Shown here one piece after another: positions 1 through 40,050 of a stretch of DNA of 40,050 nt; the stretch's first letter is position 1, and each line of letters starts with the position of its first letter. The translations under genes and the position numbers were made by a program. Below the pieces are notes generated by a model. It had not been told where the DNA came from. It saw nothing but the letters and a program-made list of their open reading frames with translations, and made no database searches. Location: contig CAOKQK010000026.1 of the NCBI GenBank assembly GCA_948470905.1, positions 1 through 40,050 on the forward strand. The letters run 5' to 3'. The stretch comes from an uncultured Lachnospiraceae bacterium. Its GTDB lineage: Bacteria; Bacillota; Clostridia; Lachnospirales; Lachnospiraceae.

Positions 1-195
1 GCCATTATCATAGAGTTTAAGGTGCAGGAGGATGAGGAGAAAGAGCTTTCTGACACCGTAGAGGAGGCGCTGCGGCAGATTGAAGAAAGAAACTATAAGG
101 CGTCCCTTACAGCGAAGGGGATAACGGATGAGCGTATCAGAAGCTATGGCTTCGCTTTCTGTGGGAAGAAAGTGCTTATTGGCAAAAAAGGATAG
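1..195 (+). CDS. C-terminal fragment of an AAA-ATPase-like / PD-(D/E)XK nuclease family protein (cut by the window edge)
   Basis: The first 64 codons of the window are open in frame 1 and end at TAG 193-195. The residues show the C-terminal nuclease module of the large clostridial AAA-ATPase-like family: an IIIEFKV strand (the ExK part of the PD-(D/E)XK fold), an alanine-rich helix containing EEALRQI, and a closing [14 protein letters not shown] strand. The complete homologue at 22547-24244 ends the same way ([24 protein letters not shown]), so this is a paralogue. The N-terminal part lies outside the window. The role of the family is unsettled; restriction- or mobile-element-related nuclease functions have been suggested. 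A terminator follows directly. Confidence 0.8.
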
Positions 196-207
196 TGCTG
201 TTTTACT

Positions 208-229
208 GCGGGCAATTGCCCGCTTTTTT
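208..229 (+). terminator. Rho-independent terminator
   Basis: GCGGGCAATTGCCCGC is a perfect self-complementary hairpin at 208-223, followed at once by six T residues (224-229). It starts 13 bp after the stop codon of the fragment at 1-195, so it ends that transcript. Confidence 0.9.
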
Positions 230-311
230 GATGCCAGGGTATTTTTTTCACCTATCTGATTGTAAAACCTTACCTCTCATGTCCAAAAGCCTACCGCTTG
301 CGCGGTACATA

Positions 312-339
312 TTTACAGCAGCCTAAATTGCGCTATACT
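312..339 (+). promoter_or_regulatory. Putative sigma-A promoter for the LytTR / LiaF-like pair
   Basis: TTTACA (312-317), a 16-bp spacer and TATACT (334-339). It lies about 70 bp upstream of the LytTR start and downstream of the terminator at 208-229. Found by eye only. Confidence 0.55.
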
Positions 340-407
340 GTAATTGTAAACGCAGGCTATGGCGGCAGATTTACAAACGAATCTTCAGAAAGGCATGAGG
401 ATCTGTC

Positions 408-869
408 ATGAAGGTTAAGATTGAGATTGTGAAGGGGCTGGAGGAGGAAGAGGTGATCATCCGCTGTGGGGCTTTGGATGATGCTGTTGTCGGTCTCCAG
501 GACTATCTGTCAAAACAGAATGATGGCAAGAGGTGCCTGGCCCTGGCGGAGGGGGAGACGGATTTCTTTATCCCCATGGGTGATATTTTGTTTTTTGAAA
601 CGCAGGGGCGGGAGATCCGGGCCCACACCGCGGATAAGATATTTACCTGCGGCTATAAGCTCTATGAGCTGGAGGAGCTTTTGCCGGGATGCTTTATGCG
701 GGTTTCCAAGTCGACGATCGTGAATCTGGATCGTATCTACTCTGTCACGCGGAACCTGACGGCGTCAAGTATAGTGGAGTTTGCGGGAAGCTGTAAACAG
801 GCATTTGTGTCACGCGCCTACTATAAGGCCATGACAGAGAGGCTGAGGGCGAGGCGGCTTGGGCTGTAG
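408..869 (+). CDS. LytTR-domain DNA-binding transcriptional regulator
   Basis: A 153-residue protein consisting of a roughly 45-residue N-terminal segment and a LytTR DNA-binding domain (about residues 50-150). Visible hallmarks are the DILFFET strand, the REIRAHT strand, CGYKLYELEELLPG and FMRVSKSTIVNLDRI, which is the typical F-x-R-x-x-K-S-x-I-V-N core of the family. There is no receiver domain, so it is a stand-alone regulator of the small type that usually sits beside a membrane partner gene (DUF3021 or LiaF-like). It precedes a LiaF-like membrane protein, which suggests a two-gene envelope-sensing unit. The 3' end, including the stop codon, lies inside a 58-bp tandem duplication (837-952), so the last ten residues (ERLRARRLGL) are encoded by repeat DNA. 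Confidence 0.88.
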   Translation: MKVKIEIVKGLEEEEVIIRCGALDDAVVGLQDYLSKQNDGKRCLALAEGETDFFIPMGDILFFETQGREIRAHTADKIFTCGYKLYELEELLPGCFMRVSKSTIVNLDRIYSVTRNLTASSIVEFAGSCKQAFVSRAYYKAMTERLRARRLGL

Positions 870-980
870 CGGAGGCTGGCAGAAGACGCCTGCGGAGAGG
901 CTGAGGGCGAGGCGGCTTGGGCTGTAGCGGAGGCTGGCAGAAGACGCCTGTGGAGAGGCTGAGGACGAGGCAGCAGGGGC
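837..980 (+). repeat. 58-bp tandem repeat at the 3' end of the LytTR gene
   Basis: A unit beginning GAGAGGCTGAGGGCGAGGCG occurs at 837-894 and again at 895-952, identical except near the end of the unit. A third, degenerate copy starts at 953. The first copy holds the last codons and stop of the LytTR gene, so the later copies are untranslated duplications of the gene end. Confidence 0.9.
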
Positions 981-1048
981 GGCTGAGGATGCAGTGTGAG
1001 GACGCTGGCGGAAGATGACGGAGCGAACAGGGAAGAAAGGAGAAAAAT

Positions 1049-1960
1049 ATGAATGCGTTTGAATATTTTGAAAAAGATGGGCAGGAAAATGGAAATGCGT
1101 GCCATGGCAACAATGGCAGTATAAATATGGACAATAGCACAGGCGGCAGGAATGGAGATGATATGGGAACAGAAAATAAAGATAAAAAAGACATAAATTT
1201 TGACTTTAATATTGATGTCAATGGTAAGAGAGGCAGAGGCACAGACAACAAGAATGTAATATGGGGAGCCCTGTTTCTGATCGGAGCCATAGCGCTGATG
1301 GTGAACAAACTGGGCTTTCTTAATATTCTCCTGGGCGGGATGAGCTTCTTCCAGATCATTGCAACGGTGTTCCTGGTGGGGGTTCTGGTGAAGGGTATGG
1401 CAAAGCACAGTTTCGGGCAGATTCTGTTCTCTGTGGCGTTCATCATCATTGTGAATGACAAGGTGCTTCACATGGAGGCATTTACGCCCTGGACGGTGCT
1501 GGGGGCGGCACTTCTGGGGACGATCGGGCTGCACCTCATGTTTCCCAAGGTCAGGAGCGGATATGGGAGGTTCCTGTCCATAAACGGTAAGGAGATCTTT
1601 CCGGGGCGGATTAATGAGGAGAGCCGTGAAGGTGACAGTGCGCGCTATGAGAACAGCTTTGGGGAATCCGTAAAGTATGTGTCAGGTGAGATCAGCAGGG
1701 TGAAGCTTGACAACGCGTTTGGCTCCATGCAGGTCTATTTCACGGACGCGAAGCTTGTGGGCGGGACGGCAGGGGTTATCGTAGATAACGTTTTCGGCAG
1801 CACGATCATCTATATACCTGCGGGCTGGAAAGTAGTCATGAATGTGGAAAGCGCGTTTGGGGGAGTCAGCCAGAAAGGACAGTGCAGTCCTGCGGGCGAT
1901 AATGTGCTGTATATGAAGGGGGATACCTGTTTTGGGACTATACAGGTGCGCTATATTTAA
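1049..1960 (+). CDS. LiaF-like membrane protein (transmembrane domain plus LiaF C-terminal domain)
   Basis: A 303-residue protein. Residues 1-65 are hydrophilic and Asn/Gly/Asp-rich. About residues 70-165 form four hydrophobic helices (starting NVIWGALFLIGAIAL). About residues 195-303 form a beta-rich domain with the repeated motif NxFG (ENSFGES, DNAFGSM, DNVFGST, ESAFGGV), characteristic of the LiaF / cell-wall-active-antibiotic-response C-terminal domain. LiaF proteins inhibit LiaRS-type signalling until the envelope is stressed. Here no histidine kinase is next door; the partner is a LytTR regulator, so this protein probably controls that regulator or is controlled by it. A strong site (GAAAGGAG) lies just before the ATG. 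The regulatory link is inferred from position. Confidence 0.82.
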   Translation: MNAFEYFEKDGQENGNACHGNNGSINMDNSTGGRNGDDMGTENKDKKDINFDFNIDVNGKRGRGTDNKNVIWGALFLIGAIALMVNKLGFLNILLGGMSFFQIIATVFLVGVLVKGMAKHSFGQILFSVAFIIIVNDKVLHMEAFTPWTVLGAALLGTIGLHLMFPKVRSGYGRFLSINGKEIFPGRINEESREGDSARYENSFGESVKYVSGEISRVKLDNAFGSMQVYFTDAKLVGGTAGVIVDNVFGSTIIYIPAGWKVVMNVESAFGGVSQKGQCSPAGDNVLYMKGDTCFGTIQVRYI

Positions 1961-2334
1961 AAGCAGTCAAGAAATTATTGACGAATTTTAACTGTGCCAC
2001 CCGGGGAAAATAAGGCAAAATTACTAATTTTTTCAAAATAACTTATTAAAAAGTATTGATACTTTCCAATGTTTCGTTTAAAATAAATTTAATGCCAAAT
2101 CATTATGAGCAAAATCAGAGCTTTTTTCCAAACAGCTCTGATTTTGTGATAGAAAATTTGCACTGATAAAAACAGTCTCGGAATGAAAGACGCCACCCGA
2201 AGGAAATTCCAGCAGATCCTTGGCAGATGGAATTTCCTTTCAGCCAGGTGGAGTGTAGAAGTGAAGAGAGCGGAGCCAGTTCCCGCAAGCGGGAACAAAT
2301 TGCCGTTTACGGCAATTGAATAGGAGGTTACAAT
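1961..2334 (+). other. Intergenic region: promoter and long structured 5' leader of the hydrogenase operon
   Basis: A gene-free stretch of 374 bp. After the predicted start site near 2092 it contains four hairpins: 2110-2121 with 2135-2146 (12 bp), 2200-2211 with 2228-2239 (12 bp, perfect), 2279-2286 with 2289-2296 (8 bp) and 2298-2306 with 2309-2317 (9 bp). CCACC 2193-2197 and GGTGG 2247-2251 can close an outer stem around the second hairpin. The last hairpin ends four bases before the AGGAGG site at 2322-2327. None of the riboswitch cores I know fits. No clear terminator for the LiaF-like gene is visible. Confidence 0.6.
2056..2084 (+). promoter_or_regulatory. Putative sigma-A promoter of the hydrogenase operon
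   Basis: TTGATA (2056-2061), a 17-bp spacer and TAAAAT (2079-2084) in AT-rich DNA. The implied transcript starts near 2092, giving a leader of about 240 nt. Confidence 0.65.
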
Positions 2335-4185
2335 ATGAGCCGTTTGAGTATAGCCACGCCCAACAAGGCGCAGCTCACAGTGGAGCGTCTGTACAAGGAT
2401 CTGGAGAGGCGTATCATAGCAAGTCCCCCCGGACTGTGTCCGGTGGATCTGCAGCTGTCTTTCCTGAAGCTCTGTCACGCCCAGACCTGCGGAAAGTGTT
2501 CACCCTGCAGGATTGGTCTTGGACAGCTGCAGAATCTGCTGGAGGATGTGCTGGAGGGCCGTGCCAGTTTAAAGACATTGGATCTGATCAGGGAGACGGC
2601 GGAGGATATCATGAATTCCGCGGACTGTGCCATAGGATACGAGGCGGCACACATGGTCCTTACGGGCATGGAAGGATTTATGGAGGATTACAGGCATCAC
2701 ATCGAACACGGAAAATGTTCCTGCCATATCACCCAGCCTGTGCCCTGTGTGGCGCTCTGTCCCGCGGGCGTGGACATTCCCGGTTACATAGCCCTGGTGA
2801 AGGAGGAACGGTATGCGGATGCGGTCAGGCTGATCCGCAAGGACAACCCTTTCCCTACAGCCTGCGCGCTGATCTGCGAGCATCCCTGTGAGGCCAGATG
2901 TCGAAGGAATATGATAGACAGTTCTGTAAATATCCGCGGGTTAAAGCGCATGGCGGTGGACAGCGCCCGCGCGAACACGGTGCCCACGCCAGAGAAGGCG
3001 GAGAGCACGGGAAAGCGTGTTGCTATCGTAGGCGGCGGTCCCGGAGGGCTTTCTGCGGCGTACTATCTGGAGCTCATGGGGCACCACGCGGTGGTCTTTG
3101 AGGAAAAGGGCAGGCTTGGGGGCATGCTGCGGTACGGCATTCCCAATTATCGTTTTCCCAGGGAGCGGCTTCAGGAGGATATCGACGTGATCCTGTCCAC
3201 AGGTGTGGAGGTGCGCCTGAATACCAGGATTGGCAACGGAGAGGGAGAAATCCCCTTTGAGAAGCTTCGGGAGGAGTTTGACGCGGTGCATGTGGCAATC
3301 GGTGCCCATACGGACAAGAAGATTGGCATCGAGGGCGAGGACTCCCGGGGCGTCATGTCCGCGGTGGAGATGCTGCGGCGTATCGGTGACGACGATATGC
3401 CTGATTTTAGAGATAAAACCGTAATTGTCGTGGGCGGGGGCAATGTGGCGATGGACTGCACCCGTTCCGCGATCCGTCTGGGTGCAAAGAAGGTGGGCAT
3501 CGCCTACAGGAGGCGCCAGGAGGATATGACGGCACTGCCGGAGGAGGTGGAGGGCGCAGTGGCGGAGGGGGCGGAGCTCTATACCCTGAAGGCTCCCCAC
3601 AGGATAGAGGCCGATGAGAACGGCTGTGTGGCAGCGCTGTGGATAGAGCCTCAGATCATAGGCCCTATTGATGCCTGGGGCAGGGCGCGCCCCATCCAGG
3701 CGGATGTGCCTCTGCAGAGGATTCCCTGCGATATTGTGATCGTGGCGATCGGCCAGGGTATCGAGACCCGTCATTTTGAAGAATCCGGTCTGTCGGTGAA
3801 GCGTGGGACTATTGCGGCAATGAGTGACAGCGAGGTGGGAAACGTAAAGGGCGTGTTCGCGGGAGGCGACTGTGTGACGGGTCCGGCTACCGTGATCCGT
3901 GCCATCGCGTCCGGCAAGGTGGCTGCTGCGAATATTGACGAGTATCTGGGGTATCATCATGTGATCCCCTGTGATGTGGAAATCCCGCCTGTCACCTATG
4001 AGGATAAGGAACCCTGCGGCAGGATCCAACTGTCCGAGGAGGAGGCAGGGGAGAGAAAAAAGAATTTTGACGCCTTTGAGTGCGGCATGACCAGGCAGGA
4101 GGCCTGTCAGGAGGCGGGCAGATGCCTGCGGTGCGACAAGTACGGTTATGGCAGCCTGAAGGGAGGGAGAGCGGCGATATGGTAA
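2335..4185 (+). CDS. NAD(P)H-dependent flavin / Fe-S oxidoreductase (NuoF-type Fe-S module plus GltD/NfnB-like domain), hydrogenase partner
   Basis: A 616-residue protein in three parts. (1) About residues 35-105 resemble the C-terminal [4Fe-4S] domain of NuoF/HydB, with C52-x2-C55-x2-C58 in TCGKCSPCRIG and a further Cys in NSADCAIG. (2) About residues 125-210 are the GltD-type Fe-S domain with Cys-rich motifs VALCPAGVDIP and CEHPCEARCRRN. (3) The rest is a two-dinucleotide-fold oxidoreductase: GGGPGG from about residue 233 for FAD and GGGNVAMD from about 367 for NAD(P). The frame ends inside the next gene, an [FeFe] hydrogenase (7-bp overlap), implying translational coupling and a shared complex. 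The likely role is electron exchange between NAD(P)H and the hydrogenase. There is no FMN-binding NuoF core, so it is not a classical HydB; whether it bifurcates electrons cannot be told. AGGAGG at 2322-2327 supports the start. Confidence 0.85.
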   Translation: MSRLSIATPNKAQLTVERLYKDLERRIIASPPGLCPVDLQLSFLKLCHAQTCGKCSPCRIGLGQLQNLLEDVLEGRASLKTLDLIRETAEDIMNSADCAIGYEAAHMVLTGMEGFMEDYRHHIEHGKCSCHITQPVPCVALCPAGVDIPGYIALVKEERYADAVRLIRKDNPFPTACALICEHPCEARCRRNMIDSSVNIRGLKRMAVDSARANTVPTPEKAESTGKRVAIVGGGPGGLSAAYYLELMGHHAVVFEEKGRLGGMLRYGIPNYRFPRERLQEDIDVILSTGVEVRLNTRIGNGEGEIPFEKLREEFDAVHVAIGAHTDKKIGIEGEDSRGVMSAVEMLRRIGDDDMPDFRDKTVIVVGGGNVAMDCTRSAIRLGAKKVGIAYRRRQEDMTALPEEVEGAVAEGAELYTLKAPHRIEADENGCVAALWIEPQIIGPIDAWGRARPIQADVPLQRIPCDIVIVAIGQGIETRHFEESGLSVKRGTIAAMSDSEVGNVKGVFAGGDCVTGPATVIRAIASGKVAAANIDEYLGYHHVIPCDVEIPPVTYEDKEPCGRIQLSEEEAGERKKNFDAFECGMTRQEACQEAGRCLRCDKYGYGSLKGGRAAIW

Positions 4186-5921
4186 AGCTTACGATAGATG
4201 GTCTGAATGTTACTGTTTCTGAGGGTACCACGGTCATGAAGGCGGCGCTTGAGCTGGGCATCGAGATTCCCCACCTCTGTTTTCTGGAGGGGATCAATGA
4301 GATCAGCGCCTGCAAGGTCTGTGTGGTGGAGATGGAGGGCAAGGAAAAGCTGATCACGGCGTGCAACAGTGCTGTGGAGGAGGGGATGGTGATCTATACC
4401 AACTCCCCCAAGGCAAGGCGCGTGCGCCGCAGCAATGTGGAGCTGATTCTGTCGCAGCATGACTGCCACTGCGCTACCTGTGCCAGGAGCGGCAACTGTA
4501 ACCTGCAGAAGATATCCAATGACCTGGGCATTCTGGAGGTCCCCTTTAAGGAGGAAGTGCCGAAAGTCCCCTGGGATGACAAGTTCCCCCTGATCCGTGA
4601 CTCCGGGAAGTGCATCAAGTGTATGCGCTGCGTCCAGATCTGTGACAAGGTGCAGGATATGCGTGTGTGGGATGTGCAGAATACCGGTTCCAGGACTACG
4701 GTGGATGTGTCCGGCAACAAAAAGATTGATGCCTCCGACTGTACCCTGTGCGGGCAGTGTATCACTCACTGCCCTACGGGGGCGCTTCGGGAGAGGAATG
4801 ATATTTCCAAGGTATTCGATGCGCTTGCGGATCCCGGGAAGATCACTGTGGTCCAGGTGGCGCCTGCGGTGCGCACGGCATGGGGCGAGGAGCTTGGGCT
4901 CACCGACAATGAGTCCAGCGAGGGCAGGATGGTGGCGGCGTTGAAGCGCATGGGCTTTGACTATGTGTTCGACACCAATTTCGCCGCGGATCTGACTATT
5001 ATGGAGGAGGGCAGCGAGCTTCTGGAGAGACTTGAGAAGCCCGGCAAGTACGCGTGGCCCATGTTTACTTCCTGTTGTCCCGGCTGGGTGAGCTTTGTGT
5101 CCAGGAGATATCCGAAATATCTCAGGAACCTGTCCACGGCAAAATCTCCCCAGCAGATGTTCGGCGCCATGGCGAAGACTTATTTTGCACAAAAGAAAGG
5201 GATCGATCCCCACAATATCTGCAGTATCTCCATCATGCCCTGTGTGTCCAAGAAGCGTGAGGCGTCCCTGTCCTACATGAGGAGTGCCGGAGCGGGGCAG
5301 GACGTGGATATCGTATTGACCACAAGGGAATTTGTGCGCATGATCCGGGCGGAGCATATCAACCCGAAATTCCTCAAGGAGCAGCCCTTTGATTCCCCCC
5401 TGGGGGAGAGCACCGGGGCCGGGGTCATATTCGGTGTCACCGGCGGCGTCATGGAGGCGGCGCTGCGCACGGCATATGCGGTGGTGGAAGGGCATAACAG
5501 CGAGCCGGATGCCTTTCGGGAAGTCCGCGGTGAGAAGGGCAGGAGAGAGGCGGATTTCCAGATTGGGGGCAAAACCTTACATACCTGTACGGTCAGCGGC
5601 CTGGGCAATGCGGAGGAACTGATGCAGGATATCATGAACGGCAGGGTTTCCTATGATTTCGTGGAAGTGATGGCATGTCCCGGCGGCTGTGTAGGCGGCG
5701 GCGGACAGCCAATCCACGACGGATCTGAATTTGCTTTGGAACGTGGTAACAAGCTGTATGAGCTTGACAGAGAGAGGCAGCTTCGGTTCTCTCATGAGAA
5801 CCCGGAAGTGCAGAAGGCATATGAGGAGTTCCTGGGCGCGCCCTTGGGCGTAAAGGCCCATGAGCTGCTGCACTCCGAGCATGTGAATGATCTGGTCTAT
5901 AATACACACAATTATATTTGA
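4179..5921 (+). CDS. hydA: [FeFe] hydrogenase, group A, CpI-like
   Basis: A 580-residue protein with the full CpI-type layout: N-terminal plant-type [2Fe-2S] ferredoxin domain (CKVC about residues 46-50), the His/Cys-ligated cluster motif HDCHCATCARSGNC, two [4Fe-4S] motifs (CIKCMRCVQIC and CTLCGQCITHCP), then the H-cluster domain. All three signatures are intact: TSCCPGW from residue 297 (C299 is the usual proton-relay Cys, C300 a ligand), MPCVSKKREA from 353 (C355) and MACPGGCVGGGGQP from 498 (C500, C504). The numbering almost equals that of Clostridium pasteurianum CpI. It catalyses reversible H2 formation, probably disposing of fermentative reductant delivered by the upstream oxidoreductase. 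The ATG at 4179 lies inside the end of that gene. An in-frame extension upstream to 4080 is open but overlaps the neighbour and adds nothing conserved. The maturases are not in this window. Confidence 0.95.
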   Translation: MVKLTIDGLNVTVSEGTTVMKAALELGIEIPHLCFLEGINEISACKVCVVEMEGKEKLITACNSAVEEGMVIYTNSPKARRVRRSNVELILSQHDCHCATCARSGNCNLQKISNDLGILEVPFKEEVPKVPWDDKFPLIRDSGKCIKCMRCVQICDKVQDMRVWDVQNTGSRTTVDVSGNKKIDASDCTLCGQCITHCPTGALRERNDISKVFDALADPGKITVVQVAPAVRTAWGEELGLTDNESSEGRMVAALKRMGFDYVFDTNFAADLTIMEEGSELLERLEKPGKYAWPMFTSCCPGWVSFVSRRYPKYLRNLSTAKSPQQMFGAMAKTYFAQKKGIDPHNICSISIMPCVSKKREASLSYMRSAGAGQDVDIVLTTREFVRMIRAEHINPKFLKEQPFDSPLGESTGAGVIFGVTGGVMEAALRTAYAVVEGHNSEPDAFREVRGEKGRREADFQIGGKTLHTCTVSGLGNAEELMQDIMNGRVSYDFVEVMACPGGCVGGGGQPIHDGSEFALERGNKLYELDRERQLRFSHENPEVQKAYEEFLGAPLGVKAHELLHSEHVNDLVYNTHNYI

Positions 5922-5972
5922 TCCCCGCGGGCAATGAGCCAAGTCAAAATGGTTATATGTGGGAGGATTTCT

Positions 5973-6254
5973 ATGGAGGGCATGAGCGGCAGTCTCCCGG
6001 AGAGATTTCGGAAAAAATACCGGCTGCGCAGGGTTGCGGATATGTACTGGCTGCTGGATATAGAACAGCCGGGCGTACCGTACCGGCAGCCCATTGCCCT
6101 GAACCATACCGGCGCCATGATCTGCGGACTGTTGGAGAATGGAGCGGGGGCGGAGGAGGTTGTGGAGGCGATGCAGGCTTCTTATGGGATATCCGCCGAG
6201 GCGGCGAGGGCTGACCTGGAGCAGTTTTTGAAGCAGCTGGCAGGCTGCGGCTGA
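5973..6254 (+). CDS. Small PqqD-family protein
   Basis: A 93-residue protein with the PqqD fold pattern: RFRKKYRLRRVADMYWLLDIE (two short strands), the conserved ALNHTGAMICGLLENG helix, and a C-terminal winged-helix part (VVEAMQASYGISAEAARADLEQFLKQL). PqqD-like proteins bind leader peptides and present them to modifying enzymes (PQQ and other peptide natural products), but many stand-alone copies have no assigned partner. No radical SAM enzyme or precursor peptide is adjacent. It sits 51 bp after the hydrogenase gene and 61 bp before the pelD-like gene, on the same strand. The ATG at 5973 is chosen because GGGAGG (5961-5966) is correctly spaced; ATGs at 5934 and 5949 lack a site. A second PqqD-like domain occurs at the start of the 26270 gene. 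Confidence 0.72.
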   Translation: MEGMSGSLPERFRKKYRLRRVADMYWLLDIEQPGVPYRQPIALNHTGAMICGLLENGAGAEEVVEAMQASYGISAEAARADLEQFLKQLAGCG

Positions 6255-6303
6255 GAGTTGGAGTTAAAATGTTGTGGGATTAGAGCTTGACTGGATTTTG
6301 AGA

Positions 6304-6312
6304 GGGGGGGGG
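6304..6312 (+). repeat. G9 homopolymer inside the ribosome-binding site of the pelD-like gene
   Basis: Nine G in a row form the Shine-Dalgarno region, ending four bases before the TTG start at 6316. Slippage here would change the strength or spacing of the site without touching the coding frame. Confidence 0.8.
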
Positions 6313-6315
6313 TAG

Positions 6316-8577
6316 TTGAAGATAGTACTGATCGGTGGCGCGAACAGTTTAATGAACAGCCTGATCAACAAGCTTAATAAAGAGGGGCACAGGGTATGTC
6401 TGCTGACAGGCAGCGCCTACAAGCAGGACGGGTATGGAAAGGTGTTTGAGACATATAATTTCGCTTATTCCAGTGTTTCTCTCTGTGACGTGTTTGAGAG
6501 TATCAACCCGGATGTGACGATCTGCCTGGGGGCATATGACTCAAACTACCACTGGGAAAATGCGGAGAGGGAGTCTGTCACCTTTGCTTCGTGCCTTATC
6601 AATATCCTGATGGCATATTCCACTGTGAAAAGGGGACGATTTCTGTTCCTGTCTTCGGAGGAGGTCTATGGGGGAGGGCTTACGGAGCCTGTGGAGGAGC
6701 AGGCGCCCACAAGCCCCCAGACCCTGCGGGGCATGGCACTGGCACAGGGTGAGGAGCTGTGTGAAAATTACCGCAGGACCCGGGACCTGGATATTATTGT
6801 GGCCAGGCTGGATCATCTGTACAGCATTCCCCAGACCCTTAAGGACGTGGACAATGTCTGTGCAAAGCTGTGCCTGGACGCTCTGGACAGCGGTGTGATC
6901 ACCATAAATCCCAAAGACAGGGCAGCGTTTCTGTATGAAGCGGATGCGGTGGAATATATTTACCGGCTGGTGGCGGGGGCAGAGCACAGGGAGAGCCTGT
7001 ACCATATCTCGCCTTCCGAACCGGTGACTTATCTGGAGCTTGCCCGAATGGTACAGCGGTATATGGGTAAGGATAAAAAGCTGAAAACGGATGAGGACGT
7101 GGACAGTGAACTGCAGTATATTGAGCTGGAAGGGGAGCAGGATCTGGACGAAGGAGATATCAGGATCGTCAGGAAGAATGAGCCGGACAGCTGCAGGATC
7201 CTGTCCAATAAGCTCTATAACAGCGAATTTGGGATGGCGCGCTTTGGAAACCTGGAGAACAATATCAGGAAGATGGCCGTTTATATGAAGCGGAACAGGG
7301 ATGTCTTCCTCATGAAAAATGAAGCGGAACCCACCTTCTGGGAGCGCCTCAGGAGAGGGGCGGGCTGGATCATCCAGGCGCTGCTCCCCTTTGTGGAGAA
7401 CCTTGTTTGCTTTATCCCGTTCTTTATGCTCAACAACAGGGCGGTGGACAGCCGTTACTTTGCAAATATGGATTTCTACCTGCTGTATGTACTGCTCTTT
7501 GCCATTGTCTATGGGCAGCAGCAGGCGACGGTTTCCGCCTTCCTTGCCACGGCAGGGTATTGTTTCCGGCAGATGTATGACCGGAGCGGTTTTGAGATTA
7601 TGTTGGATTACAATACCTATGTCTGGGTAGCACAGTTATTTATCCTGGGGCTGGTGGTAGGTTACATGCGGGACCAGATCCGCATCATGCGCAGCGAGGC
7701 CAGGGAGCACAGCGAGTTCCTCACCAGCCAGCTTAATGACATACAGGACATTAACAAAAGCAACGTCCGCGTAAAGGACGCGCTGGAAGTGCAGATTGTC
7801 AACCAGAACGGCAGTATCGGCAAGCTTTACAATATCACCGCGCAGCTGGACCAGTACACTCCGGAGGAGGTGCTGTTCTATGCGGCGGCGATGCTCTCGC
7901 AGCTGATGGAGAGCAAGGATGTGGCAATCTACTCCGTGGCGAACGCCGGTTATGCCAGGTTGTCCGCCTCCACGTCGGAGAAGGCGAGGCATCTGGGAAA
8001 CTCCATCCGTTATGCGGAGATGGAGGATATGTATCATGAGATCGTGCAGCATAAGGTTTACATAAACCGCACCATGGACGACAGGTATCCTCTGATGGCG
8101 AATGCCCTTTTTGAGGAGGACGAGATGCAGCTGATCCTCATGGTGTGGGGTATTTCCTGGGAGCACATGACCCTGGGGCAGGCGAACCTGCTCACGGTGG
8201 TGAGCTACCTGATCCAGAATGCGGTGCTGCGGGCAAACCGTTATCTGGAGGCCCTGGAGAACCAGAGATATATCAAGGGGACCAAGGTCATGGAGACGGA
8301 TGCGTTCTCCGGACTGGTACATGCTTATCTGGAGGCGCAGAAGAAAAATCTCACGGTGTGTACTCTCATCAAGGTGCAGGTGGATTCTGCCCATCAGGAC
8401 GAGGCCGGGCAGGCGCTGACGTCGAAGCTGAGGCAGAGCGACTATATAGGCACCATGAAGGATGGCTGCCTGTACGCGCTTCTGTCCAACACCAGCAGTT
8501 CGGACGCCCGGATCGTCATGGAGCGTTTTGAACAGGTCGGTTATGCCAGTGAGATGGTGGCTTCCGTGGCTGACTGA
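6316..8577 (+). CDS. pelD: PelD-like c-di-GMP receptor with N-terminal SDR (epimerase-like) domain
   Basis: A 753-residue fusion. Residues 1-280 are an extended SDR / NAD-dependent epimerase-like domain (MKIVLIGGANSLM, FLFLSSEEVYGG). About 350-460 hold hydrophobic membrane helices, about 500-625 a GAF domain, and about 640-753 a degenerate GGDEF domain. The last keeps an RxxD inhibitory site (R706-Q-S-D709), but its active-site loop reads KDGCL (715-719) instead of GGDEF, as in PelD proteins that sense c-di-GMP without making it. In the SDR part the YxxxK pair is replaced (R138 and L142), so normal epimerase chemistry is doubtful. It heads the gene order D-E-A(DA)-F-G, that of Gram-positive Pel loci. 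The start is TTG at 6316, directly after a purine-rich site containing nine consecutive G (6304-6312). Confidence 0.83.
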   Translation: MKIVLIGGANSLMNSLINKLNKEGHRVCLLTGSAYKQDGYGKVFETYNFAYSSVSLCDVFESINPDVTICLGAYDSNYHWENAERESVTFASCLINILMAYSTVKRGRFLFLSSEEVYGGGLTEPVEEQAPTSPQTLRGMALAQGEELCENYRRTRDLDIIVARLDHLYSIPQTLKDVDNVCAKLCLDALDSGVITINPKDRAAFLYEADAVEYIYRLVAGAEHRESLYHISPSEPVTYLELARMVQRYMGKDKKLKTDEDVDSELQYIELEGEQDLDEGDIRIVRKNEPDSCRILSNKLYNSEFGMARFGNLENNIRKMAVYMKRNRDVFLMKNEAEPTFWERLRRGAGWIIQALLPFVENLVCFIPFFMLNNRAVDSRYFANMDFYLLYVLLFAIVYGQQQATVSAFLATAGYCFRQMYDRSGFEIMLDYNTYVWVAQLFILGLVVGYMRDQIRIMRSEAREHSEFLTSQLNDIQDINKSNVRVKDALEVQIVNQNGSIGKLYNITAQLDQYTPEEVLFYAAAMLSQLMESKDVAIYSVANAGYARLSASTSEKARHLGNSIRYAEMEDMYHEIVQHKVYINRTMDDRYPLMANALFEEDEMQLILMVWGISWEHMTLGQANLLTVVSYLIQNAVLRANRYLEALENQRYIKGTKVMETDAFSGLVHAYLEAQKKNLTVCTLIKVQVDSAHQDEAGQALTSKLRQSDYIGTMKDGCLYALLSNTSSSDARIVMERFEQVGYASEMVASVAD

Positions 8578-8664
8578 ATGCGGCTGTTTTTTGCGGGCGG
8601 AGGACTGTCGTCAGCAGGAGAGAAGGATACGGCAGAATGAAAAACCGGAGGAAGTGGTATCGGT

Positions 8665-9573
8665 ATGACAGGAATACAGTTTGTGGGGATTCTGGCAGTC
8701 AATTCGCTGATCGCGGCAGGTTATGTGCTCTGGAATTTACTGCGGAAAAAAGAAAGGAACAGAGGTTTTGTGGTCAAGGCAGCGGTAATGTTCCTCTGCC
8801 CTGTGGTGGGTCCTTGCTATTTTTTCTTCAGCTGGCTGTTGTACAGGATGTTCTTTTTCAGGGAAGTGGATCTGGCAGATGTCATCTTCAGCAAGGAGAG
8901 GGTGACGAGCTACATGAAGGCGGATGAGGAACGGGAGCGCAATATGGTGCCTCTGGAGGAGGCAATCCTGGTCACGGACAAGGATAACCTGCGGGAGTAC
9001 ATGATGAGCGTGGTCAAGGGAGATGTGCAGAAGTCCCTGTCGTCGATCATGCTGGCGCTGAACAGCTCGGATACGGAGACTTCCCATTATGCGGCGTCCG
9101 TGCTCCAGGAGATCCTGAACAATTTCCGTGCCACTGTCCAGAAAAATGTCTATGAGATCACCAACGGCACGGACGAGGAGGAAAGGGCGGTGCGCTGCGG
9201 GATCATGATAGATTACATGAATGAGGTGCTCAAGCAGAATGTCTTTGCCGAGATGGAACAGAAGTCATTTGTGGCGGAGCTGGACAGGATCAGTGAGGTC
9301 TTGTATGCCGTTGATCCCATGAGGATGACGCCTGTGCAGCTGGAGGCGGTCAGCATGCGCTGTCTGGATGCGAAGGAGTATATGAACTGTGAGAAATGGT
9401 GTACCCGTTCGGCGGCGTTGTATCCCAATACACTGTCCAGTTATACCTGCAGCCTGAAATATTATTTTTCCAGGGGAGACAGGGATAAGTTTTTCAGTGT
9501 TCTTGATTCGCTGAAAAAGTCGGATGTTGTCATAGACAGGGAAACGCTGGATCTCATCAGGGTATTTACATAA
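8665..9573 (+). CDS. pelE: PelE-like inner-membrane scaffold protein
   Basis: A 302-residue protein. Two N-terminal membrane helices (about residues 5-22 and 32-58; the second contains PVVGPCYFFFSWLLYRMFFF) are followed by a cytoplasmic, mostly helical region. The last 80 residues look like tetratricopeptide-type helical pairs (MRCLDAKEYMNCEKWCTRSAALYPN, then YYFSRGDRDKFFSVLDSLKK). PelE has this layout and binds PelD and PelF in the Pel synthase complex. It lies between the pelD-like gene and the pelA(DA)-like gene, as expected. GGAGGA at 8647-8652 lies 12 bases before the ATG, somewhat far. The call rests on topology and gene order more than on sequence motifs. Confidence 0.75.
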   Translation: MTGIQFVGILAVNSLIAAGYVLWNLLRKKERNRGFVVKAAVMFLCPVVGPCYFFFSWLLYRMFFFREVDLADVIFSKERVTSYMKADEERERNMVPLEEAILVTDKDNLREYMMSVVKGDVQKSLSSIMLALNSSDTETSHYAASVLQEILNNFRATVQKNVYEITNGTDEEERAVRCGIMIDYMNEVLKQNVFAEMEQKSFVAELDRISEVLYAVDPMRMTPVQLEAVSMRCLDAKEYMNCEKWCTRSAALYPNTLSSYTCSLKYYFSRGDRDKFFSVLDSLKKSDVVIDRETLDLIRVFT

Positions 9574-9602
9574 TTTACAGAGTCCGTTTTGGGGGTGTGA
9601 GC

Positions 9603-11465
9603 ATGGTATCGCGCAGAAACTTTTTGAGTATGACGCTGATGATGGCGGCACTCTTTTTCCTTTTCCAGTTCTCTCAGATCATGAGGGATCAGGAAAACGA
9701 TTACGACACAAATGAATATGTGGGCGGTATTGACATAGAAATGGGAGACTATTGGCAGTCCGGGGAGATGCACTTTGCCTCCGGAGAGTTTGTGGCGTTC
9801 GTGGGAGATATGGGAGGGGAATTTTACAGTGTGGTATCCCAGTGGTGCCAGTATACGAAGCGGAACCTTGTTGCCTTTGACAGCATGTCCGCTTTCTCCA
9901 GGGAGGATGGGATATGCCCCGAGGCGGTGTTTGTGGATGCGGGAAGGCTGTCCCTGTACCCGGATGTGAACCTGTTCAGAAAATATATGCAGAAGGACGG
10001 GCTGAACTTTGTGCTCACCAACCTTCCCGGGCCGGGCGTGATCAGGCAGAGCGACCCCTTGATGGAGATTCTGGGCATTGCGGATGTGGTGGAGGCGGAG
10101 ACAGAGCTGGCAGGGATTCACCTGTTTGACGGGCTGCTCCTGGGAGGGGAAGCTATCTATGAGGTGAAAAAGGAGGAGAAGGAGAAACAGGATCTGAACT
10201 TTACGGTTCCCTGGTACCGCACCGCTTACAATACCAGGACTTATATGATGGGGATCCTGTATGACAGGGAGCTGGACAATGAATACCTTCCTGCGCTCAT
10301 CTGGAGGAACAGTGTAGGAGAGGGCAGGATCTACTGCATCAATACGGATTATGCGCAGGGAGTGCTTGGGCTGGGGGTTTTGAGCGGCATCATGGCGGAC
10401 ATGAATTCCTATGAGCTCTACCCGGTGGTCAATGCCAGGAATATCACGGTTGCGAATATGGGAGGGTTCTCCAGGGAGAACCAGGAGAAGCTCAACGCCC
10501 TATACAGCAGGGATCAGGCGGGGCTCATGCAGACCATCATCCTGCCGGACCTGCTGGCGATGATGGAACAGTCCAGCGCCAGGCCCACCTATTTCTTAAG
10601 TCCTCAGTATGATTATGAGGACGATATCCTGCCCGTGACGGACAATTACGCCTATTACATGCAGCAGATAAATGAGCAGAGGGGCGAGGCGGGCTGGTCC
10701 CTGGAGGCAAAGCCGGGGACATCGCTTGGGAAAAAAATGGCGGAGGACAGTGAGTTCCGGGCAAAACTGGAGACTCGGTACCGTTTCGGCGCTGTCTATA
10801 TGCTGGAGGAGGATCTTGAGAAGCTGCCAGAGATAATGGAAGAAAAGCATTCCATGGAAGAAAAGCATTCTATGGAGGAAAAGCATTCCATGGAAGATGC
10901 CCTTCTGGCGGATATGCGGACAATCTCCATAAAGGGGGAGGACAGGGGAAACGCCAGGGTACTGTCCTTTAATGAGGACGGGGTCACACTGCAGTCAATC
11001 ACGAACCATGCTGAGAGGCATACCTATATGGACGACTTGCAGCTGAAAGCGGCGGAGACTGCCCTGGGGTATTCCAATATGCTGATGGATATGAATATGG
11101 TCCTGTGGCCTGGTTCCTTAGACGAGCAGTGGGAGATCCTGGGAGACAGAATTTCCAGGAACCTTTATACCTATTGGAAAGCATATGACTACTTTGATGC
11201 GACTACCATGTCGGAGAGCGACGCCAGGCTGAGAAGGTTCCTTAGGATGGACTATACCCATGAGCGCCAGGGAGATGTGATCACAGTGCAGATTTCCGGC
11301 GTGGAAGGGGAGACGTACTTCATCTTAAGGACCCACGGCGAGGAGATAGCGGACGCCCAGGGAGCCACCTTCAAAAAGATGGAGAAGGATGCCTGGCTGG
11401 TCTGTGCCCAGGGGACAGAAGTGACTCTGTATATGAAAAGGAGCAGAGAGGCAGGGCGTGAATGA
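9603..11465 (+). CDS. DUF2194-type membrane-anchored protein, candidate PelA-like polysaccharide deacetylase
   Basis: A 620-residue protein with an N-terminal signal anchor (about residues 6-26, FLSMTLMMAALFFLFQF) and a large extracytoplasmic part. I read it as DUF2194 family from its overall pattern, including the C-terminal AERHTYMDDLQLKAAETALG block. In Gram-positive Pel loci the gene between pelE and pelF encodes the deacetylase (PelA-DA), and the position here is the same. A classical CE4 metal-binding triad is not obvious, so activity is inferred. Residues 412-429 are three exact MEEKHS repeats (18-bp units at 10836-10889), probably a recent expansion in a loop. ATG 9603 is preferred over GTG 9597 because GGGGGTG (9591-9597) is well spaced. 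Confidence 0.72.
   Translation: MVSRRNFLSMTLMMAALFFLFQFSQIMRDQENDYDTNEYVGGIDIEMGDYWQSGEMHFASGEFVAFVGDMGGEFYSVVSQWCQYTKRNLVAFDSMSAFSREDGICPEAVFVDAGRLSLYPDVNLFRKYMQKDGLNFVLTNLPGPGVIRQSDPLMEILGIADVVEAETELAGIHLFDGLLLGGEAIYEVKKEEKEKQDLNFTVPWYRTAYNTRTYMMGILYDRELDNEYLPALIWRNSVGEGRIYCINTDYAQGVLGLGVLSGIMADMNSYELYPVVNARNITVANMGGFSRENQEKLNALYSRDQAGLMQTIILPDLLAMMEQSSARPTYFLSPQYDYEDDILPVTDNYAYYMQQINEQRGEAGWSLEAKPGTSLGKKMAEDSEFRAKLETRYRFGAVYMLEEDLEKLPEIMEEKHSMEEKHSMEEKHSMEDALLADMRTISIKGEDRGNARVLSFNEDGVTLQSITNHAERHTYMDDLQLKAAETALGYSNMLMDMNMVLWPGSLDEQWEILGDRISRNLYTYWKAYDYFDATTMSESDARLRRFLRMDYTHERQGDVITVQISGVEGETYFILRTHGEEIADAQGATFKKMEKDAWLVCAQGTEVTLYMKRSREAGRE
10836..10889 (+). repeat. 18-bp coding tandem repeat (3 copies)
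   Basis: Three successive near-identical 18-mers (ATGGAAGAAAAGCATTCC type) start at 10836, 10854 and 10872, and a partial fourth (ATGGAAGA) at 10890. They encode MEEKHS three times in the DUF2194 protein. Confidence 0.9.
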
Positions 11466-11484
11466 ATAAGGGTACGGGAGTGAG

Positions 11485-12948
11485 ATGAGTATGAAGGTTT
11501 GTATCGTGGCGGAAGGCTGTTACCCCTATGTGGTGGGCGGTGTGTCCAGTTGGATCAACAGTATGATCCGTACTTTTTCCAATCTGGAATTCATAGTGCT
11601 GGCGATCATCTCGGACAGATCCCAGAGCGGGAAGTTTGTATATGAGTTTCCGCCCAATGTGACGGAGGTGCATGAGGTCTATCTCCAGGATTTCGACTGG
11701 AAGCACACCAGGAAAAAGGGAAAGCGCACCAGGCTGAGCAAACAGCAGTATCATGCGCTGCAGAGTCTGGTGCTGAACAATCATATTGACTGGGATACTT
11801 TGTTTGAGCTTTTTCATCAGGAGGATTTTTCCGTGGATGATTTTATCATGGGAGTTGATTTCCTGAATGCAGCCACGGAGTGTTATAAACAGCAGTATTC
11901 TCAGATTGTGTTTTCCGACTTTTTGTGGACGCTGCGTTCCATGTACCTGCCGCTGTGCTTTGTGATGAGGATGGATATCCCCAGGGCGGATGTCTACCAC
12001 TGTGTTGCCACAGGCTATGCGGGTGTGCTGGGCAGTATGGCAAAGCATTTCTTTGGCTGTAATCTCGTGATATCGGAGCACGGTATCTATACCCGTGAGC
12101 GGGAGGAGGAGCTGATCAAGGCGGACTGGGTAGCAGGTATATATAAGAATATCTGGATCGACCAGTTTAAAAAGATGTCCAGGCTGGGGTATGACAGGGC
12201 GGACAGAGTGACCTGCCTGTACGCCCATGCAAGGGAGCTGCAGATCGAGCTGGGCTGCCCGCCTGACAAGATAGAGATAACCCCCAACGGTGTGAATACA
12301 GGGCGTTTTGCGGACCTGCCCGGAAAGAGGGAGGAGGACGAGGGCAAGGTCAACATAGGCGCGGTACTGCGTGTGTCGCCCATCAAGGATGTGAAGACCA
12401 TGATACAGGCGTTCTCCTTTGCCAAGAAGAAGGTGTCTAATCTGAAGCTCTGGATCATGGGCCCCTGTGACGAGGACAAAGAGTATGCCCAGGAATGCTT
12501 TGACATGGTGGAGACGCTTGCTCTGGAGGATGTGGTCTTTACAGGGAGGATAGATGTGCGCGAGTATCTGGGGAGGATGGATTTCACCATACTGACCAGC
12601 ATCAGCGAGGGTCAGCCTCTGACCATCCTGGAGGGCTTTGCGGCGAAGAAGCCTGCCATCGCCACGGATGTGGGAAACTGTAGGGAGCTGATCTACGGCG
12701 GGGAGCGCGACCATTTCGGAGGAGCCGGGATCGTCACCCATATCATGAACCTGGAGGAGATCTCAGACGCCATGGTGGAGCTTGGCTCCAATGAGCAGCT
12801 TCGGGTGAAGATGGGGGAAAACGGCTACAAAAGGGTGATGGCGTTTTATACTATCGAAGAAATGCAGCGGAAATATGAGGAGATCTATCAGGATTTCGCA
12901 GAATGGAAAGGTCTGGGATGGCGGGAGGAACCGTTTTCCATAGATTAG
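11485..12948 (+). CDS. pelF: PelF-like GT4 glycosyltransferase
   Basis: A 487-residue cytoplasmic GT-B glycosyltransferase. The N-terminal block MKVCIVAEGCYPYVVGGVSSW and the ISEHGIYTREREEE segment are characteristic of PelF. The donor-binding half contains ITPNGVNTGRF and the E-x7-E motif (E375 to E383, in SEGQPLTILEGF). PelF polymerises the amino-sugar Pel chain from a UDP-activated precursor and works in complex with PelD, PelE and PelG. The gene lies 19 bp after the pelA(DA)-like gene and 15 bp before pelG. Two starts are possible, ATG 11485 and ATG 11491; the annotated start has GGGAG four bases upstream. This is the best-supported member of the Pel set. Confidence 0.92.
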   Translation: MSMKVCIVAEGCYPYVVGGVSSWINSMIRTFSNLEFIVLAIISDRSQSGKFVYEFPPNVTEVHEVYLQDFDWKHTRKKGKRTRLSKQQYHALQSLVLNNHIDWDTLFELFHQEDFSVDDFIMGVDFLNAATECYKQQYSQIVFSDFLWTLRSMYLPLCFVMRMDIPRADVYHCVATGYAGVLGSMAKHFFGCNLVISEHGIYTREREEELIKADWVAGIYKNIWIDQFKKMSRLGYDRADRVTCLYAHARELQIELGCPPDKIEITPNGVNTGRFADLPGKREEDEGKVNIGAVLRVSPIKDVKTMIQAFSFAKKKVSNLKLWIMGPCDEDKEYAQECFDMVETLALEDVVFTGRIDVREYLGRMDFTILTSISEGQPLTILEGFAAKKPAIATDVGNCRELIYGGERDHFGGAGIVTHIMNLEEISDAMVELGSNEQLRVKMGENGYKRVMAFYTIEEMQRKYEEIYQDFAEWKGLGWREEPFSID

Positions 12949-12963
12949 CGCAGGAGGTTTTTT

Positions 12964-14433
12964 ATGGCGGGAATAGGTGTCAGGCTAAATAAAATATACG
13001 GTAAAAATACTATTTTCTCCAGTCTGGTGGGCTTTGGATACAGTGCGGTGATCTCGGTGGCGCCCATGTTCATCGTTATCATAACCCTTATGCTGATGCA
13101 GAAGCTGCTTGGCTTTGACAAGGTGGGATACGCATCCAGAGAGCTTTTCTCCTGTACGGTCCTGTATGTCTGTATGTTCTCCCTTCTGGCGGAGGCGCCG
13201 TTCAACGCGGTGCTGTCCAGGTATATGTCGGATGCTATCTATCAGGAGCAGTTCGGGGATATTATGTCCTGCTATTATGTAGGGCTGGCGGGGAGCATAG
13301 CGCTGGGCTGTCTGATGGGGATTCCCTTCTGCATCCATGAGCATCTGGTGGGAAGGGTGGAGCTTACCTTTGTATTCGGGACTTTTGTGGGTTTTATTGC
13401 CATGATCCTTGTGTTCTATACCATGACCTATCTGTCAATCTGTAAGGATTACAAGAAGATTTCGCTTTTTTTCACCATCGGCATGGCAGTGGCATTTGGG
13501 ACAGCGTACGTGTTGATTAATTTTTTCCACAAGACAGTGATCTATTCCATGCTTGCTGCCCTGGATGTGGGCTTTCTGGTGACTGCCAGCCTGCAGATGG
13601 CGGTGGTGCGTTCCTATTTTAAGGAGAACAGCGGGAATTACGGGGATGTGCTGCAGTATTTTAAGAAGTACTGGCAGCTCATACTGATCAACACCCTTTA
13701 CACAGTGGGGCTGTACATCCACAATTTTGTTTTCTGGACCACCGACTATCGCATGACGGTTGCCGACAGCTTTGTCTGTATGCAGCCGTACGATATGGCA
13801 ACCTGTATTGCCATGTTCACCAATATCTCCTCCACGGCAATTATCACCTCGCGGATAGAGATGCATTTCCACGACAGGTACAAGGCTTATTCCGAGGCGG
13901 TCATCGGCGGCAGGCGGATGGACATCGAAAGCGCAAAGACAAGGATGTTCAGCCAGCTGTCTCAGGAGCTCATGAACCTGGTGCGCATTCAGTTCATCCT
14001 GTCGGTGGTGATCTTCCTGCTCTGCAGTATATTTTTGCCGCAGCTGGGCTTTGGCGGAATGGTGATGAGGATTTATCCCTGCCTGGCTGCCGGATATTTT
14101 ATCTTGTTCATCGTGTATGCCACAATCCTGTTCCTGTATTATTTTAACGACTTGCAGGGAGCGCTGTATACCACGGCGACGTTTACTGCTGTGATCCTTC
14201 TGGGGAGCATGGTGGCGACACACCTGCCCCAGATATGGTTTGGCGCAGGCGTTGTGGCGGGTGCCCTGGCAGGCTGGTGTGTTGCGTATTCCAGGCTGCG
14301 GTGGATAGAGAAAAATCTTGATATCCATGTATTCTGTGAGGGCAGTATCTTAAAAAAGGGAAAGGGCAGGAAGCCGTCCTACTGTGTGTTTAACAGGTAT
14401 ACCGGAGTGGGAACCGGGCAGGATAAGCTATGA
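12964..14433 (+). CDS. pelG: PelG-like polysaccharide transporter (MOP superfamily)
   Basis: A 489-residue polytopic membrane protein with about 12 hydrophobic helices and the typical PelG N-terminus (MAGIGVRLNKIYGKNTIFSS, then a helix rich in V and M). It is thought to carry the growing Pel polymer across the membrane in complex with PelF. AGGAGG (12951-12956) precedes the ATG. The strand-loop SEAVIGGRRMDIESAK is part of a long cytoplasmic loop typical of the family. The stop (14431-14433) lies 28 bp before the DUF2304 start, so the Pel run continues into accessory glycosylation genes. The outer-membrane parts of the Gram-negative system (PelB, PelC) are absent, as expected for a Gram-positive cell. 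Confidence 0.92.
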   Translation: MAGIGVRLNKIYGKNTIFSSLVGFGYSAVISVAPMFIVIITLMLMQKLLGFDKVGYASRELFSCTVLYVCMFSLLAEAPFNAVLSRYMSDAIYQEQFGDIMSCYYVGLAGSIALGCLMGIPFCIHEHLVGRVELTFVFGTFVGFIAMILVFYTMTYLSICKDYKKISLFFTIGMAVAFGTAYVLINFFHKTVIYSMLAALDVGFLVTASLQMAVVRSYFKENSGNYGDVLQYFKKYWQLILINTLYTVGLYIHNFVFWTTDYRMTVADSFVCMQPYDMATCIAMFTNISSTAIITSRIEMHFHDRYKAYSEAVIGGRRMDIESAKTRMFSQLSQELMNLVRIQFILSVVIFLLCSIFLPQLGFGGMVMRIYPCLAAGYFILFIVYATILFLYYFNDLQGALYTTATFTAVILLGSMVATHLPQIWFGAGVVAGALAGWCVAYSRLRWIEKNLDIHVFCEGSILKKGKGRKPSYCVFNRYTGVGTGQDKL

Positions 14434-14461
14434 TGAGAAAGACCGGGGGGATATAAATGAT

Positions 14462-15070
14462 ATGACATCGGGGCAGGTTTTTTGTATTTTTATGATTGGG
14501 ACCGGTCTGGTCCTTCTTGTGATAGTGATCATGTCTCTGGCAAAGAGGAGGATGACGGAGCCATTCTGCCTTGCGTGGGGCTTTTTTGCCCTGCTTCTGC
14601 TTCTGGCAGGTTCCCTGCTGCATCCCACGGAGCTTGACCGATATATCAGTGTCACGGGAATCCTGTTGATTTTGTTTCTTTTTTACAGTATGCTCATAAG
14701 CGCTTACGCGTTGAGCCGGGCTCTGTCGGTGCTGATCCGGAAGAATAGAGAGCTGGCGGTCCAGGTGTCCATCCTGAATGCGGAGGCAGAGCGGCTCTCC
14801 CGGGAGCTGGAGGCGTTTCCCTGCAGGACGGAGGGTGACAGCGCAGGCTGCAGCAGGGCAGGAGAAAAAGCGGGACGCAGCAGGGCAGGAGAAGCAGGCT
14901 GCAGTGTGGCAGGAGAGGAAGTGGGGAACAGCAGGGCAGAACAAAATCCAGCACACTGCGGGGCAGGAGAGGAAGAAACAGAGAACAGCGGCAGAAGGGA
15001 AGAAGCAGCAGGACGCTGCAGGGCAGGAGAAGAAGCAGGCTGCTGCGCGACGAGGGAAGCCGGGTCATGA
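14462..15070 (+). CDS. DUF2304 membrane protein with repetitive C-terminal tail
   Basis: A 202-residue protein. About residues 1-115 match the small DUF2304 family: three hydrophobic helices (FCIFMIGTGLVLLVIVIM, FFALLLLLAGSLL, ISVTGILLILFLF) and a coiled-coil-like segment (IRKNRELAVQVSILNAEAERLSREL). DUF2304 genes commonly sit beside GT2 enzymes of the dolichyl-phosphate-sugar synthase type, and such a gene is present two genes downstream. Family members usually end near residue 115-120. Here about 80 further residues of Ala/Gly/Glu/Arg-rich imperfect repeats (AGEKAGRSRAGE, AGEEVGNSRAE and others) follow, probably produced by repeat expansion. ATG 14462 is the only sensible start before the first helix; the stop overlaps the next start by 4 bp (ATGA). 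Confidence 0.75.
   Translation: MTSGQVFCIFMIGTGLVLLVIVIMSLAKRRMTEPFCLAWGFFALLLLLAGSLLHPTELDRYISVTGILLILFLFYSMLISAYALSRALSVLIRKNRELAVQVSILNAEAERLSRELEAFPCRTEGDSAGCSRAGEKAGRSRAGEAGCSVAGEEVGNSRAEQNPAHCGAGEEETENSGRREEAAGRCRAGEEAGCCATREAGS
14840..15060 (+). repeat. Imperfect GCAGGGCAGGAGAA-type repeats in the DUF2304 tail
   Basis: Variants of GCAGGGCAGGAGAA recur about every 30-50 bp (for example near 14852, 14879 and 15018), giving the Arg-Ala-Gly-Glu-rich tail of the DUF2304 protein. Copies are diverged and out of strict period. Confidence 0.65.
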
Positions 15071-16293
15071 AAAAGAAGATTTTATTTGTGATCAACACCA
15101 TGGGGCAGGGCGGCGCGGAGATGGCGCTTCTGGAGCTTTTGAGCCGGATCGATCCGGAGAAGTATGAAATATCCCTGCTGGTGCTCCTGGGGCAGGGGGA
15201 ACTTATAGACAGGCTGCCGCCTCATGTGAGGCTCTTGAATAAAAAATATGACAATACCTCTGTCCTGACGGCGGAGGGGAGGAAGCACCTGAGGAAGCAT
15301 ATGCTGAGGATCCTGCTTGGCAGGGGAGCGCTTTTTCGGGCATTTCCCTATTTGGTAAAACAATCTTTCCTTATGATGAAAAAGGGGAGGCTGCTGGCGG
15401 ATAAGCTTCTGTGGAGGGCGGCAGCCATAGGGGCACCTTCCGTAAGGGAGCATTTTGATATGGCGGTGGCATACCTGGAAGGCGGTTCCGCCTATTATGT
15501 GGCGGATTTTGTGGATGCGGATGTGAAGGCAGGCTTTATCCATATTGATTATGTGAAGGCAGGCTATACCAGGAGCCTTGACAGGGATTGTTATACGAAG
15601 TTTCAGAAGGTATTCTGTGTATCCCATGAGGTAAGGGAGGTCTTTGAGTCCGTCTACCCTGAGGCAGCCTGCGGCGTAATGCACAATCTGGTCTCTCAGG
15701 ATAAGATTCGGGAGATGGCCAGGGAGCAGGGTGGCTTTGGGGACGATTATCAGGGGGTCAGGATACTCACTGTGGGCAGGCTCAATGTGCAGAAGGCGTT
15801 TGAGGTATCCATAGGGGCGATGAAGCTTTTGAAGGAGGAAGGGATCAGGGCGAGGTGGTATGTGCTGGGTGAAGGGGACGAGAGAGAGCATCTGGAGGCA
15901 TATATCAGGGAACAGGGGCTGGAGGAAGATTTCCTGCTGCCCGGAACCGTGACTAATCCTTATCCCTATTTTATCCAGGCGGATCTCTATGTACATGCCA
16001 CCCGCTATGAGGGCAAGAGCATCGCCATACAGGAGGCGCAGACCCTGGGCTGTGCCGTCCTTGTCTCCGACTGCAGCGGCAACAGGGAGCAGGTGGAGGA
16101 CGGCGTGGACGGGCTGCTGTGTGAATTTACGGAAGCCTCCGTGAAAGAAGGCATCTTGAAGCTGCTGCGGGAGCCGGGGCTGCGGGAGCGGCTGAAGGCG
16201 GGAGCCGCGGAAAAGAAGCTGGAAAATGAGGAAGAAATGAAAATGGAGATAGATAAGTTGTTGTCGCTTATGGGTGGGGTTCAGGAGAGATGA
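15067..16293 (+). CDS. GT4-family glycosyltransferase
   Basis: A 408-residue GT-B enzyme. The N-terminus KKKILFVINTMGQGGAEMAL is the classic GT4 acceptor-side start with the GGAE loop. The C-terminal half has ILTVGRLNVQKAFEV, YVLGEGDEREHLE, LLPGTVTNPYPYF and the E-x7-E segment YEGKSIAIQEAQ. It transfers a sugar from a nucleotide donor to an unknown acceptor. It overlaps the DUF2304 gene upstream (ATGA) and the GT2 gene downstream (4 bp), so the three are translationally coupled. It differs clearly from the PelF-like enzyme and is not a core Pel gene; it may decorate the polymer or make a linked lipid-sugar. Donor and acceptor cannot be read from the sequence. Confidence 0.88.
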   Translation: MKKKILFVINTMGQGGAEMALLELLSRIDPEKYEISLLVLLGQGELIDRLPPHVRLLNKKYDNTSVLTAEGRKHLRKHMLRILLGRGALFRAFPYLVKQSFLMMKKGRLLADKLLWRAAAIGAPSVREHFDMAVAYLEGGSAYYVADFVDADVKAGFIHIDYVKAGYTRSLDRDCYTKFQKVFCVSHEVREVFESVYPEAACGVMHNLVSQDKIREMAREQGGFGDDYQGVRILTVGRLNVQKAFEVSIGAMKLLKEEGIRARWYVLGEGDEREHLEAYIREQGLEEDFLLPGTVTNPYPYFIQADLYVHATRYEGKSIAIQEAQTLGCAVLVSDCSGNREQVEDGVDGLLCEFTEASVKEGILKLLREPGLRERLKAGAAEKKLENEEEMKMEIDKLLSLMGGVQER

Positions 16294-17051
16294 CGAGAGA
16301 AAAAGAGCTGTTGATCATTATTCCCGCATACAATGAAGAAAAGAATATTGCGCCCCTTCTGGAGCAGCTTTTTGAGCCGGAGATATCTTCTCTTGCGGAT
16401 GTGCTTGTGGTGGATGACGCCTCCATGGATGCCACAAAGGATGTCGCCAGAAGGTATGGGGCTTCGGTGGTGAGCCATGTGTATAACCTGGGCTATGGGA
16501 GCGGGCTGCAGTCCGGGTACAAATACGCAGTCCGCAAGGGATACCGCTATGTGATCCAGATGGATGCGGACGGGCAGCACGATGCCTGCAATGTGCCTGT
16601 GCTGTACGGGGCGCTGACCTCCGGTGATGAGATGGAAAGACCGGATATTGTCATAGGTTCCCGGTTTATGGAGGGAAGTACGCCCTATAAAGTCTCTGCG
16701 GTGAAAAAGTTTGCCATCTGCCTGTTTAGATGGATGATCTGTATGGGAACCGGGAAAAAATACACGGATCCCACCTCCGGCCTGCAGGGGCTGAGCAGGA
16801 GGGCAGTGAAGTATTACTCCCATTATGGAAATTTCGATGACAGATATCCGGATGCGAACATGATCATGCAGATGACCCTCCTGGGCTATCGCCTGCAGGA
16901 GATACCCGCAGTCATGCACTATCGGACGGCAGGCGTCAGCATGCATTCCGGGCTGAAGCCGGTGGTCTACATGTTCCGGATGTTCTTTTCGATTCTGGCG
17001 GTACTGATCAGGATCAAGATACTGAAGACGGATGTGGAGCGAAAGGGGTAA
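16290..17051 (+). CDS. GT2 glycosyltransferase, dolichyl-phosphate-sugar synthase-like
   Basis: A 253-residue GT-A enzyme: LLIIIPAYNEEKNI at the start, VLVVDDASMDAT for the nucleotide-binding aspartates, the DxD motif in QMDADGQHD, and GSRFMEGSTPY. This is the DPM1/polyprenyl-phosphate glycosyltransferase pattern: it would load a sugar from UDP or GDP onto a polyprenyl phosphate for use outside the membrane. One hydrophobic segment near the C-terminus (FRMFFSILAVLIRI) may attach it to the membrane. The DUF2304 protein two genes upstream is a typical partner, and a polytopic GT-C-like protein at 19953-22385 could be the extracytoplasmic user of the lipid-sugar (inference). Confidence 0.87.
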   Translation: MTREKELLIIIPAYNEEKNIAPLLEQLFEPEISSLADVLVVDDASMDATKDVARRYGASVVSHVYNLGYGSGLQSGYKYAVRKGYRYVIQMDADGQHDACNVPVLYGALTSGDEMERPDIVIGSRFMEGSTPYKVSAVKKFAICLFRWMICMGTGKKYTDPTSGLQGLSRRAVKYYSHYGNFDDRYPDANMIMQMTLLGYRLQEIPAVMHYRTAGVSMHSGLKPVVYMFRMFFSILAVLIRIKILKTDVERKG

Positions 17052-17056
17052 GGAAG

Positions 17057-18367
17057 ATGTTTTTTCAAAAAAAGGGTGTCGGTTTCCAGCCGGCACCTTT
17101 TGCGGAAACAAGGGAAAAAATAAAGAATCCGGGAAGGGGCTTTTACGAGATACACACCTTTGTCCTGGGCCAGGAGTGGGATCTGGAAAACTTAAGATGG
17201 TGCATCAGGCAGGAGCATACCCTTGCGCTTGTGATCCTGGATATCAGGGCAGCCAGGGAGCGGGAGCTGACGGCGGAGGAGCTGTCGGATATAGACGCCA
17301 TGCTGGGGGCTTTCGGCAGCCTGGGGACGGATGTGCTGTTTCGTCCCGTATATGACAGGGAGGGCAGGGGCATGCAGAATGAACCTGCGCTGCTTTCCCG
17401 GGTCCGGGAGCATATGCGGCAGCTGGCGCCGGTGATACAGGCGCATAGAGAGCACATTCTGCTGCTCCAGGGACTGCTCGTGGGAAGCTGGGGGGAGATG
17501 CATGCCTCCAAGTTCCTGCAGCCCGCATCCATAAGGCAGCTGGCGGAGGTGTGGCTGCAGGAGACAGACCAAAATATTGCCGTCCGAACCCCTGCCTTCC
17601 ACCGCATACTGAGCGGATACGGGGCGGAGGGGCGTGCCGCGGGACGATCTCCAGGGCAGTCTGCCGGACAAATTACAGGGCGGTTTGCCGGGCAAATTGC
17701 CGGGCAATCTGCCAGACAGATTGCCCTGTACAACGACGGGCTCTTTGGCTCGGAGACGGACCTGGGGACCTATGAGGACAGGGAAGGGGATCTGGCATAC
17801 CTGCAGGATAAGTGCAGGCACAGCATAAACGGGGGAGAGGCAGTGTGGGGAAAAGACCTTCCGGGGGCGGACGAGGTTGTGGACAGGATGAAGAGGCTGC
17901 ACATTGCCTATTTAAATCATGCCCATGATGTGAGGATGCTGGAGCATTTCAGGAAATTGACCTACAAAAAGCAGAATCTATATGATTACATAGAAGATCA
18001 CATGGGATATCGGTTTGTGATCAGGCGGGCGGCAAAGAGCCTGCGCCCGGGCGGGGGACTCCGTCTGGAGATACAGGTGGAAAATACAGGGTTTGGGAAC
18101 CTCTGTCAGGAAGCGGACATAAGCCTGATCCTGGAGGGGCAGGACGGGCAGCGGCGCGAGCTGCCTCTGACGGTGGATCCGCGCCGCTGGGAGGCTGGGG
18201 AAACGTCTGTTATCTCTGTGGATATAGACGATCCAGCCACTGCCACAGTTTATTTGTCCCTCCGCCGGAGGCTGGACGCAAGAGTTCTTCAATTCGCGAA
18301 TCAAGGTCAAAAGGAAGGTCTGGCAGTTCTGGGTACGCTGACGGTTCGTCAGGCTCCGCAATGGTAA
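17057..18367 (+). CDS. DUF4874/DUF4832 domain protein (cytoplasmic copy)
   Basis: A 436-residue protein with the family marker NPGRGFY (residues 24-30), LQGLLVGSWGEMHASKF and YNDGLFGSETDLGTY, and a C-terminal beta-sandwich ending with TVYLSLRRRLDARVLQFAN and AVLGTLTV. DUF4874/DUF4832 proteins are predicted glycosidase-like (TIM barrel plus beta domain) but uncharacterised. There is no signal peptide, unlike the paralogue on the opposite strand. Between the barrel strand and YNDG it carries a repeat insertion of about 25 residues (three 24-bp copies at 17654-17725) absent from the paralogue. Its last 158 bp overlap the 3' end of that convergent paralogue. It follows the GT2 gene by 5 bp, so it belongs to the Pel transcription unit; a role in trimming or binding the polymer is a guess. 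Confidence 0.8.
   Translation: MFFQKKGVGFQPAPFAETREKIKNPGRGFYEIHTFVLGQEWDLENLRWCIRQEHTLALVILDIRAARERELTAEELSDIDAMLGAFGSLGTDVLFRPVYDREGRGMQNEPALLSRVREHMRQLAPVIQAHREHILLLQGLLVGSWGEMHASKFLQPASIRQLAEVWLQETDQNIAVRTPAFHRILSGYGAEGRAAGRSPGQSAGQITGRFAGQIAGQSARQIALYNDGLFGSETDLGTYEDREGDLAYLQDKCRHSINGGEAVWGKDLPGADEVVDRMKRLHIAYLNHAHDVRMLEHFRKLTYKKQNLYDYIEDHMGYRFVIRRAAKSLRPGGGLRLEIQVENTGFGNLCQEADISLILEGQDGQRRELPLTVDPRRWEAGETSVISVDIDDPATATVYLSLRRRLDARVLQFANQGQKEGLAVLGTLTVRQAPQW
17654..17725 (+). repeat. 24-bp coding tandem repeat (3 copies)
   Basis: Units beginning GGGCAGTCTGCC, GGGCGGTTTGCC and GGGCAATCTGCC start at 17654, 17678 and 17702. They encode GQSAGQIT, GRFAGQIA and GQSARQIA inside the DUF4832 protein. 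Confidence 0.88.
18210..18367. other. 158-bp convergent antisense overlap of two coding regions
   Basis: The stop of the rightward DUF4832 gene is at 18365-18367 and the stop of the leftward one at 18210-18212, so both strands code between them. The rightward frame holds conserved family sequence here; the leftward frame holds its non-conserved tail. Confidence 0.85.
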
Positions 18368-19907
18368 AGGTGCCGAGCCCATAGCCCAGGGAGGTCTGAG
18401 GCGTCTCTATCGCCAGCTGCAGCTGACGCTCCGTGTCGTTGTCCCAGAGCTGGAAGCTTACGGTGTAAGCTCCGGCGGGCAGCTTCGTCAGCGGCAGTTT
18501 CAGCAGCAGGGTAAAACTGTCTGTTTCGTCAGCCGTTCGGGACAGCGAGGTGATATCTTCCTCAAAGGGATATACGTAATAGGCGCTGCTTTTGGCGTCA
18601 GGATGCGAAGCCTCGTGGGTACTGCCGGTATGCCCGTTATCTGTGTACTGCAGGATCAGCCTGCATTCCTTATCGCCGTAGAGGGGAGCAAAGCCTGCAT
18701 TGCGTATATTGACCCGGAAGGTCATGGAATCATCCTCCACCTGGTAAGCCATGTCTGCGGAGTCGATCAGGAGCCGGCTTCCCAGATGCCTTTTGATATA
18801 GGTATAGCCGTCCATGCCGTCATAGACGGAACCATCGTTTATGACGGTCTGTTCCCATTTCTGAAAGACATTTCTGTCGTAGTCCTCGTTGAAATAAGTA
18901 AGGTGCATCTGCCGCAGGGTGGGCAGGGCATTCTCAAAATCATTGAATACATTGTCTATGATCACTTCCCCGCCGTTGGGCACATAACAGCAGAGCTGAT
19001 TTTGAAACGCCAGTTCCTCGTCCCGGTTCCAGAGAGTGAAATCTCCTGCCTGGGCGCGGCTTCTGGTGCCGTAGGTTCCGTAATCCCCCTGGTTTCCCAT
19101 GATGCCGTCGTTATACAGGCTAAGCCTCTGTGCAAAGGGATGACCGGAGAGGGAGTCGGCGGTGATATCGGCAAGCCCTGTGACAGCGCGCCACTGCGCA
19201 GGCATGCGCACGGCGAGGAAGGTGCTGTCATCCGTGACAGCGCTCAGTGTACCTGCCAATAATTTAAAATTGTCATTGCTTAAGAATTTAGAGCCGTTCA
19301 TTTCGCCCCAGTTTCCGAGAAAAAGCCCCTGCAGGACGAAGATCTGGTCGCTGTTGTCCCGCAGGACAGGTTCCAGCTGCCTGATGTGGGCCAGGATAAT
19401 GTCAAGGCTCTCCGGCTCTGTTTCCAGGTTTTTGCCGTCCCAGTCGTAGAGGAAGCGGACCAGGAGGCGCTTGCCGGTGACAGAGCGCAGGGCGTCAAAA
19501 AGCTCGGCAATGTTCGCCAGGCCCGTCTCGGAAATCTCCCCATCCCTGTAATTGCGCAGATTGATCTGTATCATGGCAAGAGTGTTGGAGCGGTCGTTTT
19601 TGAATCTGTCTGCCACAAGAGAAGGATAATTCACCGTCTGGTCCGCAATGGTGAAGCCGTAGATGAGATAAGTCCCCCGGTCCGGGTTGGACAGGGGGGC
19701 GGCGGATTCCGTGAAGCTGTTCGCGGAGCCGACAGCTTCCCAATGCCTGCTGCTCTTGTAGAGGTTTTGATAGTATACATCCATAAATCTGCGCATATAG
19801 TCAACGCACAGCACTATGCCCGCCGCCAGGACAAAGCAGACAGTAAGGATAATGCATATTCTGATAAAGACGAAGATCCTGTGTAATGTTTTGTGTGTGG
19901 ATTTCAT
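18210..19907 (-). CDS. DUF4874/DUF4832 domain protein (membrane-anchored copy)
   Basis: A 565-residue protein with an N-terminal membrane anchor (about residues 11-35) and the same family markers as the convergent gene: NPDRGTY (74-80), LQGLFLGNWGEMNGSKF and YNDGIMGNQGDYGTY. The conserved fold ends with GYGLGTFTIAE near residue 518. The remaining 47 residues (from PDEPSAYPEL to the end) lie entirely opposite the conserved C-terminus of the 17057 gene and look like a tail gained by reading through it. Start: ATG 19907 has AAGGAG seven bases upstream, whereas an in-frame ATG at 19940 has no site. It is probably an extracytoplasmic, membrane-tethered glycan-active or glycan-binding protein (inference) and is the second gene of a leftward pair. 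Confidence 0.8.
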   Translation of the reverse strand: MKSTHKTLHRIFVFIRICIILTVCFVLAAGIVLCVDYMRRFMDVYYQNLYKSSRHWEAVGSANSFTESAAPLSNPDRGTYLIYGFTIADQTVNYPSLVADRFKNDRSNTLAMIQINLRNYRDGEISETGLANIAELFDALRSVTGKRLLVRFLYDWDGKNLETEPESLDIILAHIRQLEPVLRDNSDQIFVLQGLFLGNWGEMNGSKFLSNDNFKLLAGTLSAVTDDSTFLAVRMPAQWRAVTGLADITADSLSGHPFAQRLSLYNDGIMGNQGDYGTYGTRSRAQAGDFTLWNRDEELAFQNQLCCYVPNGGEVIIDNVFNDFENALPTLRQMHLTYFNEDYDRNVFQKWEQTVINDGSVYDGMDGYTYIKRHLGSRLLIDSADMAYQVEDDSMTFRVNIRNAGFAPLYGDKECRLILQYTDNGHTGSTHEASHPDAKSSAYYVYPFEEDITSLSRTADETDSFTLLLKLPLTKLPAGAYTVSFQLWDNDTERQLQLAIETPQTSLGYGLGTFTIAEPDEPSAYPELPDLPFDLDSRIEELLRPASGGGTNKLWQWLDRLYPQR

Positions 19908-19952
19908 TCTTACACTCCTTTTGTCCGCCCTGGCGGACATTGATCATAATAA

Positions 19953-22385
19953 TTAGTTCATTGTCAGGTTAAGGAGCCTTAGAGGGTTCTGGTGGATGCG
20001 GTAGCAGATAAAGTCATCATCTTCGTAATAAATTTCCGTTTCATAGGTATAGAGCCTGTCAATATCCTGACACCAGAAGTAGGCGCGCGATTCCAGGATG
20101 ACACGATTTTCCAAACGTGTGTATATCGCCCATAACTTGGTAGTGCGGTATAAACTGCCGGCGCTTTCAGCGGATATCTCGGTGCAGTTAATGTTGGGAC
20201 ACTGGCTTACATAGGAGGTATACAGTGCGGGATATATTTTCTGTCCCAGCCATGGGGGGCCGTTGAAGAAATGGCTTTGTGCATATTGCAGTGGTTTCTT
20301 TTCTACAAAGAGAAAGATATATTCGGTGGGAATATAGTACTCCTTATCATATTTTACATGGGTCATGAAGTCATACAGATCCACATGACGTCCGTACTGG
20401 ATGACCTGGTAGAGCTCGTCGGTAGGTGAGACGATAGTATAAGTATTTTCCGGGTACGCGTCAATAATCTGTTTGGTGACGGTTACAGCGCTGTTATAGC
20501 GGGTCAGTTCAAAATACAGGTAGCCGTGGTAATAACCTGTCTTTATTACAAGGAAGCATACGAGCGTAAGGGCTTGTAATGACAGAGCCTGTACCAGCCG
20601 TGCAGAAAAATATACTGTCAGTATGGAAAACAGCAGGTCTAAGGGCAGGACAGCCACAGCCATCAACAACAGATGTATGGTGGAGCTGAGCCTTGATCCG
20701 GCAACCAACTCGGGAAGGCCGATCAGAGGGGCAGCATACAAGAACAAAAACAGGTAAGATGCCAGCAATATGGGGGCATGGCTGTCCAGGCTGCGGGAAT
20801 CAAGCTCAAAGTCAGGCACTTTCTTTTTCAAAAAAAACACAAGGCATTTGTATGCTGCCAGCATTATAACCGATGCAATTGTCAAAAGTACGTATATTTT
20901 CCCCTGAACGGGATACAGGGTATAGTAGCCGTTGGACAGAACTCCCTTTGTGAGCTTATTGCCGATACGTTTCAGGATGCGGACACATTTATTGACAATA
21001 CTCTCCTTTGGGGCGGTGTCTGCAGCAGTCTCACCTCCTGTAAGGCTGCCTCCAGTATTTTCTGTGCCGGAAGATATCTGGGGATCCGAAGATGCACCGT
21101 CTGTGGGAGAGCTGCCTGTCTGGGATTCTGTATGTCCCACATCAGGAGCCGGCGAGGGGGTCTGGGCAGTGTTATTATGTCCGCGGCCCTCATTGGTGTC
21201 GGTACCGTTTATCACGTTCAGTGCCCAGCCTATGGACCCCTGAAAGGGAATGCCGGAAACCAGTGCCCCTGCCATGGGGACCACGGAGATAAAGACACTC
21301 AGGACTGCGGCTGTCACAAGTGGCAGAAAGTGAGTCTTCCGGAAAACCTTCCGCAGAGAGAAGGCCAGGAAGCTCAGGCACAGGAAAAATGCCATAATGG
21401 TAGTATAAAAATGGATGGAAATTGAAGCGGAGAGCGCCAGGGAAAATGCCAAAAGGTTCTCGTCCCAGACGTGACGTAAGGTCTTTCTGCCCCGCTTGGG
21501 GTGGTGATCGCTTTTTAAATAGCGGACAAAGAAAGCCGCACACAGATACTGGGTGAACAGCCCGAATTCCTGAGGCAGGGTCCACTGCAGGCGGGACATG
21601 CTGAATACACCGTCTATACAGTCCATGCGCACGATCAGAAAAAGAGTCAGGGCAATCAGTATGCTGCCCCTGTATCTGAAGACCTCCTTGAGCATACAGT
21701 AGGCGGAGACTATGTATACGATTGTATGAATCCCCTCCAGAAAAAGATTGCAGCTGTAAATCTGAATGCCAAACAAGGTATGCACGGTGTAGATAAAACA
21801 GTGCATTGCCTCAGGATAGACACCGCTGGAAAAAATATTCCCCAGGGTAAGGTTGTAAATCCATGAGTGATGAGTATACATATCGCCGAAGCCATAGGAA
21901 TGATCCTGAAAGGAGCCCCATGAAAAATAAATCATGCCGTACAGGATCAGGATGGACAAGAACAGATATTCCACCGGGTGGGGCTTGATCCTTTCCCATA
22001 TCTTTCGGAAAAAGCGGACGATCATACCCTTAAGCCTGTGTCCTGCGCGGAAGAAGAACATTTTCGGCCCGTATTGCCCGTTGTACAGCCGCTGCAGGGT
22101 GAGCAGGTATTTTGGGTCGAAAGAAATATGCCGCAGCAGGGAGAAGGCAAAAATACCATAAAAAAACAGCCACATTGTCCATTTATTTAAAATATGGAAC
22201 AGTCCCAAAAACAATACAACAGTATTGATGAGCACGATGGAACAGACAGGGCAGAAACAGACCTGAAAGGTCAGGGATTTCCCACGAAGCTGCCTGCGGA
22301 AGACCACAAAAGGCCATACAAACATCAGAAAAATATAGGCTGTAAATACCTTTGCGTATTCAAAAAACCAATACATATTTTCCAT
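19953..22385 (-). CDS. Large polytopic membrane protein, possibly GT-C-like
   Basis: An 810-residue protein I cannot assign to a named family. About twelve hydrophobic segments occur, with a long hydrophilic, Ser/Thr/Gly-rich loop (about residues 415-485) and a C-terminal soluble domain of about 170 residues (from YPENTYTIVSPTDELYQ onward). An early external loop contains GFGDMYTHHSWIYNL; an acidic residue followed by His in the first loop is common in lipid-sugar-dependent GT-C transferases, which fits the polyprenyl-sugar synthase-like gene nearby. That is inference only. Start: ATG 22385 follows GAGGGG (22392-22397, opposite strand) by six bases; an upstream in-frame start at 22418 has no site. 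Base composition is lower in GC than the Pel genes. Confidence 0.6.
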   Translation of the reverse strand: MENMYWFFEYAKVFTAYIFLMFVWPFVVFRRQLRGKSLTFQVCFCPVCSIVLINTVVLFLGLFHILNKWTMWLFFYGIFAFSLLRHISFDPKYLLTLQRLYNGQYGPKMFFFRAGHRLKGMIVRFFRKIWERIKPHPVEYLFLSILILYGMIYFSWGSFQDHSYGFGDMYTHHSWIYNLTLGNIFSSGVYPEAMHCFIYTVHTLFGIQIYSCNLFLEGIHTIVYIVSAYCMLKEVFRYRGSILIALTLFLIVRMDCIDGVFSMSRLQWTLPQEFGLFTQYLCAAFFVRYLKSDHHPKRGRKTLRHVWDENLLAFSLALSASISIHFYTTIMAFFLCLSFLAFSLRKVFRKTHFLPLVTAAVLSVFISVVPMAGALVSGIPFQGSIGWALNVINGTDTNEGRGHNNTAQTPSPAPDVGHTESQTGSSPTDGASSDPQISSGTENTGGSLTGGETAADTAPKESIVNKCVRILKRIGNKLTKGVLSNGYYTLYPVQGKIYVLLTIASVIMLAAYKCLVFFLKKKVPDFELDSRSLDSHAPILLASYLFLFLYAAPLIGLPELVAGSRLSSTIHLLLMAVAVLPLDLLFSILTVYFSARLVQALSLQALTLVCFLVIKTGYYHGYLYFELTRYNSAVTVTKQIIDAYPENTYTIVSPTDELYQVIQYGRHVDLYDFMTHVKYDKEYYIPTEYIFLFVEKKPLQYAQSHFFNGPPWLGQKIYPALYTSYVSQCPNINCTEISAESAGSLYRTTKLWAIYTRLENRVILESRAYFWCQDIDRLYTYETEIYYEDDDFICYRIHQNPLRLLNLTMN

Positions 22386-22435
22386 ATTGATCCCCTCGCT
22401 TAAGCCCCCTCTTGCCAATACCTGACAACACTTTC

Positions 22436-22464
22436 AGTATAACAAAAATGGCAGGAAAGTACAA
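22436..22464 (-). promoter_or_regulatory. Putative sigma-A promoter of the leftward membrane-protein / DUF4832 pair
   Basis: On the minus strand: TTGTAC (22464-22459), a 17-bp spacer and TATACT (22441-22436), about 50 bp upstream of the ATG at 22385. The pair therefore has its own promoter, separate from the Pel run. Confidence 0.7.
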
Positions 22465-22546
22465 GCACTTGCAGGCGTGGAAATTTTCATGGCAATAGTT
22501 TAGGCGCCAAGGTACCAACCATATTTCTCAAAAGCCCGCCTGAAAT

Positions 22547-24244
22547 TCATCCGCATCCTTTCCCAAACCGGACTTCACAGTCCTTCCGATAGAAAGCGAT
22601 TCCATAGCAGTCGATCTTCCGGTATCCTTCCCTGTGCAGCTCCTCCATATACTTTTTCCCATATATCTGCTGCAATGCTTTCTTTGCATCGGTTTCCAGA
22701 TCATCTATCTTTTCCGAGACTTTCAGTTCCAGGACGAACGACCTGCCGCGTAAAGACGGGCTCTTTATCATGATATCCGAGCGTCCCGCACCTGATTCCC
22801 GATTGGATTTCACCAGATAATCCTCACTCTGGCTCAGTATCCCTGTAAGGAAACCGTGATAAAAGTTTTCTGCGCTGTCATAAAAGCTGATGGTTGAAAA
22901 CAGCTGTTCATTCAGGATCTCCTTTATTTTCTCCGCGCTGCCATCCTCTATGGCACGGTACAGATCCCGGAAATCCTGCTTTTCTATCTTTGCCTTCATC
23001 CAGTCCATGATTGTATTTTCGTAAATCGTCATCACTTCCGTATCAGGGATGCGGACCTTCAGGAAAATATATTTTCCCTGGAAATATTCTTCCGCTTTCG
23101 TCAGATACCCGGTGAAATAAAGAAAATTCCACAGATTCTCGCCTTTGGAATGCACGTCCTCGTAAGTGACTTCCTCATGCACCTGTATATCCAGTGTTCC
23201 TCCGCTCAACAGCGTCTCAATCTGCCCCTTCGTCTCCCGGTCGGCCCGGGCTATCATATCCTTTATGATATCATTAGAGCTGGTGTTGATCCAGTAGGGA
23301 CGAGGGAAGGCATCCGCATCCGAATATAAATCATACAAAAATTTAACGACGCTCCAGGGATTGTAAACATCTATATTTCCAAACTTGTATCCGTCATACC
23401 ATTTTTTCATTGTCGGGAAACGGTTTTCAACACCATAATGCCGCATTGCCTCCAACACTTCCGATTCCGTGAAGCCAAAATGTTCACTGTACTTTTTGTC
23501 AAGGACGGAAATGATGTTCAAATGGTTCAGCCCTGTAAAAATACTCTCCTTTGAAATCCTCAGGCATCCTGTGATCACTGCAAAGTGCAGATTGTCATTG
23601 GTTTTCAGGGCAGATTCCAAAAGCGAACGTATAAAGTCCGCCATCTCCCCGTAAAAGCCCCTGAAATATGCATTTTCCAGCGGCACATCATATTCGTCAA
23701 TCAAAATGATCGTTTTTTTCCCCGTGGCCTGGCACAGGCATCTGCTCAAAAATTTAAGCGATCCGGAATAATCGTCATATCCCGCCTTCCCGCCTGCGAT
23801 TTCCCGAAATTTCTGCCTGTCATCCTCCGCTGTCCCCTCAAGCTCCAGCACATAACGGTGCCGCTTGAATTCCTCAGCGATCTCAATTTTTAATTTCTCA
23901 TACGCAGAAGCAAACGTTGGCTGCTTTGCTGATTTTAGTGTCAGGTTGATCACCGGGCAGCTTCCCATTTGATCCACATATCCTTCGCCGGCTTCCATTA
24001 TCTTCAAACCATGGAAAAGTTCTCTGTTCTGCGCATTCTTTTCATCGTCCCCGGTATCCTCGAAAAAGCAACGGAGCATGCTCAGGTTCAGCGTCTTACC
24101 AAAACGCCGGGGTCTGGTAAACAGATTCACTTTCCCCTTTAAATCCAACAATTCTTTTATAAGCATTGTTTTATCCACATAATAATATCCGCTTTCTATC
24201 ATATCTCTGAAATTTTCTACTCCGATCGGCAATGCCTTTTTCAT
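22547..24244 (-). CDS. AAA-ATPase-like protein with C-terminal PD-(D/E)XK nuclease domain
   Basis: A 565-residue complete member of the clostridial/Bacteroidetes AAA-ATPase-like family. The N-terminus has [12 protein letters not shown] and YYVDKTMLI, then a P-loop-like RPRRFGKT (residues 44-51). Walker B is [15 protein letters not shown]. The C-terminus is a PD-(D/E)XK module ([19 protein letters not shown] and ExK visible). Such genes are repeated many times in gut genomes and their job is unknown; suggested roles are defence or mobile-element biology. The start ATG 24244 has GGAGG (24256-24252, minus strand) seven bases upstream; a GTG at 24250 is too close to it. The gene stands alone between the Pel-side and accessory loci. 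A fragment of a paralogue lies at 1-195. Confidence 0.87.
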
Positions 24245-24289
24245 CCTCACGCCTCCGTTTTACCTGTCCGCCCGTTCACTTTTTATATT

Positions 24290-24318
24290 ATTATACCCTG
24301 AACCTTTTTGCCGCACAA
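24290..24318 (-). promoter_or_regulatory. Possible promoter of the AAA/PD-(D/E)XK gene
   Basis: Minus strand: perfect TATAAT (24295-24290) with TTGTGC (24318-24313) 17 bp upstream. The -35 is weak, the -10 ideal. Confidence 0.45.
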
Positions 24319-24366
24319 CCGTATATTTGAAAAAGGCATAAGGGTTTATTGTGGAGCCAAAAACAA

Positions 24367-24395
24367 TTGAACATTTTATAACAGGATGCTATAAT
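24367..24395 (+). promoter_or_regulatory. Strong sigma-A promoter of the nucleotidyltransferase-peptidase operon
   Basis: TTGAAC (24367-24372), a 17-bp spacer and a perfect TATAAT (24390-24395). Transcription would start near 24402 and run into the 24546-30327 operon. Confidence 0.75.
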
Positions 24396-24545
24396 ACACT
24401 CGAAGCATATTTCCTTTTGTATCAGTTGTCGGCGGATATGGGACTCTGAAAGGCAGGTTTTTACGGACTTTGGCTCATTGTCCGCAGGAATCATAAAGAA
24501 AGGGGCTGACGAAAAAACTCTTGGAGCGAGCATGGGGGTGTGGGA

Positions 24546-26273
24546 ATGGCAGAGAGAAAAGGCGGACGTGCCGGAACGGAAATGAAGATGAAAAACCGTA
24601 TCCTGACGGAGATGTTAGCCGCTGCCCTGCAGGGGCAGCCCTGGAACGGAGAGGGTGTTTCCCAGGCAGCTGCGGAGCAGGTATATCAGCTGGCGGACAG
24701 CCATGCCGTGCTCTCCATGGTGGCGGAGAGATTTTTCGCCTGTCCGGTCCTGGAGCAGAGGGCCAGAGAGGTCTGCAGGCGGACCGTGTTGAGGAGCTAT
24801 CATCTGCTCTTTTTGACAAAGTATGTGGTGGGTGTCCTGGGGGAGCGGGGCATTGAGACGGTTGTCTTAAAAGGCGTGAGCGCTGCCTTTTATTACAGGG
24901 AGCCGGAGCTTCGCAAGTCCGGGGATGTGGATCTGCAGCTGCTGGATCCCTCCCGGATAGATGAGGCTGTGGAGGCGCTGCAGCAGAGGGGCTTCCGGAC
25001 AAATCCGGTTCAGGATGCCAACCATCATTTCGCCATGTTCAGCCCGGAGGGCATTGAAATAGAGCTTCATACCATGCTGGTCGAGCCCTTTGACAGCGCG
25101 GAGGTCAACCGCTATCTTGCGGGGCTGGTACGGGAGCTTGGGCAGCATGTGCAGGAGAGGGAGATCATGGGCGTCTGCCTGCCGGTCCTCTCTGAAGGGG
25201 TGCAGGCGTACCAGCTTCTGCTGCATATGTTGCAGCATTTCCTGCGCGCAGGCTTTGGCATAAAGCTTCTCTGTGACTGGGTGGTGTTCTGGAACAGGGA
25301 AGTGGACGAGGAAGAGTGTGCCCTGTACAGGAGGCTGATAGCGGACACGGGGCTGGAGAATTTCTCCCGGATGGTGACATCTGTCTGTGTGTATCATTTA
25401 GGGCTGCAGAGAGAGGTGAACGGCTGGCTTTGTCAGAGGCTCTTTTCGGAGGCGGATGAGGAAGGCTTCTGGAAGGGTATCCTGGAGGCTGGTGAGTTTG
25501 GCAGGGGAGAAGCGGAGCGCATGGTGGTTCTCAGGGAGAGGGGACTGAAGGGGTATCTTCGGGAGTTCCATCACCAGATGCACCTGAACTTTCCCAGGGC
25601 CGGCAGGTGTTATCTGCTGTTTCCGGGGCTGTGGCTGGTAACGCTGGTGCGTTTCCTGCGGAACAATCGGAAAGTGAGGGGGGTGTCGATCAGGCAGGTG
25701 CTGCGGACGGCGGACAGGCGAAGCAGGCGGATGGAGCTTTTGGGGCTGTTTCGGACAGGGGCAGACAAAGCTAAGGCGGACACAGACAGAACAGGCGCAG
25801 GCAAAGATAAGACAGACATAGGTGCGGCAGGTAAAGGGAAGATTGATATAGAAGCCCTGTTAAAACAGGGAAAGACCATACAGCTCCATCCCCGGGGGTG
25901 GAGCATGTATCCCATGTTCATCCCGGGAAGGGATGAGGCGGTTATCGGAAGGGCGGATGCGGACAGACTGCGTCGGGGGGATGTGGTATTGTACCGCCGG
26001 GAGGGGAGCATCCTGGTACTGCACCGGATCCTGGCGAAGAAGCCGGAGGGATTTTACATGATAGGAGACAACCAGATGGAGGCGGAGGGCCCCCTGAAGC
26101 CGGAACAGATCAGGGGAGTGCTGGTTTCCTTTGTCAGGAAGGGCAAAAAAATATCTGTGAAAAATCCCTGTTATATAGCAGGAAGCAGGCTGTGGATGCT
26201 GGCAAGACCCCTGAGGGGGATTGTGAGGAAGATACGGCAGAAATGCCGCAGTACAGGGAGGAGCGGGTTATGA
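24546..26273 (+). CDS. Nucleotidyltransferase (PF14907-type) fused to an S26 signal-peptidase-like domain
   Basis: A 575-residue fusion. The N-terminal half looks like the NTP_transf_5 family: VVLKGVSAAFYY, then the metal-binding DxD in SGDVDLQLL (D127, D129) and IEIELHTML. A basic linker with Lys/Asp/Thr/Gly-rich repeats (about 410-435) leads to a C-terminal domain with the ER/SipW-type signal-peptidase signature: GWSMYPMF (S453), RGDVVLYRR, VLHRI (H493) and GDN (D508). That is a Ser-His-Asp arrangement rather than the Ser-Lys pair of ordinary bacterial enzymes. No membrane helix is evident, so it may act inside the cell. Related nucleotidyltransferases occur beside PqqD and HPr-kinase-like genes in some lasso-peptide loci. 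It leads the operon; its stop overlaps the next start by 4 bp. ATG 24546 is preferred over GTG 24540. Confidence 0.78.
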   Translation: MAERKGGRAGTEMKMKNRILTEMLAAALQGQPWNGEGVSQAAAEQVYQLADSHAVLSMVAERFFACPVLEQRAREVCRRTVLRSYHLLFLTKYVVGVLGERGIETVVLKGVSAAFYYREPELRKSGDVDLQLLDPSRIDEAVEALQQRGFRTNPVQDANHHFAMFSPEGIEIELHTMLVEPFDSAEVNRYLAGLVRELGQHVQEREIMGVCLPVLSEGVQAYQLLLHMLQHFLRAGFGIKLLCDWVVFWNREVDEEECALYRRLIADTGLENFSRMVTSVCVYHLGLQREVNGWLCQRLFSEADEEGFWKGILEAGEFGRGEAERMVVLRERGLKGYLREFHHQMHLNFPRAGRCYLLFPGLWLVTLVRFLRNNRKVRGVSIRQVLRTADRRSRRMELLGLFRTGADKAKADTDRTGAGKDKTDIGAAGKGKIDIEALLKQGKTIQLHPRGWSMYPMFIPGRDEAVIGRADADRLRRGDVVLYRREGSILVLHRILAKKPEGFYMIGDNQMEAEGPLKPEQIRGVLVSFVRKGKKISVKNPCYIAGSRLWMLARPLRGIVRKIRQKCRSTGRSGL

Positions 26274-27673
26274 GATGGCGTGCCGCAGGGGAATATGTGC
26301 ATGTGAGGCTGGGGGGACAGAGCTATCTGCTGCCCTGGGGGCAGAAGATAGTGGATTTCCATGTGGGTTTGCAGATCAATGAATCCGGGGTGCTGCTCTG
26401 GAATGCCCTTGGTGAAGGCGCAGATGAGGAAGAACTTCTCATGCTGCTGTGCAGGCGCTTTCAGGCACAGGGGGAGGAGATCCTGCTGCTGAGGCGAGAT
26501 CTGGAAGAATTTCTGCTGCGGCTGGAGGCAAAAGGCGCCGTGACCAGGGAGGCGGACCAGGACTGTGCAGAGGGGCATTCCGGGGAGGCATTCTTTTTCC
26601 GGGCAGGCTCTTTAAAAATCGCTTACAGGGGACCGGAGGCAGTCTGGCAGAAATTCTTAAAAGGTTTTGGCTGCGAGGCGGGGAAGGCGGATCAGAGAGT
26701 GGAGGTCCTGGCCAGCCGTCCCCTGGACACTGTAAACGGCAGGGTTCTGGTGCGCAGCAGCGAATTCCTGCTGATGGAGGGAGAGGCGTGGTATGTGATG
26801 CTGCTGCCTGTTTTCCCGGAAATTTATGAGCTGCATGTGAGCAGGGACGGAAGTCTGTGCCGTATCTACTGCCGTCCGGAAATGTCGGAAGAAGAACAGG
26901 AACATATTTTTCATGCCATGCGTTTCGGGTTCCTGGTCCTGGCGCAGGAGAGGGGGCTGGCAGTGGTCCATTCCGCCTCCCTGCTGTACAGGGAGAGGGC
27001 ATGGCTTTTTGCGGGGAAATCAGGCACGGGCAAATCCACCCACACGAGCCTGTGGAGAGATGCATGGGGGGTAACGTTGTTAAACGGGGACTTAAACTGC
27101 CTGGGCGAGGCGAAAGGCAGGGTGTGGGTCTACGGGCTGCCCTGGTGCGGCACGTCGGGGATTTCGACGCCGGAGACATATCCCCTGGGAGGCGTGGTCT
27201 TCCTGAAACAGTGGAGGGAAAATCAGGTGCAGGAGCTGGCAGAGGCGGAGAAGGTCTGTCTGCTTGCAATGCGTATGATCACGCCTGCCTGGACTGGGGT
27301 ACGGCTGAAGAAGAATCTTGAGATGTCAGAGCAGATCCTCCGACATTGCATGGCTGCAAGGCTCTGCTGCACCAGGGAGCCGGAGGCGGCGGAGGTAATG
27401 CGGGGGTATATTGACGAGCGTTGTGATGCCGGGCGGGGAAGCGCCGACGTGGGAAGGCATGGAGAAGCCGGGTGGGAAAGCGCCGACGTAGGAGGGGATG
27501 GAGAAGCCGGGCGGGGAAGCGCTGACGTGGGAGGAGATAAAGAAGCCGGGCAAGAAAGCGCTGACGTGGGAGGAGATAGAGAAGCCGGGCAAGAAAGCGC
27601 TGACGTGGGAGGAAATGGAGAAGCCGGGCGGGAAAGAGCCGACGGGAGAGGGGATCAAGAAGATGGAAGCTGA
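26270..27673 (+). CDS. PqqD-like domain fused to an HPr-kinase-like P-loop kinase
   Basis: A 467-residue protein. Residues 1-90 resemble PqqD / leader-binding domains (INESGVLLWNALGEG, then a winged-helix-like LLCRRFQAQGEEILLLRRDLEEFLLRL). About residues 105-390 form an HprK-like kinase: VVHSASLLY, Walker A GKSGTGKST (249-257), LLNGDLNCL in the position of the second acidic motif, and GLPWCGTSG. HprK-like kinases next to PqqD occur in some peptide natural-product clusters, where they phosphorylate the precursor. Here both are one chain, which would bring the kinase to a leader-bearing substrate (inference). The last 75 residues are six 13-residue repeats of the ADVGGDxEAGxxS type, coded by 39-bp units. 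ATG 26270 overlaps the upstream stop, and GGAGG precedes it. Confidence 0.78.
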   Translation: MRWRAAGEYVHVRLGGQSYLLPWGQKIVDFHVGLQINESGVLLWNALGEGADEEELLMLLCRRFQAQGEEILLLRRDLEEFLLRLEAKGAVTREADQDCAEGHSGEAFFFRAGSLKIAYRGPEAVWQKFLKGFGCEAGKADQRVEVLASRPLDTVNGRVLVRSSEFLLMEGEAWYVMLLPVFPEIYELHVSRDGSLCRIYCRPEMSEEEQEHIFHAMRFGFLVLAQERGLAVVHSASLLYRERAWLFAGKSGTGKSTHTSLWRDAWGVTLLNGDLNCLGEAKGRVWVYGLPWCGTSGISTPETYPLGGVVFLKQWRENQVQELAEAEKVCLLAMRMITPAWTGVRLKKNLEMSEQILRHCMAARLCCTREPEAAEVMRGYIDERCDAGRGSADVGRHGEAGWESADVGGDGEAGRGSADVGGDKEAGQESADVGGDREAGQESADVGGNGEAGRERADGRGDQEDGS

Positions 27674-27676
27674 CAG
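27443..27676 (+). repeat. 39-bp tandem repeat (6 copies), open in two frames
   Basis: Copies start at 27443, 27482, 27521, 27560, 27599 and 27638. In the frame of the PqqD-kinase gene they read ADVGGDxEAGxxS. In the next frame, which leads into the Stealth gene, they read EKPGKKALTWEEI-type repeats without a stop. Copies are close to identical, so they are recent. Confidence 0.9.
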
Positions 27677-28667
27677 GATTGATTTTGTACTGCCGTGGGT
27701 TGACGGCGCAGATCCGGCATGGCTGGAACAGAAAAGACAGTATGAGACGGGCTGCGGGGAGGATGCCAAGGAGGAGCGCTTCCGGGATTGGGACAACTTA
27801 AGGTACTGGTTCCGGGGAGTGGAGAAATTTGCGCCCTGGGTGGGAAGGATCCACTTTGTCACATGGGGGCATGTGCCTGCGTGGCTTAACACTGCCAACT
27901 CCAGGATTCATATCGTAAGGCATGAGGATTATATGCCGGAGGAGATCTTGCCTGTCTTCAGCAGCCATCCCATAGAGCTGCTCATGCACAGGATAGAAGG
28001 GCTTTCAGAGAGGTTTGTCTATTTTAACGACGATTTCTTTTTGATAGATAAGGTGCCGGAGAGCTTTTTTTTTCAGGACGGGCTGCCCTGCGACATGCTT
28101 GCCTTCCAGCCGGTGGTCGCCAATCCAGCCAATCCGGTAATGTCCCATATTTATCTGAATAATTCCCTGGCGCTGTCCAGGCATTTTGACAAAAGGGCAA
28201 ATGTGAAGGCACAGCCCGGAAAGTATTTTAAGGCGGGCTATCCGCCGCTGTATTTTTTTTATAACCTGCTGGAGCTTGCCTTTCCGCTTTTTACGGGCTT
28301 TTATACTGTGCATGGTCCCTCCCCTTTTTTAAAAAGCACCTTTGAGGAGGTCTGGGAGCGGGAGGGGGAGCTGTTAATGCGGACCTGCAGCCACCGTTTC
28401 CGCAGCGAGGAGGATGTAAGCCAGTATCTCATCCGGGAATGGCAGAAGCTCTCGGGGAAGTTCCGGCCCAGGAATATAACGGGGAGATTCCGCTATTTCA
28501 ATGTGGAGGACCACAATCCGGCGCTGCTTAAAACGATCAGGAGGCAGAAGGCGGATATGATCTGTATCAACGATGCCAACAGGAAGATAGATTTTGAAGG
28601 AGCGAAGGCGGAGATCAACGACGCCTTGAAAGCCATCCTTCCGGAAATGAGTTCCTATGAAATATGA
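27663..28667 (+). CDS. Stealth-family sugar-phosphate transferase
   Basis: A 334-residue protein with the four conserved Stealth regions: CR1 IDFVLPWVDGADPAW; CR2 RDWDNLRYWFRGVEKFAPWV and IHFVTWGHVPAWL; CR3 HPIELLMHRIEGLSERFVYFNDDFF; and a C-terminal block with FNVEDHNPALL. Stealth enzymes transfer a sugar-1-phosphate (for example GlcNAc-1-P) from a nucleotide sugar, building phosphodiester-linked capsular polymers; GNPTAB in animals does the same on glycoproteins. The start overlaps the upstream stop by 11 bp, and a purine-rich site (27645-27654) fits ATG 27663. An in-frame upstream ATG at 27498 would add 55 repeat-coded residues and has no properly spaced site. The acceptor may be a glycan or the leader-bearing proteins of this locus. 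Confidence 0.9.
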   Translation: MEADRIDFVLPWVDGADPAWLEQKRQYETGCGEDAKEERFRDWDNLRYWFRGVEKFAPWVGRIHFVTWGHVPAWLNTANSRIHIVRHEDYMPEEILPVFSSHPIELLMHRIEGLSERFVYFNDDFFLIDKVPESFFFQDGLPCDMLAFQPVVANPANPVMSHIYLNNSLALSRHFDKRANVKAQPGKYFKAGYPPLYFFYNLLELAFPLFTGFYTVHGPSPFLKSTFEEVWEREGELLMRTCSHRFRSEEDVSQYLIREWQKLSGKFRPRNITGRFRYFNVEDHNPALLKTIRRQKADMICINDANRKIDFEGAKAEINDALKAILPEMSSYEI

Positions 28668-30327
28668 AAAAGGCGAAAAAAAGATGGCGCATAAAGGGCA
28701 GATGCCAGAGCCGGGGAAGGTGTCAAAGCCGGAACAGGCGCCGGGCAGAAAAGGGAAAGAGGACAAAGCAGGATCAGAGAAGATCACCAGAACGGAATAT
28801 TCCATGCGCAACACTTCTGTGGCGCTGGTATCGAGGGTCACGGCGATCATCATGGGGTATCTGCTGAGGGTGGTCTTTACGCGTACCTTAAGCGAGAGCT
28901 ATGTGGGTCTGAACGGCCTGTTTATTGACATTATCAATGTGCTGTCTCTCTCGGAGATGGGGATTGGGACTGCTGTCACATTTGCGCTGTACCGTCCCAT
29001 CGCGGAGGGAGATATTGAGAAACAGAAATCCCTGATGATGCTGTACCGCAGGTTTTACAGGATCGTGGTGGCGGTGGTGGCAGTGCTGGGCTGTGTACTG
29101 ATTCCTTTTATGAGGATACTGATCAGGGACTATAAGGATGTGGACAACCTGATCCTGATCTATCTTCTGTATCTTGCCAATACCATATGTTCGTACCTTC
29201 TGATCTACAAAAAAACCCTGCTGGACGCCCAGCAGAAAATGTACATAGGAGTTTTTTATCAGACTTTTTTCTGGGTGGTACAGGATGTGCTGAAAATTGC
29301 CGTGCTGCTGGTATGGCAGGATTTTATCCTGTTTTTGGTCATTGGGATTGTGACTACGCTGCTCTGCAACCTCTGTATTTCCAGGGCGGCCGACAGGAGA
29401 AATCCCTATCTGCGGGACAGGGATGCAGTACCTTTGCCTGCGGAGGAAAAAAAGGAAATTTTTGCAAATATCCGCGCCATGATGATGCACAAGGTGGGGG
29501 CAGTGATCGTAAATAATACGGATAACCTGGTGCTGTCTGCCTGTGTGGGGCTCCTGAGCGTGGGCAGCTATTCCAACTATTATCTGCTGCTGGGGTCTGT
29601 GCGCCAGATCCTGAACCAGGTGTATCAGGGGATCACGGCAAGCGTGGGAAACCTTGGGGTGATGGAGGACGAGAGCCGTGTGAAGCGGGTTTTTAAGGCA
29701 GCTGTCTTTATCGGACAGTGGCTGTACGGCGTGGCGTTCATCTGTCTGTACGAGCTGCTGAATCCCTTTGTGGAGCTCAGCTTTGGGGAAAAATTCCTCT
29801 TTTCAAAAGAGATTGTGTTTGTCCTCTGTCTGAATTTCTATCTGAACGGATTGCGGAATGCGGCATTGACCTTCCGGGATTCCATGGGACTGTTCTGGCA
29901 TGACCGCTATAAGTCGGTCCTGGAGGCGGGGCTTAACATTGTGTTTTCCCTGATCCTGGTATATTATATGGGAGTTATCGGCGTGTTCCTGGGGACGCTT
30001 TTCAGCATGCTTCTGACCTCCTGCTGGATAGAGCCCTATATCCTTTACAAGCATGGATTTAAATGCTCCAGTAAGGGCTTCTTTTTGCGCCAGGGGCTTT
30101 ACATCGCCCTGATGACGGCGGTGTGGCTGGTGACAGACGCTGCCTGTAATGCCGCGGCGTCATGGGCAGGCAGCCTTTTTGCAGAGCTACTGATCCGGCT
30201 GGCCCTGTGCGTTGTGGTGCCAAACGTGCTGTTTTTGCTCCTCTATGGCGGTACGGCGGACTTTAAGTATACGGTAAATAAGGCATTAGGCTTTATAAAG
30301 GCTCGGATGAAAAGAGAGGAGAGATGA
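28657..30327 (+). CDS. MOP-superfamily flippase / polysaccharide transporter (Wzx-like)
   Basis: A 556-residue polytopic protein with about 12-14 hydrophobic helices. The first begins after a roughly 45-residue basic, hydrophilic N-terminus, at MRNTSVALVSRVTAIIMGYL, followed by RTLSESYVGLNGLFIDIINVLSLSEMGIG, a pattern of Lachnospiraceae oligosaccharide flippases. It would move a lipid-linked glycan across the membrane. It is distinct from the PelG-like transporter. It overlaps the Stealth gene by 11 bp. No good ribosome-binding site precedes ATG 28657, and ATG 28684 is an alternative. Coupling with the Stealth enzyme suggests a phosphate-containing glycan is made and exported here, although no polymerase or initiating transferase is in the window. 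Confidence 0.85.
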   Translation: MKYEKGEKKMAHKGQMPEPGKVSKPEQAPGRKGKEDKAGSEKITRTEYSMRNTSVALVSRVTAIIMGYLLRVVFTRTLSESYVGLNGLFIDIINVLSLSEMGIGTAVTFALYRPIAEGDIEKQKSLMMLYRRFYRIVVAVVAVLGCVLIPFMRILIRDYKDVDNLILIYLLYLANTICSYLLIYKKTLLDAQQKMYIGVFYQTFFWVVQDVLKIAVLLVWQDFILFLVIGIVTTLLCNLCISRAADRRNPYLRDRDAVPLPAEEKKEIFANIRAMMMHKVGAVIVNNTDNLVLSACVGLLSVGSYSNYYLLLGSVRQILNQVYQGITASVGNLGVMEDESRVKRVFKAAVFIGQWLYGVAFICLYELLNPFVELSFGEKFLFSKEIVFVLCLNFYLNGLRNAALTFRDSMGLFWHDRYKSVLEAGLNIVFSLILVYYMGVIGVFLGTLFSMLLTSCWIEPYILYKHGFKCSSKGFFLRQGLYIALMTAVWLVTDAACNAAASWAGSLFAELLIRLALCVVVPNVLFLLLYGGTADFKYTVNKALGFIKARMKREER

Positions 30328-30334
30328 GCTTTAT

Positions 30335-32104
30335 CTAAAAGTCTTCGATCAAGCGGCTGATCTCTGCTTCCTCCAGGCTGGTGCATTGCCTGTCCCGGAT
30401 GGCGTAGACCCGGGTGCATAGGTTCAGGACAGTGGGGCGGTGGGTGGTGACAATACAGGTGCGCGGGTAGGTGTCCTGCATGATGTTGTGCAGGAGCCGG
30501 CGTTCCGTGGCTACATCCAGGGCGGAGGTAGCCTCATCCATCAGCAGGATGGGGGACCTGCGCAGCAGGGAGCGGGCGATGGAGAGGCGCTGGGCCTGCC
30601 CTTCGGAAAAGCCTGTCCCCCGTTCGCCTACCCTGCTGTCTATGCCGTCGGGAAGCCTGCTCACAAAGTCCCAGGCGCAGGCGGTTTTCAGGGCTTCCAT
30701 GATCTCATCGTCGGTGGCGTCCGGTTTGACATTTCTCATATTTTCGGCGATCGTCCCGGAGAACATGGTGTTGCCCTGAGGCACATAGGAGAAAAGCCTT
30801 CTGGTGGAGGGGGACATCCTCAGCCGATCGCCTTTGCTTGCCACGAAGCTCTCGCCTCCGCAGGGGGAAATCAGGGACAGAAGCAGCCGCAGCATGGTAG
30901 TCTTGCCCTCGCCGGAGGGCCCTACCAGCGCTACGATCTCATGGGGGTGCGCCTCCAGGGAAGCGCCTGCAAACACGTTATTTCCGTCCTGGTAGGAGTA
31001 TGTGATATCCTGCAGCAGGATGGAAATGCCGTCGTTTTTGTGCTGATTTAAGAAAGCTGCCGCCGCAATGTCGCCGCTGTGATCCTCCTGAGGCATTTCC
31101 ACGATATCCATCAGCCGTCCCGCCGAGGTGGTCAGGCTGATGACGGAGGGGACCAGGGAGGTCAGGTTGTGCAGCGCGCCGGTCAATGTGCCGGAGAGTC
31201 CCAGGAACATGGTCATGGTGCCGTAGTCGATGGCGCCGCTCCAGACCCGGTAGATGCCCCAGCCGTAGGCGGCATAGGAAACCAGGATGGACACAGTGGA
31301 CAGAAGCAGCGAGGTACCCATGGATATTTTCTGGAAATCCAGCTTCATGGCGATGTAATCCTTCTGCAGGCGCTTTAGCCTGCCTGTATAAAAGGGCACC
31401 AGGTCAAAGGCTTTGATGGTCTGGATATTGGAGAAAGCCTCCTGATTGAAGCCGGACATGGCGGCGGACATGGCGGCACTGCGCTTGTTGTTGTTCACCA
31501 TGCGCCTCATCAGGGTTCTGGACAGCAGCAGGCTGACCGGCATGCCCAGAAAGGCAAAGACGGCAAAGGAGATATCATTGCTGGCAACCACCGCGAAGGC
31601 GCTGACAAAGCGGAAGATATAGACCACCATGTTGGGGATGAAGTTCAGCACGCCGTTTGAGATATTGGAGGTGTCGGAGCCCCAGCGGGTCAGCAGATCT
31701 CCCGTGTGATATTTGGTCAGGGATTCCCAGTCCGTCACCAGGATCTTGGAGAAAATGTCGGACTTGATCTCCGCGTCCACGTTCATGCTGATCCGGCTGG
31801 AGGCGTAATTGGCGAGCTGGTTCACCAATGTGGAGCCTACCCCCAGCCCGATCATGGCGGCAAAGGTCCTGACCACCTCTCCCGCCTGGTATCCGGTGAT
31901 GATATTTACCAGATCCCTGGAGACGAAGCCGGAGAGCAGAGAGACGAGGGTCCCGATAAGCCCCAGCAGGGTATAAAATATCATTGGCATCCAATAGTGG
32001 CGGGCATATTGGTAGATCCACCTGGTCTGCCGCAGCATTTCCTGGATGCGGCCTGCTTTGATGCGTTCTATGTAAAATTGCAGTCTCTCCCTGAGATAGT
32101 TCAT
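30335..32104 (-). CDS. ABC exporter (fused permease and ATPase), no peptidase domain
   Basis: A 589-residue half-transporter of the type I exporter fold. About residues 30-325 are the six-helix membrane domain; residues 360-589 are the ATPase: Walker A GPSGEGKTT (K401), signature FSEGQ (499-503; Glu replaces the first Gly of SGGQ), Walker B ILLMDEATSALD and switch His in IVTTHRPT. The N-terminus has no C39 bacteriocin-peptidase domain, so it does not cleave leaders itself. It is the last gene of the leftward unit with the two leader-bearing proteins, and I infer that it exports them. It converges with the flippase gene, 7 bp apart. GAGGGAGA precedes ATG 32104. Confidence 0.9.
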   Translation of the reverse strand: MNYLRERLQFYIERIKAGRIQEMLRQTRWIYQYARHYWMPMIFYTLLGLIGTLVSLLSGFVSRDLVNIITGYQAGEVVRTFAAMIGLGVGSTLVNQLANYASSRISMNVDAEIKSDIFSKILVTDWESLTKYHTGDLLTRWGSDTSNISNGVLNFIPNMVVYIFRFVSAFAVVASNDISFAVFAFLGMPVSLLLSRTLMRRMVNNNKRSAAMSAAMSGFNQEAFSNIQTIKAFDLVPFYTGRLKRLQKDYIAMKLDFQKISMGTSLLLSTVSILVSYAAYGWGIYRVWSGAIDYGTMTMFLGLSGTLTGALHNLTSLVPSVISLTTSAGRLMDIVEMPQEDHSGDIAAAAFLNQHKNDGISILLQDITYSYQDGNNVFAGASLEAHPHEIVALVGPSGEGKTTMLRLLLSLISPCGGESFVASKGDRLRMSPSTRRLFSYVPQGNTMFSGTIAENMRNVKPDATDDEIMEALKTACAWDFVSRLPDGIDSRVGERGTGFSEGQAQRLSIARSLLRRSPILLMDEATSALDVATERRLLHNIMQDTYPRTCIVTTHRPTVLNLCTRVYAIRDRQCTSLEEAEISRLIEDF

Positions 32105-32124
32105 GTCGGTTCTCCCTCACTGCC

Positions 32125-32161
32125 AAAAACAGCATTACCCCGTTTCAGGGGGCAATGCTGT
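32125..32161 (-). terminator. Intrinsic terminator between the small proteins and the exporter
   Basis: On the minus strand a 13-bp stem (32161-32149 with 32141-32129, one A-C mismatch) is followed by five T (32129-32125). It lies 40 nt after the stop of the 32201 gene and just before the ABC exporter start, so it probably reduces exporter expression relative to the small proteins. Confidence 0.82.
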
Positions 32162-32200
32162 CTTAAGGTTCTTAATTCTTTTGATGTCTGCTTCTGCTCA

Positions 32201-32647
32201 TCAGTTACCGTCGCCGCCTTTGCCCTGGACATTCACTGTCTTGGTGCAGGATATTGTTGCGCCTGTGCAGGAGAGAGCTTTAGTGGTCGCTTCGTCTGCA
32301 GCTTTAACCCATACCTTGTAGGTGGCATGATCGCCGGACTGATAAGCGTTTGCGTGTGATTCACGGGTAACGGTCACTGTGTTGCCGCTATAGCTGCAAT
32401 CCCAGTTATTTTCGGTATAAGCATCCGTAAGTGCATTGTTAAATGCAAGCGTGACTGTGGAAGCAGTGGATATGTGCTCTACACTATCAGAATGCGTTAT
32501 ATCTACTTCAAAAACGTTATGTGAACCGTTCCAGTCTTGCACAGAATAAGCTGCCACAGACCAGCAATCTGCCGACCCGCTGGCGGCGTATACGCCTTCC
32601 GCAATATCTTCGTTTGCCAATACTATAGGTTTTTCGTAATGATTCAT
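32201..32647 (-). CDS. Leader-bearing small protein 1 (candidate exported, CBM2-like)
   Basis: A 148-residue protein of unknown family. Residues 1-24 align without gaps with the neighbouring small protein: MN-x-YE-x-P-x-VL, D14, EGVY (17-20) and ASG (22-24), 15 of 24 identical. The remainder is unrelated to that neighbour. It contains four Cys (the first at 28; others in WDCSYSG, ALSCTG and ISCTK) and looks beta-rich; the spacing TLAFNN, NNWDCSYSGNTVTV, QSGDHATYKVWV recalls carbohydrate-binding module family 2, which is only a resemblance. There is no hydrophobic signal peptide, so export would need the conserved leader and the ABC exporter downstream. ATG 32647 has GTGGGGA seven bases upstream; an in-frame extension toward 32824 lacks any conservation. 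Confidence 0.72.
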   Translation of the reverse strand: MNHYEKPIVLANEDIAEGVYAASGSADCWSVAAYSVQDWNGSHNVFEVDITHSDSVEHISTASTVTLAFNNALTDAYTENNWDCSYSGNTVTVTRESHANAYQSGDHATYKVWVKAADEATTKALSCTGATISCTKTVNVQGKGGDGN

Positions 32648-32827
32648 TTTTTTTCCCCACTTTCCTGTATCATTTTTCCTTTTAAATGCTTTTGTTATTC
32701 GCTGCCGGATATGATCTGTTGCCGTGAGGACCGCAATATCCATGCGGTGGAGCGGATCACATTCTGTCCCGCAGCGTGACAGGCTTAATCCCCATTGCCT
32801 GCCGAGGAAGTCTTGATCATTCAAATA
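32648..32827 (-). other. Spacer between the two small proteins
   Basis: A gap of 180 bp. On the minus strand a small hairpin (CCGCA...TGCGG) lies about midway and the rest is unstructured. An open frame across it starts with TTG and has no ribosome-binding site, so I do not call a gene. No promoter is convincing, so the two genes are probably co-transcribed. Confidence 0.45.
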
Positions 32828-33202
32828 TTACATCGCCCAGTCTGTTACCGGATCGTCGGGACCATAGCCTTTCTTTTCCCAGGAAGGCTTGCGGTTGCCA
32901 TTGTCCGTATCATAACTCGCGGCGTAATCGGAATCCACATAGTGTGTCTGCAGTCCGCACCCATTGTGTGTATTCGCCGGACAGCCGAGGCATGCGAACT
33001 GCTGCTTGTAGCCTCTGGTCCCGCCTGCCCAATCCGAATAATCGGGAGCCTGCCATACGCCTTGCATGTATATACTGTCGCATTTTGGACCGTTTCCGGA
33101 ACCATCCGCCGTTCCGCCGTCACTGGCGGCGCCGCTCGCCATATAAACGCCCTCTGACGCGTCAAGGTCTTTGAGCACCTTTGGTGTTTCGTAAGAATTC
33201 AA
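32828..33202 (-). CDS. Leader-bearing small protein 2 (candidate exported or modified precursor)
   Basis: A 124-residue protein of unknown family, first gene of the leftward unit. Residues 1-24 are the shared leader (YE at 4-5, P7, VL 9-10, EGVY 17-20, ASG 22-24). After a Gly/Ser/Ala-rich stretch (25-38) come four Cys at 41, 71, 74 and 82 (CLGC in the middle) and many Tyr, Asp and Gly residues; there is no hydrophobic signal and no secondary-structure-rich core. A conserved leader before a variable, Cys-containing, Gly-rich part is how ribosomally made modified peptides are built, though 124 residues is long for one. The start codon is TTG at 33202, supported by a strong GGGGGG-type site seven bases upstream. 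Confidence 0.7.
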   Translation of the reverse strand: MNSYETPKVLKDLDASEGVYMASGAASDGGTADGSGNGPKCDSIYMQGVWQAPDYSDWAGGTRGYKQQFACLGCPANTHNGCGLQTHYVDSDYAASYDTDNGNRKPSWEKKGYGPDDPVTDWAM

Positions 33203-33298
33203 TTTTATTCCCCCCTTTCCTGATTGCAGGGATACCCCTGTTTATAACATTTTTCACCCCAGGGCTGCTAGAGCTGCCCTGTTAATATAGTTATGATT

Positions 33299-33328
33299 AT
33301 TGTAATCCATTGGAAAGCGGACTGTCAA
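33299..33328 (-). promoter_or_regulatory. Promoter of the small-protein / exporter operon
   Basis: Minus strand: consensus TTGACA (33328-33323), an 18-bp spacer and TACAAT (33304-33299). The leader to the TTG start at 33202 is about 90 nt. Confidence 0.68.
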
Positions 33329-33419
33329 GAGGAATAGCGGTTTTTTGGATTTTTTTAGCCATATTTTAGCCTGTGCCGAAAGAGCTGGCGGGCAGGAGGG
33401 CGAATATTCTTAAATTTTC

Positions 33420-33448
33420 TTGACATTCTACCGCAGAAAAGGTATGCT
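33420..33448 (+). promoter_or_regulatory. Promoter upstream of the Rpn-like gene
   Basis: TTGACA (33420-33425), a 17-bp spacer and TATGCT (33443-33448). It is followed at 33452 by the first arm of the ATGAGATAA inverted repeat, which could form an operator or RNA hairpin. Confidence 0.7.
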
Positions 33449-33531
33449 TACATGAGATAAATTAATTTGCTCCACATAAGTTTAACTAAAATATTCAGTT
33501 ATCTCATTATGTTTCTTAGCTGACTTTTCTT

Positions 33532-34437
33532 ATGTTTCCATATCTTTTAATGCGTTTATTGCTTTTTGCTGCTTTCATTGTTTTTATTGCTGCCAATCTC
33601 AGCTCCGCCTCCGGTCCCGTAACAATCCGAATGAACAATGACTACTTGTTCAGAGCGCTGCTCCAGCAGAACAATAATGCCCTGAAGGGGCTTATCTGCT
33701 CGCTCCTCCATATGTCTCCCCAAGAGGTCCGCTCCGTGAGCGTCACTAACCCGATCCTGCTGGGGACCTCTATCGATGACAAGACCTTTTTCCTGGATGT
33801 GCATACGCTCCTCAACAACAGCAGCATTATCAACCTGGAACTGCAGGTCATCAATGAACACAACTGGACGGAACGCTCCCTGGTTTACCTCTGCCGTGCC
33901 TTTGACAACCTGGCTCGGGGCAGGGACTACCACCAGGTACTGTCCGCTGTCCAGATCGGTCTGTTGGATTTCACACTGTTTCCGGAGCATCCCGAATTCT
34001 ATGCAACCTATCGGATGCTGAATGAGAAAAACCACATGTTATATAGTGACAAACTGCGCCTTTCTGTGGTAGACTTAAACCATATAGAAATGGCGACCGA
34101 TGAGGACAGGCGATACCATACAGACAGCTGGGCGTCATTCTTCAAGGCCACCACATGGGAGGAGATCAAAATGCTCGCGCAGAAGGACGAATATATCCAC
34201 GATGCTGCCAACACCATCTACCAGCTCAGCCAGGATGAAATGATACGCCTGCAGTGCGAAGCCCGGGAGGACTACTACCTCAGGCAGCGTTCGGTTGAGC
34301 ACTATATGCAGGAGCAGAACGCTACAATTCAGGCGCTGCAGGATACTAATAAGGCACAGAGCGCCATGATCCAGGAGCTGCGTGATATGGTTGCAGTGCT
34401 TCAGGCGCAGGCTGGGCAGCAGAGGAGCGGTTCCTAA
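33532..34437 (+). CDS. Rpn-family PD-(D/E)XK nuclease-like (transposase-like) protein
   Basis: A 301-residue open frame. From MNNDYLFRALL (residue 34) it follows the Rpn/PDDEXK_2 pattern: FLDVHTLLNNSSIINLELQV contains the D and E-x-Q of the nuclease core, followed by the basic, aromatic WTERSLVYLCRAF helix and PEFYATYRMLNEK. The C-terminus is a long coiled coil (MQEQNATIQALQDTNKAQSA). Rpn proteins have been linked to recombination and phage defence. The first 28 residues are strongly hydrophobic (LLMRLLLFAAFIVFIAANL), which is foreign to the family, and no ribosome-binding site precedes ATG 33532 or ATG 33631; the true start is unclear and a decayed 5' end is possible. Confidence 0.7.
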   Translation: MFPYLLMRLLLFAAFIVFIAANLSSASGPVTIRMNNDYLFRALLQQNNNALKGLICSLLHMSPQEVRSVSVTNPILLGTSIDDKTFFLDVHTLLNNSSIINLELQVINEHNWTERSLVYLCRAFDNLARGRDYHQVLSAVQIGLLDFTLFPEHPEFYATYRMLNEKNHMLYSDKLRLSVVDLNHIEMATDEDRRYHTDSWASFFKATTWEEIKMLAQKDEYIHDAANTIYQLSQDEMIRLQCEAREDYYLRQRSVEHYMQEQNATIQALQDTNKAQSAMIQELRDMVAVLQAQAGQQRSGS

Positions 34438-34491
34438 GGGGTGGGGCAGTCATTGGGGGCGGCTGCAAAAATATCATAGGGGGGGCAGGAC

Positions 34492-35274
34492 ATGGTTTAT
34501 GAGGAAATAGTCGGCAGGTTTGGATTAAAAAGAGGTGACAGGGTCTGGCTGTCGTCGGAATTGATCCAGCTGGCACTGGCTTTCAGGAAAAAGGGAATTA
34601 GATTTGACGGTTCGGCGCTTCTGGATGCGTTTCAGGAGGCCATAGGCAGCGAGGGGACTCTTATGCTTCCTGTGTTTTCTTTTGAGTTCAGCAATAATCA
34701 ATATTATGATATTATAAAGACCAGAGGGACCACGGGTGCTCTGGGCAATATGGCGCTGGACAGGCAGGATTTCTTAAGGACCAGGCATCCGATGCATTCT
34801 TTTGCCGTGTGGGGGAAGGACAGGGAACGGCTTGCCGCCATGGAAAACAGGCATTCCTTTGGGGTGGATTCCCCTTTTGCGTACTGTATTGGCAGCCGCG
34901 TAAAGCAGGTTATGCTGGGGACGGATTATGTCCATGCCATGACTTTTATTCATTATGCCGAGACTGCCTGTGGTGTGCCTTATCGGTTTGCCAAGAGCTT
35001 TACAGGCACCTATGTGGACGAACAGGGGGTCGGTGGGCAGCGGACTTATGATTATGCGGCAAGGAAGCTGGAGATAGAGCCCACGGAGCAGTTTAACAGG
35101 ATGGGAGGAATCCTGGAGCAAAAGGGATTGGCGGAAAAGATTGATATGGACGGGCTGGCCTGCTATATCGTAGATCTGGCAGGGAGCTATCCTGTCATAT
35201 GCAGGGATATCATTGAAAATAAATGTGAAAATATATATGATTTCAACATTCCAAGGGAACAGGTCTTTGGATGA
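34492..35274 (+). CDS. AAC(3)-family (PF02522-type) acyltransferase
   Basis: A 260-residue protein with the aminoglycoside N(3)-acetyltransferase fold signatures: GSEGTLMLPVFSFEF, GALGNMALDRQDFLRTRHPMHSFAVWG and SPFAYCIG, with HYAETACGVPYRF later. Members of the family outside resistance act as acyltransferases in biosynthesis. The gene is 31 bp upstream of a stand-alone adenylation enzyme and a carrier protein, so the donor is more likely an acyl or aminoacyl group on that carrier than acetyl-CoA for drug resistance (inference). A GGGGGG-type site (34480-34485) precedes ATG 34492 by six bases. There is no signal peptide or membrane helix. Confidence 0.85.
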   Translation: MVYEEIVGRFGLKRGDRVWLSSELIQLALAFRKKGIRFDGSALLDAFQEAIGSEGTLMLPVFSFEFSNNQYYDIIKTRGTTGALGNMALDRQDFLRTRHPMHSFAVWGKDRERLAAMENRHSFGVDSPFAYCIGSRVKQVMLGTDYVHAMTFIHYAETACGVPYRFAKSFTGTYVDEQGVGGQRTYDYAARKLEIEPTEQFNRMGGILEQKGLAEKIDMDGLACYIVDLAGSYPVICRDIIENKCENIYDFNIPREQVFG

Positions 35275-35305
35275 ACGGCAGCAAATGACGAGGGAGGGAA
35301 CGGCG

Positions 35306-36832
35306 ATGTATGCCACTGTTTTACAATATCTGGAGGAAACTGCAGAGAGGTTTCCGGATAAGGCAGCTTTTGCGGATATGGCGGAAACCTATACTTTCAG
35401 GGAACTGGCTGACCTGGCGGGGAAGGCGGGCAGCGCCATAGCTAAGAGGGTTGGTCCCCGGGAACCGGTTATGGTCTATATGGATAAAAAGGCTTATAAT
35501 GTCCCTGTCTTTCTCGGAGCTGCCTATGCTGGATGCTTCTATGTGCCTGTGGATGATCAGATGCCGGCGGAGCGGGTGAAGCTGATCCTGGATACACTGC
35601 AGCCGGGACTGATCATCTATGACGACGCTGCTGAGGGCAGGCTGGAGGAGATCGGTGGCCAGGTCGGCAGGATGCATTATAAAGAAGCGTTCCAGGCGGA
35701 GATTGACGAAGCGAGGCTGCATGCCATCCGCCAAAATGCGAAAAATACGGATCTGCTGTATGTGTTGTTCACAAGCGGCTCCACAGGTGTTCCCAAGGGG
35801 GTGACGATCTCACATGGGGCGGTGATCGACTTCATGGAGTGGATCTGTGACAAATACCGGCTGGATGAAACTGCGGCCCTGTGCAATCAGGCACCGTTTT
35901 ACTTTGATGCGTCCGTGCCGGACCTGTACATTCCCTTAAAGACGGGGGCTACGGTATACATACCGCCCAAGAGCTATTATACATTTCCCAAAAAGGTGCT
36001 TCAGTTCATCGAACAGAAAGAGATCAACACCCTGATCTGGGTTCCCTCCGCACTATGTAACGTGGTGAACTGCAGGGCGTTTGATGTGTGCGTCCCCGGG
36101 ACGGTCAGGCTGGTGATCTTCTGTGGGGAAGTAATGCCCTGCAGGCATCTCAATGTCTGGAGAAAAAATATACCCAAGGCTTTATTTGTCAATATGTACG
36201 GACCTACGGAGGCTACTTACGCCTGTATGTACTATAATATAGACAGGGAATTTGCAGATGATGAGAAACTGCCCCTGGGGAGGGCGTGTGAAAACAGTGG
36301 GATCCTGCTTCTGGGGGAGGATGACAGGGCAGTGGAGGACGGCGAGATCGGGGAGATCTGTATCCTGGGGCAGTGCCTTTCCAACGGATATTATAATGCC
36401 GCTGACAGGACCAGGGCGGTCTTTGTGCAGAATCCTGTGAATACCAGGTGGACGGAATATCTCTACAGGACCGGCGACCTGGCGTACAGGGACGCCGCCG
36501 GGAATATGGTATTTGCCGGCAGGAAGGATTTCCAGATCAAGCGTCTGGGTCACAGGATCGAACTGGGCGAGATAGAGAACGCCATGCTTGCAGTCGCCGA
36601 GATAGAGAATGCGTGCTGCATCTTTCATGATGCCCGGGAGGAGATCATCGCTGTCTATACCGGCAGGATCGGGACGGATGAGGTAAACGGAAGGCTGGGG
36701 GCCAGACTGCCCCAGTACATGCTCCCGGGCAGATATGTCAGGCTGGATGCCATGCCCATGAACCTGAACGGGAAGATTGACAGGGCGAGGTTAAAACAGG
36801 AATACGCGGAGGAAACCACATGGACAGATTGA
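35306..36832 (+). CDS. Stand-alone amino-acid adenylation enzyme (NRPS A-domain / DltA-like)
   Basis: A 508-residue ANL-superfamily enzyme of the adenylation-domain type. Core motifs in order: A3 TSGSTGVPKG (from residue 156), A5 MYGPTEATYACMYYN, A7 YRTGDLAY, A8 GRKDFQIKRLGHRIELGEIE and A10 NLNGKIDR with the catalytic K490. Such an enzyme activates an amino acid as its adenylate and loads it on a phosphopantetheinyl carrier, which is encoded next with a 13-bp overlap. DltA (D-alanyl) is the nearest well-known analogue; the substrate cannot be read safely. No DltB, condensation or thioesterase domain is present. GGGAGGG ahead of ATG 35306 fixes the start; the open frame extends upstream to 35213 without a ribosome-binding site. 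Confidence 0.87.
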   Translation: MYATVLQYLEETAERFPDKAAFADMAETYTFRELADLAGKAGSAIAKRVGPREPVMVYMDKKAYNVPVFLGAAYAGCFYVPVDDQMPAERVKLILDTLQPGLIIYDDAAEGRLEEIGGQVGRMHYKEAFQAEIDEARLHAIRQNAKNTDLLYVLFTSGSTGVPKGVTISHGAVIDFMEWICDKYRLDETAALCNQAPFYFDASVPDLYIPLKTGATVYIPPKSYYTFPKKVLQFIEQKEINTLIWVPSALCNVVNCRAFDVCVPGTVRLVIFCGEVMPCRHLNVWRKNIPKALFVNMYGPTEATYACMYYNIDREFADDEKLPLGRACENSGILLLGEDDRAVEDGEIGEICILGQCLSNGYYNAADRTRAVFVQNPVNTRWTEYLYRTGDLAYRDAAGNMVFAGRKDFQIKRLGHRIELGEIENAMLAVAEIENACCIFHDAREEIIAVYTGRIGTDEVNGRLGARLPQYMLPGRYVRLDAMPMNLNGKIDRARLKQEYAEETTWTD

Positions 36833-37053
36833 TGAAGATATTGAAGAAGGTCAAGCCGGAGGCTGACTTTGAGGGGAGTAAGGCTCTGGTGGAGGATGGG
36901 ATTTTGGACTCCCTTGACATAGTGGAGGTCATAATGGAGATTGAGAAGGAATTTGGGATCGAGATACCCCCTGACCAAATCGATCCGGACAATTTCCAGT
37001 CGGTCCAGGCCATATGGAAGATGATACAGGATATTTTTACAACGAAGTGTTGA
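36820..37053 (+). CDS. Acyl/peptidyl carrier protein
   Basis: A 77-residue acidic carrier protein with the phosphopantetheine site in DGILDSLDIVEVI (S31) and the helix EIEKEFGIEIPPDQI typical of ACP/PCP/DltC. It overlaps the adenylation gene by 13 bp, and GGAGG lies upstream within that gene. It would hold the activated amino acid for the AAC(3)-fold acyltransferase or an enzyme encoded elsewhere. The stop codon TGA (37051-37053) is itself part of the -35 element of the rimP promoter. Confidence 0.92.
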   Translation: MDRLMKILKKVKPEADFEGSKALVEDGILDSLDIVEVIMEIEKEFGIEIPPDQIDPDNFQSVQAIWKMIQDIFTTKC

Positions 37054-37078
37054 CATTTCGTGAATTCAGGACTATACT
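37050..37078 (+). promoter_or_regulatory. Strong sigma-A promoter of the rimP-nusA-infB operon
   Basis: TTGACA (37050-37055, overlapping the stop of the carrier-protein gene), a 17-bp spacer and TATACT (37073-37078). The predicted start is near 37085. Confidence 0.8.
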
Positions 37079-37110
37079 TACGTCATGAACAATGGTTAAT
37101 GATTATCAAT

Positions 37111-37138
37111 GTGAGAGTGGCTGCAAAGCCACTCTCAC
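37111..37138 (+). other. 12-bp leader hairpin with GCAA tetraloop
   Basis: GTGAGAGTGGCT (37111-37122) pairs perfectly with AGCCACTCTCAC (37127-37138) around a GCAA loop of the stable GNRA class. It starts about 25 nt into the rimP-nusA transcript. Only scattered T follow, so it is a weak terminator at best; it may stop transcripts from the upstream cassette or act as a control element for NusA. Confidence 0.6.
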
Positions 37139-37264
37139 TTGCTTGTACACAGGTCGCACAGGGAAGTTTGCTGCTGACGCAGCATGCGGGCGGCGCGGGG
37201 AGCAGGGAGAAAATTCCCTGTTCGATTGATGCATAGTGGGAGCGGATGCGGGAAGGAGGCATAC

Positions 37265-37729
37265 ATGTCCAGGAGGGAAGATTACGAGGCAAAAACGGAG
37301 GCGCTGCTTAAGCCCATCGCAGAGGCGAACGGCGTGTCCATCTATGATGTGGAGTATGTGAAAGAAGGCAGTGACTATTATCTGCGCGCTTTTATCGACA
37401 AGCCCCAGGGGGTGAATATCAAGGATTGTGAGAATGTGAGCCGCGCCCTCTCGGATGCGCTGGACAGAGAGGATTTCATACCGGATTCTTATATTTTGGA
37501 GGTGAGCAGCCCGGGGCTTGGGCGCACATTGAAGAAAGATAAGCATCTCCAGGCCAGCATCGGGCAGCAGGTGGAGATCAGGCTTTTTAAGCCCATAGAC
37601 AAGTGCCGGGAGTTTGAGGGGAAACTCACAGGCTTTGACAGGGAGAGTGTTACAATCCTTCAGGAGGAAGGCGCCAGGAGCTTTCCGCGCAGCGATATCG
37701 CGCTGATCCGGCTGGCGTTTGACTTCTGA
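37265..37729 (+). CDS. rimP: Ribosome maturation factor RimP
   Basis: A 154-residue protein. The N-terminal part has KPIAEANGVSIYDVEYVKEG and YLRAFIDKPQGVNIKDCENVSRALSD; the middle has the signature YILEVSSPGLGRTLKKDKH; a C-terminal SH3-like beta domain follows. RimP helps assemble the small ribosomal subunit. The position directly before nusA is the universal bacterial arrangement. GGAGG lies eight bases before ATG 37265; upstream in-frame extension to 37184 is not conserved. Confidence 0.95.
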   Translation: MSRREDYEAKTEALLKPIAEANGVSIYDVEYVKEGSDYYLRAFIDKPQGVNIKDCENVSRALSDALDREDFIPDSYILEVSSPGLGRTLKKDKHLQASIGQQVEIRLFKPIDKCREFEGKLTGFDRESVTILQEEGARSFPRSDIALIRLAFDF

Positions 37730-37800
37730 GTTCTGAGGATGATGGAAGATACAGTAAATGAATGAGGCGGGAGCGCCGGAATGGAGGAAAAGGAAAAGAA

Positions 37801-39195
37801 ATGAACAAGGAATTGATGGAAGCTTTTGATATTTTGGAGAAGGAGAAGGAGATCAGCAAGGAGACTCTGTTTGAGGCGATTGAAAACTCACTGCTCACGG
37901 CGTGCAAGAGCCATTTTGGCAAGGCGGACAACGTGAAGGTGGAGATAGACCGTGAAACCTGCGATTTCCTGGTCTATGCGGAGAAGGAAGTGGTCCCCGA
38001 CAAGGAGGATGTGGAGGACGACTGCCTGCAGATTTCTCTGGAGGACGCAAGACAGATTTCGACAAAGGCTTCCGTGGGAGACATCATCCATGTGGAGATA
38101 AAGTCCAGGGAGTTTGGGCGCATCGCCACACAGAACGCCAAGAACGTGATCCTGCAGAAGATCCGTGAGGAGGAGAGGAGTGTCATCTACAATCAGTATT
38201 TTGAGAAGGAGAAGGATGTAGTAACCGGTGTCGTGCAGCGATATGTCGGCAAAAATATCAGCATCAACCTGGGCAAGGCGGACGCCATGCTCAGTGAGGG
38301 CGAAATGGTAAAGGGAGAGGTGTTCCGGCCTACAGAGCGCATCAAGGTGTACATCCTGGAGGTCAAAAATACGCCAAAGGGGCCCCGCATCAATGTGAGC
38401 CGGACACATCCGGAGCTGGTAAAAAGGCTGTTTGAGTCCGAGGTGACGGAGATTAAGGACGGCACTGTGGAGATCAGGAGCATTGCCCGTGAGGCTGGTA
38501 GCCGTACCAAGATTGCCGTGTGGAGCAACAATCCAAACGTGGACGCGGTGGGTGCCTGTGTGGGTATGAACGGCGCCAGGGTGAACGCCATTGTGGAGGA
38601 GCTGCGAGGAGAGAAGATTGACATTGTGAACTGGGACGACAATCCTGGCAATCTGATACAGAATGCCCTTTCCCCGGCGAAGATCGTGGCGGTTTTCGCC
38701 GATCCGGATGAGAAGACCGCAAAGGTCGTGGTTCCGGATTATCAGCTGTCCCTGGCGATCGGCAAGGAAGGGCAGAACGCAAGGCTTGCCGCAAGGCTGA
38801 CCGGCTACAAGATCGACATCAAGTCCGAGACTCAGGCAAAGGATGCACCCGGCTTCCGCTATGAAGATTATATGGATGAGGAATATGAGGACGAGGAAGA
38901 ATACGACGGCGCTGAGGAGTACGGGGACGGCGAAGAAAAAGAGTATGCCGGAGAATACGACGGCGAATATGGAGACGAAGAATACGACGGCGCTGAGGAG
39001 TACGGAGACGGCGAAGAAAAAGAGTATGCCGGAGGAGCCGCCAGCGAATACGGGGACGAGGAAGAATACGACGGCGCTGAGGAGTACAGGGACGGCGAAG
39101 AAAAAGAGCATGCCGATGAAAGCGACGGCGGGTACGGTGACGAAGAATACGATGACGGTGTGGAAGACGGGGACGAAGATGACAGGGAGCAGTGA
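37801..39195 (+). CDS. nusA: Transcription termination/antitermination factor NusA with expanded acidic tail
   Basis: A 464-residue protein. Residues 1-125 are the RNA-polymerase-binding N-terminal domain; about 135-200 the S1 domain (VVQRYVGKNISINLGKADAML); then two KH domains (VDAVGACVGMNGARVNAIVEEL and SLAIGKEGQNARLAARLTG) up to about residue 345. NusA controls pausing, termination and antitermination. The last 105 residues are unusual: Glu/Asp/Tyr/Gly-rich repeats of 27-28 residues (EEYDGAEEYGDGEEKE...), coded by 81-84-bp DNA units. ATG 37801 is preferred over an upstream ATG at 37762. Confidence 0.95.
   Translation: MNKELMEAFDILEKEKEISKETLFEAIENSLLTACKSHFGKADNVKVEIDRETCDFLVYAEKEVVPDKEDVEDDCLQISLEDARQISTKASVGDIIHVEIKSREFGRIATQNAKNVILQKIREEERSVIYNQYFEKEKDVVTGVVQRYVGKNISINLGKADAMLSEGEMVKGEVFRPTERIKVYILEVKNTPKGPRINVSRTHPELVKRLFESEVTEIKDGTVEIRSIAREAGSRTKIAVWSNNPNVDAVGACVGMNGARVNAIVEELRGEKIDIVNWDDNPGNLIQNALSPAKIVAVFADPDEKTAKVVVPDYQLSLAIGKEGQNARLAARLTGYKIDIKSETQAKDAPGFRYEDYMDEEYEDEEEYDGAEEYGDGEEKEYAGEYDGEYGDEEYDGAEEYGDGEEKEYAGGAASEYGDEEEYDGAEEYRDGEEKEHADESDGGYGDEEYDDGVEDGDEDDREQ
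38896..39150 (+). repeat. 81-84-bp coding tandem repeat in nusA (3 copies)
   Basis: The sequence GAAGAATACGACGGCGCTGA recurs at 38896, 38977 and 39061; a shorter, diverged copy begins near 39143. Unit length is a multiple of three, so the reading frame is kept. Confidence 0.88.
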
Positions 39196-39201
39196 GAGGA
39201 T

Positions 39202-39474
39202 ATGGCAAAAAAGGTTCCTTTGAGGCAGTGTGTGGGCTGCGGTTTGATGAAAGGGAAAAAAGAGATGGTCAGGATCCTGAAAACACCGGAGGATGAGATT
39301 TGTCTGGATGTGACAGGAAAGAAGAACGGGAGAGGCGCATATGTTTGTAAGAGCGGGGAATGTCTGAGGATGGCACGCAAAAACAAAGGTTTGGAGCGCT
39401 CTTTCAAAATGAATATCCAGAGTGAAATATATGATGCGCTGGAGAAGGAGTTTGAGAAGCTTGAGACAGAATAA
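39202..39474 (+). CDS. ylxR: YlxR-family RNA-binding protein (RNase P modulator, DUF448)
   Basis: A 90-residue protein with the family hallmark PLRQCVGCG near the start, KKEMVRIL, KKNGRGAYVC and CLRMARKNKGLERSF. YlxR (RnpM) binds RNA and has been linked to RNase P modulation in Bacillota. It sits between nusA and ylxQ, as in Bacillus. GAGAGGAT precedes ATG 39202. Confidence 0.93.
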   Translation: MAKKVPLRQCVGCGLMKGKKEMVRILKTPEDEICLDVTGKKNGRGAYVCKSGECLRMARKNKGLERSFKMNIQSEIYDALEKEFEKLETE

Positions 39475-39769
39475 GGTTTTATCGCTCTTGGGAATTGCCA
39501 TGAAGGGACGCAATCTGGTCAGTGGAGAATTCCAGACTTTGGAAGCAATAAAAAAAGGCTCCGCCATGCTGGTGATCATAGCGGAGGATGCGTCGGACAA
39601 TACCAGAAAACTTTTTACTGATAAGAGCACCTTTTACGGGGTGCCGGTAGCAAGCTTTGGGACGAAGGAAAGCCTGGGGCATGCGATCGGAAAAGAGCAG
39701 CGGTCGGCGGTCGGCGTATGCGATGCGGGATTAGCGGATGCGATCATCAAACAACTGAAAGAGGAGTAG
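39461..39769 (+). CDS. ylxQ: Ribosomal L7Ae-family RNA-binding protein (YlxQ-like)
   Basis: A 102-residue protein of the L7Ae/L30e family: NKVLSLLGIAMKGRNLVSGE, then AIKKGSAMLVIIAEDASDNTRKLF and YGVPVASFGTKESLGHAIGKEQRSAVGV, which binds kink-turn RNA. No ATG fits; a TTG at 39461 has GAAGGAG ten bases upstream, gives a normal-length protein and overlaps the ylxR stop by 14 bp. A GTG at 39422 would add 13 unconserved residues. Its position before infB agrees with the standard operon. Confidence 0.88.
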   Translation: MRQNKVLSLLGIAMKGRNLVSGEFQTLEAIKKGSAMLVIIAEDASDNTRKLFTDKSTFYGVPVASFGTKESLGHAIGKEQRSAVGVCDAGLADAIIKQLKEE

Positions 39770-39800
39770 GACGCCCGTAAAGGCAGAAATGGAGGAAAGC

Positions 39801-40050
39801 ATGGCGAAAATAAAGATACATGAACTTGCTAAGGAATTGGAAGTGCAAAGCAAAGTGATTTTGAGCTTCCTGCAGGAAAAAGGCATTGAGGCAAAGGCCG
39901 CACAGAGTTCTGTGGAAGAAACTGCCGCACAGCTTGTGAGAAGCGCTTTTGCAAAAAAGGATAAAGACAGGCCGGATGCGGGTAAGGCAGGTAAGGACAG
40001 CCAGGAAACAGGTAAGGCGGATACAGGCAGGGCAGGTAAGGACAGCCAGG
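39801..40050 (+). CDS. infB: Translation initiation factor IF-2, N-terminal fragment (cut by the window edge)
   Basis: The frame is open to the window end (83 residues). AKIKIHELAKELEVQSKVIL and FLQEKGIEAKAAQSSVEETAAQLV form the IF2 N-terminal domain. From residue 56 a Lys/Asp/Gly-rich linker with repeats (DAGKAGKDSQ, DTGRAGKDSQ) begins. The GTPase part lies beyond the window. GGAGGAAAGC precedes ATG 39801. Confidence 0.93.
   Translation, partial: MAKIKIHELAKELEVQSKVILSFLQEKGIEAKAAQSSVEETAAQLVRSAFAKKDKDRPDAGKAGKDSQETGKADTGRAGKDSQ

What the first reader, a model, noticed from the sequence alone, without database searches (positions are those of the whole stretch)
24367..33328. Candidate undescribed leader-peptide-directed modification/export system, possibly coupled to a surface glycan
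Seen: two facing operons. Rightward: nucleotidyltransferase fused to an ER/SipW-type signal-peptidase domain, PqqD fused to an HprK-like kinase, Stealth transferase, flippase. Leftward: two small Cys-containing proteins with one shared 24-residue N-terminus, then an ABC exporter without C39 peptidase. Known: PqqD binds leader peptides; HprK-like kinases and PF14907 nucleotidyltransferases accompany some lasso-peptide loci; Stealth enzymes transfer sugar-phosphates. Inferred: PqqD recruits the leader, the kinase/nucleotidyltransferase/Stealth enzymes modify the cargo, the S26-like domain or another protease removes the leader, and the exporter secretes it. No lasso cyclase, radical SAM or lanthionine enzyme is present, so it fits no class I know.
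Basis: partly seen in the sequence, partly recalled or inferred. Interest (0 to 1): 0.88.

Follow-up and report, generated by a model that had tools for sequence, protein, structure and literature searches.

The report
Leader-guided tagging system for secreted proteins
A gut bacterium carries a gene set that appears to recognise a shared 20-residue address at the start of small proteins, phosphorylate them next to it, cut the address off and export them; the machinery resembles a recently described peptide-modification family, but here it seems to act on protein-sized cargos, a few of which resemble carbohydrate-binding domains.

Summary
The window holds a nucleotidyltransferase–S26 peptidase fusion, a PqqD(RRE)–HprK-like kinase fusion, a Stealth enzyme and a flippase, facing two cargo genes with one shared leader and a C39-less ABC exporter. 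Leader and RRE-kinase travel together: of 396 family genomes, 22 have the leader, 24 the fused RRE-kinase and 21 both, 19 of those within 5.2 kb.

The parts list matches the core of the "linear polyphosphorylated peptide" (LPP) RiPPs published in May 2026 (PMC13381572). LppB's YxxP-binding residues and the peptidase's Ser/His/Asp are kept.

It is a new variant: RRE fused to kinase, peptidase fused to nucleotidyltransferase, EGVYxxS instead of FETxxS, and one leader on eight cargo sequence clusters with cores of 57-151 residues, one member with a CBM_2 domain above cut-off. Flippase and Stealth are tied in by gene fusions; glycan coupling remains inference. No experiment supports any step in this organism, and the cargo folds are unknown.

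The parts
24367..24395 (+). promoter-like site (TTGAAC-17-TATAAT) before the rightward operon
   Evidence: consensus match only
24540..26273 (+). NTP transferase (PF14907) domain (about 24681-25706) fused to a SipW/S26-like leader peptidase domain (about 25845-26231)
   Evidence: presumed catalytic S/H/D kept; no second NTP-S26 fusion among the loci typed
26270..27673 (+). RRE (PqqD) domain (about 26309-26539) fused to HprK-like kinase (about 26606-27415); ORF also open from GTG 26192
27428..27662 (+). 39-bp x 6 tandem repeat coding the C-terminal tail of the RRE-kinase
27663..28667 (+). Stealth-family (hexose-1-phosphate transferase-like) protein; ORF open from 27498
28657..30327 (+). Wzx-like flippase (Polysacc_synt)
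30335..32104 (-). ABC exporter, MsbA-like, no C39 peptidase domain
32588..32647 (-). cargo 1 leader, 20 residues up to the inferred cut after Tyr20
   Evidence: cut site inferred from the LppA register
32201..32647 (-). cargo 1 precursor (148 aa); predicted phospho-acceptor Ser23; conserved Cys28, His52, His58
33143..33202 (-). cargo 2 leader, 20 residues up to the inferred cut after Tyr20
32828..33202 (-). cargo 2 precursor (124 aa, TTG start), four-Cys core; predicted phospho-acceptor Ser23
33299..33328 (-). promoter-like site (TTGACA-18-TACAAT) before the leftward operon
   Evidence: consensus match only

Best explanation
This is an LPP-type RiPP pathway that works on protein-sized cargos. 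The RRE half of the RRE-kinase binds the Y-x-x-P-x-V part of the leader. The kinase half adds one or more phosphates to the invariant Ser of [VI][YF]-x-x-S (Ser23 in both window cargos). The nucleotidyltransferase, and perhaps Stealth, decorate that phosphate. The S26 domain, a probably cytoplasmic Ser-His-Asp peptidase to which the RRE presents the substrate, cuts after the Tyr/Phe, so the Ser becomes residue 3 of the mature protein, as in LppA. The ABC exporter then secretes the N-terminally tagged protein. Shown here: the genes, the shared leader, their co-occurrence, conservation of binding and catalytic residues. Inferred from LPP: phosphorylation, cleavage, RRE dependence. Inferred only: decoration by nucleotidyltransferase/Stealth, the role of the flippase, export, the exact cut site.
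For: Co-occurrence: 21 of 22 leader-positive genomes have the fused RRE-kinase among 396 (recounted); in an earlier set of 52 same-genus genomes, 24 of the 25 with the RRE-kinase had the leader against 1 of 27 others. The RRE-kinase profile matches LppB (PDB 9X8Z, E 0.0063) and TbiB1 (E 1.8e-5), with LppB's YxxP-binding N33, D70 and F74 kept in 59, 56 and 54 of 62. S26 Ser/His/Asp kept. In LPP the kinase phosphorylates S3 and the SipW-like peptidase cleaves after residue -1 with RRE help. Tyr-to-Ser distance is 19 in 69 of 71 distinct cargos, 20 in 2. One leader, eight core clusters at BLASTP E<1e-3. Fusions among distinct proteins join RRE to kinase (62), flippase to NTP (9), Stealth to NTP (1), NTP to S26 (1, the window) and kinase to S26 (1), with two more kinase-S26 proteins.
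Against: The cleavage-side motif differs (EGVYxxS, not HQxIxFETxxS) and Tyr to Ser is one residue longer than in the LPP consensus. An Asp pair seen in Prevotella relatives (NDDN) is N-G-D here in 64 of 64 (equivalence by eye), so kinase activity is not assured although His, Lys and one Asp are invariant. Three of 24 RRE-kinase genomes lack a detected leader and one of 22 leader genomes lacks the fused RRE-kinase; 6 of 23 full-flank loci lack a recognised leader and 5 of 23 an S26 hit. One of the 24 (G275) was counted on kinase pieces in a 412-residue frame, its PqqD piece not being listed. Leader conservation counts are biased because members were found with a pattern or profile containing these residues. 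No biochemistry; no cargo structure.
Confidence: 0.75

Rival explanations
1. The leader is only an export signal for the ABC transporter; kinase, nucleotidyltransferase, Stealth and flippase build a phosphate-bearing surface glycan and do not touch the cargo.
For: A Pel-like exopolysaccharide gene set lies to the left; Stealth and flippase are glycan enzymes; cargo and glycan genes sit in two facing operons. In 6 of 23 full-flank loci the RRE-kinase has no recognised leader nearby.
Against: The leader carries the RRE-binding YxxPxV and the RRE keeps the YxxP-binding residues; the RRE is covalently part of the kinase in 62 distinct proteins; leader and RRE-kinase co-occur.
Confidence: 0.13
2. 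A degenerate or lasso-like peptide locus in which the cyclase and B2 peptidase were lost.
For: Same leader motif type, kinase and nucleotidyltransferase as paeninodin- and pseudomycoidin-type lasso loci (passages of PMC9266682; leader motif from PMC13381572); TbiB1, a lasso RRE, is the best PDB match.
Against: No B2 peptidase (PF13471) above cut-off in the genome as held (89.9% complete), best 17.9 against 26 bits; cores are 57-151 residues, longer than the rumen lasso cores of 22-39 residues in the table passage seen; an S26 peptidase stands in its place. The cyclase family itself was not searched genome-wide.
Confidence: 0.05
3. The cargos are secreted antibacterial proteins and the modification is for self-protection or maturation.
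For: Variable cores behind a constant leader and mostly Cys-bearing small proteins; patchy distribution (22 of 396 genomes).
Against: No gene was recognised as immunity among the window proteins scanned, though no dedicated search was made; three cores are CBM_2-like (one above, two below cut-off); no family match for either window cargo.
Confidence: 0.1

Closest known systems
Linear polyphosphorylated peptides (LPP RiPPs; lppA/K/B/S/D/N, Paenibacillus alginolyticus; PMC13381572: abstract, introduction and sections 6, 7, 8, 11, 12, 16, 35 read, passages elsewhere)
   Same: RRE + HprK-like kinase + SipW-like leader peptidase + NTP transferase + MsbA-like exporter; YxxPxV leader; Ser at or near core position 3; polysaccharide-locus context; 35-200 aa precursors with variable C termini
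   Different: RRE fused to kinase (discrete in LPP); S26 fused to NTP in the window; EGVYxxS instead of HQxIxFETxxS; some cargos with a recognisable domain; flippase and Stealth joined to NTP by gene fusion; found here in Lachnospiraceae and relatives (words beginning 'lachnospir' and 'clostridia' do not occur in the paper's main text; its supplements could not be read here)
Paeninodin/pseudomycoidin-type lasso peptides (passages of PMC9266682)
   Same: HprK-like kinase, NTP transferase that is linked to hexose addition after phosphorylation, RRE and related leader motif
   Different: no B2 above cut-off in the genome as held, S26 peptidase instead, no short core; phosphorylation there is on a C-terminal Ser
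Stealth phosphotransferases (passages of PMC5974469)
   Same: Stealth CR1-CR3 present in 27663-28667
   Different: joined to the nucleotidyltransferase by fusion in L074/L111 and placed beside an RRE-kinase; substrate unknown

Membership tests
LPP RiPP family | SipW-like leader peptidase with Ser/His/Asp | tested here: met
   Ser 47 of 47, His 48 of 48, Asp 48 of 48 aligned domains; window has all three
LPP RiPP family | RRE with YxxP-binding residues (LppB N33, D70, F74) | tested here: met
   59, 56 and 54 of 62; window N, D, F
LPP RiPP family | discrete (stand-alone) RRE | tested here: not met
   RRE fused to kinase in 62 distinct proteins; extra stand-alone RREs occur in some loci (9 proteins in the 44 loci)
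LPP RiPP family | HprK-like kinase, NTP transferase, MsbA-like exporter in the cluster | tested here: met
   window; relatives:
LPP RiPP family | precursor leader YxxPxVLxHQxIxFETxxS | tested here: not met
   YxxPx[VI] and a Ser kept, HQ and FET absent, Tyr-to-Ser one residue longer
LPP RiPP family | polyphosphorylated Ser near the new N terminus | not testable with these tools
   needs mass spectrometry; invariant Ser found
LPP RiPP family | RRE falls in the LPP clade of the RRE tree | not tested
   the paper's sequence set (supplement) could not be read; Paenibacillus LPP loci were not obtained
Lasso peptides | B2 leader peptidase | tested here: not met
   best 17.9 bits, cut-off 26, own genome (89.9% complete)
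Lasso peptides | macrolactam cyclase | not tested
   the cyclase family was not searched genome-wide; none seen among the 18 window proteins scanned

The most novel reading that the evidence does not exclude
An RRE-guided kinase, nucleotidyltransferase, Stealth enzyme and flippase together put a phosphoglycan on Ser3 of secreted, in part carbohydrate-binding-like, domains and so tie a lectin-like protein covalently to the cell's own exopolysaccharide: a RiPP pathway turned into a general tagging route for folded surface proteins.
Probability: 0.2. Interest if true: 0.88.

Novelty: new variant of a known kind. Interest (0 to 1): 0.63.

Why it matters
If the cargos are modified as predicted, a RiPP-type pathway acts on protein-sized cargos with interchangeable cores, which blurs the line between peptide natural products and targeted protein modification. 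It gives a directly testable substrate (Ser23 of two cargos) for the PF14907 transferase, which showed no activity in the reported LPP expression system, and suggests through gene fusions which partner enzymes (flippase, Stealth, a family-2 glycosyltransferase) it may need. Named strains in the genome contigs set carry leader-bearing relatives: Anaerobutyricum hallii DSM 3353, Coprococcus catus VPIC661 and Eubacterium plexicaudatum ASF492.

Tried and rejected
Homology of cargo 1 to the CBM_2-like cargos: profile comparison gave about 1% probability, so cargo 1 is not called a CBM; by eye it had looked CBM2-like. PDB sequence searches with both cargo profiles gave nothing below E 0.1. A Pfam scan of 27 cargo-1-type proteins gave only scattered weak hits, at most 2 members each. 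The lasso hypothesis was disfavoured. A search for Paenibacillus LPP loci to build a tree did not succeed: the class searched was that of an Erysipelotrichaceae genome (L117), and its 59 matching genomes of 394 are 1.2-3.0 Mb; of the 30 loci it returned, 28 also had the kinase and 25 the RRE in the same short stretch. A pattern search for precursors in 30 loci, many of them from Bacteroidota, found convincing ones in two Prevotella loci, L151 and L161. Paper searches for this variant brought up LPP; none of the titles and abstract openings listed describes an RRE-HprK kinase fusion, and the literal strings EGVYAASG, AEGVYAASG and EGVYMASG occur in no held paper. RRE-Finder's main text has no word beginning 'HPr' or 'kinase' (passages only). 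This covers the open library only, not supplements or subscription papers. In the first numbering of LppB residues the register was off by three; it was redone and one search's residue lines are discarded.

Full report
What is there. The window (contig C26 of a 3.7-Mb, 157-contig genome) holds two facing operons between 24.4 and 33.3 kb. Rightward: PF14907 nucleotidyltransferase fused to an S26/SipW-like domain, PqqD fused to an HprK-like kinase, a Stealth protein and a Wzx-like flippase; the genes overlap, with the RRE-kinase starting at ATGA over the previous stop. Leftward: two small proteins with a common N-terminus and an ABC exporter without C39. The genus is probably Acetatifactor-like Lachnospiraceae: a named Candidatus Acetatifactor contig has the same length (220071) and the same cargo as a contig of the same-genus genome G016. 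This is an inference; the window's own record is not named.

The set is a recurring cassette. In 99 genomes (own included), 28 had a match to the RRE-kinase at E<=1e-5, 26 of them in the window's genus. Of the 61 genus members I gave 52 to a leader search; the 9 left out had no RRE-kinase match. Leader-bearing ORFs were found in 24 of the 25 genomes with the RRE-kinase (E<=0.0012; the miss, G012, has a locus cut by the contig end), and at E<=0.01 in 1 of the other 27 (G001, whose contig ends soon after the exporter). A wider survey of 396 genomes of the family gave 22 with the leader, 24 with a fused RRE-kinase and 21 with both; 19 of the 21 have them within 5.2 kb on one contig. I counted the 24 from the match list: 21 as one long match, 2 as two pieces in one open frame (G478, G396), and 1 (G275) on kinase pieces in a 412-residue frame, its PqqD piece not listed. 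The hypergeometric P is about 1e-30, or 1.8e-28 without G275. Misses: G489 has the leader but only a kinase-domain hit; G176, G482 and G136 have the RRE-kinase without a detected leader. The profiles were built from members of this kind, some of them in the survey itself, so detection, not independence, is what is tested.

Gene content. The genome-contig scan kept the best 80 of at least 576 loci. Among 23 loci with the fused RRE-kinase and at least 9 kb on both sides, 21 have a hit of the ABC-exporter profile, 18 the S26 protein, 17 a leader cargo, 13 the NTP transferase, 12 the flippase and 7 Stealth. The S26 protein is usually separate, mostly 140-180 aa. Fusions among distinct proteins: RRE-kinase 62, flippase-NTP 9 (one of them, L068, with the NTP part split over two frames), Stealth-NTP 1, NTP-S26 1 (the window), kinase-S26 1, plus two kinase-S26 proteins and a GT2-NTP protein in L080. 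These fusions are the best reason to count flippase and Stealth as part of the pathway.

The leader. Of 76 leader-bearing proteins collected, 71 are distinct. From the Tyr of YxxP (Leu in one) to the Ser is 19 residues in 69 and 20 in 2, and all 71 fit [VI][YF]-x-x(x)-S. In the 69, Pro at position 4 and Glu at 14 are invariant and position 15 is Gly (65) or Ser (4). The members were found by a pattern or a profile built on these residues, so the counts overstate constancy. The cores fall into 8 clusters by BLASTP at E<1e-3 (47, 11, 4, 3, 2, 2, 1, 1), with lengths 57-151; deeper relations between clusters are possible. One CBM_2-like core passes Pfam's cut-off (L104, 26.4 against 24 bits) and two fall short (22.6 and 19.9); the profile of these cores finds CBM2 structures of the PDB only weakly (E 0.015-0.05). 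The window's cargo 1 belongs to the largest cluster (conserved Cys28, His52, His58); its fold is unknown, and profile comparison does not link it to the CBM_2-like cores. Cargo 2 belongs to the four-Cys cluster.

What it is. Popov et al. (PMC13381572; abstract and introduction, sections 6, 7, 11, 12, sections 35, 8, 16, passages) describe LPP RiPPs with the core genes A, K, B, S, D, N. They show that the RRE LppB binds YxxP, the kinase LppK puts several phosphates on Ser3 of the core, and the SipW-like LppS removes the leader with RRE help. Deleting lppN did not change the products detected in their system. The window-type RRE-kinase profile matches their LppB structure 9X8Z (E 0.0063) and TbiB1 (E 1.8e-5); the window's RRE alone has TbiB1 as its best PDB hit, but not significantly (E 0.18), and does not list LppB. 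Their YxxP-contacting N33, D70 and F74 are N, D and F in the window and in 59, 56 and 54 of 62 RRE-kinases; other pocket positions vary (V35 is mostly Thr, V63 is variable). D70 is the residue reported to hydrogen-bond the leader Tyr, and 68 of 69 leaders have Tyr there. S26 Ser/His/Asp are invariant; my reading of the sequence finds no membrane-spanning stretch, and fusion to a nucleotidyltransferase argues for a cytoplasmic place. With a cut after Tyr20, Ser23 becomes core residue 3, as in LppA; the cut site is inferred.

What differs from LPP. The RRE is not discrete, the HQ and FET parts of the leader are absent, the Tyr-to-Ser spacing is longer by one, and some cargos carry a recognisable domain. 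Two features given for LPP are therefore not met. I call it a system that works like LPP and is a variant of that kind, and leave formal membership to a tree with the LPP sequences.

Distribution beyond the window's type. Relatives with separate kinase, S26, RRE and often NTP and ABC genes appear in Ruminiclostridium, Ruminococcus, Prevotella and other Bacteroidales. In a Bacteroidota family sample the kinase profile hits 126 of 151 genomes at E<=1e-15. I fetched 20 of these loci, chosen down to about 156 bits: the RRE is present in 20 of 20 stretches and the S26 gene in 19 of 20, mostly side by side, while the exporter and NTP genes were seen in only a minority. A YxKPxM...LL[AV]GS leader profile hits 37 of 151, some only in part, and all 37 are kinase-positive (P 4e-4). 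It also hits 10 of 10 genomes that I chose for having the kinase gene, two of which supplied the profile's rows and two of which match only at E 0.003-0.004. This is modest evidence. The paper says LPPs are restricted to the Bacillota; these loci suggest a wider spread of an LPP-like core.

Limits. No structure prediction was possible, I know of no experiment on this variant, and the flippase and Stealth roles are inferred from fusions and context.

Noticed in passing
L178-L197 (Bacteroidota genomes); also L137-L169: A kinase-S26-RRE gene triad like LppK-LppS-LppB is common in a Bacteroidota family (kinase profile in 126 of 151 genomes; RRE in 20 of 20 and S26 in 19 of 20 loci that I picked), with scattered small ORFs bearing YxKPxM...LL[AV]GS leaders.
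   Followed up: partly
window 27428-27662: A 39-bp tandem repeat of six copies encodes the tail of the RRE-kinase and is also open in the frame ahead of the Stealth start.
   Followed up: no
window 33532-34437 and 22547-24250: The cassette is flanked by an Rpn/PDDEXK_2 recombination-promoting nuclease gene and by a large ORF that looks like an AAA/PD-(D/E)XK protein (by eye only, not scanned).
   Followed up: no
window 9597-19940: Pel-like exopolysaccharide genes: DUF2194, DUF3492 glycosyltransferase, PelG exporter, another GT1 and two DUF4832/DUF4874 proteins.
   Followed up: partly
L087-L091: Leader-bearing cargos also sit on contig stretches without a detected RRE-kinase, as if the machinery served several loci.
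   Followed up: no
L152 and L155, 7500-9700: Ruminiclostridium cellobioparum loci encode three short YxKP precursors beside separate RRE, kinase, S26, ABC, NTP and flippase genes.
   Followed up: no
L070, L078, L080, L101: A second, stand-alone RRE lies beside the NTP transferase in these loci, hinting that this enzyme too acts while the leader is attached.
   Followed up: no
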